Source: Gammaproteobacteria bacterium
GTDB taxonomy: Bacteria; Pseudomonadota; Gammaproteobacteria; Steroidobacterales; Woeseiaceae
Direction of reading: 5' to 3'
NCBI GenBank assembly: GCA_029863305.1
Contig: JAOTVR010000025.1
Span: forward strand, 1-41,506
Length of the DNA stretch: 41,506 nt
Under the pieces are notes generated by a model. It was not told the DNA's origin. It ran no database searches and worked only from the letters and a program-made list of their open reading frames with translations. Both the position numbers and the translations under genes were made by a program. Each line of letters opens with the position of its first letter. The first letter of the stretch is position 1. Positions 1 through 41,506 of the stretch are shown one piece after another.

Positions 1-1
1 T

Positions 2-601
2 GTCAACCTCAATACGGGCGTTACCGGCGTATCGGCCAGCGTTAATGCTGCCACCGGCGTCCTGACGTTCGATACGGTAGACGGTCGCGATATCACGGTC
101 ACCGAGACTATCGCCAATGGTGCAACGACCAACACGGCGGGTACCGGCGTCGATGATGCTACGGTTGCTACGGCCGCGGCCATCTATGGCACGGTAACCC
201 TGAGCGCTAACGAGACGATTCAACTCGGTGGTGGTCAGGAAACCGTTATCGGTTTCGCAGCTTCTCAGTCGATCACCAAGAGTACTGAGGCACTGGCATC
301 CGTCAACGTTTTGACGGTAGATGGCTCGAACGACGCGATGAAACGTATCGACTCTGCCTTGACAGCGGTTAGCTCGCTGCGCAGCAACTTCGGTGCTATT
401 CAGAATCGCTTCGAGTCGACCATATCCAACCTGCAAGCGGTTTCCGAGAACCTGGCTGCTTCACGCGGCCGGATTCAGGACGCTGACTTTGCTGCTGAAA
501 CGGCTGCTCTGACAAAAGCGCAGATTCTGCAGCAGGCCGGCGTAGCCGTGCTGTCGCAGGCCAACGCCCAGCCACAGCTGGCGCTGAGCCTCTTGCAGTA
601 A
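2..601 (+). CDS. fliC: Flagellin, C-terminal part (5' end outside window)
   Basis: Filament subunit, exported by the flagellar type III apparatus. The reading frame is open from base 2 to a TAA at 599-601, so only the C-terminal 199 residues are present. The first hundred are rich in Thr, Ala, Gly and Val, as in the variable outer domain of flagellins. The rest is the conserved helical D1/D0 end: the stretch ending in RFESTISNL, the SRIQDADFA-type motif (here GRIQDADFA), and the terminal QANAQPQLALSLLQ, which matches the usual QANQ..QALLSLL ending. The neighbouring flaG, fliD, fliS and fliT are the usual partners. The promoter lies upstream, outside the window. Confidence 0.96.
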   Translation, partial: VNLNTGVTGVSASVNAATGVLTFDTVDGRDITVTETIANGATTNTAGTGVDDATVATAAAIYGTVTLSANETIQLGGGQETVIGFAASQSITKSTEALASVNVLTVDGSNDAMKRIDSALTAVSSLRSNFGAIQNRFESTISNLQAVSENLAASRGRIQDADFAAETAALTKAQILQQAGVAVLSQANAQPQLALSLLQ

Positions 602-620
602 GCGGGAACGAGTAAGACAC

Positions 621-655
621 CCTGAGGAGGCCGCATGGACGCGGCCTCTGTCAGG
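621..655 (+). terminator. Strong hairpin between fliC and flaG
   Basis: GAGGCCGC (627-634) and GCGGCCTC (641-648) form a perfect 8-bp stem over a 6-base loop. Flanking CCTGA (621-625) and TCAGG (651-655) extend the stem after a small mismatch. It begins 19 bases after the flagellin stop. No T-run follows, so it may be a partial terminator or an mRNA 3'-end stabiliser that keeps flagellin transcript high relative to flaG. Confidence 0.6.
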
Positions 656-672
656 GAATCAGGAGAACGCTG

Positions 673-1035
673 ATGTCGAATGAAGACATAAAGTCAGTTT
701 CCTCTGTTACAGGGACTTTTCGACAGCTACGGCCGCAGGTCGGCGGTAGTACTGCGACAACCGGCAACGAGGAACCCACACCCGGCAAGAAACTGCCGGT
801 TGCGGAAAAATCGGGTCCGGAGATTGAAGCGCTGGCGCGCAAGCTGAATGTTGCCAGCCAGTCAATCGGCCGCGATTTGCGGTTTGAGGTCAATATGGAC
901 AGTGGACGTTCGGTTATACAAGTCCTGGACCGTGAAACAGGCGAGGTGATCAGGCAGATTCCGCCCGAAAAGGCCAGCTTGTATCACTCGGAAACCGGGG
1001 CCGTAGCACTCAGGCTCTACGACAGACAAGTTTAG
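673..1035 (+). CDS. flaG: FlaG family protein
   Basis: A 120-residue protein of the FlaG family, which lies next to flagellin in polar flagellar loci and affects filament length. The exact biochemical role is not settled. The N-terminal 50 residues are low-complexity (Ser, Thr, Gly, Pro). The C-terminal half carries the family signature: LRFEVNMDSGRSVIQVLD followed by TGEVIRQIPPEK, close to the FlaG consensus of a dual beta pair with an IRQIP motif. The start is an ATG preceded by CAGGAGAA. It lies 71 bases after fliC, beyond the hairpin at 621-655. Confidence 0.92.
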   Translation: MSNEDIKSVSSVTGTFRQLRPQVGGSTATTGNEEPTPGKKLPVAEKSGPEIEALARKLNVASQSIGRDLRFEVNMDSGRSVIQVLDRETGEVIRQIPPEKASLYHSETGAVALRLYDRQV

Positions 1036-1062
1036 ACCGAGCAGGATGAGCCTGCCCGGTCT

Positions 1063-1078
1063 TGGCATGCTTCTTGTA
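1063..1078 (+). promoter_or_regulatory. Probable sigma-54 promoter for fliDST
   Basis: TGGCAT-N5-TTGTA has the spacing of a -24/-12 promoter, but -12 reads GT instead of GC. The start point would fall near 1089, leaving about 47 bases before the fliD ATG at 1136. It is weaker than the three perfect copies elsewhere in the window, but its position is right. Confidence 0.5.
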
Positions 1079-1135
1079 TTTACATTAAGGCATGAATTAA
1101 TCGAGAACCTGAACCATCTGGACTGAGCGTCACCT

Positions 1136-2527
1136 ATGCCAAGTATCATCTCAAGCGGAATCGGATCCGGCCTGGATATTGCGGGCATCGTGCAGCAATT
1201 GGTTGCTGCTGAGGGACAACCAGTGGCGACGAGACTAGGCCTACAGGAAGCACGAGCACAATCGAAGCTCTCTGCTTTTGGCAGCATCAAATCGGCACTG
1301 GCTGATTTGCGCGACAAGCTCGACGTCATGAAAGACCTCAACAAATTCCTGGCGCGCAAAGCAGTGTCCGGTAATGAAGACTATTTTACTGTTACCGCAG
1401 ACAGCGACGCGGTGCCATCGAGCTTTGGCATCGAAGTCGTGCAACTTGCGCAGGCGCAAAAACTGACTTCAGGCGCGTTCGCTGATTCCGACACGATCGT
1501 CGGTACCGGTACGTTGACGATTCAGATGGGCGCCGACGCTGTCGCGCTCGAAATTAACGCCGAGAACAACACGCTGGCGGGTATTCGCGACACGATTAAC
1601 GCGTCGCTGGACAATCCAGGTGTCGCCGCGACAATCGTAAACGCCGAGAGCGGCAGTTACCTGATACTGACATCTGCGTCGACCGGCGCTGCGAATACCA
1701 TCAAAGTCACGCAAAGTGGCGGCGATGGTGGGCTTGCTACACTCGAATACGATCCCCCGACATCGACGGCGCTGACCGAATCGATCGCTGCTCAGGATGG
1801 TCTGATCCGCATCGATGGCTTCGACGTCTTCAGCGAGAACAACACCTTTGCCGGCGCGGTTCAGGGCGTCACGATCACTGCCCTGCAGGATACGGGCGGT
1901 GGGTCCGAGAGCCTGGCGATTACGAATGACGAAGATGCGGTGCGTGACCTGGTTGCGAATTTCGTCACGAGCTACAACGCCCTTGTCGAGACCTTCGACA
2001 ATTTGACTGATTATGACGCAGACGCTGATGCGGCGGCGCCATTGCTCGGTGACGCGACAGTCCGGGGCATTCGCGATCAGATCCGGCGGGAGCTCAGTGT
2101 CGCTGTAAGCGATATCAGCGGGCCATTTTCCGCATTGAACGATATCGGTATCGATGTGCAGCTCGACGGCAAGCTGGCGATCAACGATGAAGACCTGTCT
2201 GCTGCGCTTGCCGATGATTTTGTGCAGCTTGGCCAGCTATTTGCCAACTCGGATGGTTTCGCCGTGCGGCTGCACGGCCTTGCAGACAGCTTTCTCGAAA
2301 GCGACGGCATCATCGAAGCTCGAACCAAAGGCCTGACTGACAGAATCGAGAGCATTGGCGAAGACGGACAGGCACTGAATCAGCGGCTCGCCGCACTCGA
2401 AACACGATTGCTGCGTCAATTCAACGCACTCGATTCGCTGTTGGCTACCTTGTCGTCGACGAGTAACTTCCTTTCACAACAACTGAATAATCTGCCCGGC
2501 TTTGTGACGCCAGGCAGCAATGGATGA
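1136..2527 (+). CDS. fliD: Flagellar hook-associated protein 2 (filament cap)
   Basis: Caps the growing filament and inserts flagellin monomers at the tip. The 463 residues are within the usual range for FliD. The N terminus (MPSIISSGIGSGLDIAGIV) is the classic FliD start, with a Ser-Gly-rich SGIGSGLDI block. The middle is the variable D2/D3 region, and the C terminus is a long coiled coil (about residues 390-450) with Gln- and Leu-rich heptads ending near LNNLPGF. The ATG lies about 47 bases after the predicted sigma-54 start point. The stop overlaps the fliS start (ATGA), so the pair is probably translationally coupled. Confidence 0.96.
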   Translation: MPSIISSGIGSGLDIAGIVQQLVAAEGQPVATRLGLQEARAQSKLSAFGSIKSALADLRDKLDVMKDLNKFLARKAVSGNEDYFTVTADSDAVPSSFGIEVVQLAQAQKLTSGAFADSDTIVGTGTLTIQMGADAVALEINAENNTLAGIRDTINASLDNPGVAATIVNAESGSYLILTSASTGAANTIKVTQSGGDGGLATLEYDPPTSTALTESIAAQDGLIRIDGFDVFSENNTFAGAVQGVTITALQDTGGGSESLAITNDEDAVRDLVANFVTSYNALVETFDNLTDYDADADAAAPLLGDATVRGIRDQIRRELSVAVSDISGPFSALNDIGIDVQLDGKLAINDEDLSAALADDFVQLGQLFANSDGFAVRLHGLADSFLESDGIIEARTKGLTDRIESIGEDGQALNQRLAALETRLLRQFNALDSLLATLSSTSNFLSQQLNNLPGFVTPGSNG

Positions 2528-2964
2528 CGGGTAAACACGTGATGACACCGACAAGGGCGGCAGCCGTTCAGCAATACCAGAGCCTCGATACGCACAGCAA
2601 CATTGAAAACGCGTCACCGCATCGACTGATTCAGTTGATGATGGAACGCGCGCTCACCAAGATCGGGTTGGCTCGCGGCCACATGCTGCGGGAAGAGGTT
2701 CAATTGAAAGGCAGCAATATCAGCGATGCCATCAACATTATCGAGGGATTGCAGGCAAGTCTGAATCACAAGGCGGACGCGAAAATGTCGGAGAATTTCG
2801 ACGCGTTGTACGGCTACATGATGCGGCGATTGCTCGAGGCGAACCTGCACGATGATGCCGGGATCCTGGACGAAGTAGCAGGTCTGCTGGCGGAGCTCAA
2901 GGAAGCCTGGGACGCGATTGCGGATCAGGCGCATGTAGCCGAAGCAGAAGTGCTGCCGGTCTGA
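2524..2964 (+). CDS. fliS: Flagellin-specific export chaperone
   Basis: Binds the C-terminal D0 helix of unpolymerised flagellin in the cytoplasm and hands it to FlhA at the export gate. The 146-residue all-helical protein carries the FliS hallmarks: an AVQQYQSLDTHSNIENASPHRLIQLM start (YQ...ASPHRLI) and an MMRRLLEANLHDD segment in the last third. The ATG at 2524 overlaps the fliD stop by four bases. An in-frame ATG at 2542 would shorten it by six residues and cannot be excluded. Confidence 0.95.
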   Translation: MTGKHVMTPTRAAAVQQYQSLDTHSNIENASPHRLIQLMMERALTKIGLARGHMLREEVQLKGSNISDAINIIEGLQASLNHKADAKMSENFDALYGYMMRRLLEANLHDDAGILDEVAGLLAELKEAWDAIADQAHVAEAEVLPV

Positions 2965-2978
2965 CAGGGAGTATCACC

Positions 2979-3281
2979 ATGGTTGCGAGTCGAGCAGCAG
3001 TGCAACACAGGCGCGACAGCAATATCTCGAAGATGCTGGCCGACATGGAGGCCTGCGCCACATCCGGCGAATGGGAAAAGATCGAGGAACTGGCAGTGAA
3101 GCTCGAAGCGGCTATGCTGGAAGTGCCCGAAGCGGATCGGCGTGAGCTGTTGCAGGCCGCACAGCGCAGCATGGAACGGGTGCAGACCATCGCCCGGGGC
3201 GCCAGGAATGACCTTGCCAGGAAACTGTCCTCGATTCGTCGCGGCAAGGACGCGACCAGAGCCTACGCCGCTGCCGATTAA
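2979..3281 (+). CDS. fliT: FliT-like flagellar chaperone
   Basis: A 100-residue, mostly helical protein directly after fliS. This is where FliT, the chaperone for the cap protein FliD, normally sits. FliT sequences are poorly conserved. What is visible is a helical bundle with a SGEWEKIEELAVKLEA segment, resembling the W-x-x-(I/L)-x-x-(L/V) helix of FliT relatives, and a basic C terminus. No signal peptide or membrane segment is seen. The name rests mainly on position, size and helical character. In enteric bacteria FliT also inhibits FlhDC, but no FlhDC is present here, so that role should not be assumed. Confidence 0.68.
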   Translation: MVASRAAVQHRRDSNISKMLADMEACATSGEWEKIEELAVKLEAAMLEVPEADRRELLQAAQRSMERVQTIARGARNDLARKLSSIRRGKDATRAYAAAD

Positions 3282-3294
3282 GTCAAAATGTCGA

Positions 3295-3318
3295 TATTTG
3301 TGACCTGAATCACAAATA
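3295..3318. promoter_or_regulatory. CRP/Vfr-type binding site upstream of flrA
   Basis: TATTTGTGA-N6-TCACAAATA is a perfect 9-bp-arm palindrome containing the full CRP core TGTGA-N6-TCACA. It lies 70 bases before the chosen flrA start. The family precedent is direct: Vfr in Pseudomonas aeruginosa and CRP in Vibrio bind the fleQ/flrA promoter region and repress it. Confidence 0.85.
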
Positions 3319-3387
3319 GTGTTGTTTTCCGGGTCTATGCTGTTCCGCAGTCGAACTCACTTTGACATAAGGCACACAACGGCAGCA

Positions 3388-4722
3388 ATGATGGCAAGCC
3401 AGGGGAAAGTTCTCATTCTCGATTCCGACGCGGCGCGCGCCAGTGACCTTTGCTCTCGTCTGCGTTTTCTCAACTATGAACCCGTTATTCCGCCAGCCGA
3501 TGTGAGCTCGGATGCGCTTGCCCGCGAGCGCGGCATTGCCGTCGTTATCGGCGACATGCAGAGCGACGACAGCCTGGGCCGCACACTCAACGAACTCAAG
3601 GCGCAGCAGCCGAGCCTGCCATGCCTGTGTCTGCCATTCCGCGGTGAGCGGCGCGGGCAGCCTGATGGCGGCACCAACTGGACTCTCGATCTGCCACTGA
3701 AGAAATCACAATTGACGCGCCTGCTGCGTCGGGCCGCGCGCTACCAGGGCAGCGAACGACGGCATCGGCTCACGGGCAACTCGACGTCGATTCGCCGAGT
3801 TCGCGAACTGATCGAACAAGTCGCGGATTTCGACACCAATGTGCTGGTCACAGGCCAGTCCGGGACGGGCAAAGAGCTGGTCGCCCGCACGATCCACGAC
3901 CTTTCGGATCGTTCCGGGCAGCCGTTCGTGCCAATCAATTGTGGCGCGATACCCGCAGATCTTCTCGAAAGTGAATTGTTCGGTCACACCAGGGGCGCCT
4001 TCACGGGCGCAATCAGCGACAGAACGGGGCGTTTCGAGCTCGCCGAAGGTGGCACATTGTTCCTCGACGAGATCGGCGATATGAGTCTCGATATGCAGGT
4101 CAAATTGCTGCGCGTGCTGCAGGAGCGGTCTTTCGAGCGCATTGGCAGCAACAAGACACAGCAATGCGATGTTCGTATTATCGCCGCAACGCATCGCGAC
4201 CTGCCCGCTGCCGTCGCTGCCGGCGAGTTTCGCGAAGATCTCTATTACCGCCTGAATGTCTTTCCGATCGAAATGCCGCCGCTGTATAAACGGGTGTCGG
4301 ATTTGCCACAGTTACTGCAGGAACTCCTCATTCAGCATGTTGGCGACAACGCCGGCAGTTTGCGGGTGAGCCCGCAGGCCCTGCGAATCCTGGCCAATTA
4401 CAGCTGGCCGGGTAATATTCGGGAACTCAGTAATCTCGTTGAACGACTTGCGATCATCAAGCCGCAGGGCATCATCGAGGTCGATGACCTCCCTGCGAAA
4501 TACTGCGACGCCAGCATCGCCGATCCGGGCGAAACGAATCAGGTTTCGGAGGCGATGCAGCTCAGTCATGCCAATCTCAAGGATCATCTGGCTGCACTGG
4601 AACAGGACCTGATCCGGCAGGCGTTCGAGGCTGCCGATGGTGTCGTGGCGCAGGCGGCCAAGCTGCTGAACATGCGCCGCACCACGCTGGTCGAAAAGAT
4701 CCGCAAATACCACATCCACTAG
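3388..4722 (+). CDS. flrA: Sigma-54-dependent flagellar master regulator
   Basis: Top-level activator of flagellar genes, an enhancer-binding protein working with sigma-54. It has 444 residues: a degenerate receiver-like domain (1-118), an AAA+ domain and a Fis-type HTH. Visible motifs are Walker A GQSGTGKE (156-163), the sigma-54-contacting GAFTGA (203-208), Walker B LFLDEIGD (224-231) and the C-terminal [12 protein letters not shown] helix. The receiver-like domain lacks the usual acidic pair and phospho-Asp context, as in FleQ/FlrA. A GTG at 3319 in the same frame would start inside the CRP palindrome and is rejected. ATG 3388 or the adjacent 3391 is preferred, with AAGG rather far upstream. 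The LFRS c-di-GMP motif described in P. aeruginosa FleQ is not visible in the linker. Confidence 0.95.
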
Positions 4723-4736
4723 GCCTTCGCGGCCCT

Positions 4737-4756
4737 GTCCCGAGCCAGTCCGGGAC
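4737..4756 (+). terminator. Hairpin after flrA
   Basis: GTCCCG (4737-4742) pairs with CGGGAC (4751-4756) over an 8-base loop. A smaller GGCC-TTCGC-GGCC hairpin lies just before it (4722-4734). No T-run follows, so intrinsic termination is uncertain, but the position between flrA and the separate flrB promoter fits. Confidence 0.4.
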
Positions 4757-4854
4757 GTCCGAAACAGTCAGTTCACCGTCATTCGTCAGAATTTTGACGC
4801 TGCCTTTCTGCAGAAGAAGTCGCTAACGCGCTGATTAATATAGACTTTATGTTC

Positions 4855-4870
4855 TGGCACGTTAATTGCT
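4855..4870 (+). promoter_or_regulatory. Sigma-54 promoter of flrBC
   Basis: TGGCAC-GTTAA-TTGCT is a full match to the -24/-12 consensus. The predicted start point is near 4881. This places the flrB operon under sigma-54 and presumably FlrA, and it rules out the ATG at 4890 as a translation start because almost no leader would remain. Confidence 0.9.
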
Positions 4871-4913
4871 TCTGTAGTCGTACAGATTGATGCATACGAT
4901 TCGGAGGCAAGAC

Positions 4914-6071
4914 TTGTCAGCGACGTTACAGAGACAGCAACTGCAGAGTGCGTTTGAGGCGTTTAACCAGCATTCCGGGATGCTGGAACAATCGTATCGC
5001 GAATTGCAGCAAACCGTTGCGAGCCTGACACGCCAGTTGCAGAAGGCCCAGTCGGCGCGACTCGCGGAACTCGTCAAGACGGAGCGCGTGAGCCGGCACC
5101 TGTCGCATCTCCTCGAGACGCTGCCTGGTGCGATCGTCGTGCTCGATGGCGACGGTGTCATTCGTGAGGGCAACAGCCAGGCCAGTGCGCTTCTCAACCA
5201 ACCGCTGATTGGATGCTCCTGGGCGACGATCGTGCGGCGAGAGGTACGCGACGGCGGCAGTGAAGACGGCAATATCCAGCTGCGCGACGGCCGTTGGCTG
5301 AGCTTGTCACGCAGACTATTGCAGCAGGAGCCGGGCGAGGTACTGCTGCTTGCGGACATTACTGAGAGCCGGCGCATGTCGCAGCTGCGCCAGCGTCAGG
5401 AACGCCTGACAACGATTGGTGAGATGACGGCGCAGTTTGCCCACCAGGTTCGTACGCCACTGGCCTCGGCCATGTTGTATGCCGCACAGCTTGATACGAC
5501 GACGGCAAAGCAGCAGCGCGCGGCAGAAAAGATTACCGCGCGGCTGAATGACCTCGGACGAATGGTCAACGACATGCTTGGATTCGCCGCCGGCGCGAAA
5601 CCGGCCGAAGAGGCATTCGAGGTGCGGCAGTTGCTGCTTGAGGTGCAGGCGGCGATCGAGCCACAACTCAACGGCCGGGTCGGGTTGCAGGTGCTTGCCG
5701 AGGATCCGGGGCTGTGCGTATCGGCCAACAAGGATGCGTTAAAAGGCGCACTCCTGAATCTGGTTACCAACGCCATGCAGGCCTGCGAGTCCGATGCGCA
5801 CATCGTGCTCGGCGCCCAAAGCGATGCTCATCATGTGCAATTGTCGGTTACGGACAATGGGCCTGGCATCGCCGCCGATGTCCTGCCCAGATTGTTCGAG
5901 CCGTTTTTCACCACGCGGCCGCAGGGTACAGGTCTTGGCCTGGCGGTTGTGCAAGCCGTTGCTGCTGCGCATGACGGTCATGTTGACGTTCACGCATCGA
6001 CCGAGGGCACGCGATTCACGATTCGACTGCCGGCCGACATTTGCCGCAGCGAGGAGATCAACGATGACTAA
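4914..6071 (+). CDS. flrB: Flagellar sensor histidine kinase FlrB/FleS
   Basis: Phosphorylates FlrC, which drives the hook and basal-body genes. It has 385 residues from the chosen start: an N-terminal coiled coil (about 5-60), a PAS-like domain (about 62-150) and a HisKA/HATPase core. His177 lies in the H-box AQFAHQVRTPLAS. The N-box is LLNLVTNAMQA, and the G boxes are DNGPGIA and GTGLGLAVV. No membrane segment is seen, so it is cytoplasmic like FleS. The start is TTG 4914 because GGAGG sits at 4903-4907 with a 6-base spacer. The longer in-frame TTG 4887 and ATG 4890 fall within about 10 bases of the sigma-54 transcription start. It overlaps flrC by 8 bases. Confidence 0.94.
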   Translation: MSATLQRQQLQSAFEAFNQHSGMLEQSYRELQQTVASLTRQLQKAQSARLAELVKTERVSRHLSHLLETLPGAIVVLDGDGVIREGNSQASALLNQPLIGCSWATIVRREVRDGGSEDGNIQLRDGRWLSLSRRLLQQEPGEVLLLADITESRRMSQLRQRQERLTTIGEMTAQFAHQVRTPLASAMLYAAQLDTTTAKQQRAAEKITARLNDLGRMVNDMLGFAAGAKPAEEAFEVRQLLLEVQAAIEPQLNGRVGLQVLAEDPGLCVSANKDALKGALLNLVTNAMQACESDAHIVLGAQSDAHHVQLSVTDNGPGIAADVLPRLFEPFFTTRPQGTGLGLAVVQAVAAAHDGHVDVHASTEGTRFTIRLPADICRSEEINDD

Positions 6072-7395
6072 TGCGGCGGTCCTGATCGTCGAAGACGATG
6101 CGAATCTGCGAGAGGCATTGTTTGATACGCTGAACTGTGAAGCATTGCCGGTGCTGACCGCCGATAACGGCCTGAGCGCACTCGAAATCCTTAATCGGGA
6201 GCAGGTTGGGCTGGTCATCAGTGACCTGCAGATGGAACCGATGGATGGCGCGACGCTGCTGGGCAAGATTCGCGAGCAACATCCGGCATTGCCCGCCGTA
6301 CTGATGACGGCGCATGGCACGATCGAAAATGCCGTCGATGTGATGCGCAACGGCGCATCCGACTATCTGGTCAAACCTTTTGAAGCCGAAGAGCTGCGCC
6401 GGATCGTCAGCAAATACCTTAGCGACACGGACTACTCGGAGCAGCTCGTTGCGGCGGACCCGCGTACTTTGGAGTTGCTGCGAATCGCCGAGCGCGTCGC
6501 CGGAACCGAGGCGACCGTCACGATCAGTGGCGAAAGCGGTTGCGGCAAAGAAGTGATCGCCCGATTCATTCACAACAAGTCAACGCGAGCCGAGCGCGCG
6601 TTCGTGGCTATCAACTGCGCTGCGATCCCCGAAAACATGCTCGAGGCAGTGCTGTTTGGCTACGAGAAAGGCGCGTTCACCGGTGCGACGAGCGCTCATG
6701 CCGGAAAATTCGAGCAGGCCGATGGCGGCACGCTGCTACTCGACGAGATTTCCGAAATGGACCTTGCTTTGCAGGCGAAATTGTTACGCGTCCTGCAGGA
6801 AAAGGAAATCGAACGGATTGGTGGCCGGAAGACCCTGACGCTCGACGTTCGGGTGCTGGCGACAACCAACAGGGACCTGCGCGAGCACGTGGCCGACGGC
6901 AGGTTTCGCGAAGACCTGTACTACCGTCTGAACGTATTTCCGCTGCATATACCGCCGCTGCGCGAGCGTGTGCTGGATATCCTGCCGCTGGCCGAGCTGT
7001 CGCTGGCCCGGCAACGCCGCAACACATCGCGGGCCTTTTCATTGACAGACTGTGCGCAGGCGAAACTGATGGCGCACGATTGGCCAGGCAATGTGCGGGA
7101 ACTCGAAAACCTCATGCAACGCACAACGATCCTGCTCAGCGGCGCGACGATCACGGCGAGCGATCTGGCGCTCGAAGCGAATGAACGTGCTGCGAAGCCG
7201 CCAGCGGAGCATAACGACCTGCATCAGGGTCTGCGCAACCGGGAATTCCAGTTGATCGTCGACGCGCTGAAGGCAAACGCCGGCAAACGCATGGCGGTTG
7301 CCGATTCGCTCGGTATCAGTCCAAGGACTCTGCGTTACAAACTCGCCCGAATGCGTGAGGCGGGCATCGAAATACCTGGAGAACATCATGAATGA
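6064..7395 (+). CDS. flrC: Sigma-54-dependent response regulator FlrC/FleR
   Basis: Receives phosphate from FlrB and activates sigma-54 promoters of middle flagellar genes. The 443 residues show a complete receiver with acidic EDD (10-12), phospho-acceptor Asp54 (ISDLQMEPMDG), Thr82 (MTAHGT) and Lys104 (VKP). The AAA+ domain has Walker A GESGCGKE (156-163), GAFTGA (203-208) and Walker B LLLDEISE. The C terminus is a Fis-like HTH (ISPRTLRYKLARMREAG). The ATG at 6064 overlaps the flrB stop, and the end overlaps the fliE start, so flrBC and fliE are contiguous. Unlike FlrA, its receiver looks phosphorylatable. Confidence 0.96.
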   Translation: MTNAAVLIVEDDANLREALFDTLNCEALPVLTADNGLSALEILNREQVGLVISDLQMEPMDGATLLGKIREQHPALPAVLMTAHGTIENAVDVMRNGASDYLVKPFEAEELRRIVSKYLSDTDYSEQLVAADPRTLELLRIAERVAGTEATVTISGESGCGKEVIARFIHNKSTRAERAFVAINCAAIPENMLEAVLFGYEKGAFTGATSAHAGKFEQADGGTLLLDEISEMDLALQAKLLRVLQEKEIERIGGRKTLTLDVRVLATTNRDLREHVADGRFREDLYYRLNVFPLHIPPLRERVLDILPLAELSLARQRRNTSRAFSLTDCAQAKLMAHDWPGNVRELENLMQRTTILLSGATITASDLALEANERAAKPPAEHNDLHQGLRNREFQLIVDALKANAGKRMAVADSLGISPRTLRYKLARMREAGIEIPGEHHE

Positions 7396-7702
7396 AATCA
7401 GTCCGGAACAACTGCTCAGTCAGATCCGATCGTTGGGGCGCGATCTGCAGACAACGGGCCCGATGGAGTCTGCGCCGACTACGGACTTCAGCGACATGTT
7501 GAAGACGTCGCTCAATGCGGTCAATGAAACGCAGCAAAAGGCCCGGGAGCTGAAGGTGGGATTCGAATACGGCACCGGTGAAGCGAGTCTCGCCGAGGTC
7601 ATGATCGCTGCGCAAAAGGCCGATCTGTCTTTTCGCGCGGTGACTGAAGTGCGTAACAAACTGGTCACAGCCTACCAGGACATCATGAACATGCCGGTCT
7701 GA
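7388..7702 (+). CDS. fliE: Flagellar hook-basal body protein FliE
   Basis: Links the MS ring to the proximal rod and is exported early. It has 104 residues, the normal FliE length. The C-terminal two thirds carry the family pattern: FSDMLKTSLNAVNETQQKA, then GEASLAEVMIAAQKADLSF and LVTAYQDIMNMPV, the typical YQEIM.M.V ending. The ATG at 7388 overlaps the flrC stop by 8 bases. Upstream in-frame codons would extend into flrC and are not supported. I see no separate promoter, so it is probably read from the flrB sigma-54 promoter or from a site inside flrC. Confidence 0.95.
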   Translation: MNEISPEQLLSQIRSLGRDLQTTGPMESAPTTDFSDMLKTSLNAVNETQQKARELKVGFEYGTGEASLAEVMIAAQKADLSFRAVTEVRNKLVTAYQDIMNMPV

Positions 7703-7739
7703 CGATCGTCGGCAATTACTCGGGAATGCGTAAATAGCT

Positions 7740-9377
7740 ATGGAAAATACAAACGTCATTGAAGGAACGGTCATACCGACGAGTCAATTGAACCTGGCTG
7801 CTGTCTTGCGTATCCCGGCGATTCGGCAGGTTACGTTGCTCATCGGCGTGGCGGCAGCCGTTGCGGCGGGATTCGCAATTGTGCTGTGGTCGCGGACGCC
7901 GGCGCTTACGCCCGTGTATCCGGGTCTGGACGGCGCCGAAGCGGCCGAAGCGGCGGAAGCACTGCAGGGCACGGATATCGAGTTCAAGCTCGACAGCAAA
8001 ACCGGAGTCCTGCTCGTGCCGGCGGCGAGGCGTAACGATGCCCGGCTCGAGCTGGCCGCACAAGGCTTGTCGCTGGGCAGCAATGCCGGCATGAGCATGC
8101 TTGACGAGCAGTCGAGTTTCGGCGTCAGCCAGTTTATGGAGTCGGCACGTTATCAGCATGCGCTCGAGGCAGAGCTGGCGCACACAATCGCCGCCGTCGG
8201 CGTCGTGCGCGAGGCTCGCGTGCATCTGGCATTGCCAAAACAGACGACATTCATTCGCGATCAGCAGAACGCCAGCGCATCCGTGTTGCTGAACCTCGGC
8301 GGCAGTCAGGTACTTGAAGCCGACAAAGCGTCCGCCATAGTGCACCTCGTTGCATCGAGCGTGCCGAATCTCTCGGCCGAAAACGTTACCTTGATCGATC
8401 AGCGCGGAAACCTGTTGAGTTCCGGTGATGAACAGGCAATCGAAGCACAAGCCACGACACAGTTCCGCTACGCGCGGCGCCTGGAAGAGACTTACAAGAG
8501 CCGTATAGAAGAGATACTCACACCGCTGGTCGGCATGGGCAGAGTGCGTGCGCAGGTCGATGCGGACATTGACTTCACCGTCGCCGAAGAAGCCCGCGAG
8601 ACCTTCAATCCGGCGAACAGCGTTGTACGCAGTGAGCACATCGACGAGCAAAGCGGGCCGGGCAACAGCACGGTCGCGGCCGGTATTCCGGGCGCGCTGA
8701 GCAATCAACCGCCGGAAGCCTCAGGCGCCGCGGCGGATGTCGATGCCGCATCAGCCGCTGAGCAGGTAGCAACAATGAGCAAGTCGCGCACCAGCACCCG
8801 CAACTTCGAGGTCGATCGCACGATCAGTCGCACCAAGCCACAGGCAGGCAGGATCAACAAGCTGTCAGTCGCGGTGCTGGTCGACGACGGTCCGATTGAC
8901 GGTGATAGCACGCCGACGGCACTGACCGAAAACGACATTGCGCGCTACACCTCACTGGTCAGAGAAGCGGTTGGATTTAACGAGGCCCGCGGCGACACGG
9001 TGGTTGTCGTAAACGCTGCATTCCGTAACGTCGAGCCGTTCGAGGCGGCAGAGCCGCCTGCGTTCTGGGAAAAACCGCTACTGATTGACGCAATGAAACA
9101 GATTCTCGGCGTGGGCCTGGCGCTCGCACTCGCATTCGGTGTCGTGCGTCCGATGTTGCGCGGCGTGCTGGCAAGTCATGCCCCTGGCTCGGGCGAGTTT
9201 GGCGGCAAATCGCCGCAATATGCAGCCGTCGCTGGCGGGACACAATTCGGCGGCAGCGCTGCAGCGATTCCGCCGCCGAAGTATGAAGAGAAAGTCGCCG
9301 CCGCCAAGAATATTACCGGGCATGATCCCGCGCGTGTCGCCCAGGTCGTCAAGAAATGGGTGAGCGCTGATGAGTGA
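7740..9377 (+). CDS. fliF: Flagellar MS-ring protein
   Basis: Forms the membrane-supramembrane ring that houses the export gate and anchors the switch. The 545 residues have two membrane segments, near residues 29-48 and 450-470, flanking the periplasmic ring-building domains. PGLDGAEAAEAAEAL, the SQFMESARYQHALEAELAHTI block and the VHLALPKQTTF motif are characteristic. The C-terminal cytoplasmic tail after the second segment would bind FliG. The stop overlaps the fliG start by 8 bases. The region around residues 300-340 is Ala/Ser-rich and likely the disordered RBM3 loop. The ribosome site before ATG 7740 is weak. Confidence 0.96.
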   Translation: MENTNVIEGTVIPTSQLNLAAVLRIPAIRQVTLLIGVAAAVAAGFAIVLWSRTPALTPVYPGLDGAEAAEAAEALQGTDIEFKLDSKTGVLLVPAARRNDARLELAAQGLSLGSNAGMSMLDEQSSFGVSQFMESARYQHALEAELAHTIAAVGVVREARVHLALPKQTTFIRDQQNASASVLLNLGGSQVLEADKASAIVHLVASSVPNLSAENVTLIDQRGNLLSSGDEQAIEAQATTQFRYARRLEETYKSRIEEILTPLVGMGRVRAQVDADIDFTVAEEARETFNPANSVVRSEHIDEQSGPGNSTVAAGIPGALSNQPPEASGAAADVDAASAAEQVATMSKSRTSTRNFEVDRTISRTKPQAGRINKLSVAVLVDDGPIDGDSTPTALTENDIARYTSLVREAVGFNEARGDTVVVVNAAFRNVEPFEAAEPPAFWEKPLLIDAMKQILGVGLALALAFGVVRPMLRGVLASHAPGSGEFGGKSPQYAAVAGGTQFGGSAAAIPPPKYEEKVAAAKNITGHDPARVAQVVKKWVSADE

Positions 9378-10377
9378 CAAGGATCGTCAGATGAACGGCA
9401 CCCAGAGGGCGGCGTTACTGTTGATGACTCTCGGTGAACAGGAAGCCGCCGAAGTTTTGAAGTATATGGGTGCAAAAGAGGTGCAGAACCTCGGCACGGC
9501 GATGGCGTCACTGAAAAATGTGACCCGCGACGAAGCAGGCAATGTGCTTGATATTTTTATCACGGATGTCGAAGAACAGACGGCGTTCGGCGTGGACACC
9601 GAAGGCTACGTCCGAAAACTGCTTGGCAATGCATTCGGCGAAAGCAAGGCGGAGGCGTTTCTGGATCGCATCATGATTGGTGAGGACGCCAAAGGGCTTG
9701 ATGCGCTCAAATGGATGAGTTCGCGCGAGGTGGCTAATATCGTTGAAGATGAGCATCCTCAGATTATTGCGATCGTCGTCGCCTATCTGGATAGTGCGCA
9801 GGCCGCCGAGGTGATCGAGTTGCTTCCCGAGGAAACACGCCACGACATCGTCATGCGCATCGCGCGCTTGAGTGACGTGCAGCAGAGTGCCCTCGCGGAG
9901 ATCGAGCATCTTATCGCCAGCAAATCGGAACAATCGAGCCAGGGCTTGACGCGCAAGGTCGGTGGCGACAAAGTCGCCGCCGAGATCATCAACAACCTCA
10001 AGCCGGAACGCGGCGACGAAGTTCTCGAGCAGATAAGAGAAAAGAACGAAGAACTCTCGATGCGCATTCAGGAAATGATGTTTGTCTTCGAGACCCTGCT
10101 CAAAGTCGACGATCGCGGCATTCAGTCGCTATTGCGCGAGATTTCCAACGACCTCCTGGTGGTCGCGCTGAAAGGCTGCGATCCGGCGATCAGCGACAAG
10201 ATTCTGAACAACATGTCGAAACGTGCCGGTACGTTGCTGCGTGAAGACATGGAGGTGAAGGGACCGATGAAGCTCAGTGAGGTCGAGGCCGCGCAAAAGG
10301 AAATTCTGGACGTTGCACGACGACTCGCGGAATCCGGCGATATTGATCTTGGCCAGGGCGGTGAGGAGTATGTCTGA
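9370..10377 (+). CDS. fliG: Flagellar motor switch protein FliG
   Basis: Rotor protein that couples stator force to rotation and sits on the FliF tail. The 335 residues match family length. Seen are the N-terminal NGTQRAALLLMTLGEQEAA, the EHPQ motif (DEHPQIIAIVVAYLD) and the C-terminal torque helix with charged residues (DDRGIQSLLREISNDLLVVALKG). The last residues, DLGQGGEEYV, resemble the usual Gly-Glu-rich end. An alternative start at ATG 9391 would remove seven residues. It overlaps fliF upstream and fliH downstream, so stoichiometry is probably set by coupled translation. Confidence 0.97.
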   Translation: MSDKDRQMNGTQRAALLLMTLGEQEAAEVLKYMGAKEVQNLGTAMASLKNVTRDEAGNVLDIFITDVEEQTAFGVDTEGYVRKLLGNAFGESKAEAFLDRIMIGEDAKGLDALKWMSSREVANIVEDEHPQIIAIVVAYLDSAQAAEVIELLPEETRHDIVMRIARLSDVQQSALAEIEHLIASKSEQSSQGLTRKVGGDKVAAEIINNLKPERGDEVLEQIREKNEELSMRIQEMMFVFETLLKVDDRGIQSLLREISNDLLVVALKGCDPAISDKILNNMSKRAGTLLREDMEVKGPMKLSEVEAAQKEILDVARRLAESGDIDLGQGGEEYV

Positions 10378-10957
10378 GGAAGCCGGCAAAGCCACTCCCT
10401 GGAACGTCCCGGCAATCGACGGTTCTGACGGCAACGGCCTGATGACCGCCGGGCGGCTCGAGGCCCTGCAGAAGCAGGCATATGACGAAGCATGGCAAAA
10501 AGGTCACGCGGCAGGCGTCGCGGCGGGCGAAAAGGCAGTAACGGAACGGACCGAGCGGCTGAACCTGCTTCTCAAAGCCCTTGCGCGACCGTTTGATCAA
10601 CTCGACGACATGGTCGAAAAGCAACTGGTGGAATTGGCGATGGCCGTCGTAAGACAGCTGTTTCGTCGCGAGATACGTGTTGAACCGTCACACATTATTG
10701 GCGTCGTTCGCGAAGCGATTCACCTGCTCCCGGTTGCAAGTCGTAATGTGCAGTTGCATCTGCATCCTGAGGACGCGGCGCTGATTCGTGAATCTCTGTC
10801 TCCGGCCGACGGCGAACCCGCCTGGAGAATCGTTGAAGACCCGCTGATCAGCAAAGGTGGTTGCAACGTAACAACCGACAATTCACGAATTGATGCGACC
10901 ACGGAATCACGCCTGCAGGCGGTAATCAATTCAGTCGCTGGCGATGAGCGCAACTGA
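10370..10957 (+). CDS. fliH: Flagellar export ATPase regulator FliH
   Basis: Peripheral stalk of the export ATPase: it dimerises, binds FliI and tethers it to FliN at the C ring. It has 195 residues from ATG 10370. The start is placed there because it overlaps the fliG stop by 8 bases and has GTGAGGAG just upstream; the longer frame lies inside fliG. The N-terminal half is a coiled coil containing A/G-x3-G repeats (AYDEAWQKGHAAGVAAGEKA). The C-terminal part (VRQLFRREIRVEPSHIIGVV onward) is the V-ATPase-subunit-E-like domain. FliH is weakly conserved, and this call is firmly supported by position. Confidence 0.92.
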   Translation: MSEEAGKATPWNVPAIDGSDGNGLMTAGRLEALQKQAYDEAWQKGHAAGVAAGEKAVTERTERLNLLLKALARPFDQLDDMVEKQLVELAMAVVRQLFRREIRVEPSHIIGVVREAIHLLPVASRNVQLHLHPEDAALIRESLSPADGEPAWRIVEDPLISKGGCNVTTDNSRIDATTESRLQAVINSVAGDERN

Positions 10958-12372
10958 TGGCTGAGGAACCCACACTTTTTGTCGGTCCGGACCCGGATCG
11001 AAACCTGGAACGTTCCTTGCGGCTCGGCCCGTATGTGGATCGGGCGCTGGACCCGGGCCCTGCGCTCGTAGTCGAAGGTGTATTGAAGCGGACGATTGGA
11101 CTGGCGATGGAAGCCGAAGGTTGCCACGCGGAACTGGGCGGGCGCTGTGATGTCGTCGCCAGGGACGGAAAGCGTGTGGAAACCGAGGTGGTCGGATTTG
11201 CCGGCGAACGCCTGTTCCTGATGCCCATCGGTGACATGCGAGGCGTTGTTCCGAACGCACGCGTCATTCCAGTCTCGGGAGGACCGGAGGTGACTGTCGG
11301 CGACGAGTTACTGGGCCGCGTTCTGGATGGTCGCGGAAACCCGCTGGATGGTGGCAAACCGATTAGCGGCGGCGAGCGCGTGTCCTTGTTCAGTGAATCG
11401 CTGAACCCGCTGAAGCGGCATCCGATTCAATCGCAACTGGATGTAGGCGTCCGATCGATCAACTCCTTGCTGTCGGTTGGACGTGGGCAACGTATGGGAT
11501 TGTTCGCCGGCAGCGGCGTCGGCAAGAGCATGTTGCTGGGCATGATGACACGCAATACCGACGCGGATGTCGTCGTCGTCGGGCTGGTCGGCGAACGCGG
11601 CCGCGAAGTGCGTGAGTTTATCGACGAATCGCTTGGCACAGATGGCATGAAACAATCGGTTGTGGTCGCAACACCCGCCGACGATACGCCATTGATGCGC
11701 ATGCACGGCGCGTGGTTGACGGCCGCGATCGCCGAATACTTCCGTGATCAGGGGCGAAATGTCCTGCTGCTGATGGATTCCCTGACTCGCTTCGCCCAGG
11801 CGCAGCGGGAAATCGCGCTTGCGATCGGTGAACCGCCGGCCACGAAAGGATATCCGCCGTCCGTATTCGCGAAGTTGCCACAGCTGGTCGAGCGTGCCGG
11901 CAATGGCGAAGACGGCCGTGGCTCGATCACCGCAATCTACACCGTGCTGGCCGAGGGCGATGATCACAACGACCCGATCGTGGACGCATCGCGCGCCATT
12001 CTGGATGGGCATATCGTCTTGTCGCGATCTATGGCAGATGCAGGCATCTACCCGGCCGTCGATGTGGAATCTTCCGTCAGCCGGGCGATGACGCAGTTCA
12101 CGAGCGATAGTCAACAGCAATTGATCTCGCGGTTTCGCCATGTGTACTCGACCTATCAGGAGAATCGCGACCTGATCGCGGTTGGCGCATATCAACCCGG
12201 GTCGAATCCGCAACTGGATGAGGCGGTCGCGCTCTGGCCGTCGCTGATCGATTTTCTGCGGCAGTCTCGCGGCGAGTGTATAGACGCCGCTACCAGTCTC
12301 GCCGCACTTCGCGGGCTGTTCGACGCGGCGAACGCCACGGAATCGTCGGAACAGGCTGTCGTAGCCGAATGA
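10957..12372 (+). CDS. fliI: Flagellum-specific export ATPase FliI
   Basis: Hexameric ATPase related to the F1 beta subunit that energises loading of export substrates. It has 471 residues. Walker A is AGSGVGKS (184-191). Other landmarks are the VVGLVGERGREVREF segment with the catalytic Glu, Walker B VLLLMDSLTRFAQAQREI, and the ATKGYPPSVFAKLPQLVERAG block typical of FliI/YscN. ATG 10957 shares one base with the fliH stop (TGATG). It is followed directly by fliJ, completing the soluble export complex. Confidence 0.97.
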   Translation: MAEEPTLFVGPDPDRNLERSLRLGPYVDRALDPGPALVVEGVLKRTIGLAMEAEGCHAELGGRCDVVARDGKRVETEVVGFAGERLFLMPIGDMRGVVPNARVIPVSGGPEVTVGDELLGRVLDGRGNPLDGGKPISGGERVSLFSESLNPLKRHPIQSQLDVGVRSINSLLSVGRGQRMGLFAGSGVGKSMLLGMMTRNTDADVVVVGLVGERGREVREFIDESLGTDGMKQSVVVATPADDTPLMRMHGAWLTAAIAEYFRDQGRNVLLLMDSLTRFAQAQREIALAIGEPPATKGYPPSVFAKLPQLVERAGNGEDGRGSITAIYTVLAEGDDHNDPIVDASRAILDGHIVLSRSMADAGIYPAVDVESSVSRAMTQFTSDSQQQLISRFRHVYSTYQENRDLIAVGAYQPGSNPQLDEAVALWPSLIDFLRQSRGECIDAATSLAALRGLFDAANATESSEQAVVAE

Positions 12373-12373
12373 C

Positions 12374-12826
12374 ATGAGAAAGCGTAGCAAAAAAATCTCC
12401 AAGATTGTTTCGCTGGCGGCGTCGGAGGAACGGCGCTACGGCGCGGCGACCGGGAAGTCACGGCGGAATCTTGAAGAACAAATGGCACGCCTGGGCGAAC
12501 TCAATGCTTATCGACATGGCTATTCGGAACTGTCGCAGTCGATCAGCAACGTCAATTCCGCGCATTGGAAGGACTATCAGAATTTCATGCAGCGGCTGGA
12601 TCATGCCGTCAAGTCACAACAGCAGATCGTCAGAGATTCTGAACAGAATCTGGAAATGCACCGCCGTCGCTGGTTGGCGAAACGGCAGCGCCTCGAGTCG
12701 CTGCAGCGCGTGCTCGAGAGTTACCGCGATCAGGAGACGCTGTATGCGGAACGCCAGCAACAGCGCGCCCTCGATGATCTGCCATCGCCGGAGTCCCTGT
12801 ACGCAGACGATGTCGGCCAGGATTAG
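12374..12826 (+). CDS. fliJ: Flagellar export protein FliJ
   Basis: Coiled-coil central stalk of the FliHI ATPase that also connects to FlhA. The 150 residues are almost entirely charged and helical: Arg/Glu/Gln-rich heptads run from about 15 to 130, with WLAKRQRLESLQRVLESYRDQE near the C terminus, a FliJ-type helix. The start is one base after the fliI stop. The final Asp-rich tail is unremarkable. The transcript may end here, since a new sigma-54 promoter follows 36 bases after the stop. Confidence 0.9.
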   Translation: MRKRSKKISKIVSLAASEERRYGAATGKSRRNLEEQMARLGELNAYRHGYSELSQSISNVNSAHWKDYQNFMQRLDHAVKSQQQIVRDSEQNLEMHRRRWLAKRQRLESLQRVLESYRDQETLYAERQQQRALDDLPSPESLYADDVGQD

Positions 12827-12861
12827 TTGCCGGGTACGAACGCCCGAGGCCTTGCAGAAAT

Positions 12862-12877
12862 TGGCACGCATCTTGCT
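12862..12877 (+). promoter_or_regulatory. Sigma-54 promoter of fliK
   Basis: TGGCAC-GCATC-TTGCT is a perfect -24/-12 match. The start point would be near 12888, 34 bases before the fliK ATG, leaving room for AAGGA at 12911-12915. Confidence 0.92.
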
Positions 12878-12921
12878 CCTACATAGGCAGAACCTGAACC
12901 ATTGCCTACAAAGGAACCGGC

Positions 12922-14289
12922 ATGCTGCCAATGATGATTCTGCAACCCAGTGATATCACGTCGTTCGATACCGGGCTTGATGGCCCGGATTTGCTGCCTC
13001 AGGAGGCTGCAGAGCCGACTGCGGCATTCGCCGATATTCTCGAGCTCGGGCTGAATAACGCTCGGGACGTGGCGCAGATCGACGGAATACCATTGCCGAT
13101 GTCCGGCAAGGAATTGCCGGAGGAACCGCCTGAGCTGCCGGCATCGCCGGCGGTGCTGCCTATCAACGTGCTGGTTCTTCAAGTCGAACCGGTTCGTAGT
13201 GATTCACAGCTGGCGCCGGCCAGTCCGGTGCAATTCATACCACCCACAGGGGCTGGTCTTGTCGCTGCCGGCTCGATCCCCCCCAAGTCAATGGAATCAG
13301 CCGTGAGCACGTCCGCGGCACTTGACCCGAGCGGCGCCTCGGTCAGCAAGGTGCCCATTGTTTCAGTCGACGTCACGTTGCAGGCGGCAACGGAGCGGCT
13401 GCTGAGCGATAACCCGGCTGGCGCAGCGACCGCAGCACTGCCGGCGCCAAAAACGGCAGCTGCAGATGATCGGGGTGTCACCGGGATGATGCGAAATCTG
13501 GCCGCAGCACCGAATGGAGGTGCTGCCGATACGGAGGCGCTCGACAACAAGGGCTTGGCCGACAGGACCCTGGCGCTGCAGGCCTACCGGACGCGTCAGG
13601 CTGCCTCGGGCGATGCTGCGGCCCGGCAGGGCTATGAGGACGCTCGCGGCGAGCTGCAGCGGAATCTGAAGATTCAGCCTGGCGTTTCGACTACGCCGGC
13701 CGTGGCGCAAACGGCTGTGGTAACGGCAAGACAGCTGGAAACCCCCGTGGCCCAGTTCTCGCAGCCTGGCGCACCGGCGGCAGTGTCTGCGGCGATGGCC
13801 CCGGCGAGCAGCGAGACTGGGAACACGGCGACGCAACTGACGCAGACAATCGGCGTGCCGGTCAAAGATGCGGCCTGGGGCGATCGAATCAGCGAACGTG
13901 TCTTGCTGATGGCCAGCAACAGGCTGCAAAGCGCTGAAATCCGGCTTTCGCCGGCAGAACTCGGGCCACTGAGGGTGCAGGTGGTCATCGATGACGGCGC
14001 GGCGAACGTGACGTTTCTTGCCCAGCATGCGGCCACTCGCGAGGCACTTGAACAGGCGATGCCGAGGCTGAGAGAACTCCTGGCCGAGAACGGACTGACG
14101 CTGAACCAGACGAATATTGGCGAGCACCATGAGCAGGGCGTGCAGCATGGCAACAGCGAGGCCGGTGACGAAATGACGACTGCGGCAGACGCGGCACTCG
14201 ATTCCGATGACGAGCAGGGCTCGGCAGAGTCCCTCAATGCCGGGCGCGCCCCACAGCGCTCCGACGGACTGGTCGATACCTTCGCCTGA
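12922..14289 (+). CDS. fliK: Flagellar hook-length control protein FliK
   Basis: Molecular ruler that measures hook length and switches export specificity through FlhB. The 455 residues include a long low-complexity N-terminal part rich in Ala, Pro and Val (the ruler region). The conserved C-terminal domain spans about residues 315-400, with SAEIRLSPAELGPLRVQV followed by TFLAQHAATREALEQAMPRLRELL and ENGLTL, the FliK switch domain. ATG 12922 has AAGGA six bases upstream. The tail after residue 400 is acidic and variable. It forms a single-gene unit between its sigma-54 promoter and a terminator. Confidence 0.95.
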   Translation: MLPMMILQPSDITSFDTGLDGPDLLPQEAAEPTAAFADILELGLNNARDVAQIDGIPLPMSGKELPEEPPELPASPAVLPINVLVLQVEPVRSDSQLAPASPVQFIPPTGAGLVAAGSIPPKSMESAVSTSAALDPSGASVSKVPIVSVDVTLQAATERLLSDNPAGAATAALPAPKTAAADDRGVTGMMRNLAAAPNGGAADTEALDNKGLADRTLALQAYRTRQAASGDAAARQGYEDARGELQRNLKIQPGVSTTPAVAQTAVVTARQLETPVAQFSQPGAPAAVSAAMAPASSETGNTATQLTQTIGVPVKDAAWGDRISERVLLMASNRLQSAEIRLSPAELGPLRVQVVIDDGAANVTFLAQHAATREALEQAMPRLRELLAENGLTLNQTNIGEHHEQGVQHGNSEAGDEMTTAADAALDSDDEQGSAESLNAGRAPQRSDGLVDTFA

Positions 14290-14332
14290 TCAGGGTGTCA
14301 AAAAAATGGCGGGCAAGTCCGGGACGCAGCTG

Positions 14333-14357
14333 CCAGTCGATCATGCGACGGTTTTTT
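14333..14357 (+). terminator. Rho-independent terminator after fliK
   Basis: CC-A-GTCG (14333-14339) pairs with CGAC-GG (14346-14351) around a six-base loop, with one bulged A, followed directly by six T residues. It separates fliK from the fliL promoter. Confidence 0.65.
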
Positions 14358-14459
14358 GGCGCACAGCTGGCGTTCCCCGCGGACCTGAGCGTATATTCGG
14401 GCTTGTTAAACCCACACAAAGCGTTGTTTTAATTAGATAAAAACGCGAACCGTCGGTCT

Positions 14460-14475
14460 TGGCACGGCGCTTGCA
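14460..14475 (+). promoter_or_regulatory. Sigma-54 promoter of the fliL-fliR-flhBAFG-fliA unit
   Basis: TGGCAC-GGCGC-TTGCA is a perfect -24/-12 match, with a predicted start point near 14486. That supports the fliL ATG at 14507 over the TTG at 14495. No other clear promoter is visible between here and fliA, so this may drive about 10-12 kb. Confidence 0.93.
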
Positions 14476-14506
14476 TTACCAATGACAGGACACATTGGAG
14501 CAAGCA

Positions 14507-15022
14507 ATGGCTGACGAAGAAAACGAAGTCGAGGGCGGTGCAGAGAAGTCTGGCCCCGGCATGATGAAAATGATCATGCTCGGCGGCATCGCTGTTGTGC
14601 TGCTGGCCGTGGGCGTGTTCGCCGGCCCCGCGATCATGAACATGATCTCGCCGCCGGACGTCGAGGACGAAGCCAAGGCGGACGAGGGGCCTGGCAAGGA
14701 CCCGGCACTCTATACCAGCCTGCACCCGCCGCTGGTCGTGAACTTCAAGGATGTTGTCGGTGATTCGCATTTCATGCAGATCACGATGGAGGTGATGGCG
14801 CGCGATCAGAACGTCATCAATTCCGTTCGGGAGCATGCACCGGCTATCCGCAACAGCTTGATTCTCCTGTTCAGTGGCGCTGTCTACGAAGAAGTCACGA
14901 CCCGAGAGGGCAAAGAGCAAATGCTGGCCGATGGTCTGGCAGAAATTCAAAAGGTCATGGAGGAAACAACCGGCGAAAGCGGTGTTGAGGCCGTTTACTT
15001 CACGAGTCTTGTCATTCAGTAG
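14507..15022 (+). CDS. fliL: Flagellar basal body-associated protein FliL
   Basis: Inner-membrane protein that rings the stator and supports torque at high load. It has 171 residues from ATG 14507. The acidic cytoplasmic N terminus is followed by one membrane segment (about residues 23-43, MIMLGGIAVVLLAVGVFAG), then a periplasmic SPFH-like domain containing LVVNFKDVVGDSHFMQITMEV and IRNSLILLFSG. The chosen start has GGAG at 14497-14500 with a six-base spacer. The in-frame TTG at 14495 overlaps that site. It is first in its operon. Confidence 0.94.
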   Translation: MADEENEVEGGAEKSGPGMMKMIMLGGIAVVLLAVGVFAGPAIMNMISPPDVEDEAKADEGPGKDPALYTSLHPPLVVNFKDVVGDSHFMQITMEVMARDQNVINSVREHAPAIRNSLILLFSGAVYEEVTTREGKEQMLADGLAEIQKVMEETTGESGVEAVYFTSLVIQ

Positions 15023-15039
15023 TTGGGAGCACTCAGTTC

Positions 15040-16029
15040 ATGACCGACCAGGTTCTAACCGACGACGAAAAAGAAGCGCTGCTCGACGGCGTGGCGACCG
15101 GCGAAGTCGAAATTCAGTCGAAATCCGGCCCTGCCTACGCTGCCGTCAGGCCATTCGAGATCGCGGAACGTTGTCGGCTGAAATCCAACAGCTATCCGCG
15201 GCTGCAGCGCCTCAATCAACGTGTTGCGCTTCGGGTGGGCAAGTTGGTAGAGCAACTGGTCAGTGCCGAAACGGAAATTACCCCAAACGCAGTAGAAACG
15301 TGCCCGTACGCCGAGTTCATCGAGCGCGATAGCAATTTGTCATTGATGGTCGAGTTTTCGGCAAAGCCGTTGGAGGGTTCCGGGCTGATCGTTCTGAACG
15401 CGGCCCTCGTGGGCCATCTTGTCGAAGCGTTCTACGGCGGCTCTGAAAACGAATCGACGCGTCCAGCCATTGAATTCTTCACCCGGGGAGAAATCAGTGT
15501 CGCATCCCTGTTCGGTGATCACGTCATGAAAACGGTGGCCGAGGTGTGGAGGCCGATCATTGATACCGAGCATCAGCAAGTTACGACGCACCTGAATACC
15601 GACCTCATCGAGGGTTTCGATGCAAGCGACCGCGTGATCTGGGCGGATTTCGACATCAGCTTTCTGAAGCAACAACAGAGTTTTCAGATTGTCTGGCCCG
15701 TATCGATGCTGGCGCCGGTCCTGCCGGTATTCGAAGGACAGAAACGTGAGAGAGATGCTGCGCAGGACGCGCTTTGGGAGCGCTCGTTGCGGTCTCGCCT
15801 GACCGATTCGGTCGTCGGCATTTCATCACGCGTCGGCAACAGCGAAATGACGCTGGGCGCTGTTGCGGAACTCTCGCCGGGCGACGTCATAGACATCGAT
15901 AACCCACGCCTCAGCACGGTGTTCGTCAAGCAGGTGCCCATATTGCAGGGTCGCTTCGGCGTCCATGACGGCCGGTACGCCGTGGAGGCAACCAACTGGC
16001 TTGCGCCCGATTCCAGGAATCGAGCCTGA
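15040..16029 (+). CDS. fliM: Flagellar motor switch protein FliM
   Basis: C-ring protein that binds CheY-P and sets rotation direction. It has 329 residues. The N terminus contains LTDDEKEALLDGVATGE, the family's CheY-binding LSQDEIDALL-type motif in divergent form. The middle CheC-like domain and the C-terminal SpoA domain (LGAVAELSPGDVIDIDNPR and VPILQGRFGVHDGRYAVEA) are clear. The N-terminal peptide differs from the textbook sequence (Thr-Asp-Asp instead of Ser-Gln-Asp). No che genes lie in this window, so the partner CheY is presumably elsewhere. Confidence 0.94.
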   Translation: MTDQVLTDDEKEALLDGVATGEVEIQSKSGPAYAAVRPFEIAERCRLKSNSYPRLQRLNQRVALRVGKLVEQLVSAETEITPNAVETCPYAEFIERDSNLSLMVEFSAKPLEGSGLIVLNAALVGHLVEAFYGGSENESTRPAIEFFTRGEISVASLFGDHVMKTVAEVWRPIIDTEHQQVTTHLNTDLIEGFDASDRVIWADFDISFLKQQQSFQIVWPVSMLAPVLPVFEGQKRERDAAQDALWERSLRSRLTDSVVGISSRVGNSEMTLGAVAELSPGDVIDIDNPRLSTVFVKQVPILQGRFGVHDGRYAVEATNWLAPDSRNRA

Positions 16030-16065
16030 CCTACCGCTAAACATGAGTTGAAAGGAACAGCAGAC

Positions 16066-16446
16066 ATGACAGATACACCCAACCCCGGCACCGAAGGGAC
16101 AGAAGAAGCCGCGGAATCAGCTTCGCCTCAATATTCGCCCGACGAGCTCGCCAACAAGGGACAGCAGGGAGACGCGAGCAAGGCCGACGTCAATCTCGAC
16201 CTGGTGCTGGATATTCCGGTTGATGTGTCCCTGCGCGTCGGCTCGACGGACATTTCCATACGCGACCTCGTGTCACTCGTCGAAGGGTCGGTAATAGCCC
16301 TCGATCAGGACGCCGGTGCGGCCATGGATGTTCTGGTGAACGGCACGCTGATAGCGCACGGCGAGATCGTCGTCATTGACGATCGTTTCGGGGTGCGCCT
16401 GACGGACGTCGTCACGCCAACCGAACGCATTGAGAACCTCAACTAG
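16066..16446 (+). CDS. fliN: Flagellar motor switch protein FliN
   Basis: Bottom of the C ring and docking site for FliH-FliI. It has 126 residues. The acidic N-terminal 45 residues are variable. The C-terminal SpoA domain is typical: LDLVLDIPVDVSLRVGSTDI, then LVSLVEGSVIALDQDAG and VNGTLIAHGEIVVIDDRFGVRLTDVV. ATG 16066 has AAAGGA at 16051-16056. An upstream in-frame TTG at 16048 would place that ribosome site inside the gene and is rejected. Confidence 0.95.
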   Translation: MTDTPNPGTEGTEEAAESASPQYSPDELANKGQQGDASKADVNLDLVLDIPVDVSLRVGSTDISIRDLVSLVEGSVIALDQDAGAAMDVLVNGTLIAHGEIVVIDDRFGVRLTDVVTPTERIENLN

Positions 16447-16460
16447 GCAGGTCATCAGGA

Positions 16461-16805
16461 ATGGAAAACTCAGTCATCGATGGAGCCGACATCCTGAGTC
16501 TCGGGGCGAGCATGTTAATCGTGGTCGGTGCCGTTATTGCGCTCGGTTGGCTGTACTCGCGCATGCGGTTCAGCGGCAGCGGCTCGGGTGACGTCATCAA
16601 CATTGTCGCCAGTCGTGCTCTGGGCCCCAAGGAACGTCTGCTGCTGGTCGAGGTTGCTGATCAGCAACTGCTCGTTGGCATTACGGCGTCTCAGGTACGA
16701 ACGCTGCACACGTTCGACAAGCCTGTCGTTGCAGAACAGGTCATCAACGAAGCGCCGGGTTTCGCGGATCGCCTGCGGGCCGCTGTGCGCGGAGCTGCGA
16801 AATGA
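16461..16805 (+). CDS. fliO: Flagellar biosynthesis protein FliO
   Basis: Small membrane protein that helps assemble the FliP ring of the export gate. The 114 residues show one membrane segment near residues 12-32 (LGASMLIVVGAVIALGWLY). A cytoplasmic FliO domain follows with VASRALGPKERLLLVEVADQ and LLVGITASQVRTLH, the characteristic G.Kerl.LvevgdqqLLlGvt pattern. It overlaps fliP by four bases (ATGA). Confidence 0.92.
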   Translation: MENSVIDGADILSLGASMLIVVGAVIALGWLYSRMRFSGSGSGDVINIVASRALGPKERLLLVEVADQQLLVGITASQVRTLHTFDKPVVAEQVINEAPGFADRLRAAVRGAAK

Positions 16806-17533
16806 AATCGTTGTTGTTGCTCGTCACGCTACTGCTGATCGGCGCACCCGCGGGTGCACAGCAAGAAGTGCTTGCGCTGGCTGTAGACGGAGCGGAGCAA
16901 CAGAACTGGTCACTCAGCATTCAAATGCTGGTGTTGATGACCTTATTGACCTTGCTGCCCGCGGCGCTTCTGTCAACCAGTGCATTCGTCCGAATAATCA
17001 TTGTGCTGTCGATTCTTCGGCAGGCCCTGGGTACGGCGCAGACCCCACCGAATCAGGTCTTGCTTGGCGTGGCACTGTTCCTGACGTTTTTTGTCATGGC
17101 TCCGGTCATTGGTGACATTCAGGAAAACGCGGCAAAGCCTTATATCGAAGGAGAAATGTCCGCCGAGTTGGCACTGGAGACGGGTATCCGGCCGTTGCGT
17201 GAGTTCATGTTGAATCAAACGCGTGACAGCGATCTGGAACTGTTCGCGAATATCGCCGGCCGGGATGACATCACCTCGGCCGAGCAGGCGCCAATGTCTC
17301 TCATCGTGCCGAGTTTCATGGTGAGCGAACTCAAGACAGCATTTCAGATTGGCTTCCTCGTTTTCATTCCGTTCCTCGTGATTGACCTTGTCGTGTCAAG
17401 CGTATTGATGTCGATGGGCATGATGATGCTTTCGCCAATGCTCATATCCCTGCCATTCAAGATCATGTTGTTTGTCATGGTCGACGGCTGGGCCCTGGTG
17501 CTCGGAACGCTGGCCTCGAGTTTCTATACATAA
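16802..17533 (+). CDS. fliP: Flagellar export gate protein FliP
   Basis: Core of the export gate, five copies with FliQ and FliR. The 243 residues begin with a cleavable signal peptide, unusual among gate proteins but typical of FliP (MKSLLLLVTLLLIGAPAGA). Then come QMLVLMTLLTLLPAALLS, IIIVLSILRQALGTAQTPPN, the periplasmic TRDSDLELFANIAGR stretch, and the C-terminal paired helices (DLVVSSVLMSMGMMMLSP, LISLPFKIMLFVMVDGW). All segments and the length match the family. Confidence 0.97.
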   Translation: MKSLLLLVTLLLIGAPAGAQQEVLALAVDGAEQQNWSLSIQMLVLMTLLTLLPAALLSTSAFVRIIIVLSILRQALGTAQTPPNQVLLGVALFLTFFVMAPVIGDIQENAAKPYIEGEMSAELALETGIRPLREFMLNQTRDSDLELFANIAGRDDITSAEQAPMSLIVPSFMVSELKTAFQIGFLVFIPFLVIDLVVSSVLMSMGMMMLSPMLISLPFKIMLFVMVDGWALVLGTLASSFYT

Positions 17534-17543
17534 AGGAATTACT

Positions 17544-17813
17544 GTGACACCGGAAACCGTCATCTCGATCGGACAACAGGCGCTTTGGGTAACGATGCTG
17601 ATCGCGTCGCCAATGCTGCTATCTGCACTGGCTGTCGGACTGTTGGTTGGCATGTTTCAGGCGGCCACGCAGATCAACGAAATGACCATGAGTTTCATCC
17701 CCAAGCTGCTCGTGCTGGTTCTGGCGCTCGTCATTGCCGGGCCGTGGATGTTGACCGTGATTATCAACTTTACCAAGCAATTGATGGAGCAAATTCCCTC
17801 CCTGATCTCATGA
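17544..17813 (+). CDS. fliQ: Flagellar export gate protein FliQ
   Basis: Small gate subunit packed outside the FliP-FliR ring. It has 89 residues, the standard length, with two membrane helices (about 16-36 and 55-75). The start MTPETVISIGQQAL and the GLLVGMFQAATQINEMTMSFIPK segment are diagnostic. It starts at GTG 17544 with AAGGA at 17533-17537. The longer frame upstream lies inside fliP. Confidence 0.96.
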   Translation: MTPETVISIGQQALWVTMLIASPMLLSALAVGLLVGMFQAATQINEMTMSFIPKLLVLVLALVIAGPWMLTVIINFTKQLMEQIPSLIS

Positions 17814-17854
17814 GTTCATGAGAAAGGCAATAGGCATGTTAGCGAGACAAAGCA

Positions 17855-18634
17855 GTGACTATCGACATCGCAATCACACCAATTATCGAGAGATTGGCGA
17901 TCTACATCTGGCCGTTTGTGCGCATCGGGGCATTTCTGATGGTCATGCCGCTGATTGGTGGCAGCTTCGTACCGACCAGGGTTCGACTGCTGCTGGCCGT
18001 GGCGCTGACAGCAGTGTTAGCGCCGGTCATTCCCACTATGCCGAGCCTGGACGTGTTGAGTGCGGCGGGTCTGGTCACGGTAATTCAGGAGGTCGCGATC
18101 GGTGCCGCGATGGGATTCTTAGTGCAGCTTGTCTTCGACGCGATCGCGCTGGGGGGGCAGGTGATCGGCATGAGCATGGGACTTGGCTTCGCCGTATTTC
18201 TGGATCGCGCGCGCGGCGTGAACATCCCGGTACTTGGACAGTTGTTTCTGCTGCTGGGGATGCTGGTGTTCCTCTCCATGGACGGCCACCTGGCACTGAT
18301 TCGTCTGCTCGCAGAGAGTTTTCATGCCTGGCCGATAACGGTTGGTGGTCTGACGCTGCCGGTGCTGTCGGAGTTGCTGGTCTGGACGGGCCAGATGTTC
18401 GTCTACGCGATGAAGATCGCGTTGCCGGCGATAACTGCATTATTGGTCGTGAACCTGTCATTCGGGATCATGAGCAGGGCGGCACCGACCCTGAATCTGT
18501 TCGCAGTGGGCTTTCCGGTTGCGATGTTGTTGGGATTCGCGGTCATTTTTCTGAACATGGGTGTGCTGGTGGAAAACGTCACAGCGTTTCTCGATCGCAC
18601 CTTAGTCCTGATTTCGCAACTGATGCAGTTGTGA
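17855..18634 (+). CDS. fliR: Flagellar export gate protein FliR
   Basis: Single-copy gate subunit that closes the FliP ring and contacts FlhB. The 259 residues are strongly hydrophobic, with about six predicted membrane segments. Landmarks are RIGAFLMVMPLIGGSFVPTR near the start, the EVAIGAAMGFLVQLVFDAI segment, SMGLGFAVFLD, and LNLFAVGFPVAMLLGF. The start is GTG 17855 with only a weak ribosome site (GAGA). The 41-base gap after fliQ is the largest inside this part of the operon. Confidence 0.95.
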   Translation: MTIDIAITPIIERLAIYIWPFVRIGAFLMVMPLIGGSFVPTRVRLLLAVALTAVLAPVIPTMPSLDVLSAAGLVTVIQEVAIGAAMGFLVQLVFDAIALGGQVIGMSMGLGFAVFLDRARGVNIPVLGQLFLLLGMLVFLSMDGHLALIRLLAESFHAWPITVGGLTLPVLSELLVWTGQMFVYAMKIALPAITALLVVNLSFGIMSRAAPTLNLFAVGFPVAMLLGFAVIFLNMGVLVENVTAFLDRTLVLISQLMQL

Positions 18635-18654
18635 CAGCTTGATCGAGCTTCAAT

Positions 18655-19776
18655 ATGGCTGACGAACCGCAACAGGAACGCACCGAACAAGCGACACCAA
18701 AACGTCGCGAGGACGCCCGCAAGAAGGGCGATGTTCCACGTTCACGCGAATTGACCATGACTGGCGTCATGTTGACAGGTGCTGCGTCGATGCTGTTGTT
18801 TTCGGGCCCGTTCAGCCAGCGATTCTTAAGCGCTTTTTCCGCTGGTCTCACCATCGATCGGGCGCAAGCTTACGACACCAGCTATGTGCTGCAGGCATTC
18901 TCGTCGGTCGCCGGGGAAGTGTTCATCGGCCTCATGCCGTTTGGATTGCTCTTGCTCGCCGCCGTATTTCTCAGCGCCGCCATGATAGGCGGCTGGTCGT
19001 TCAGTCTCCAGGCCATGAGCTTCAAGGTCGAACGGCTGAGCCCTGTCAAAGGCATGAAACGCATATTCAGTGCCAACAGCCTTAACGAGCTGATAAAGGC
19101 GATCGCCAAGTTTTCGCTTGTCGCCGTCATCGCTGTTTCCTGGCTCTGGTGGTCAGTTGACGAACTGCTCGGGCTCGGTCGCCAGCCGGTTCACGCGGCC
19201 ATTGGCCGGGCGATAGGGATTTGCGGTGTTTCGTTGCTGGTCGTGAGCTGCGGTCTGATCGTGATTGCCGCCGTCGATGTTCCGTTTCAGCTCTGGCAAT
19301 ACCAGAAAAAACTGCGCATGACGCGCCAGCAGGTTCGCGACGAACTCAAGGAAACTGAAGGACGGCCCGAGGTCAAGTCACGCATCAGGGCACTGCAGCA
19401 GCAAATTGCGACTCGTCGCATGATGGAGGAGGTGCCGAACGCCGATGTCGTTATCACCAACCCAACGCACTTCGCTGTTGCGCTCAAATACGACGACGCC
19501 AGGATGGGCGCGCCGCAGGTTGTTGCGAAAGGCAAAGACCTGATTGCAGCGCGAATCAGGGAAATTGCGGCCGACCACAAAGTGCCGCTGTTCTCGGCAC
19601 CACCGCTCGCTCGCGCACTGTTCCGCAGCACGGAGATTGGCGACGAGGTTCCTGCGGCTCTGTATACGGCCGTTGCCCAGGTGCTTGCCTACATATATCA
19701 GCTCAATGAAACACTGCGACCGGGAGAGCAGAGAATGCAGCCGCCGGTCCCCGAAATTGACGAAGACGAGTTCTGA
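18655..19776 (+). CDS. flhB: Flagellar export apparatus switch protein FlhB
   Basis: Switches export from hook to filament substrates after autocleavage. It has 373 residues. The N terminus EQATPKRREDARKKGDVPRS is the family hallmark. Four membrane segments lie between about 40 and 215. The autocleavage motif Asn269-Pro270-Thr271-His272 (VITNPTHFAVAL) is intact, so FliK-dependent switching should work. The C-terminal tail after residue 350 is short. The ribosome site is weak (GAGC), and the gene follows fliR by 20 bases. Confidence 0.97.
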   Translation: MADEPQQERTEQATPKRREDARKKGDVPRSRELTMTGVMLTGAASMLLFSGPFSQRFLSAFSAGLTIDRAQAYDTSYVLQAFSSVAGEVFIGLMPFGLLLLAAVFLSAAMIGGWSFSLQAMSFKVERLSPVKGMKRIFSANSLNELIKAIAKFSLVAVIAVSWLWWSVDELLGLGRQPVHAAIGRAIGICGVSLLVVSCGLIVIAAVDVPFQLWQYQKKLRMTRQQVRDELKETEGRPEVKSRIRALQQQIATRRMMEEVPNADVVITNPTHFAVALKYDDARMGAPQVVAKGKDLIAARIREIAADHKVPLFSAPPLARALFRSTEIGDEVPAALYTAVAQVLAYIYQLNETLRPGEQRMQPPVPEIDEDEF

Positions 19777-19798
19777 CTGAAGGGATGGAATCAGATTA

Positions 19799-21856
19799 AT
19801 GGCTGACAGCAACAAAAACGAATACGTCGCCGACATCCTGCGCGGCCTGGGACTGCCCATACTGGTGCTTGCGATGCTGGCGATGATGCTGGTGCCTTTG
19901 CCACCGCTGGCGCTGGACATATTGTTTACTTTCAACATTGCGTTGTCGGTTGCAATTCTCCTGACGACGATCTACGTAGGCCGACCACTCGAGTTTGCGG
20001 TATTTCCGACGGTCCTTCTGGTTGTTACCTTGCTGCGGCTCGCGCTCAACATTGCATCGACGCGTGTCGTTCTGCTCAACGGACACACCGGCACATCTGC
20101 CGCAGGTAAAGTCATTGAGGCATTTGGTGACTTTGTTGTGGGTGGTAGCTACGCGGTTGGTCTCGTCATCTTCGCAATCCTCGTGATCATCAACTTTGTC
20201 GTTGTCACGAAGGGTGCCGGCAGAGTGTCAGAGGTATCGGCACGCTTCACCCTGGACGCCATGCCGGGTAAGCAAATGGCCATCGACGCGGATCTCAACG
20301 CCGGCGTAATCGACCAGGATGTTGCACGCAAGCGGCGTGCCGAGATCGGCGAGGAGGCTGACTTTTATGGCTCCATGGATGGTGCCAGCAAGTTCGTGCG
20401 CGGTGACGCGATCGCGGGCATTCTGATTCTCTTCATCAATATTATCGGCGGACTGATCATTGGCACCACGCAGCACGACATGACGATGTCGGCTGCGGGA
20501 CACAACTACACATTACTCACGATTGGTGACGGCCTTGTTGCCCAGGTTCCGTCGCTGCTATTGTCGACTGCCGTCGCGATCATCGTGACGCGTGTGACGC
20601 GCTCGCAGGACATGGGCAAGCAGGTGCTCAGCCAGCTGTTCAGCGACCATCGCACGCTCGTCGTCACCGCTGCGATCATCGGTGCACTCGGCCTGGTCCC
20701 GGGCATGCCGAATTTCGCGTTCCTGACCCTGGCGCTGCTTTGCGGATTCGCCGCCTATCGGATGGCGCGGCGATCGAAGCAGGCGCCGCCAACGGTCCAG
20801 GATGCGGTCGAGCCGGAGACCGCGCTGCCCGAGCTGTCCTGGCAGGACGTCGATCCGGTGGACCTGGTGGGTCTTGAGGTCGGGTATCGGCTCATTCCGC
20901 TCGTTGATCGACAGCGAAATGGCGCGCTGGTTGCGCGCATCAAAGGCGTGCGTAAGAAGCTAACGGAGGAATTGGGCTTTCTTATATCGCCGGTGCATAT
21001 CCGCGATAACCTGGACCTTGCGCCCAATGCTTATCGAATTTCACTGGCCGGTGTATCAATCGGTGAGAGTGAGATTCAGGTCGACAAGGATCTTGCGATC
21101 AACCCGGGTCAGGTGTTCGGTAAGATCGACGGCACGCCGACCGAGGATCCGGCTTTCGGGCTGGAAGCATACTGGATCGATTCGGCGCAGCGCGAAGAAG
21201 CGCAAATGCTCGGCTACACCGTCGTCGATCCTGCGACCGTCGTGGCAACCCATCTTAGTCAGCTATTGCAGTCCAATGCCCACGAATTGCTCGGCCACGA
21301 GGAGTGCCAGCAGCTGATGGATCGACTGGCAAATGTTTCGCCAAAGCTGGTCGAAGAGCTGACGCCAAAACTGTTACCCATGAGCGTTATTACTCGCGTG
21401 CTGCAAAACCTGCTCGAAGAGCACATTTCGATCCGCAACATTCGCAAGATCGCCGAAACTTTGGCGGAGCACGGCACCAGAAGTCAGGATCCCGACGCTT
21501 TATCGGCCGTAGTGCGCGTTGCGCTCGGACGCTCGATCGTCCAATCGGTAGCGGGGACGCGGGCTGAGCTGCCGGTTTTGACTCTCGAACCCGAGTTGGA
21601 ACGAATCTTGAATGAATCTGCTCAGGAAGGCGGCAATGTGGGACTGGAGCCGGCAATGGTCGAAAGATTGCATCGGACGCTGAGTGAAAAGGCACAGAGC
21701 CAGGAAATCGCAGGTGAGCCTGCGGTCCTGCTCGTCGCGCCACAGGTCAGGCCGTGGATGTCACGGATGATGCGCAACATTCGCAATCTTACCGTGCTGG
21801 CTTACAACGAAGTGCCCGACGACAAGCGCATCCAGATGGTTGCGGCGGTTAGCTAG
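19799..21856 (+). CDS. flhA: Flagellar export gate protein FlhA
   Basis: Nonameric gate whose cytoplasmic ring docks chaperone-substrate complexes. The 685 residues are of normal length. The N-terminal half has about eight membrane segments. The conserved FHIPEP-type region runs through LLRLALNIASTRVVLLNG, GFVVVT-like VVVTKGAGRVSEVSARFTLD and PGKQMAIDADLNAG. The C-terminal cytoplasmic domain from about residue 340 carries LGFLISPVHIRDNLDL, DPATVVATHLSQLL and the LAYNEVPDD ending. Its start is 22 bases after flhB. Confidence 0.97.
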   Translation: MADSNKNEYVADILRGLGLPILVLAMLAMMLVPLPPLALDILFTFNIALSVAILLTTIYVGRPLEFAVFPTVLLVVTLLRLALNIASTRVVLLNGHTGTSAAGKVIEAFGDFVVGGSYAVGLVIFAILVIINFVVVTKGAGRVSEVSARFTLDAMPGKQMAIDADLNAGVIDQDVARKRRAEIGEEADFYGSMDGASKFVRGDAIAGILILFINIIGGLIIGTTQHDMTMSAAGHNYTLLTIGDGLVAQVPSLLLSTAVAIIVTRVTRSQDMGKQVLSQLFSDHRTLVVTAAIIGALGLVPGMPNFAFLTLALLCGFAAYRMARRSKQAPPTVQDAVEPETALPELSWQDVDPVDLVGLEVGYRLIPLVDRQRNGALVARIKGVRKKLTEELGFLISPVHIRDNLDLAPNAYRISLAGVSIGESEIQVDKDLAINPGQVFGKIDGTPTEDPAFGLEAYWIDSAQREEAQMLGYTVVDPATVVATHLSQLLQSNAHELLGHEECQQLMDRLANVSPKLVEELTPKLLPMSVITRVLQNLLEEHISIRNIRKIAETLAEHGTRSQDPDALSAVVRVALGRSIVQSVAGTRAELPVLTLEPELERILNESAQEGGNVGLEPAMVERLHRTLSEKAQSQEIAGEPAVLLVAPQVRPWMSRMMRNIRNLTVLAYNEVPDDKRIQMVAAVS

Positions 21857-21893
21857 GAAAATGAACGAGAGCGAGCGTCAATAAGGAAAGGCT

Positions 21894-23144
21894 GTGAAAA
21901 TTAAACGATATTTGGACAAAGACATGCGGCACGTCCTGCGCCGGGTTCGCGAGGATCAGGGGCCGGATGCCGTCATCCTGTCGAATCGCAGGGTTGAAGA
22001 TGGCATCGAAGTCATTGCCGCAATCGACTATGACGAGGCCCTGGTCCGACACGCGCTGGGCGTGAGTGCCGAGACAGAGCAGCAGATCAGCAGCGATGCC
22101 CTGGCTGAATTTGCCGAAGACGATGTAACCGTCGCCGAGCAACTGCCGCAGCCGCGACCCGAAATCATCTCGACGGAGCTTGTGCAGGATACGAGCCATG
22201 ACAGTCTCACCCTGCGCGACATGCAGAATGAAATGTCGTCAATGCGCAGCCTTCTCGAAACTCAATTGTCGGGACTCGTCTGGAAAGATACATCACGGCG
22301 CTCACCGGCACGCGCGCAGGTTCTCAGGAACCTCGCGCGCATCGGCCTGGCGCCCGACATTGCGAATATCATCGTCGACAGGCTCGAGCCGATTGACAAT
22401 ATTCGAAGCCTGTGGCAAGCGCCGCTGGCGGCATTGGCGCAGACAATTTCGGTTAGCCAGGATGCGCTGATGCAGGAGGGCGGAGTCTTCGCGCTTGTCG
22501 GTCCGACCGGCGTCGGCAAGACAACAACGATAGCCAAGATCGCGGCGCAGTACGCGATGCATAACTGGTCTGACGATATCGCACTCGTCAGTGCTGACTC
22601 GTATCGAATTGGCGCCCGTGAACACTTGCAGGCGTTTGCCAACATCATCGGTGTGAAGGTCTATTCCGCGAGCAATAACGACGAACTCGGCGAGACTCTC
22701 GATCGGCTCAGGGACAAGAAACTCGTGTTGATCGACACCGAAGGCCGCAGCCCGCGCGATCGTGATCTGGCCACCAGACTCGCCGCCTACGGTCGCAATT
22801 CGGAGCGTGTGAAATTTTATCTGACATTGTCGGCGGCGACGCAGGAAGCGGGTCTCGACGAAGCGGTCCGGGAATTCGACAAGGTTCCTCTCGAGGGCTG
22901 CATTGTCACGAAAATCGACGAAGCCGCACAGCTGGGCTGCATCATCAGCAACCTGATTCGCCATGATCTGCGCGCGGCGTGGTTTTCCGATGGCCAACGT
23001 ATCCCCGAGGATCTGCATTGTGCGGCGCATAAGAAATTGTGGCTGGTCAATCAGGCAGTCGAGTGCATGGAGCGAAGCCAGCCCAGAGTTGATGAGCGGA
23101 TGATGGCTGAGAAATACACCCAGGTGAGCTTTGCCAATGCGTAG
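21894..23144 (+). CDS. flhF: Signal-recognition-particle-type GTPase FlhF
   Basis: Places the flagellum at the cell pole. The 416 residues have an N-terminal basic B domain (MKIKRYLDKDMRHVLRRVRE), an acidic linker, an N domain and the G domain. G1 is GPTGVGKTT (203-211), G3 is LIDTEGRSPRD and G4 is TKIDEA. G3 usually reads DTxGR with Ala or Val at position 3, and here it is Glu. The gene starts with GTG 21894 after AAGGAAAG. Co-location with flhG predicts a single polar flagellum. Confidence 0.96.
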   Translation: MKIKRYLDKDMRHVLRRVREDQGPDAVILSNRRVEDGIEVIAAIDYDEALVRHALGVSAETEQQISSDALAEFAEDDVTVAEQLPQPRPEIISTELVQDTSHDSLTLRDMQNEMSSMRSLLETQLSGLVWKDTSRRSPARAQVLRNLARIGLAPDIANIIVDRLEPIDNIRSLWQAPLAALAQTISVSQDALMQEGGVFALVGPTGVGKTTTIAKIAAQYAMHNWSDDIALVSADSYRIGAREHLQAFANIIGVKVYSASNNDELGETLDRLRDKKLVLIDTEGRSPRDRDLATRLAAYGRNSERVKFYLTLSAATQEAGLDEAVREFDKVPLEGCIVTKIDEAAQLGCIISNLIRHDLRAAWFSDGQRIPEDLHCAAHKKLWLVNQAVECMERSQPRVDERMMAEKYTQVSFANA

Positions 23145-24012
23145 TCAATCACAGGTCGACAACCTGGAGCATTTCATGAATCGCGGACGGGTGGATGTGC
23201 TCGCTGTATGCAGCGGCAAAGGCGGGGTCGGTAAGACCAATGTGGCGGTGAATCTCGCTATCGCAATGGGCGAAATGCAACGCAAGGTCTGTCTGCTTGA
23301 TGCGGATGTGAGCCTCGCCAACGTCGATGTATTGCTGGGACTGCAACCGCGCTTCAATCTGTCGCATGTCGTTCGTGGTGAGGTGGATTTGGCAAGCACG
23401 GTCCTGAGTGGGCCGAACGACGTGCAGATCATTCCGGCATCATCGGGTAATTTTGACCTGACGGATCTTCCGGCCATCTCGCAGGCGGCGATCATTCATG
23501 GTTTTGGTGAACTTTCCGAGCCGCCCGATGTGCTGTTCGTTGATACGGCTGCCGGCATCTCGCCAACCGTTGCCCGATTCGTGCAGGCGGCGCAGCATGC
23601 CGTGGTCGTTGTCTGCGACGAACCCGCTTCACTGACAGATGCGTACGCGCTGATCAAGGTATTCAGCTCACACTACGGAATATCCCGATTTCAAATCGTC
23701 ACGAATCAGAGTGCGACAGCTGCGGCAGGCCGCGCCCTGTTTAGCAAACTCGCACGTGTCACGGACTCGTATCTGGATGTCGTCTTACATCATCTCGGTG
23801 ATGTCCCCCACGACTCCTACCTTGTTAAGGCAGTACAGGAACAACGTGCCGTTGTTGCCGCGTACCCACGAAGCCCGGCTGGCGCCGCGTTCCGGACAAT
23901 CGCCAGGCGTATTGATGGTCTCCCGGCAACCAGAGATTCGAGTGGTGGAATAGAGTTTTTCTTCGAGCGGCTAATGATGGCCAATCAGCAAGGCAGAGGG
24001 ATGGTTGCATGA
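23137..24012 (+). CDS. flhG: MinD-like ATPase FlhG/FleN (flagellar number control)
   Basis: Limits flagellar number, antagonising FlhF and the master regulator FleQ/FlrA. It has 291 residues. The deviant Walker A CSGKGGVGKTN sits at about 25-35, the LLDADVSLANVDVLLGL switch follows, then VDTAAGI and VVCDEPASLTDAYALIKV. The end GGIEFFFERLM matches FleN. The start is ATG 23137 because AGGTGAG lies at 23122-23128; an in-frame TTG at 23131 is too close. It overlaps flhF by 8 bases and fliA by 4. Confidence 0.95.
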   Translation: MRSQSQVDNLEHFMNRGRVDVLAVCSGKGGVGKTNVAVNLAIAMGEMQRKVCLLDADVSLANVDVLLGLQPRFNLSHVVRGEVDLASTVLSGPNDVQIIPASSGNFDLTDLPAISQAAIIHGFGELSEPPDVLFVDTAAGISPTVARFVQAAQHAVVVVCDEPASLTDAYALIKVFSSHYGISRFQIVTNQSATAAAGRALFSKLARVTDSYLDVVLHHLGDVPHDSYLVKAVQEQRAVVAAYPRSPAGAAFRTIARRIDGLPATRDSSGGIEFFFERLMMANQQGRGMVA

Positions 24013-24728
24013 ACACCTACAGCAATGTTGCAGCGAGCAAAAATTACTCGAGCGAAGATCTGGTTACGCAGAATATCGCTCTGGTGAAACGTATCGCACA
24101 GCATATGATCGCGAGGCTGCCGTCGACCGTTGATATCGATGATCTGATGCAGTCCGGCATGGTTGGCTTACTTGAGGCCGCCAACAACTTCGATCCGGCA
24201 CGTGGAGCCAGTTTCGAAACCTATGCCGGTATTCGCATCCGTGGCGCGATGCTCGATGACATTCGCAAGCACGACTGGACACCAAGGTCTGTGCATCACA
24301 AGTATCGCAAGGTGGCAGAGGCAATTAACGCAATTGAGGGCGAGACCGGCAGAGCCGCGAAGTCTTCGGAAATTGCAGCCCGGCTCGAAATATCGGTAGA
24401 CGAGTATCACAAAATTCTTGCCGACAGCTCTAGTAGCAGATTATTCAGTCTCGACGAGACGCTCGACGAACCTACACTGCATCGAACGCCGCCGAAATCC
24501 GATTCGGCAACTCCCGAACAAGAGTTATTCCACGCGCAATTCCGCAGCAGACTGGCGGAGCAAATCAACCAACTACCAGAGCGCGAGCGACTGGTCCTGT
24601 CGCTCTACTATGAGCGCGAATTGAACTTGAAAGAAATTGGTCAGGTGCTCGACGTCACCGAATCCAGAGTTTGTCAGATCCACGGCCAGGCGATGGTTCG
24701 GCTACGCGGCGTCGTGGCGAAATGGTGA
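24009..24728 (+). CDS. fliA: Flagellar sigma factor FliA (sigma-28)
   Basis: Directs RNA polymerase to late flagellar genes once the anti-sigma factor FlgM is exported. The 239 residues contain sigma regions 2 (VKRIAQHMIARLPSTVDIDDLMQSGMVGL, SFETYAGIRIRGAMLDDIR), 3 and 4 (LPERERLVLSLYYERELNLKEIG, VTESRVCQIHGQAM). All parts are present. No flgM is in the window. Four sequences matching the 8-11-8 sigma-28 promoter pattern lie downstream (28571, 29830, 32495, 32534), so the probable targets are nearby. Confidence 0.97.
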   Translation: MNTYSNVAASKNYSSEDLVTQNIALVKRIAQHMIARLPSTVDIDDLMQSGMVGLLEAANNFDPARGASFETYAGIRIRGAMLDDIRKHDWTPRSVHHKYRKVAEAINAIEGETGRAAKSSEIAARLEISVDEYHKILADSSSSRLFSLDETLDEPTLHRTPPKSDSATPEQELFHAQFRSRLAEQINQLPERERLVLSLYYERELNLKEIGQVLDVTESRVCQIHGQAMVRLRGVVAKW

Positions 24729-24742
24729 TGGAGGATTACGCC

Positions 24743-24922
24743 ATGTCAGACTTCCTAAGCGGCATTAAGCACATCGGACCCAGCTATCCCGTGAAGCCGG
24801 TACAGCCGGCGCAAAAAGACCGGGAACCGGGTAATCGGCGGAAGAAACGGCCCAGTCCGGCCAACGATGCTGATAAACGCGATGACGATGACCAGGAACA
24901 ACACATTGATGAGCACGTATGA
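24743..24922 (+). CDS. Small uncharacterised protein in the fliA operon
   Basis: A 59-residue protein I do not recognise. The ATG at 24743 has an excellent GGAGG at 24730-24734 with an 8-base spacer, and the stop overlaps the next gene by four bases (ATGA), so it is very likely translated. The first 25 residues (SDFLSGIKHIGPSYPVKPV) look amphipathic and Pro-containing. The rest is a basic stretch (NRRKKRP) followed by an acidic, His-containing tail (KRDDDDQEQHIDEHV). There is no membrane segment or signal peptide. A cytoplasmic adaptor or regulator of the motility genes is possible, but no function can be assigned. Confidence 0.72.
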   Translation: MSDFLSGIKHIGPSYPVKPVQPAQKDREPGNRRKKRPSPANDADKRDDDDQEQHIDEHV

Positions 24923-25362
24923 TGGAAATGACCACTGCAATGACAACAAATTTGCTGCTGCTATCCAATGCGGCGCTGCTGGCAGCTGCTGCTATCGCAC
25001 TCGTGCGTTTTCGTCACCAGGCACGACGTTTCGAGAAATTTTGGGACAGTCCCACCGGTGTTTCACTGGCTGACGCGCAGTCGCTCAATGCGAAATCGTC
25101 GCATGAACAGTTGCCGGAAAACGTTGACCCGCAACTCGAGAAACGCGTCAGGGAGTTGCAGACCGCGGTTCGCGATCTGGCAAAGAAAGGACAGATGATT
25201 GGTGAGCCCGTCGACAAGAATCGGCCGATCGAGAATGCCGTACGAATGGCCAGACATGGCGCCAGTATCGATGAGTTGATTCGTAGCTGCGGACTCAATA
25301 TTGGTGAGGCGCAACTCATGCGAAAACTGCATGGCAAAACCCAGATCGCGGCTAGAGGATGA
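24919..25362 (+). CDS. DUF2802 membrane protein
   Basis: A 147-residue protein with one N-terminal membrane helix (about 10-29), a coiled-coil linker (residues 65-90, QLEKRVRELQTAVRDLAKKG) and a C-terminal DUF2802-type domain. The domain signature IENAVRMARHGASIDELIRSCGLNIGEAQLMRKLHG resembles a small helix-turn-helix (ASIDEL..CGL..GEA..L). DUF2802 proteins are found beside motility and chemotaxis genes in Gammaproteobacteria, with no agreed function. It overlaps the small gene upstream by four bases. Start codons at 24922, 24928 and 24940 are also in frame. Confidence 0.82.
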   Translation: MMEMTTAMTTNLLLLSNAALLAAAAIALVRFRHQARRFEKFWDSPTGVSLADAQSLNAKSSHEQLPENVDPQLEKRVRELQTAVRDLAKKGQMIGEPVDKNRPIENAVRMARHGASIDELIRSCGLNIGEAQLMRKLHGKTQIAARG

Positions 25363-25374
25363 TGAGAAGAACAT

Positions 25375-26217
25375 ATGACTGCTAACAGTGATCAATTTCG
25401 TTTCGTCAGCCTGCTGGCGCTGGAACTGGATAATGGCGACATTTCGTTGCCATCTCTGCCCGACGTAGTGCTGAAAATTCGCCAACTGCTGGAGGACGAG
25501 AATACCGACTTTGAGCGGCTCAGTCGGGCGATCAGCATGGACCCGGTGCTGGTCTCGCGCTTGTTTGTATTCGCGAACTCCGCTTTTTACAACCGGGCCA
25601 ACGTCAAGATCGAAACTCTGGACGGAGCGATCAGCCGGCTTGGCATTGAAGTTGTGCGCAGTACGGCGATGTCAGTTGCCATGAAACAGCTGTACACGTC
25701 CGACAAGCACAGCCATGCCCATAAATATCTGCGCGCCGTCTGGGCCCGCGGCATGAAGCTGTCGTGCATGTCGTTCGCGATCGCAAAGCGCCTGCCGCAA
25801 CTCAATGACGAAACCGCGTTCTTGTGCGGCTTGCTACATGAGGTCGGCAAGCTCTACATCATAACCAAGGCAGCGGAGTTTCCTGATTTTCTTGGTGACA
25901 AGGAATCGTTCGACAGTGTCCTGGAAACCTGGCATTCCCAGATCGGTAAAAGCATCATCGAGTCCTGGGGTTTTCCGGACGAAGTTGCACAATCGGCAGA
26001 TCCGGCGACCTATCTGGTTCAGGACCAGGACAGTGCGCCGTGCTATGTCGATGCCGTGTACGTTGCCAAGTATCTCGTCGATAACGGTCAGGAAGAATCG
26101 CTGGATCTTTCCGCGGACCCGTCATGCGTCAAGCTTGGCATCAGTGAGGTAACCGTTACAAACGTTCTTACGAGCTACAGGGACAAATTAAAGACCATGC
26201 AGCAGTCGCTGGCCTGA
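25375..26217 (+). CDS. HDOD domain signalling protein
   Basis: A 280-residue stand-alone HDOD protein, a degenerate relative of HD phosphohydrolases used in signalling without clear catalysis. The domain spans about residues 20-215: LPSLPDVVLKIRQLLEDENTD, SMDPVLVSRLFVFANSAFYNR, the HGMKL-like region and FLCGLLHEVGKLYI. An HE pair is present in LLHEVG, but a full HD metal motif is not seen. It is 12 bases after the DUF2802 gene and probably in the same transcript. It converges on pilZ with an 11-base gap. HDOD proteins in Pseudomonas and Xanthomonas affect motility and c-di-GMP output, which fits the location. Confidence 0.9.
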   Translation: MTANSDQFRFVSLLALELDNGDISLPSLPDVVLKIRQLLEDENTDFERLSRAISMDPVLVSRLFVFANSAFYNRANVKIETLDGAISRLGIEVVRSTAMSVAMKQLYTSDKHSHAHKYLRAVWARGMKLSCMSFAIAKRLPQLNDETAFLCGLLHEVGKLYIITKAAEFPDFLGDKESFDSVLETWHSQIGKSIIESWGFPDEVAQSADPATYLVQDQDSAPCYVDAVYVAKYLVDNGQEESLDLSADPSCVKLGISEVTVTNVLTSYRDKLKTMQQSLA

Positions 26218-26228
26218 CCGAACGGAAA

Positions 26229-26846
26229 TCACTCGTCGTCAAGTTCCGTCTGCAGACGCCGCATACGCAGGGTTTCGGATTCTCTATTAAACATGTGCTG
26301 AATCAGCATCTCGCGTTGCGATTGCTTCATGCCCTGGAATTCGACTGCAATCCCGAACGGAAACTTCTTTTCGTCATTTCCCGCTGGTGTGCCGGTATTT
26401 CGGACAACCCGGCAAAAGGACTCGATATAGCGGTTATCGGACGCAAGCAATAGCTGAATGCTGAGTTTCGTACCAGGCTCGAGCGGTTCCGCGCTCGCAA
26501 AGACGATACCGTCAGCACCGACGTCGCAGGTTTGCGGTACCGAACTGGCCAGTGCGGCTTTGCTTTGCCGCAATGCCGGTAGTTGTTCAATGACAACGTT
26601 CAGCTTGTCATTGAGCAGTGTGAGGCACTTGCCATATTGATTCGATTCACCGTTGAGTGCGAACATCGCCTCGCTCAACCGGGCATCGATATCGACCAGT
26701 AATGCCTGAGCGCTGTCACTTTCACCGAGTCGGGTCTTGCGATGTTCGAGTCCTTCGGCAAACTCCTTTTCATCCAGAATCTCGTACTTTATATAAGCAG
26801 ACTCACTGACCCGGAATGAGCGTCTGTTTTCATGCCCGTCATTCAT
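26229..26846 (-). CDS. PilZ-domain protein co-transcribed with the stator
   Basis: A 205-residue cytoplasmic protein, probably a c-di-GMP effector. The start contains the PilZ arginine motif RRSFR (RxxxR, residues 8-12). A helical insert of about 90 residues follows, then the second motif near residue 112 as DVGADG where the consensus is (D/N)xSxxG, so the Ser is Gly here. A beta-barrel continues with GTKLSIQLLL, CRVVRN and FGIAVEFQGM. Its ATG overlaps the pomB stop by four bases. The layout resembles proteins that brake the motor in a c-di-GMP-dependent way (YcgR/FlgZ role), but it lacks a clear YcgR N-domain. Ligand binding needs testing because of the altered Ser. Confidence 0.85.
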   Translation of the reverse strand: MNDGHENRRSFRVSESAYIKYEILDEKEFAEGLEHRKTRLGESDSAQALLVDIDARLSEAMFALNGESNQYGKCLTLLNDKLNVVIEQLPALRQSKAALASSVPQTCDVGADGIVFASAEPLEPGTKLSIQLLLASDNRYIESFCRVVRNTGTPAGNDEKKFPFGIAVEFQGMKQSQREMLIQHMFNRESETLRMRRLQTELDDE

Positions 26847-27733
26847 GGCGTTATTTCCTCTTTGTCATTGACTTGCGGATCCGCAGGCGTGTTGCTGGCC
26901 GCCGCCTCGAGAATGCTCAGGCTTCGCAGCTGATCGATTTCGCTGCCGCGAACGATACTTACGTCCACGCGGCGATTTTTCGCACGATCTTCGGGGGTGT
27001 CATTCGATGCTCGTGGCCGCGTATCGGCGTGGCCCGTTACGATCACTCTCTCCGAGTCGATCTCTGCGGTCTTGAGTAGCTCGTGCGTTACTGACACCGC
27101 ACGCGATGTCGAGAGTTCCCAATTCGATCGAAAGCGACTGTTATGGATTGGCACATCGTCGGTGTGTCCCGAAATGGTGACTTCACCACTGTTGTTATCG
27201 ATCATCTCGGCGATTTTGGCCAGCACGGGCAGGAACTCGGGCCGGATGTCCGCATATCCTGAATCAAACGATGCATTCTCCATGATGTGCACGATGACCT
27301 TCATGCCTTCGGTTTGAATCGATACGCTGCCTTTCTCAATTTCCTCTTTCAGAGCCATCCGCAGTCGACGTGCGTGCTCGCGCGTCTCCTTGATTTCCTT
27401 TAGTTCCCGCTCCAGCGCATCCAAAGTGTTGCGATTCGAATCGATCGTGAACTGACGAACCTGATTCAATGCTGTGGGTTCGGGGTTACCCGGACTGAAC
27501 TCCTGTGCGACGACGCTCGTGCCCTTTGGAATCGTCTTGACCTGTATTTCCGACTGAACGCCGAATGCTTCCTTCATCGAACCCGACAGCTGTTTGAATT
27601 TGGCGACATCCATTTCCGAAAATGACAGCAACAATACGAAAAAGCACATCAGCAGCGTCATCAGATCGGCGAAAGTCATCACCCATGCCGGGACGCCTTT
27701 CGGTTCGTCTTTTGCTGGTGCGTTGTCAGACAT
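26843..27733 (-). CDS. pomB: Sodium-type flagellar stator protein PomB
   Basis: Peptidoglycan-anchored stator subunit. The 296 residues show a short cytoplasmic N terminus, a single membrane segment (about 15-38), a plug and linker, and an OmpA-like domain. Asp23, in WVMTFADLMTLLMCFFVLLL, is the ion-carrying residue. FFVLLLSFSEMDVAKFKQLSGSMKEAFGVQ closely resembles Vibrio PomB, so Na+ use is favoured over H+. The peptidoglycan motif is ISGHTDDVPIHNSRFRSNWELS and NRRVDVSI. No strong ribosome site precedes the ATG. It lies 21 bases after the pomA stop, so coupling is possible. Confidence 0.94.
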   Translation of the reverse strand: MSDNAPAKDEPKGVPAWVMTFADLMTLLMCFFVLLLSFSEMDVAKFKQLSGSMKEAFGVQSEIQVKTIPKGTSVVAQEFSPGNPEPTALNQVRQFTIDSNRNTLDALERELKEIKETREHARRLRMALKEEIEKGSVSIQTEGMKVIVHIMENASFDSGYADIRPEFLPVLAKIAEMIDNNSGEVTISGHTDDVPIHNSRFRSNWELSTSRAVSVTHELLKTAEIDSERVIVTGHADTRPRASNDTPEDRAKNRRVDVSIVRGSEIDQLRSLSILEAAASNTPADPQVNDKEEITP

Positions 27734-27739
27734 CTGGCA

Positions 27740-27767
27740 TCAGGCGTCGCCGAGTCAGGCGTCGCCG
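27740..27767. repeat. 13-bp direct repeat duplicating the pomA stop codon
   Basis: TCAGGCGTCGCCG occurs at 27740-27752 and 27755-27767, a 15-base period. On the minus strand each copy reads as the last codons and TGA of pomA, so a second out-of-use stop lies 15 bases after the used one and 6 bases before the pomB ATG. Confidence 0.75.
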
Positions 27768-28519
27768 TCCTCGTCCTTTCGCTTGGAGCGGGGCAGATAG
27801 GCTTCCAGCATGTTGGCGATAACGCGCGGGTTCTGGCCACCCTGAATACTGAGCAAGGCATCGATGATGAGTGACTTGGTGGTGTTTTCTTCACGGCTGC
27901 GGACGGCGAGCTTGTCGGCAATCGGCAGTGCGAACATATTGGCGAGAATCGCGCCGTACAATGTGGTCAGCAGGGCGACTGCCATGGCCGGTCCGATTTG
28001 TTTCGGATCGTCCATGTTGGACAACATTTGCACGAGACCAATCAGCGTACCGATCATGCCCATAGCCGGCCCGACATCGCCAATTGCCTTGAATATGTCC
28101 TGGCCGTCAGCATGTCGTTTCAGCGTCTGATTCATGTCCTTGATCAACATGGCGCGGACCGTGTCGGCAGGATGACCGTCGATCAGCAAGCCGAGCCCGG
28201 TCTTCATGAACTGGTCGGGAATCTCTGCGTCTTCGAGTGCCAGCAGACCGCCTTGCCTTGCTGTCTTGGCCAGCTCAACGGCCGTATCAATCAATTCCTC
28301 GGGGCTGCTTGGTTTGTGCAGGAATGCTTTCAGAGCGATGGATGCAGCGCCGAGGAATTTGCCGAGGCTGAACTTCATCATCGTGACCAGGGCGGTACCA
28401 CCCAGGACAACGAGCAATGACGGGGTATTGATGAATGTGCCCGCGGACCCGCCGAGAATGATCGACGTCAGTACGATGCCGAACGCACCGATGAGTCCGA
28501 TAAGTGTCGCCAGATCCAA
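27755..28519 (-). CDS. pomA: Sodium-type flagellar stator protein PomA
   Basis: Channel-forming stator subunit, five around two PomB. It has 254 residues from TTG 28519, giving MDLATLIGLIGAFG, which aligns with Vibrio PomA (MDLATLLGLIGGF). GGAGGA lies at 28532-28527 with a 7-base spacer. The ATG at 28534 overlaps that site and would add five residues. Four membrane segments are seen. The PomA/MotA core includes GPAMGMIGTLIGLVQMLSN, DDPKQIGPAMAVALLTTLYG and a conserved ADKLAVRSREE. Transcription is probably from the sigma-28 match at 28571-28597. Confidence 0.95.
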   Translation of the reverse strand: MDLATLIGLIGAFGIVLTSIILGGSAGTFINTPSLLVVLGGTALVTMMKFSLGKFLGAASIALKAFLHKPSSPEELIDTAVELAKTARQGGLLALEDAEIPDQFMKTGLGLLIDGHPADTVRAMLIKDMNQTLKRHADGQDIFKAIGDVGPAMGMIGTLIGLVQMLSNMDDPKQIGPAMAVALLTTLYGAILANMFALPIADKLAVRSREENTTKSLIIDALLSIQGGQNPRVIANMLEAYLPRSKRKDEDGDA

Positions 28520-28540
28520 AGCCTGTTCCTCCATTCGTTC

Positions 28541-28567
28541 GGTATGCACCGAACGTCCCTGCATACC
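28541..28567 (-). promoter_or_regulatory. Leader hairpin at the 5' end of pomAB-pilZ mRNA
   Basis: GGTATGCA (28541-28548) and TGCATACC (28560-28567) are perfect 8-bp arms around an 11-base loop. The predicted sigma-28 start point is near 28564, so the stem would form at the very 5' end of the transcript, 9 bases before the ribosome site. It could protect the mRNA or be an operator. Confidence 0.55.
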
Positions 28568-28570
28568 TGT

Positions 28571-28597
28571 GTATCGGCCGATCGGACCGGGTCTTTA
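28571..28597 (-). promoter_or_regulatory. Sigma-28 (FliA) promoter of pomAB-pilZ
   Basis: On the minus strand the sequence reads TAAAGACC-N11-GCCGATAC, against the E. coli consensus TAAAGTTT-N11-GCCGATAA. The -35 core is perfect, -10 matches 7 of 8 and the spacing is exact. Confidence 0.8.
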
Positions 28598-28633
28598 GCG
28601 AATCCGAGGCCAGGAGCCCCGAAAATAAAGGAA

Positions 28634-29767
28634 TTATCGGGCCGCTTCGTCGTCCGGATGCAGTAGCAGTCTGGCGGCATTTCGACCCGCCGCTTTGGCC
28701 TGGTACAGGGCGCGATCGGCCCGCTTGACCAATGTTTCGACGCTGTCACTACTGTGCACTTCGGTATATCCGGCCGAGCAGGAAACAACGGCTCCGTCGG
28801 CGCTGTCGGCTATCCTGATGTTGCCGGCCAGTTCGAGGAATCGTTCGATCAGCCGTGTTGCGTTTTGCGCGGATGTGTCGTTCAGAATCATGGCAAATTC
28901 GTCGCCACCATAACGGGCTACAAGGTCGCCTTTTCGGATGAACGTCCTCTCCAGACACTCGCCGACGGCGCGTAGCGCCTGGTCGCCTGCGGCATGCCCG
29001 AAGTTATCGTTAACATGCTTGAAATTGTCCAGATCTACCATGACGACTGTTACCGGCTGGTTGAGAACAAAGTGCAGGTTCAGGCTCTGTTCGATCGCCG
29101 TGTCGAAAGCGCCACGATTGTAGGCGTCGGTCAGCGGGTCGCGCTTCATCTCTTCACGGGCGGCGACCAGATCCTGACGCAAATTGGACATGCGGCTGTT
29201 CAATTCTCCCAGCTGCGCTTCGTAGGCTTTCTTCTGTTCGACAAAAGTCTCGGTGACCTGCTGGACGGCAAGCGACAGAGCCGCCTTGATGTCCGGTAAG
29301 TCACCGTTACTGACCGCATCCTCCACGATTTTGAGACTCACCCGAACATGGCTTTCTGTGTTTTCGTCACGCTCACCGATCTGGCGCAAGCCGACGATGA
29401 GATCCTCGACCACTTCGCGGTAGTCGTGCAAACGCTCGGTAACAAACGTCTTCTCCGCTCTGCGACGATCGACGAAGAAGCGACGAACTTGCGACCATTC
29501 GCGGCTGCCATCAGTCGTCTGTGGAATATCAAACGCAGGGACTGCCGCGCCGTTTTCGACATGCCCGGCGAACTGGCTGCACTTCATATGAAAAATAGAC
29601 GGGTCGACCTCCTGGTCGATCGGAAACGCTTCGTCACCCATTATGCGTATGACACTTCCCAGCGTATCGAGCGCACCGTCGGCGAGTGAGCTATAGCTCC
29701 TCTTCGTTCCGTCAAATTCATCGGCTTCACCGGTCTTGTTGCCGATGAACCTTGATACCAATCGCAT
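28634..29767 (-). CDS. Diguanylate cyclase (GGDEF) with intact inhibitory site
   Basis: Makes c-di-GMP from two GTP. It has 377 residues. The N-terminal 170 residues are a soluble region of unknown fold, and about 170-208 is a coiled coil ending in DPLTDAYNRGAF, the typical GGDEF entry. The catalytic motif is GGDEF at 287-291. The product-inhibition I-site RKGD (278-281) sits exactly five residues before it, so feedback inhibition is expected. The C-terminal RADRALYQAKAAGRN is also standard. There is no membrane segment, so it is cytoplasmic. A sigma-28-like site precedes it at 29830-29856. It lies upstream of and parallel to pomA. Confidence 0.94.
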   Translation of the reverse strand: MRLVSRFIGNKTGEADEFDGTKRSYSSLADGALDTLGSVIRIMGDEAFPIDQEVDPSIFHMKCSQFAGHVENGAAVPAFDIPQTTDGSREWSQVRRFFVDRRRAEKTFVTERLHDYREVVEDLIVGLRQIGERDENTESHVRVSLKIVEDAVSNGDLPDIKAALSLAVQQVTETFVEQKKAYEAQLGELNSRMSNLRQDLVAAREEMKRDPLTDAYNRGAFDTAIEQSLNLHFVLNQPVTVVMVDLDNFKHVNDNFGHAAGDQALRAVGECLERTFIRKGDLVARYGGDEFAMILNDTSAQNATRLIERFLELAGNIRIADSADGAVVSCSAGYTEVHSSDSVETLVKRADRALYQAKAAGRNAARLLLHPDDEAAR

Positions 29768-29829
29768 AAATTGTGTCTCTCAGTTCGTCTGCCAGCAGCT
29801 GGGCAGTGTCATTCAGCACATCAGTAAGG

Positions 29830-29856
29830 TTATCGCCAAAAACGCCGAAACCTTGA
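29830..29856 (-). promoter_or_regulatory. Sigma-28-like promoter of the GGDEF gene
   Basis: The minus strand reads TCAAGGTT-N11-GGCGATAA, with the correct spacing: 6 of 8 at -35 and 7 of 8 at -10. The predicted leader is about 55 bases. It is weaker than the pomA copy. Confidence 0.5.
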
Positions 29857-30028
29857 ATGTTAAGTAATAAAAGGGCGAAAAAGACCATATAAAGCTTTCC
29901 GATGAATTCGTGTTGTGAATATGGGGCAAATGAAATAGGTTTGGCAGTAATTGAGAATTAAAACTCACGATTCAGTCTAAGAGATTCATTTTTATGCATT
30001 TTTCTCGACAGATGGACTGCAGACTCCA

Positions 30029-30298
30029 ATGACCGGCGGCGACTACGTCATCCTCGTGGTGAATCGCACCAAGGTCGAGGCTGAGAATCTCAAGGAACTC
30101 ATTGAGTTCATGGATGCGCCCAACGTACGCACAAGCGAGCCTGGTGACTGGCGCCGGGCGCTCGGTGACAGCCGCCTCGAGGCGCTGTTTGTCGGGCCGG
30201 ATCTTTCCTCTGACGAAGTCAACGTGTTGCTCGCCGATATCGGCGAGTTCGACCCGAACGTGCCCATCGTCATGATGAATGACGGAGCTGCTGCGTGA
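30029..30298 (+). CDS. FleQ-like regulator, N-terminal receiver fragment (split gene)
   Basis: An 89-residue fragment that reads as the first two thirds of the FleQ receiver-like domain: [21 protein letters not shown], then [17 protein letters not shown] and [13 protein letters not shown]. The last stretch lines up with the LPILLIG strand of P. aeruginosa FleQ as I recall it. It ends at TGA 30296-30298, right after beta-4, where an intact receiver should continue. The continuation is present in the next frame (30295 onward). The acidic pair and phospho-Asp are absent, as in other FleQ proteins. The ribosome site before ATG 30029 is poor. Read it together with the next entry. Confidence 0.7.
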
Positions 30299-31440
30299 TT
30301 CACCCCGAACTGCAACGGCAATATCCATGGGCCCGGTTTCACTCGCTCGAGTATCCGATTCGCCTCGATGCGCTCAGCGCAGTTCTTGACGAGATTCATG
30401 CGTCTCACGGCCCGGCGCGGAGCGACGTGCGTGCGGCGAAAATTGTGCGGCTCATCGGCGACAGTGCCGATATGCGAACCGTGCGTCGACTTGTGGAGCA
30501 AGTTGCGCCGTCATCAGCAACCGTGCTGATCAACGGCGAATCGGGCACCGGTAAGGAGGTTGTCGCACGTCAGATTCATGAGAAGTCCGGTCGCAAGGGC
30601 CCGTTTGTCGCGGTAAATTGCGGCGCCATACCCGAGCACCTGCTGGAGAGCGAGTTGTTTGGCCATGAGCGCGGCGCTTTTACAGGCGCCGTCGCGGCAC
30701 GAGCGGGTCGATTCGAGTTGGCGCAGGGTGGCACATTCTTCCTCGACGAAATCGGTGATATGCCGGCGGTCATGCAGGTCAAACTTCTGCGTGTGCTGGA
30801 AGAGCGGACAATCGAGCGGGTCGGTGGGAGTAAGAGCATTCCCGTGGATGTGCGTTTGATCGCAGCAACGCATCGCGACCTGCCGAAACGCATCGAGGAC
30901 GGCAAGTTCCGTGAGGACCTGTACTACCGCTTGAGCGTGTTTCCAATCGATATATCGCCATTGCGGGACCGGCCGGAAGATGTGCCGCCGCTGGCTGCCG
31001 AGTTCATACGGCGGATGCACAGCGACCAGGCTGTCAGCCTGAGGATTTCCGAGAATGCCATGCGTATCCTTCAGGACTATGCATGGCCGGGCAATGTCCG
31101 CGAACTTGCCAATCTGATCGAACGCCTGCTGGTTATACGTCCAAACGGCGTGGTTGCCGCAAGAGATTTGCCGTGGCCGCTCGTCGCATCCGGGCACGGC
31201 GAGGACGGCCTGCCCGATGTCGTCAATGCGGCGTTTGTAGCCGACTCAGCTGATCAGCGTCTTGCATTGCCGGCGGAGGGCTTCGACCTGAAGGAATACC
31301 TTGCCGGAATCGAGCGCGACATGATCGACAACGCCCTTTGCGAAGCGGATGGTGTGGTACAACGAGCTGCAGAATTGCTGGGTATTGGCCGGACGACGCT
31401 AGTTGAAAAAATCCGCCGCTACGAAATGAAACGCGACTAG
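30295..31440 (+). CDS. FleQ-like sigma-54 activator, rest of split gene
   Basis: A second FleQ/FlrA paralogue, 381 residues from GTG 30295. The first 37 residues ([20 protein letters not shown]) are the missing end of the receiver domain. Then come AAA+ with Walker A GESGTGKE (81-88), GAFTGA (127-132) and Walker B FFLDEIGD (148-155), and the Fis-type [21 protein letters not shown]. The C-terminal [16 protein letters not shown] closely resembles P. aeruginosa FleQ, more so than FlrA at 3388. The GTGA overlap with the fragment means a -1 frame relation: one missing base, a real frameshift, or two coupled proteins. The core ATPase and DNA-binding parts are intact, so a receiver-less activator could function. 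Confidence 0.9.
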
Positions 31441-32471
31441 CTGCGGTTTTGTTCGAGCAGTTCGTCGCAGTGCGGGCAGCGTGCTGCTTTTCTGGCGCCC
31501 TGCAGTGCTGCGCGAACGGCGCCTTTGTCCAGAATCTGGCTGGCTGTGTGCTTGCCAAGTCCCAGGTCGACCCGGAGGGATTCGAGTTCGCGCAATTCCT
31601 CATCGCTGAGTATGCCATCGTCCAATGCCTCGTCGGCTTTCTGGCGATAGGCGTCAGTGCTGAGCTTGAGTTGCTGGCTATAACCTGAAGCCAGAATACT
31701 GGTGGGCAGGGCGACCAGACCGATGGCGACAACGGTAATCAGCGCGCCGAAGATTTTGCCGCCGACGGTGATCGGCGTGACGTCCCCGTAGCCAACCGTT
31801 GTCAATGTCGCGAACGCCCACCACATCGCGGCAGGAATGCTGCCGAAGTCGACAGGCTGCGACTGTCGCTCGAAGTAATACATACCCGAGGAAGCCAGCA
31901 ACATGATCGTTACCAGGATGAGGAATGATGCGCCCAGAGCTCGGCTGTTTTCCTTTATTGCGATCAGCAGCATGTTGAGCGCCGCGAAATAGCGCGTCAG
32001 TTTGAGTACGCGCAGCAGACGAACGGCGCGCAGGAAGCGCATGTCGACGCCGCCGAAAATACCGAAAACCAGCAGGTAAAACGGCAATATCGCGAGCAGG
32101 TCGATGATGGCGTGGAATGTAAACATGAAGCGCAGTCTGTGGGTAAACGGATTGCTGCCTGCATCGCTCTGTGCCTCGACGCAGCTCCAGACGCGCAATA
32201 TGTATTCGACTGAGAACACAGCGATTGTGAAGACCTCGAACCAATAAAGCTGCGGCCCGTAGGCCTTTTCGAGCGCCGGGATCGACTCGAGTATGACGGC
32301 GAGAACACTTGCCGCGATGAGCACGATGAGTGCGGTGTCGACTATGCGACTCGCCAGATCCTCGTCTTCGGCCGTTTCCAAAAAGCGAAATACCGTACGG
32401 CGCGGCGTCGGAGCGTTGTCCGCATGCTTGGGTTTGCTGGCCGTGGAGACGTTGTCGAGCAAGGTGCTCAC
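31437..32471 (-). CDS. Voltage-gated potassium-channel-like protein
   Basis: A 344-residue inner-membrane protein with six membrane segments of the Kv type. S4 is [17 protein letters not shown] (145-161), with Arg or Lys at every third position. The selectivity filter is TTVGYGD (224-230), and after S6 a cytoplasmic tail contains [20 protein letters not shown] acidic helices and a CPHC pair (332-335), possibly half of a zinc knuckle. The start is GTG 32471 with a weak ribosome site. It is tail-to-tail with the FleQ-like gene, and the stop codons overlap by two bases. A sigma-28-like promoter lies 24 bases upstream, which would make it a late flagellar gene. It could set membrane potential for the motor, but that is a guess. 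Confidence 0.9.
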
Positions 32472-32494
32472 TCACAGTACGGTGATACTTATAT

Positions 32495-32521
32495 GTAACG
32501 GCTCCGGGGCCATTATCTTTA
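32495..32521 (-). promoter_or_regulatory. Sigma-28-like promoter of the channel gene
   Basis: The minus strand reads TAAAGATA-N11-GCCGTTAC, with exact 8-11-8 spacing, perfect TAAAG and GCCG and 6 of 8 overall at -10. The start point would be near 32488, 17 bases before GTG 32471. Its -35 is one arm of an inverted repeat shared with the divergent pilus promoter. Confidence 0.55.
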
Positions 32522-32533
32522 GAGCCCTGGCGC

Positions 32534-32560
32534 TAAAGATTTCCGTCAAATTGGCGACAA
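32534..32560 (+). promoter_or_regulatory. Sigma-28-like promoter of the MSHA-like pilus operon
   Basis: TAAAGATT-N11-GGCGACAA has exact spacing, a perfect TAAAG core and 6 of 8 at -10. The start point would be near 32567, 32 bases before ATG 32599 and upstream of its ribosome site. The two -35 boxes (32514-32521 and 32534-32541) are back to back and create the perfect 8-bp inverted repeat ATCTTTAG-N10-CTAAAGAT. Confidence 0.55.
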
Positions 32561-32598
32561 CTAAGGGGTATCGTATTGTTCATAAAGGGCCTCAACCA

Positions 32599-34293
32599 AT
32601 GTCGCCAGGTTCACTCCGGCAAAAAGCGCGAATCGATCGTGATGCTATGGGCAACCGGCACGAACGGCGCGGCGCTTTTTACCCAGCTTTCCTCCTGCCG
32701 CTGCTGCTTGGTGCATGTGCGAACACGCAAACTGTGGATCTGTCCTCGGGTCATCTGCTCCATGAATTGCCGCCCGCTGCCCAAGAGGCACCGATCGTGG
32801 TGGATGTGCCGCCGGCGCCAGAACCGGAGAAATTGCCGGCAGTTGAGACCTATACGGTCGTCGTAAAGGAATTACCCGTTGTTGACCTGTTGTTCTCGCT
32901 TGCACGCGATGCGGGTCTCGATATCGACTTGCAGGCGTCCGCCGACAAGACGGTCACACTGAATGCTGTCAACCGGCCCTTGCAGGAGATTCTGAGTCGA
33001 ATCGCCGAGCAGGCGCAGCTGCGTTATCAGTTGCGTGGTTCGAATTTGATTGTTCAGGACGATCTGCCTTACTGGCACAACTATCTGGTCGACTACGTCA
33101 ACATTGCCCGGTCAAGCGTCGGCGAAGTTGGCGTGGCGACGCAAATCGCGACGTCGGGCGGCAGCGTTGGCGAGCAATCCGGTCAGCGAGGCGACGGGCA
33201 GGGTAATACTTCAAAAACGACGGTGAAAAGTAACTCAGAAAACGACTTCTGGGCTGCACTCGAGGAAGGACTGACATCGATTATTGGAGCCATACGCGAT
33301 CCGGCCGCCACCTTCCCGCAGGACAACGATCCGGTCATTACCAACCCGATGTCCAGCGTTGTGACCGTATTCGGAACACAAAAGGCGCACGCCCGTGTGC
33401 AGCGGTATCTCGACAGAATCATGATGAACTCGCAACGCCAGGTACTCATCGAAATGACGATTGTGGAGGTTGAGCTGAGTGACAACTTTCAGGCAGGGGT
33501 CGATTGGCAGAAGATTTCGGAGTCGGCCAGCGGCAACAATGATTTCTCGGTGCAGACCGATTTGCTGGGTGGCGATCTCAACCTGGCGCCCTTCGTGTCA
33601 CTGAGCTTCGACGATATTGACGTTTTTGGCAGCAACATCGCAGCGGCCGTCAGAATGCTGCAGCAATTTGGCGACACCAAAGTGCTGTCTAGCCCGAAAA
33701 TCATGGCTTTGAATAATCAGACGGCATTGCTCAAGGTCGTCAACGAAAAAGTATTCTTTACCGTGGAACTTGATGTGCGCGAAGCAACAGCGGATATCCC
33801 TGAGCGACGAACGTTCACGAGTGAACTGCATACCGTCCCGGTCGGCCTGGTGATGAGCGTCACACCGCAAATCAGCGAGGGCGGTTTCGTCAGCATCAAC
33901 ATTCGTCCGACGATCAGCCGGATAACGGGATTCGCCGTTGATCCGGCACCGCGTCTGGCCGGCGCTGATTTTGACAATCTGATCCCGGAAATTCAGGTCC
34001 GAGAGATTGAATCGCTGCTGCAAGTCATGGACGGACGGACGGTCGTGTTGGGCGGCCTCATGCAGAACGAGCAGGTGAGTGCCAAAGATGGCGTGCCCGG
34101 CCTCTCCCGAATTCCCGGAGTTGGCAGGTTATTTTCCTACACGCGTGACAATCTGATTAAGACTGAGCTCGTAATCTTCCTGAAACCGACGATCATCAGG
34201 AACGGCACGCCGCCAGCGGGTAGTCCGGAAATCGGTGATTACTACGAGATTCCGGTGGGCCCTCAGGCTATCAGTCAGACCGACTATCGATAA
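32599..34293 (+). CDS. mshL: MSHA-like pilus secretin (outer-membrane lipoprotein)
   Basis: Outer-membrane pore for the pilus. It has 564 residues from ATG 32599, which has AAGGG at 32585-32589. ATG 32647 is an alternative with no ribosome site but a shorter n-region. A lipoprotein signal ends in LLLGAC. An N0/STN-like domain follows (VKELPVVDLLFSLARDAGLDIDL), then a low-complexity linker and the secretin domain: QVLIEMTIVEVELSDNFQAG, TKVLSSPKIMALNNQTALL, VGLVMSVTPQISEGGFVSI and the closing VLGGLMQNE with GLSRIPGVGRLFSY. Upstream in-frame codons reach into the channel gene and are rejected. Confidence 0.93.
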   Translation: MSPGSLRQKARIDRDAMGNRHERRGAFYPAFLLPLLLGACANTQTVDLSSGHLLHELPPAAQEAPIVVDVPPAPEPEKLPAVETYTVVVKELPVVDLLFSLARDAGLDIDLQASADKTVTLNAVNRPLQEILSRIAEQAQLRYQLRGSNLIVQDDLPYWHNYLVDYVNIARSSVGEVGVATQIATSGGSVGEQSGQRGDGQGNTSKTTVKSNSENDFWAALEEGLTSIIGAIRDPAATFPQDNDPVITNPMSSVVTVFGTQKAHARVQRYLDRIMMNSQRQVLIEMTIVEVELSDNFQAGVDWQKISESASGNNDFSVQTDLLGGDLNLAPFVSLSFDDIDVFGSNIAAAVRMLQQFGDTKVLSSPKIMALNNQTALLKVVNEKVFFTVELDVREATADIPERRTFTSELHTVPVGLVMSVTPQISEGGFVSINIRPTISRITGFAVDPAPRLAGADFDNLIPEIQVREIESLLQVMDGRTVVLGGLMQNEQVSAKDGVPGLSRIPGVGRLFSYTRDNLIKTELVIFLKPTIIRNGTPPAGSPEIGDYYEIPVGPQAISQTDYR

Positions 34294-34304
34294 GCGGGAA
34301 GGCC

Positions 34305-35030
34305 ATGAAAAGTCCCCTCGTAGAAGCACTTCGGCAGGCAAGCGACAGCAAACCACCAACGGAACAGGAAGCGCCGGTGGCTGAAGAAGGCGCGGTCGCG
34401 GAGCCGGTCGAGGCGGCTAAAGCCGAACAGTCGTCGGACGTCGACGACTTGCAGCTGCTGCACGCGACAGGTGTGTTGCAAGATCACGGCCCTGGCATAT
34501 TGCCGATCGACGGTCCCGGCATTTTGCCGATCGACGGTCCTGGCATATTGCCAATCAATGATCGCAGCGGTCCTTCCGCGGTTGATACTGATGCCGAACT
34601 GTACGAAACCATGGCCCTGCAGGTCGCAGCCGACGAGCCGGGCAGCCCGGCAATTGCTGAGCAATCTGTGGACACTGCGCCCTATCCGGCTGTATCGCAT
34701 TCGGACGGGCGCATGGGGATTTCCCGACCTGGCATTTATGCACCGTTAATGTGCGTCGCACTGGCGGCCACTGCGGCCGCGATAAATTTCGCATATCAAA
34801 GTGCCGGGGGCGGCTACGACAATTCCGAGCTGACCTCGCTATCGTCACAAACAGGGGCATCTGACAAAGAGGACGAGATGGGAAGTGCCGGATCGGATCG
34901 ACCCATGAACCGGTTCGAACTAATCGTCGGACCGCAAACGGTGTCTCCTGACAATGCCCGGATTGAATCAGCACGCTTGCAGTCTGCGACTGACGCGCTG
35001 TTACCTGACACGGAGAATCTGGGTCGATGA
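34305..35030 (+). CDS. Uncharacterised pilus-locus membrane protein with octapeptide repeats
   Basis: A 241-residue protein at the position of MshM/MshN in Vibrio, but with neither an AAA domain nor tetratricopeptide repeats. The N-terminal 50 residues are acidic and Ala/Pro/Glu-rich. Residues 62-85 are three copies of the octapeptide GPGILPI(D/N). A single membrane segment lies at about 144-164 (IYAPLMCVALAATAAAINFA), with a Ser/Gly/Asp-rich periplasmic C terminus. This predicts an inner-membrane protein with a cytoplasmic repeat region. It may link secretin or ATPase to the platform. It overlaps mshE by four bases and is probably co-translated. I do not recognise a family. Confidence 0.8.
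   Translation: MKSPLVEALRQASDSKPPTEQEAPVAEEGAVAEPVEAAKAEQSSDVDDLQLLHATGVLQDHGPGILPIDGPGILPIDGPGILPINDRSGPSAVDTDAELYETMALQVAADEPGSPAIAEQSVDTAPYPAVSHSDGRMGISRPGIYAPLMCVALAATAAAINFAYQSAGGGYDNSELTSLSSQTGASDKEDEMGSAGSDRPMNRFELIVGPQTVSPDNARIESARLQSATDALLPDTENLGR
34488..34559 (+). repeat. 24-bp tandem repeat, three copies
   Basis: Three consecutive 24-base units encode GPGILPID, GPGILPID and GPGILPIN. The first two differ by a few silent bases, and the third has diverged at its end. Such in-frame tandem repeats can vary in copy number between strains. Confidence 0.95.
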
Positions 35031-36754
35031 CGACAATCACGGTACGCAAGCTGACACCCGAAGAGCCTGCTTTGCCGCTCGGCGAACGCCTGATAGCGGC
35101 GGGCTTGATAAGTCGGGACCAATTGCACGTCGCTCTCAAAGAGCAGAGTCGCCGTGATGAGCCGCTGGGCCGCATTCTGGTAAAACTCGGCCTGATTTCC
35201 GAAGGCATGTTACGCGACACGCTTGGGGAGTCGCTCGGGCACGACAGTATCGACCTGTCGACAGTGATTCCGGATCCGGACGCGTTGCAGATGGTGCCCA
35301 AGAATATTGCGCGGCGTTACAGCATGCTGCCAATTAACTTCGACAAGAATGAAAAAGTCCTGACGCTGGCGATGGCGGATACCTTCAACGTTGTCGCGAT
35401 GGACCAGATTGCCGCGCTGCTTGGCGCTGGTGTCGGCATCGCCACGCTCGTTGCGGGGGAGGCCGAAATCGAAGCGGCGATCGAGCAGTTTTACAAATTC
35501 GAATTGTCGATTCAGGGAATCCTGCACGAAATCGATACGGGCGAGGTCGATCAGCTCAATCGCGCCGTTGAAAATGAAGAATACAATCATCCGCTGATTC
35601 GTCTCGTCGACGCTATTCTTGCAGATGCCGTAAAGCGCGACACATCGGACATCCATCTGGAGCCCGAGGAAGGTTTCCTGCGCGTTCGTTATCGCATCGA
35701 TGGCGTGCTGCGACAGGTCATGGCATTACATCGGAGCTACTGGCCAGGAATGGTCGTGCGGCTCAAGGTCATGGCCAAAATGAACATCGCGGAAACGCGC
35801 GCACCCCAGGATGGCAGAATTTCACTGACACTGGCAGGCAGACCTATCGACTTTCGCGTTGCCTGCCAACAAACGACGCATGGCGAGAACTTCGTACTGC
35901 GTGTCCTCGACCGACAAAAGGGTATCGTGCCGCTCGAGAAACTGAATCTCGAGAAAAATACACTGATGTCGCTGCAGGTCATGATGGCGCGGCCTGAGGG
36001 TATCATCCTCGTTACCGGACCAACCGGCAGCGGCAAGACGACAACCCTGTATTCGATGCTCAATTGGCGGAATGACGAGGCAGTGAACATCATGACGCTG
36101 GAGGACCCGGTCGAATACCCAATGAACATGATCCGCCAGACTTCGCTGAATGAGGCTGCGAAGCTCGACTTCGCAAACGGCATTCGCTCAATGATGAGGC
36201 AGGATCCGGATGTCATTCTCGTCGGCGAAATTCGTGATGAAGAGACAGCGGAAATGGCGTTTCGCGCGGCGATGACAGGTCATCAGGTGTTTTCGACGCT
36301 GCATACCAATTCCGCGCTGGGCGCGATACCGAGATTGATCGATATCGGCGTCAAGCCGCAAATCATGGCAGGCAACATTATCGGCATCGTCGCGCAACGG
36401 CTGGTGCGCCGCCTCTGCCGGCACTGCAAACAGGCGCATGCGCCTGATGAGACGGAGCGCCGATTGCTGGGGATTTCGAGCAACAAGCCGATCTTGCTGT
36501 ACAAGGAGCAGGGCTGCGATGCCTGCAATTTCATGGGTTACAAGGGTCGTCTCGCCGTTATCGAAGTCCTGAAAATGAACGAAGGGATGGACGAGATGAT
36601 TGCACGCGACGCGACGCGCAGAGAAATGCACGAAGCGGCGGTCAAGGCCGGCTTTAAAGACCTTGCTGAAGACGCCGTGCGTCACGTACTAAACGGGATG
36701 ACGAGTCTCTCCGAGATATCACGGGTCGTGGATCTGACCGCAAGGGTGGGCTGA
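35027..36754 (+). CDS. mshE: Pilus extension ATPase with c-di-GMP-binding-type N domain
   Basis: Hexameric assembly ATPase. The 575 residues begin with a duplicated MshEN pattern (about 17-70): PLGERLIAAGLISRDQL and PLGRILVKLGLISEGML, the motif that binds c-di-GMP in Vibrio MshE. The leading Arg of the usual RLG is Pro in both halves here. Walker A is GPTGSGKTT (331-339). Walker B and the Asp/His boxes are in EDPVEYPMNM, QDPDVILVGEIRD and TGHQVFSTLHTN. A zinc-type CRHC and CDAC pair lies near residues 465 and 504. This supports a c-di-GMP link to pilus extension, pending the Arg change. Confidence 0.94.
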   Translation: MTTITVRKLTPEEPALPLGERLIAAGLISRDQLHVALKEQSRRDEPLGRILVKLGLISEGMLRDTLGESLGHDSIDLSTVIPDPDALQMVPKNIARRYSMLPINFDKNEKVLTLAMADTFNVVAMDQIAALLGAGVGIATLVAGEAEIEAAIEQFYKFELSIQGILHEIDTGEVDQLNRAVENEEYNHPLIRLVDAILADAVKRDTSDIHLEPEEGFLRVRYRIDGVLRQVMALHRSYWPGMVVRLKVMAKMNIAETRAPQDGRISLTLAGRPIDFRVACQQTTHGENFVLRVLDRQKGIVPLEKLNLEKNTLMSLQVMMARPEGIILVTGPTGSGKTTTLYSMLNWRNDEAVNIMTLEDPVEYPMNMIRQTSLNEAAKLDFANGIRSMMRQDPDVILVGEIRDEETAEMAFRAAMTGHQVFSTLHTNSALGAIPRLIDIGVKPQIMAGNIIGIVAQRLVRRLCRHCKQAHAPDETERRLLGISSNKPILLYKEQGCDACNFMGYKGRLAVIEVLKMNEGMDEMIARDATRREMHEAAVKAGFKDLAEDAVRHVLNGMTSLSEISRVVDLTARVG

Positions 36755-36758
36755 TACG

Positions 36759-37961
36759 ATGCCGTCGTATAGCTACAGGGCCGTCGATCCGAGTGGTTGT
36801 GTCATCGAGGGCAACCTTGAGGCCAATAGTGTGCATGCGCTGGAAACACAGTTACGGCAGGCGGATATCGAATTGTTGCGCTGTGCAGAACGCAGTAGCC
36901 GGCGCTTCGGCATCAAGGGTGGCGTAAAGCGTAAGGATCTGATTGGTTTTTGTTATCACATGGAGCAAATGACCCGCGCAGGGCTGCCGATTCTCGAGGC
37001 ATTGGCCGATCTGCGCGACAGTGTCGACAATCCGCTGTTCAAGGAAGTCATTGGTAACCTGATCTCGGCTGTGGAAGTCGGCAAGACCTTGTCGCAGGCC
37101 CTGGCGGAGTATCCACAGGTTTTTGACGATGTCTTTGTCAGTCTGATTGCAGTTGGCGAAGAATCGGGCGAGTTGCCGGATGTGCTGCTGAAACTGACCG
37201 AATCGCTGAAGTGGCAGGATGAACTGATCGCCAAAGCGAAGACCGTCATAATCTATCCGGCATTCGTCGGAGTTGTAGTCCTCGGCGTCATGTTATTCAT
37301 GATGCTCTATGTCGTACCGCAAATGGTCGAGTTTATTCGCGAAATGGGCGAGGACTTGCCACTACACACGCGTGCGCTCATTGGTTTTTCCAATTTTCTT
37401 ATCAACCATTGGTGGTGGGCTGTGCCAATGCCATTCGTGTTGCTACTGGCCATCAGGCTGCAGGCACGAAGAGATGATGCGTTCCGGCTTGTGGTGGATG
37501 GCTGGAAACTCAAAGCCTGGTATATCGGTCCGGTATTGTCGAAGATCGTGCTGAGTCGGTTCGCAAGTTATTTTGCACTTTGTTATGGCGCTGGACTCGA
37601 TGTTATTTCTTCGCTGAAGATCAGTGAAAATATCGCTGGCAACGCGGTAATTCGCAAAGGCATACAGCAGATCTCCGCCGGAATTGCAGATGGCAATTCG
37701 TTGAGCGACAGCATTGAAGCGACAAATTTGTTTCCGGCGCTTGTTACTCGAATGGTCAAGATGGGCGAGTCGACAGGCGCCCTGGATAACGCACTGCTCA
37801 ATGTCAGCTATTTCTATGACCGTGAGGTAAACGAGTCGATAGATCGCCTCAAAGCAATGATCGAGCCGGCGATGACTGTCGTGTTGGGCGCGATCATGGG
37901 GTGGATCATGCTATCGGTACTCGGACCCATCTACGAAACAATCAGCAGCATAGGCATCTGA
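36759..37961 (+). CDS. mshG: Pilus assembly platform protein (GspF/PilC type)
   Basis: Inner-membrane platform that receives pilins and is turned by the ATPase. The 400 residues have the duplicated GspF domain: ITFCYH-like LIGFCYHMEQMTRAGLPILEAL in the first copy and SRFASYFALCYGAGLDVISSL in the second. Membrane segments lie near 165-190, 210-230 and 375-395. MPSYSYRAVDPSGCVIEG is the usual start. It follows mshE by four bases, as in MSHA loci. Confidence 0.94.
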   Translation: MPSYSYRAVDPSGCVIEGNLEANSVHALETQLRQADIELLRCAERSSRRFGIKGGVKRKDLIGFCYHMEQMTRAGLPILEALADLRDSVDNPLFKEVIGNLISAVEVGKTLSQALAEYPQVFDDVFVSLIAVGEESGELPDVLLKLTESLKWQDELIAKAKTVIIYPAFVGVVVLGVMLFMMLYVVPQMVEFIREMGEDLPLHTRALIGFSNFLINHWWWAVPMPFVLLLAIRLQARRDDAFRLVVDGWKLKAWYIGPVLSKIVLSRFASYFALCYGAGLDVISSLKISENIAGNAVIRKGIQQISAGIADGNSLSDSIEATNLFPALVTRMVKMGESTGALDNALLNVSYFYDREVNESIDRLKAMIEPAMTVVLGAIMGWIMLSVLGPIYETISSIGI

Positions 37962-37962
37962 G

Positions 37963-39555
37963 ATGGTGGCGAGGCGCGCATTCTATGTCACGCAGGACTC
38001 TCTTGCGATATGGCACCACGACAAGTCGGAGTTGCAAGAGGTCGAAGTGTTCCCCGCCGACGATACCGGTCTGCGGAGATTCGACGCTTATCTGGCAGCA
38101 AACCATGCGCAACCGTGCTTCGTCTTAATGGATGTCATCGAAGAAGAATTTGCCCCTGATACGATACCCAGGCTTGGAATGCGTGACCGTGCGGCGCTCA
38201 CACAACGCAGGTTACAACGCAAATTCCCGGGTACACCTTACCGACTGCCTGTGTATCAGGGACGCAAATCACGCAGTTCTGATGAAGCCGTTGTTGTACA
38301 CAGCGCGATTTCAAATAACGAGTTACTGGATCCGTGGCTGCAGATTATCTTACGACATGAGGTAGCACTGACTGGCATATTCTCTGTGCCACTGCTGGCT
38401 CCGGATTTGCTTGGCTGTCTGCGCAAGACGGCATTGCCCGCCTTGCTGATCACTCAGCATCAGAGCGACAGATTGCGCCAGGCCTTCATGCAGAATGGCC
38501 AGGTACAGAGTGCGCGCCTGTCACAGTGCATGCCGATATCAGACGAAGAATACCCACAATTTGTGCTGACAGAGATCGGCCGCAGCCGCCGCTACCTCGA
38601 ACGTACTCGTCTGCTCAGCAGCATGGAACAACTTGACGTCTACATTGTCGCCGACTCAAATCTGGCAGAACGGATACTCGCATGCGCACAGAGCGATAGC
38701 CCTTTACAGATTCACTTCATTAAGCCGGAAGCCGCTGCGAAACGGGTCGGCATTCGTACAGTACCCAGACCGGACAATCTTGAAACCCTGTATCTGGCCA
38801 CATCATTTCGCCGGCGGCCAAAGCACAGTTACGCCGTTTCCGGCGAGGAACGTTTCTGGCGCATGCGACGATTGCGCGGCGCTATCATCGGTGTTGCCCT
38901 CAGCGTCGCTGCAGCATGCTCTGTCGCATCGGGTCTGCACCTGAGCGAAGCGTGGCTGATAAAACGACAATCGGCCGAAATTGACAGGCAATATTCGCAA
39001 CTGAGTGAAGCGTTTCGCCGTGAGAATGAGCGTCTCGACCCAATCGAAGCAGACTCTCACGAGATGAAACTCGCGGTTGATACGGGAGACTTCATCTTGT
39101 CGAATCGCCTGCCGGTACCCTGGGTAATGCAGCAACTCGGATTCGTGATGGGGAATTACCCTGATGTAAGAATCCTGACGCTGAACTGGTCTGCAGAATC
39201 GGCCGCGTTGGATACTCCGTCGCGTCGGCAGCGAGGTGACGAACCGATGCCGGTGCCTGTGCCCGGCGTTACCGCAATCAATGCCAGCGTGATCGCTGAT
39301 ATTGCGCCGTTTGACGGCGATATGCGCAAGGCTTTCGCACGCATCGACGAACTCGTCGAAGAACTGGAGGAACGAACCGCTTTCAGCCATGTTGTCGCGG
39401 TAGAGTATCCTCTCGACGCTCGGCCGCAATCGTCCATCTCCGGTGAAATAGTCGGCAAACATGAAAATGGTACTGCCCGTTTTCGGCTGCAACTGAGATT
39501 CCCGATAGAACCGGCAACAGAAAATACGTCAGAGGCAAGCGATGAGTCGGTTTAG
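37963..39555 (+). CDS. PilM/PilN-like pilus assembly protein (MshI position)
   Basis: A 530-residue protein with a long N-terminal cytoplasmic region (about 1-290), one membrane segment at about 305-325 (AIIGVALSVAAACSVASGL), a coiled coil and a periplasmic PilN-like domain. The N part resembles a conserved group found in beta- and gammaproteobacterial pilus clusters (FYVTQDSLAIWHHD, VLMDVIEEEFAPDTIP, GTPYRLPVYQGR, IGRSRRYLERTRLL), which I recognise from memory but which has no established function. It may be a degenerate PilM/GspL fold without clear ATP-binding motifs. It follows mshG by one base and overlaps the next gene by 14 bases, so the order is platform, PilM/N, PilO, PilP-like. Confidence 0.8.
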   Translation: MVARRAFYVTQDSLAIWHHDKSELQEVEVFPADDTGLRRFDAYLAANHAQPCFVLMDVIEEEFAPDTIPRLGMRDRAALTQRRLQRKFPGTPYRLPVYQGRKSRSSDEAVVVHSAISNNELLDPWLQIILRHEVALTGIFSVPLLAPDLLGCLRKTALPALLITQHQSDRLRQAFMQNGQVQSARLSQCMPISDEEYPQFVLTEIGRSRRYLERTRLLSSMEQLDVYIVADSNLAERILACAQSDSPLQIHFIKPEAAAKRVGIRTVPRPDNLETLYLATSFRRRPKHSYAVSGEERFWRMRRLRGAIIGVALSVAAACSVASGLHLSEAWLIKRQSAEIDRQYSQLSEAFRRENERLDPIEADSHEMKLAVDTGDFILSNRLPVPWVMQQLGFVMGNYPDVRILTLNWSAESAALDTPSRRQRGDEPMPVPVPGVTAINASVIADIAPFDGDMRKAFARIDELVEELEERTAFSHVVAVEYPLDARPQSSISGEIVGKHENGTARFRLQLRFPIEPATENTSEASDESV

Positions 39556-40171
39556 CCTTGACTGGCGCTTCTTGCTGCGCCACACCTTACTGCCGGCAGC
39601 GACGGCTGGTGTTGCGATCATCTTGCTGGGAAGCAGTATCTGGTTTCGTGGCGAACAGTCGCTGCTTCTCGAGCAGGTGAGTGCTAATCAAGCGGCCGTC
39701 CACAGAGACTATGAAGCATTGGTCTATCGTCGCAGGCTTGTCGAACGATATCACCGGCGATACGAGTCATTCCGTGAGCTCGGATTCATAGGATTGGAGA
39801 GTCGGCTCGATTGGGTCGAGACCTTGCGCAAGACTTCGGTTGCGCTGACATTGCCGCACGTGAGCTACGCCATTGAGCCGCAGTTGCAGGTTGTCGCGCC
39901 TGTCGAATCGATCATGGCGGGAGAGGATATTCAGATTCACCTGAGTCGCTTGTCGTTGGAAGCTGGCCTGGTACATGAGTTCGATCTGCTGCGATTCGTG
40001 GACGAGTTACAGCGAAATGCGCCCGGCCTGATCAAGATTGATAGCTGCGATATGACGTGGCAGGGCGAGCGCGGAAGATCGCTCAGTGTCGGCGCGAACA
40101 TCCTGGCGAAATGCTCAATACATATTTTCAGCGTCATTACGTCCGACGTTTTCGATGGGGCAGCGACATGA
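39542..40171 (+). CDS. PilO-like pilus alignment protein (MshJ position)
   Basis: A 209-residue inner-membrane protein with one N-terminal membrane helix (about 16-34, LPAATAGVAIILLGSSIWF), a coiled coil (about 40-75) and a periplasmic domain with LRFVDELQRNAPGLIKIDSC. The helix, coiled coil and ferredoxin-like layout is that of PilO/MshJ. The sequence is otherwise weakly conserved. The ATG overlaps the upstream gene by 14 bases and the stop overlaps the downstream start by four. Confidence 0.78.
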   Translation: MSRFSLDWRFLLRHTLLPAATAGVAIILLGSSIWFRGEQSLLLEQVSANQAAVHRDYEALVYRRRLVERYHRRYESFRELGFIGLESRLDWVETLRKTSVALTLPHVSYAIEPQLQVVAPVESIMAGEDIQIHLSRLSLEAGLVHEFDLLRFVDELQRNAPGLIKIDSCDMTWQGERGRSLSVGANILAKCSIHIFSVITSDVFDGAAT

Positions 40172-40602
40172 TGAAAAAGACGCTGCTTTGGTCGTTGATT
40201 GTGTTGCTTCATCCTCTGGTATCAGCCGCCGAAGATAATGCTGTATATGAATCATTGCGCGGGGTCCGGATAGGCCGTGTGTTTTTTACGCAGATTGAGC
40301 GCGACTTGCTGGATGCCCGGCGACTTATCGAGCCATCCGGAGGCGCTGTCGAAGAAGTGAATCGCGATGCTCCGGTAAGAACCAGGCCACGCGCCTCTGC
40401 CGGCTACATCATCGGGCGTCAGGGTCGCTCACAGGTCTGGAAAGACGGAGATTTCGTGGAAATCAGCAGGGACCCGGAAATCTCCGTGTCCTTTCCCGGG
40501 GACGTGAAGATCACTCGCCATGCTGCAAGGGACAAGCCCACCAACAGCAAGGAAAGGGTTCTTACTCGCAGCGAGCAGCTTGCGGAAGATGATGATGGCT
40601 AG
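40168..40602 (+). CDS. Small periplasmic pilus protein (MshK/PilP position)
   Basis: A 144-residue secreted protein. The signal peptide is MKKTLLWSLIVLLHPLVSAAE. The mature part contains IGRVFFTQIERDLLDARR, then a spaced SAGYIIGRQGRSQVWKDGD, a pattern I recognise from small proteins in beta- and gammaproteobacterial pilus clusters (FF.p.ER..LD..R and G.v.R..GrS.vW.nG). Start ATG 40168 overlaps the PilO-like stop; ATG 40171 is equally possible. The role is likely that of MshK or PilP, bridging the PilN/O dimer and the secretin. Confidence 0.78.
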   Translation: MMKKTLLWSLIVLLHPLVSAAEDNAVYESLRGVRIGRVFFTQIERDLLDARRLIEPSGGAVEEVNRDAPVRTRPRASAGYIIGRQGRSQVWKDGDFVEISRDPEISVSFPGDVKITRHAARDKPTNSKERVLTRSEQLAEDDDG

Positions 40603-41506
40603 TGTCGGCAGGCAACGCGGTGCCGCATTACTGATCATGATGCTCCTTGTCATCGTTGCGGCGACGGCAACGCTCGTTGCGCGTCTGAATATGAATGATG
40701 CGCGTGCCCAACAACTGACCGAAACAAAGGCAGCGCTGGCGGTCGCGCGTCGAGCGCTTCTGGACTATGCGGCGGTTTATCCGGATCTTGCCCCGGGTTC
40801 GGCAGCGGTCTTGCCCTGCCCGGATCTCGATAGTGCCGGTGCTTACCCTGAAGGAGCCGCGCACTCTGATGCGTGCGGCGTTAGAGGCGAGACGGTGATG
40901 GGTCGCCTGCCCTGGCGCACTCTCGGAATCAAACCACCGAAAGACGGGGGTGGCGCCTGTCTCTGGTACGTGGTATCCGGGGGCTACAAGGACGCTGGCA
41001 GCGCAACGGCCGAGATGATCAACCCGGACGTGAACGGCCAGTTGCAGTTGCATGGCATCGAGGCGGCGAGTGTCATCGCAGGCATGCAGGCAGATGACCG
41101 TCCGGTCGCGATGATTATCGCACCCATGCAGGGCATCAATGGACAGTCGCGTGCAGCGCCGGCCGCCGCAGGTGGGCAATGCAGCACGAGTTTTGACGCC
41201 GCGGACTTTCTGGAGCTCGACGCGCTATCCGGAATTTCAAACGCGACTGTGTCCGGATCAGCCGATGTCGTCGAAACTTTCGCGACTGCAGCAGGTTACA
41301 ACGCGGCGCACAATGATCGTATCGCGATAATTACGCGTGCCGATCTGGCAAGAGTCGTTGAGAACCGCCACGATTTCGACAACAACATGCGGGCCCTTGG
41401 TCTGGCAGTTGCCGCTTGCGTCGCGGATTACGCACGCAACAATCCAGGCGGTAGTCCTCCGGGTGGCGGTCCTCCGGGTGGCGGTCCTCCCGGTGGCGGT
41501 CCTCCG
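40595..41506 (+). CDS. Pilin-like membrane-anchored protein, open at window end
   Basis: Open from ATG 40595 to the last base, 304 residues seen. The start is preferred over ATG 40589 and 40592 because GGAAG lies at 40584-40588. It overlaps the previous gene by 8 bases. The N terminus is a basic stretch followed by GAALLIMMLLVIVAATA, like the hydrophobic alpha-1 of pilin-like or PilX proteins but without a clear prepilin peptidase site. Conserved-looking pieces are ALLDYAAVYPD, VLPCPDLDSAG, GRLPWRTLGI and CLWYVVSGGYKD, which I recognise from uncharacterised proteins near pili. Five Cys are likely disulfide-bonded. The end is a Pro-Gly repeat. A minor pseudopilin or adhesin is possible. Confidence 0.8.
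   Translation, partial: MASVGRQRGAALLIMMLLVIVAATATLVARLNMNDARAQQLTETKAALAVARRALLDYAAVYPDLAPGSAAVLPCPDLDSAGAYPEGAAHSDACGVRGETVMGRLPWRTLGIKPPKDGGGACLWYVVSGGYKDAGSATAEMINPDVNGQLQLHGIEAASVIAGMQADDRPVAMIIAPMQGINGQSRAAPAAAGGQCSTSFDAADFLELDALSGISNATVSGSADVVETFATAAGYNAAHNDRIAIITRADLARVVENRHDFDNNMRALGLAVAACVADYARNNPGGSPPGGGPPGGGPPGGGPP
41447..41506 (+). repeat. 15-bp tandem repeat coding for Gly-Pro units
   Basis: Four successive 15-base units, consensus GGTGGCGGTCCTCCG, encode GG(S/G)PP. The array runs off the window, so the true copy number is unknown. It forms a flexible linker in the pilin-like protein. Confidence 0.95.

Follow-up and report, generated by a model that had tools for sequence, protein, structure and literature searches.

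The consensus promoter of the flagellar sigma factor σ28 (FliA) consists of a −35 box, TAAAG, and a −10 box, GCCGATAA, in an 8-11-8 frame, and under the FliA/FlgM checkpoint the class III genes wait until the hook is complete. To our knowledge, the regulation of MSHA-type pili is usually regarded as separate from that of flagella, with c-di-GMP linking the two systems afterwards, and voltage-gated K+ channels are not a class of gene usually assigned to the flagellar regulon.

Control of type IV filaments by sigma factors of the flagellar type is already in print. In Bdellovibrio, FliA control of a TAD (type IVb, Flp) pilus operon was shown with an E. coli reporter (PMC5430801; background in PMC3627812). 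In Rubrobacter, the FliA-family factor WhiG is associated with TAAA/GCCGATAA promoters, which occur within a type IV pilus cluster and also 5′ of genes for diguanylate cyclases/phosphodiesterases; the same source gives TAAA (−35) and GCCGATAA (−10) for FliA-family promoters and cites the zoospores of Actinoplanes, in which pili and flagella are both said to be under WhiG-like sigma factors (PMC8325347). The wait of class III genes for hook completion is stated in PMC13432727. In Vibrio cholerae, MshE is a c-di-GMP receptor, and loss of the stator lowers the amount of surface MSHA (PMC7098655). An rpoF (FliA) mutant of Acidithiobacillus caldus had a lower level of a potassium channel transcript, while type IV pilus genes went up (PMC6543871).

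Here we describe a gap in a flagellar cluster of the environmental family Woeseiaceae that, in all likelihood, holds two independent, divergent FliA promoters, one for an MSHA-type pilus operon and one for a Kv-type K+ channel, as part of a row of FliA promoters in that cluster. The switch for late flagellar genes would then very probably also activate the genes of an attachment pilus and of a potassium channel in this marine, mainly sea-floor family. As in Bdellovibrio, a flagellar sigma factor would drive a type IV filament operon, but the Bdellovibrio pilus is of the TAD type, in an obligate predator in which FliA is essential, whereas the operon considered here is of the MSHA type, belongs to a gammaproteobacterium and lies beside flagellar genes together with a K+ channel gene (PMC5430801). 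The likeness to Rubrobacter lies in such promoters at type IV pilus genes and diguanylate cyclase genes; Rubrobacter is, however, an actinobacterium with a c-di-GMP-dependent anti-sigma factor, RsiG, and the relevant passages of PMC8325347 mention neither an MSHA-type operon nor a K+ channel. The MSHA-type pilus with an MshE-type ATPase carrying a c-di-GMP motif is shared with V. cholerae, for which control via MshE and c-di-GMP was suggested and the relevant passages are silent on FliA promoters at msh genes (PMC7098655). As in A. caldus, a potassium channel gene would be linked to RpoF, but there the pilus genes rise in the mutant, and the relevant passages mention no promoter evidence (PMC6543871).

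A survey of the Woeseiaceae mentions flagella, twitching and tad genes, MSHA being absent from the text as available (PMC12175321), and the relevant passages of an Alteromonas paper hold no MSHA or FliA–pilus link (PMC5864184). No MSHA-type pilus under FliA was reported in the best-ranked literature matches, a set of titles, beginnings of abstracts and passages with subscription papers mostly outside it. We regard the MSHA-type pilus and the Kv-type channel as the new elements. The link between pilus and flagellum that we infer here would act at the level of transcription.

Gene Content of the Window and the Two Sites in the Gap

The window, i.e., the whole 41,506-nt stretch of DNA that was analyzed, is one whole contig of a draft genome of 4.25 Mb in 200 contigs. 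The gene order is flaG, fliD, flagellar export genes, flhA, fliA, PilZ, motB, motA, GGDEF, a σ54-type activator, the channel gene and the pilus operon, with fliA about 8 kb upstream of the gap between the channel gene and mshL (32472-32598, 127 bp). The features are as follows:

24009..24728, plus strand: fliA (σ28); NF005413, 291.5 bits (cut-off 201)
28571..28597, minus strand: FliA-type promoter of motA-motB-PilZ; TAAAG-N14-GCCGATAC
28634..29767, minus strand: diguanylate cyclase; PF00990, 1.3e-41, GGDEF motif intact, with an RxxD upstream (by eye)
29830..29856, minus strand: FliA-type promoter of the GGDEF gene; TCAAG-N14-GGCGATAA
31437..32471, minus strand: Kv-type K+ channel; PF00520 (Ion_trans), 1.8e-33
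32521-32495, minus strand: FliA-type promoter of the K+ channel gene; TAAAGATA-ATGGCCCCGGA-GCCGTTAC, with TAAAG at 32521-32517 and the −10 box GCCGTTAC at 32502-32495
32515..32540: 8-bp inverted repeat with arms ATCTTTAG (32515-32522) and CTAAAGAT (32533-32540) and a 10-bp loop (read by eye)
32534..32560, plus strand: FliA-type promoter of mshL; TAAAGATT-TCCGTCAAATT-GGCGACAA, with TAAAG at 32534-32538 and the −10 box GGCGACAA at 32553-32560
32599..34293, plus strand: mshL, MSHA-type pilus secretin; TIGR02519 (MSHA-specific secretin model), 261.1 bits (cut-off 250.2)
34305..35030, plus strand: variable membrane protein of the pilus operon, without a Pfam family
35027..36754, plus strand: mshE-like extension ATPase with a c-di-GMP-binding motif; T2SSE, MshEN (PF05157) and NF053729, 61.5 bits (cut-off 38)
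36759..37961, plus strand: mshG-like platform protein; PF00482, 1.9e-54
37963-39555, 39542-40171 and 40171-40602, plus strand: three operon genes, MshI/J/K-like by position only, with homologs at the same place in relatives

The channel protein has a TVGYGD filter and an Arg-rich S4 segment (both seen by eye), and its best match in the PDB was a Kv channel (E 1.8e-29); voltage gating and K+ selectivity are predicted. In the pilus operon, the variable protein carries a tandem GPGILPID repeat (window 34488-34560). Among the 25 families listed for the ATPase, none over its cut-off named the whole protein as MshE. The three genes at 37963..40602 gave a single weak and unrelated match in Pfam, and the first two of them gave none in NCBIfam. 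Two prepilins of a relative, G028, have N-methylation motifs and matched no MSHA-specific model. The σ54-type activator gene (30295-31440), flanked by the GGDEF and channel genes, encodes a protein without a Pfam receiver domain and recurs at this place in many relatives.

According to the preliminary description of this DNA, the 127-base gap holds two 8-11-8 matches to the FliA consensus, one on each strand, and that its back-to-back TAAAG boxes account for a perfect 8-bp inverted repeat. Both statements were borne out by the sequence: the spacing of each site is exact, and the repeat is present as a product of the two −35 boxes. Each site matches at 5/5 positions in TAAAG and at 6/8 in the −10 box, which departs from GCCGATAA at two positions, the same score on which the sites had been called moderate when taken singly. 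The start points predicted for the channel and mshL transcripts in the preliminary description are 32488 and 32567, respectively. A GGGGTA-like box, noticed by eye directly after the mshL −10 box (window 32561-32575), recurs in many relatives and could be part of the initially transcribed sequence or bind a regulator.

Conservation of the Putative mshL Promoter

Among named loci, 11 were matched by mshL. Nine of these were close (63-75%), seven from Woeseiaceae, one from Woeseia sp. and one from Gammaproteobacteria; the other two were from distant betaproteobacteria. Orthologs, defined by a match with E of 1e-60 or better, were present in 19 of the 107 genomes of the family, the window's genome (G000) included, and in five genera. 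Not counted among the 19 are G006, with an mshL fragment at a contig end, and G094, which has the channel and an mshL-side site and no mshL match.

In all 19 genomes, which are related, so that the counts are not independent (when the 19 upstream regions were compared, no more than two pairs gave long alignments above 83% identity), TAAAG lies exactly 14 nt 5′ of a −10 box with a G[GA]CGA core. This box reads G[GA]CGACAA in 16 genomes, GGCGATTA in one, GACGAATA (5/8) in one and GGCGACTT (4/8) in one; it thus agrees with the consensus at 6/8 positions or better in 17/19, the degraded boxes being those of G061 (5/8) and G080 (4/8). The mean frequency of the commonest base was 1.00 for TAAAG and 0.94 for the −10 box, and 0.56 for the 11-base spacer and 0.47 for the 5′ flank. 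The expectation that related genomes would keep the boxes while the spacers drift was therefore realized, in 19/19 genomes for mshL and in 18/19 for the channel. The reverse, genes retained with the pattern lost, was seen neither for mshL (19/19) nor for the channel beside mshL (18/18), two mshL −10 boxes being degraded. More distant MSHA-like secretins (28-40% identity; 16 loci, L040-L053, L128 and L129) yielded five matches, none of them 5′ of the secretin gene, a control limited by flanks of ≤1.5 kb in 14/16 loci and by the chance that the secretin is not the first gene. In 20-kb stretches from the flagellated G020 and G005, a pilus run of the distant type had no FliA-type site at its start.

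We considered the possibility that these are real FliA promoters, but that the pilus operon is transcribed mainly from another promoter, to which FliA adds little, leaving the pilus functionally outside the late programme. The off-consensus −10 boxes would fit such an arrangement, as would a weak σ70-like match in the gap region (8/12, spacing 17), the best matches in the other upstream regions having 7-9 of 12 (19/19). However, the σ70-like matches occur at varying positions in the 19 upstream regions, and the separate pilin gene stands behind a FliA-type site of its own in all 18 family genomes that have it, with the full GCCGATAA in eight. Two simple σ54 patterns had no match on the mshL strand in 19/19 regions. 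A main promoter of another kind is thus improbable, though worth keeping in mind. As individual candidates, σ54 was rejected on the missing mshL-strand matches (the other strand had one, in G061 only) and σ70 on the lack of a match at a fixed place.

The Putative Channel Promoter and the Independence of the Two Sites

The minus-strand site was found in 18 of the 19 mshL-ortholog genomes, with TCAAG in one of them (G030). In these 18, the frequency of the commonest base was 0.99 for the −35 box and 0.92 for the −10 box, which in most relatives reads GCCG[CT]TA[CAT], and 0.43 and 0.46 for the spacer and the flank. The genome without it, G021 (100% complete by a rounded estimate), has the plus site only; no channel gene lies between its activator gene and mshL, and no channel match was found genome-wide at E 1e-50. 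The channel site is kept in G114, G023, G013, G027 and G020, where mshL of this type was not found. Altogether, the site precedes 24/24 channel orthologs (59-72% identity, the window included), versus 0/5 paralogs (40-43% identity) with usable upstream DNA, a split made by identity and not by tree; the paralog L225, which has no upstream DNA, was excluded, and four further paralog places had no locus. The −35 boxes of the two sites are 11-112 bp apart across the relatives. By this variable distance, and by G021 and the channel-only genomes, the sites behave as separate promoters that each go with one of the two genes.

The same observations bear on the idea that a transcription factor regulates both genes by binding the inverted repeat as a palindromic operator, the likeness to FliA sites being secondary. 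A perfect 8-bp repeat between divergent genes, with a σ54-type activator gene adjoining the channel, would suit an operator, but the −35 boxes that make up its arms vary in distance as given above, and in G021 a single box pair is left, next to the gene that it would serve; on these two grounds the operator was rejected. Furthermore, the −10 boxes, which lie outside the repeat, are conserved, and both sites are kept in G024 and G019, where no activator gene occurs at that place. We consider an operator very unlikely.

On the strand divergent from the channel, G114 and G020 have no FliA-type site. In G027 and G013, a different gene, for a protein that appears sensor-like by eye, is divergent from the channel behind TAAAG-N14-GACGATAT (in G027, locus L246, the site is at 7784-7810 and the gene at 7871-9820; the G013 locus is L213). 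In G023 (L245), an MshE-like ATPase gene (7152-8876, 50% identity) follows TCAAG-N14-GCCGATAC at 7054-7080.

Other FliA-Type Sites and Matrix Scores

In 14 syntenic regions, FliA-type sites were found 5′ of motA in 13/13 covering regions, 5′ of the GGDEF gene in 13/14 (missed in G028; the gene start in G100 was extrapolated) and 5′ of the separate 206-residue prepilin gene in 10/10 covering regions. The start of motA given by the ORF finder is only 6 nt past its FliA-type site (window 28564-28597); the gene may in fact begin farther downstream, as the shorter MotA frames (254 aa) of several relatives suggest. The pilin gene of the window's genome is on another contig, C61, behind TAAAG-N14-GTCGATAA and after genes like those of the tail of the pilus operon, and C61 is likely to continue the window contig. 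A GC-rich tandem repeat, seen by eye inside a prepilin-like gene at the contig end (window 41440-41506), may have caused the contig break before C61. In a set of 13 flagellin-positive genomes, all but G005 (12/13) have T[AC]AAG-N14-[AC]CCGATAA 5′ of one flagellin gene. Elsewhere in G000, GCCGATAA FliA-type sites at L107 (C77:28344-28370), L030 (C105:12327-12353) and L115 (C80:7915-7941) precede or overlap the starts of genes that, judged by eye from their translations, encode a second GGDEF protein, a hook-filament-type protein and a flgA-like product, respectively.

The preliminary description had proposed a comparison with the fliC promoter by a position matrix, which had to be made with relatives, since the search gave no flagellin gene in the window's genome. 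The matrix was trained on 48 flagellin, motA, GGDEF and pilin sites, two of them the window's own motA and GGDEF sites, all picked with a consensus similar to the site definition. In the window, motA scored 21.0 and the GGDEF gene 19.9 (both training sites), mshL 19.1 and the channel 13.9 (both non-training), and the next position 8.7. Among 882,284 scored positions, every site that was entered, 13 for mshL and 13 for the channel, ranked in the top 76; the degraded G061 mshL site was left out of the entered sites and was absent from the best 140. Thus, by score, the sites resemble the promoters that the family has at its flagellin, motA, GGDEF and pilin genes, that of the channel being clearly weaker and, at 13.9, below every training site (minimum 18.4). 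The −10 boxes of the mshL and channel promoters differ from those of flagellin in a fixed way (GGCGACAA and GCCG[CT]TA[CAT]). Most relatives share these departures from the consensus position by position, so the two may be weak or tuned promoters. These deviations, which set the two promoters apart from those of flagellin, might also suggest that another sigma factor of the FliA/WhiG kind, and not the product of this fliA, reads the sites, but the same T[AC]AAG-N14 frame lies 5′ of motA and flagellin, and we consider this very unlikely.

As a site criterion we used T[AC]AAG-N14 followed by at least 6/8 of GCCGATAA. On both strands of the whole window, it gave four sites, those of motA, the GGDEF gene, the channel and mshL, each just 5′ of the gene start. 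Among 20000 dinucleotide shuffles of the gap, the plus site was matched in 27, the minus site in 19 and both in none. Over the 14 regions (441,506 bp) there were 72 sites, versus 23 in five shuffles per region combined; four of the 72 lie within mshG, and others are off the labelled genes (four in G028, two in G101), one of these being the flagellin promoter. Shorter patterns performed less well genome-wide: TAAAG-N14-GCCG had 48 matches versus 164 for the reversed control, i.e., it was rarer than the control, and TMAAG-N16-CGAYAA had a modest excess, with 14 versus 9 in the window's genome and 81 versus 45 over eight genomes. Pattern matching alone is therefore weak proof, and the case rests on conservation. 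Chance similarity of both sites, to which the moderate single sites and the poor enrichment of short patterns might point, was rejected as next to impossible on the shuffles, the conservation in 19 genomes and the contrast between channel orthologs and paralogs.

Proposed Working of the Promoter Row

The comparison supports the FliA control put forward in the preliminary description; that attachment becomes a late step of the motility programme, as it also proposed, is what we infer from such control. FliA dependence, timing and physiology at the channel and mshL promoters are likewise deduced from sequence. In the scheme that we propose, a row of FliA promoters would serve motAB-PilZ, the diguanylate cyclase, the channel, the pilus operon and, on the other contig, the separate pilin gene. 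FlgM would hold FliA until hook completion, and by this checkpoint pilus and channel expression would be late; flagellin, stator, cyclase, channel and pilus would then be expressed jointly. The co-expressed cyclase could supply c-di-GMP to MshE, leading to pilus extension on newly motile cells, while the channel might adjust or report the membrane potential, which is the least supported step. FliA control of the pilus would tie attachment to swimming.

A more far-reaching interpretation, which we offer as speculative, is that the row (stator and PilZ, cyclase, Kv channel, MSHA operon and pilin) constitutes a single surface-sensing module fired at hook completion, in which the channel would set or report the membrane potential under motor load, the cyclase would convert this signal into c-di-GMP and MshE would extend the pilus, and in which the position divergent from the channel would accommodate FliA-driven cargo, other lineages filling this slot with other signalling genes. 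If so, the newly flagellated cell would be armed to land. Taken separately, exchange of FliA-driven cargo may occur at this slot. The scheme provides a testable wiring for the preparation of a swimming cell to attach, and an entry to the role of a K+ channel in a flagellated cell.

Co-Occurrence with FlgM and Flagellin

FlgM is encoded in the window's genome on contig C80 (9083-9244) and was found in 18 of the 19 mshL-ortholog genomes, G080 being the exception. The flagellin search gave no gene in G000 or in G080, which is 72% complete. In G000, the flagellar cluster is present and its contig starts shortly before flaG, which points to an assembly gap as the likely cause of the missing flagellin. 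Across the family, flagellin was found in 35/107 genomes, comprising 17 of the 19 with an mshL ortholog versus 18 of the 88 without one (Fisher p 2e-8, relatedness ignored). In ten of the mshL-ortholog genomes, mshL and flagellin are on one contig, at a distance of about 31 to 36 kb.
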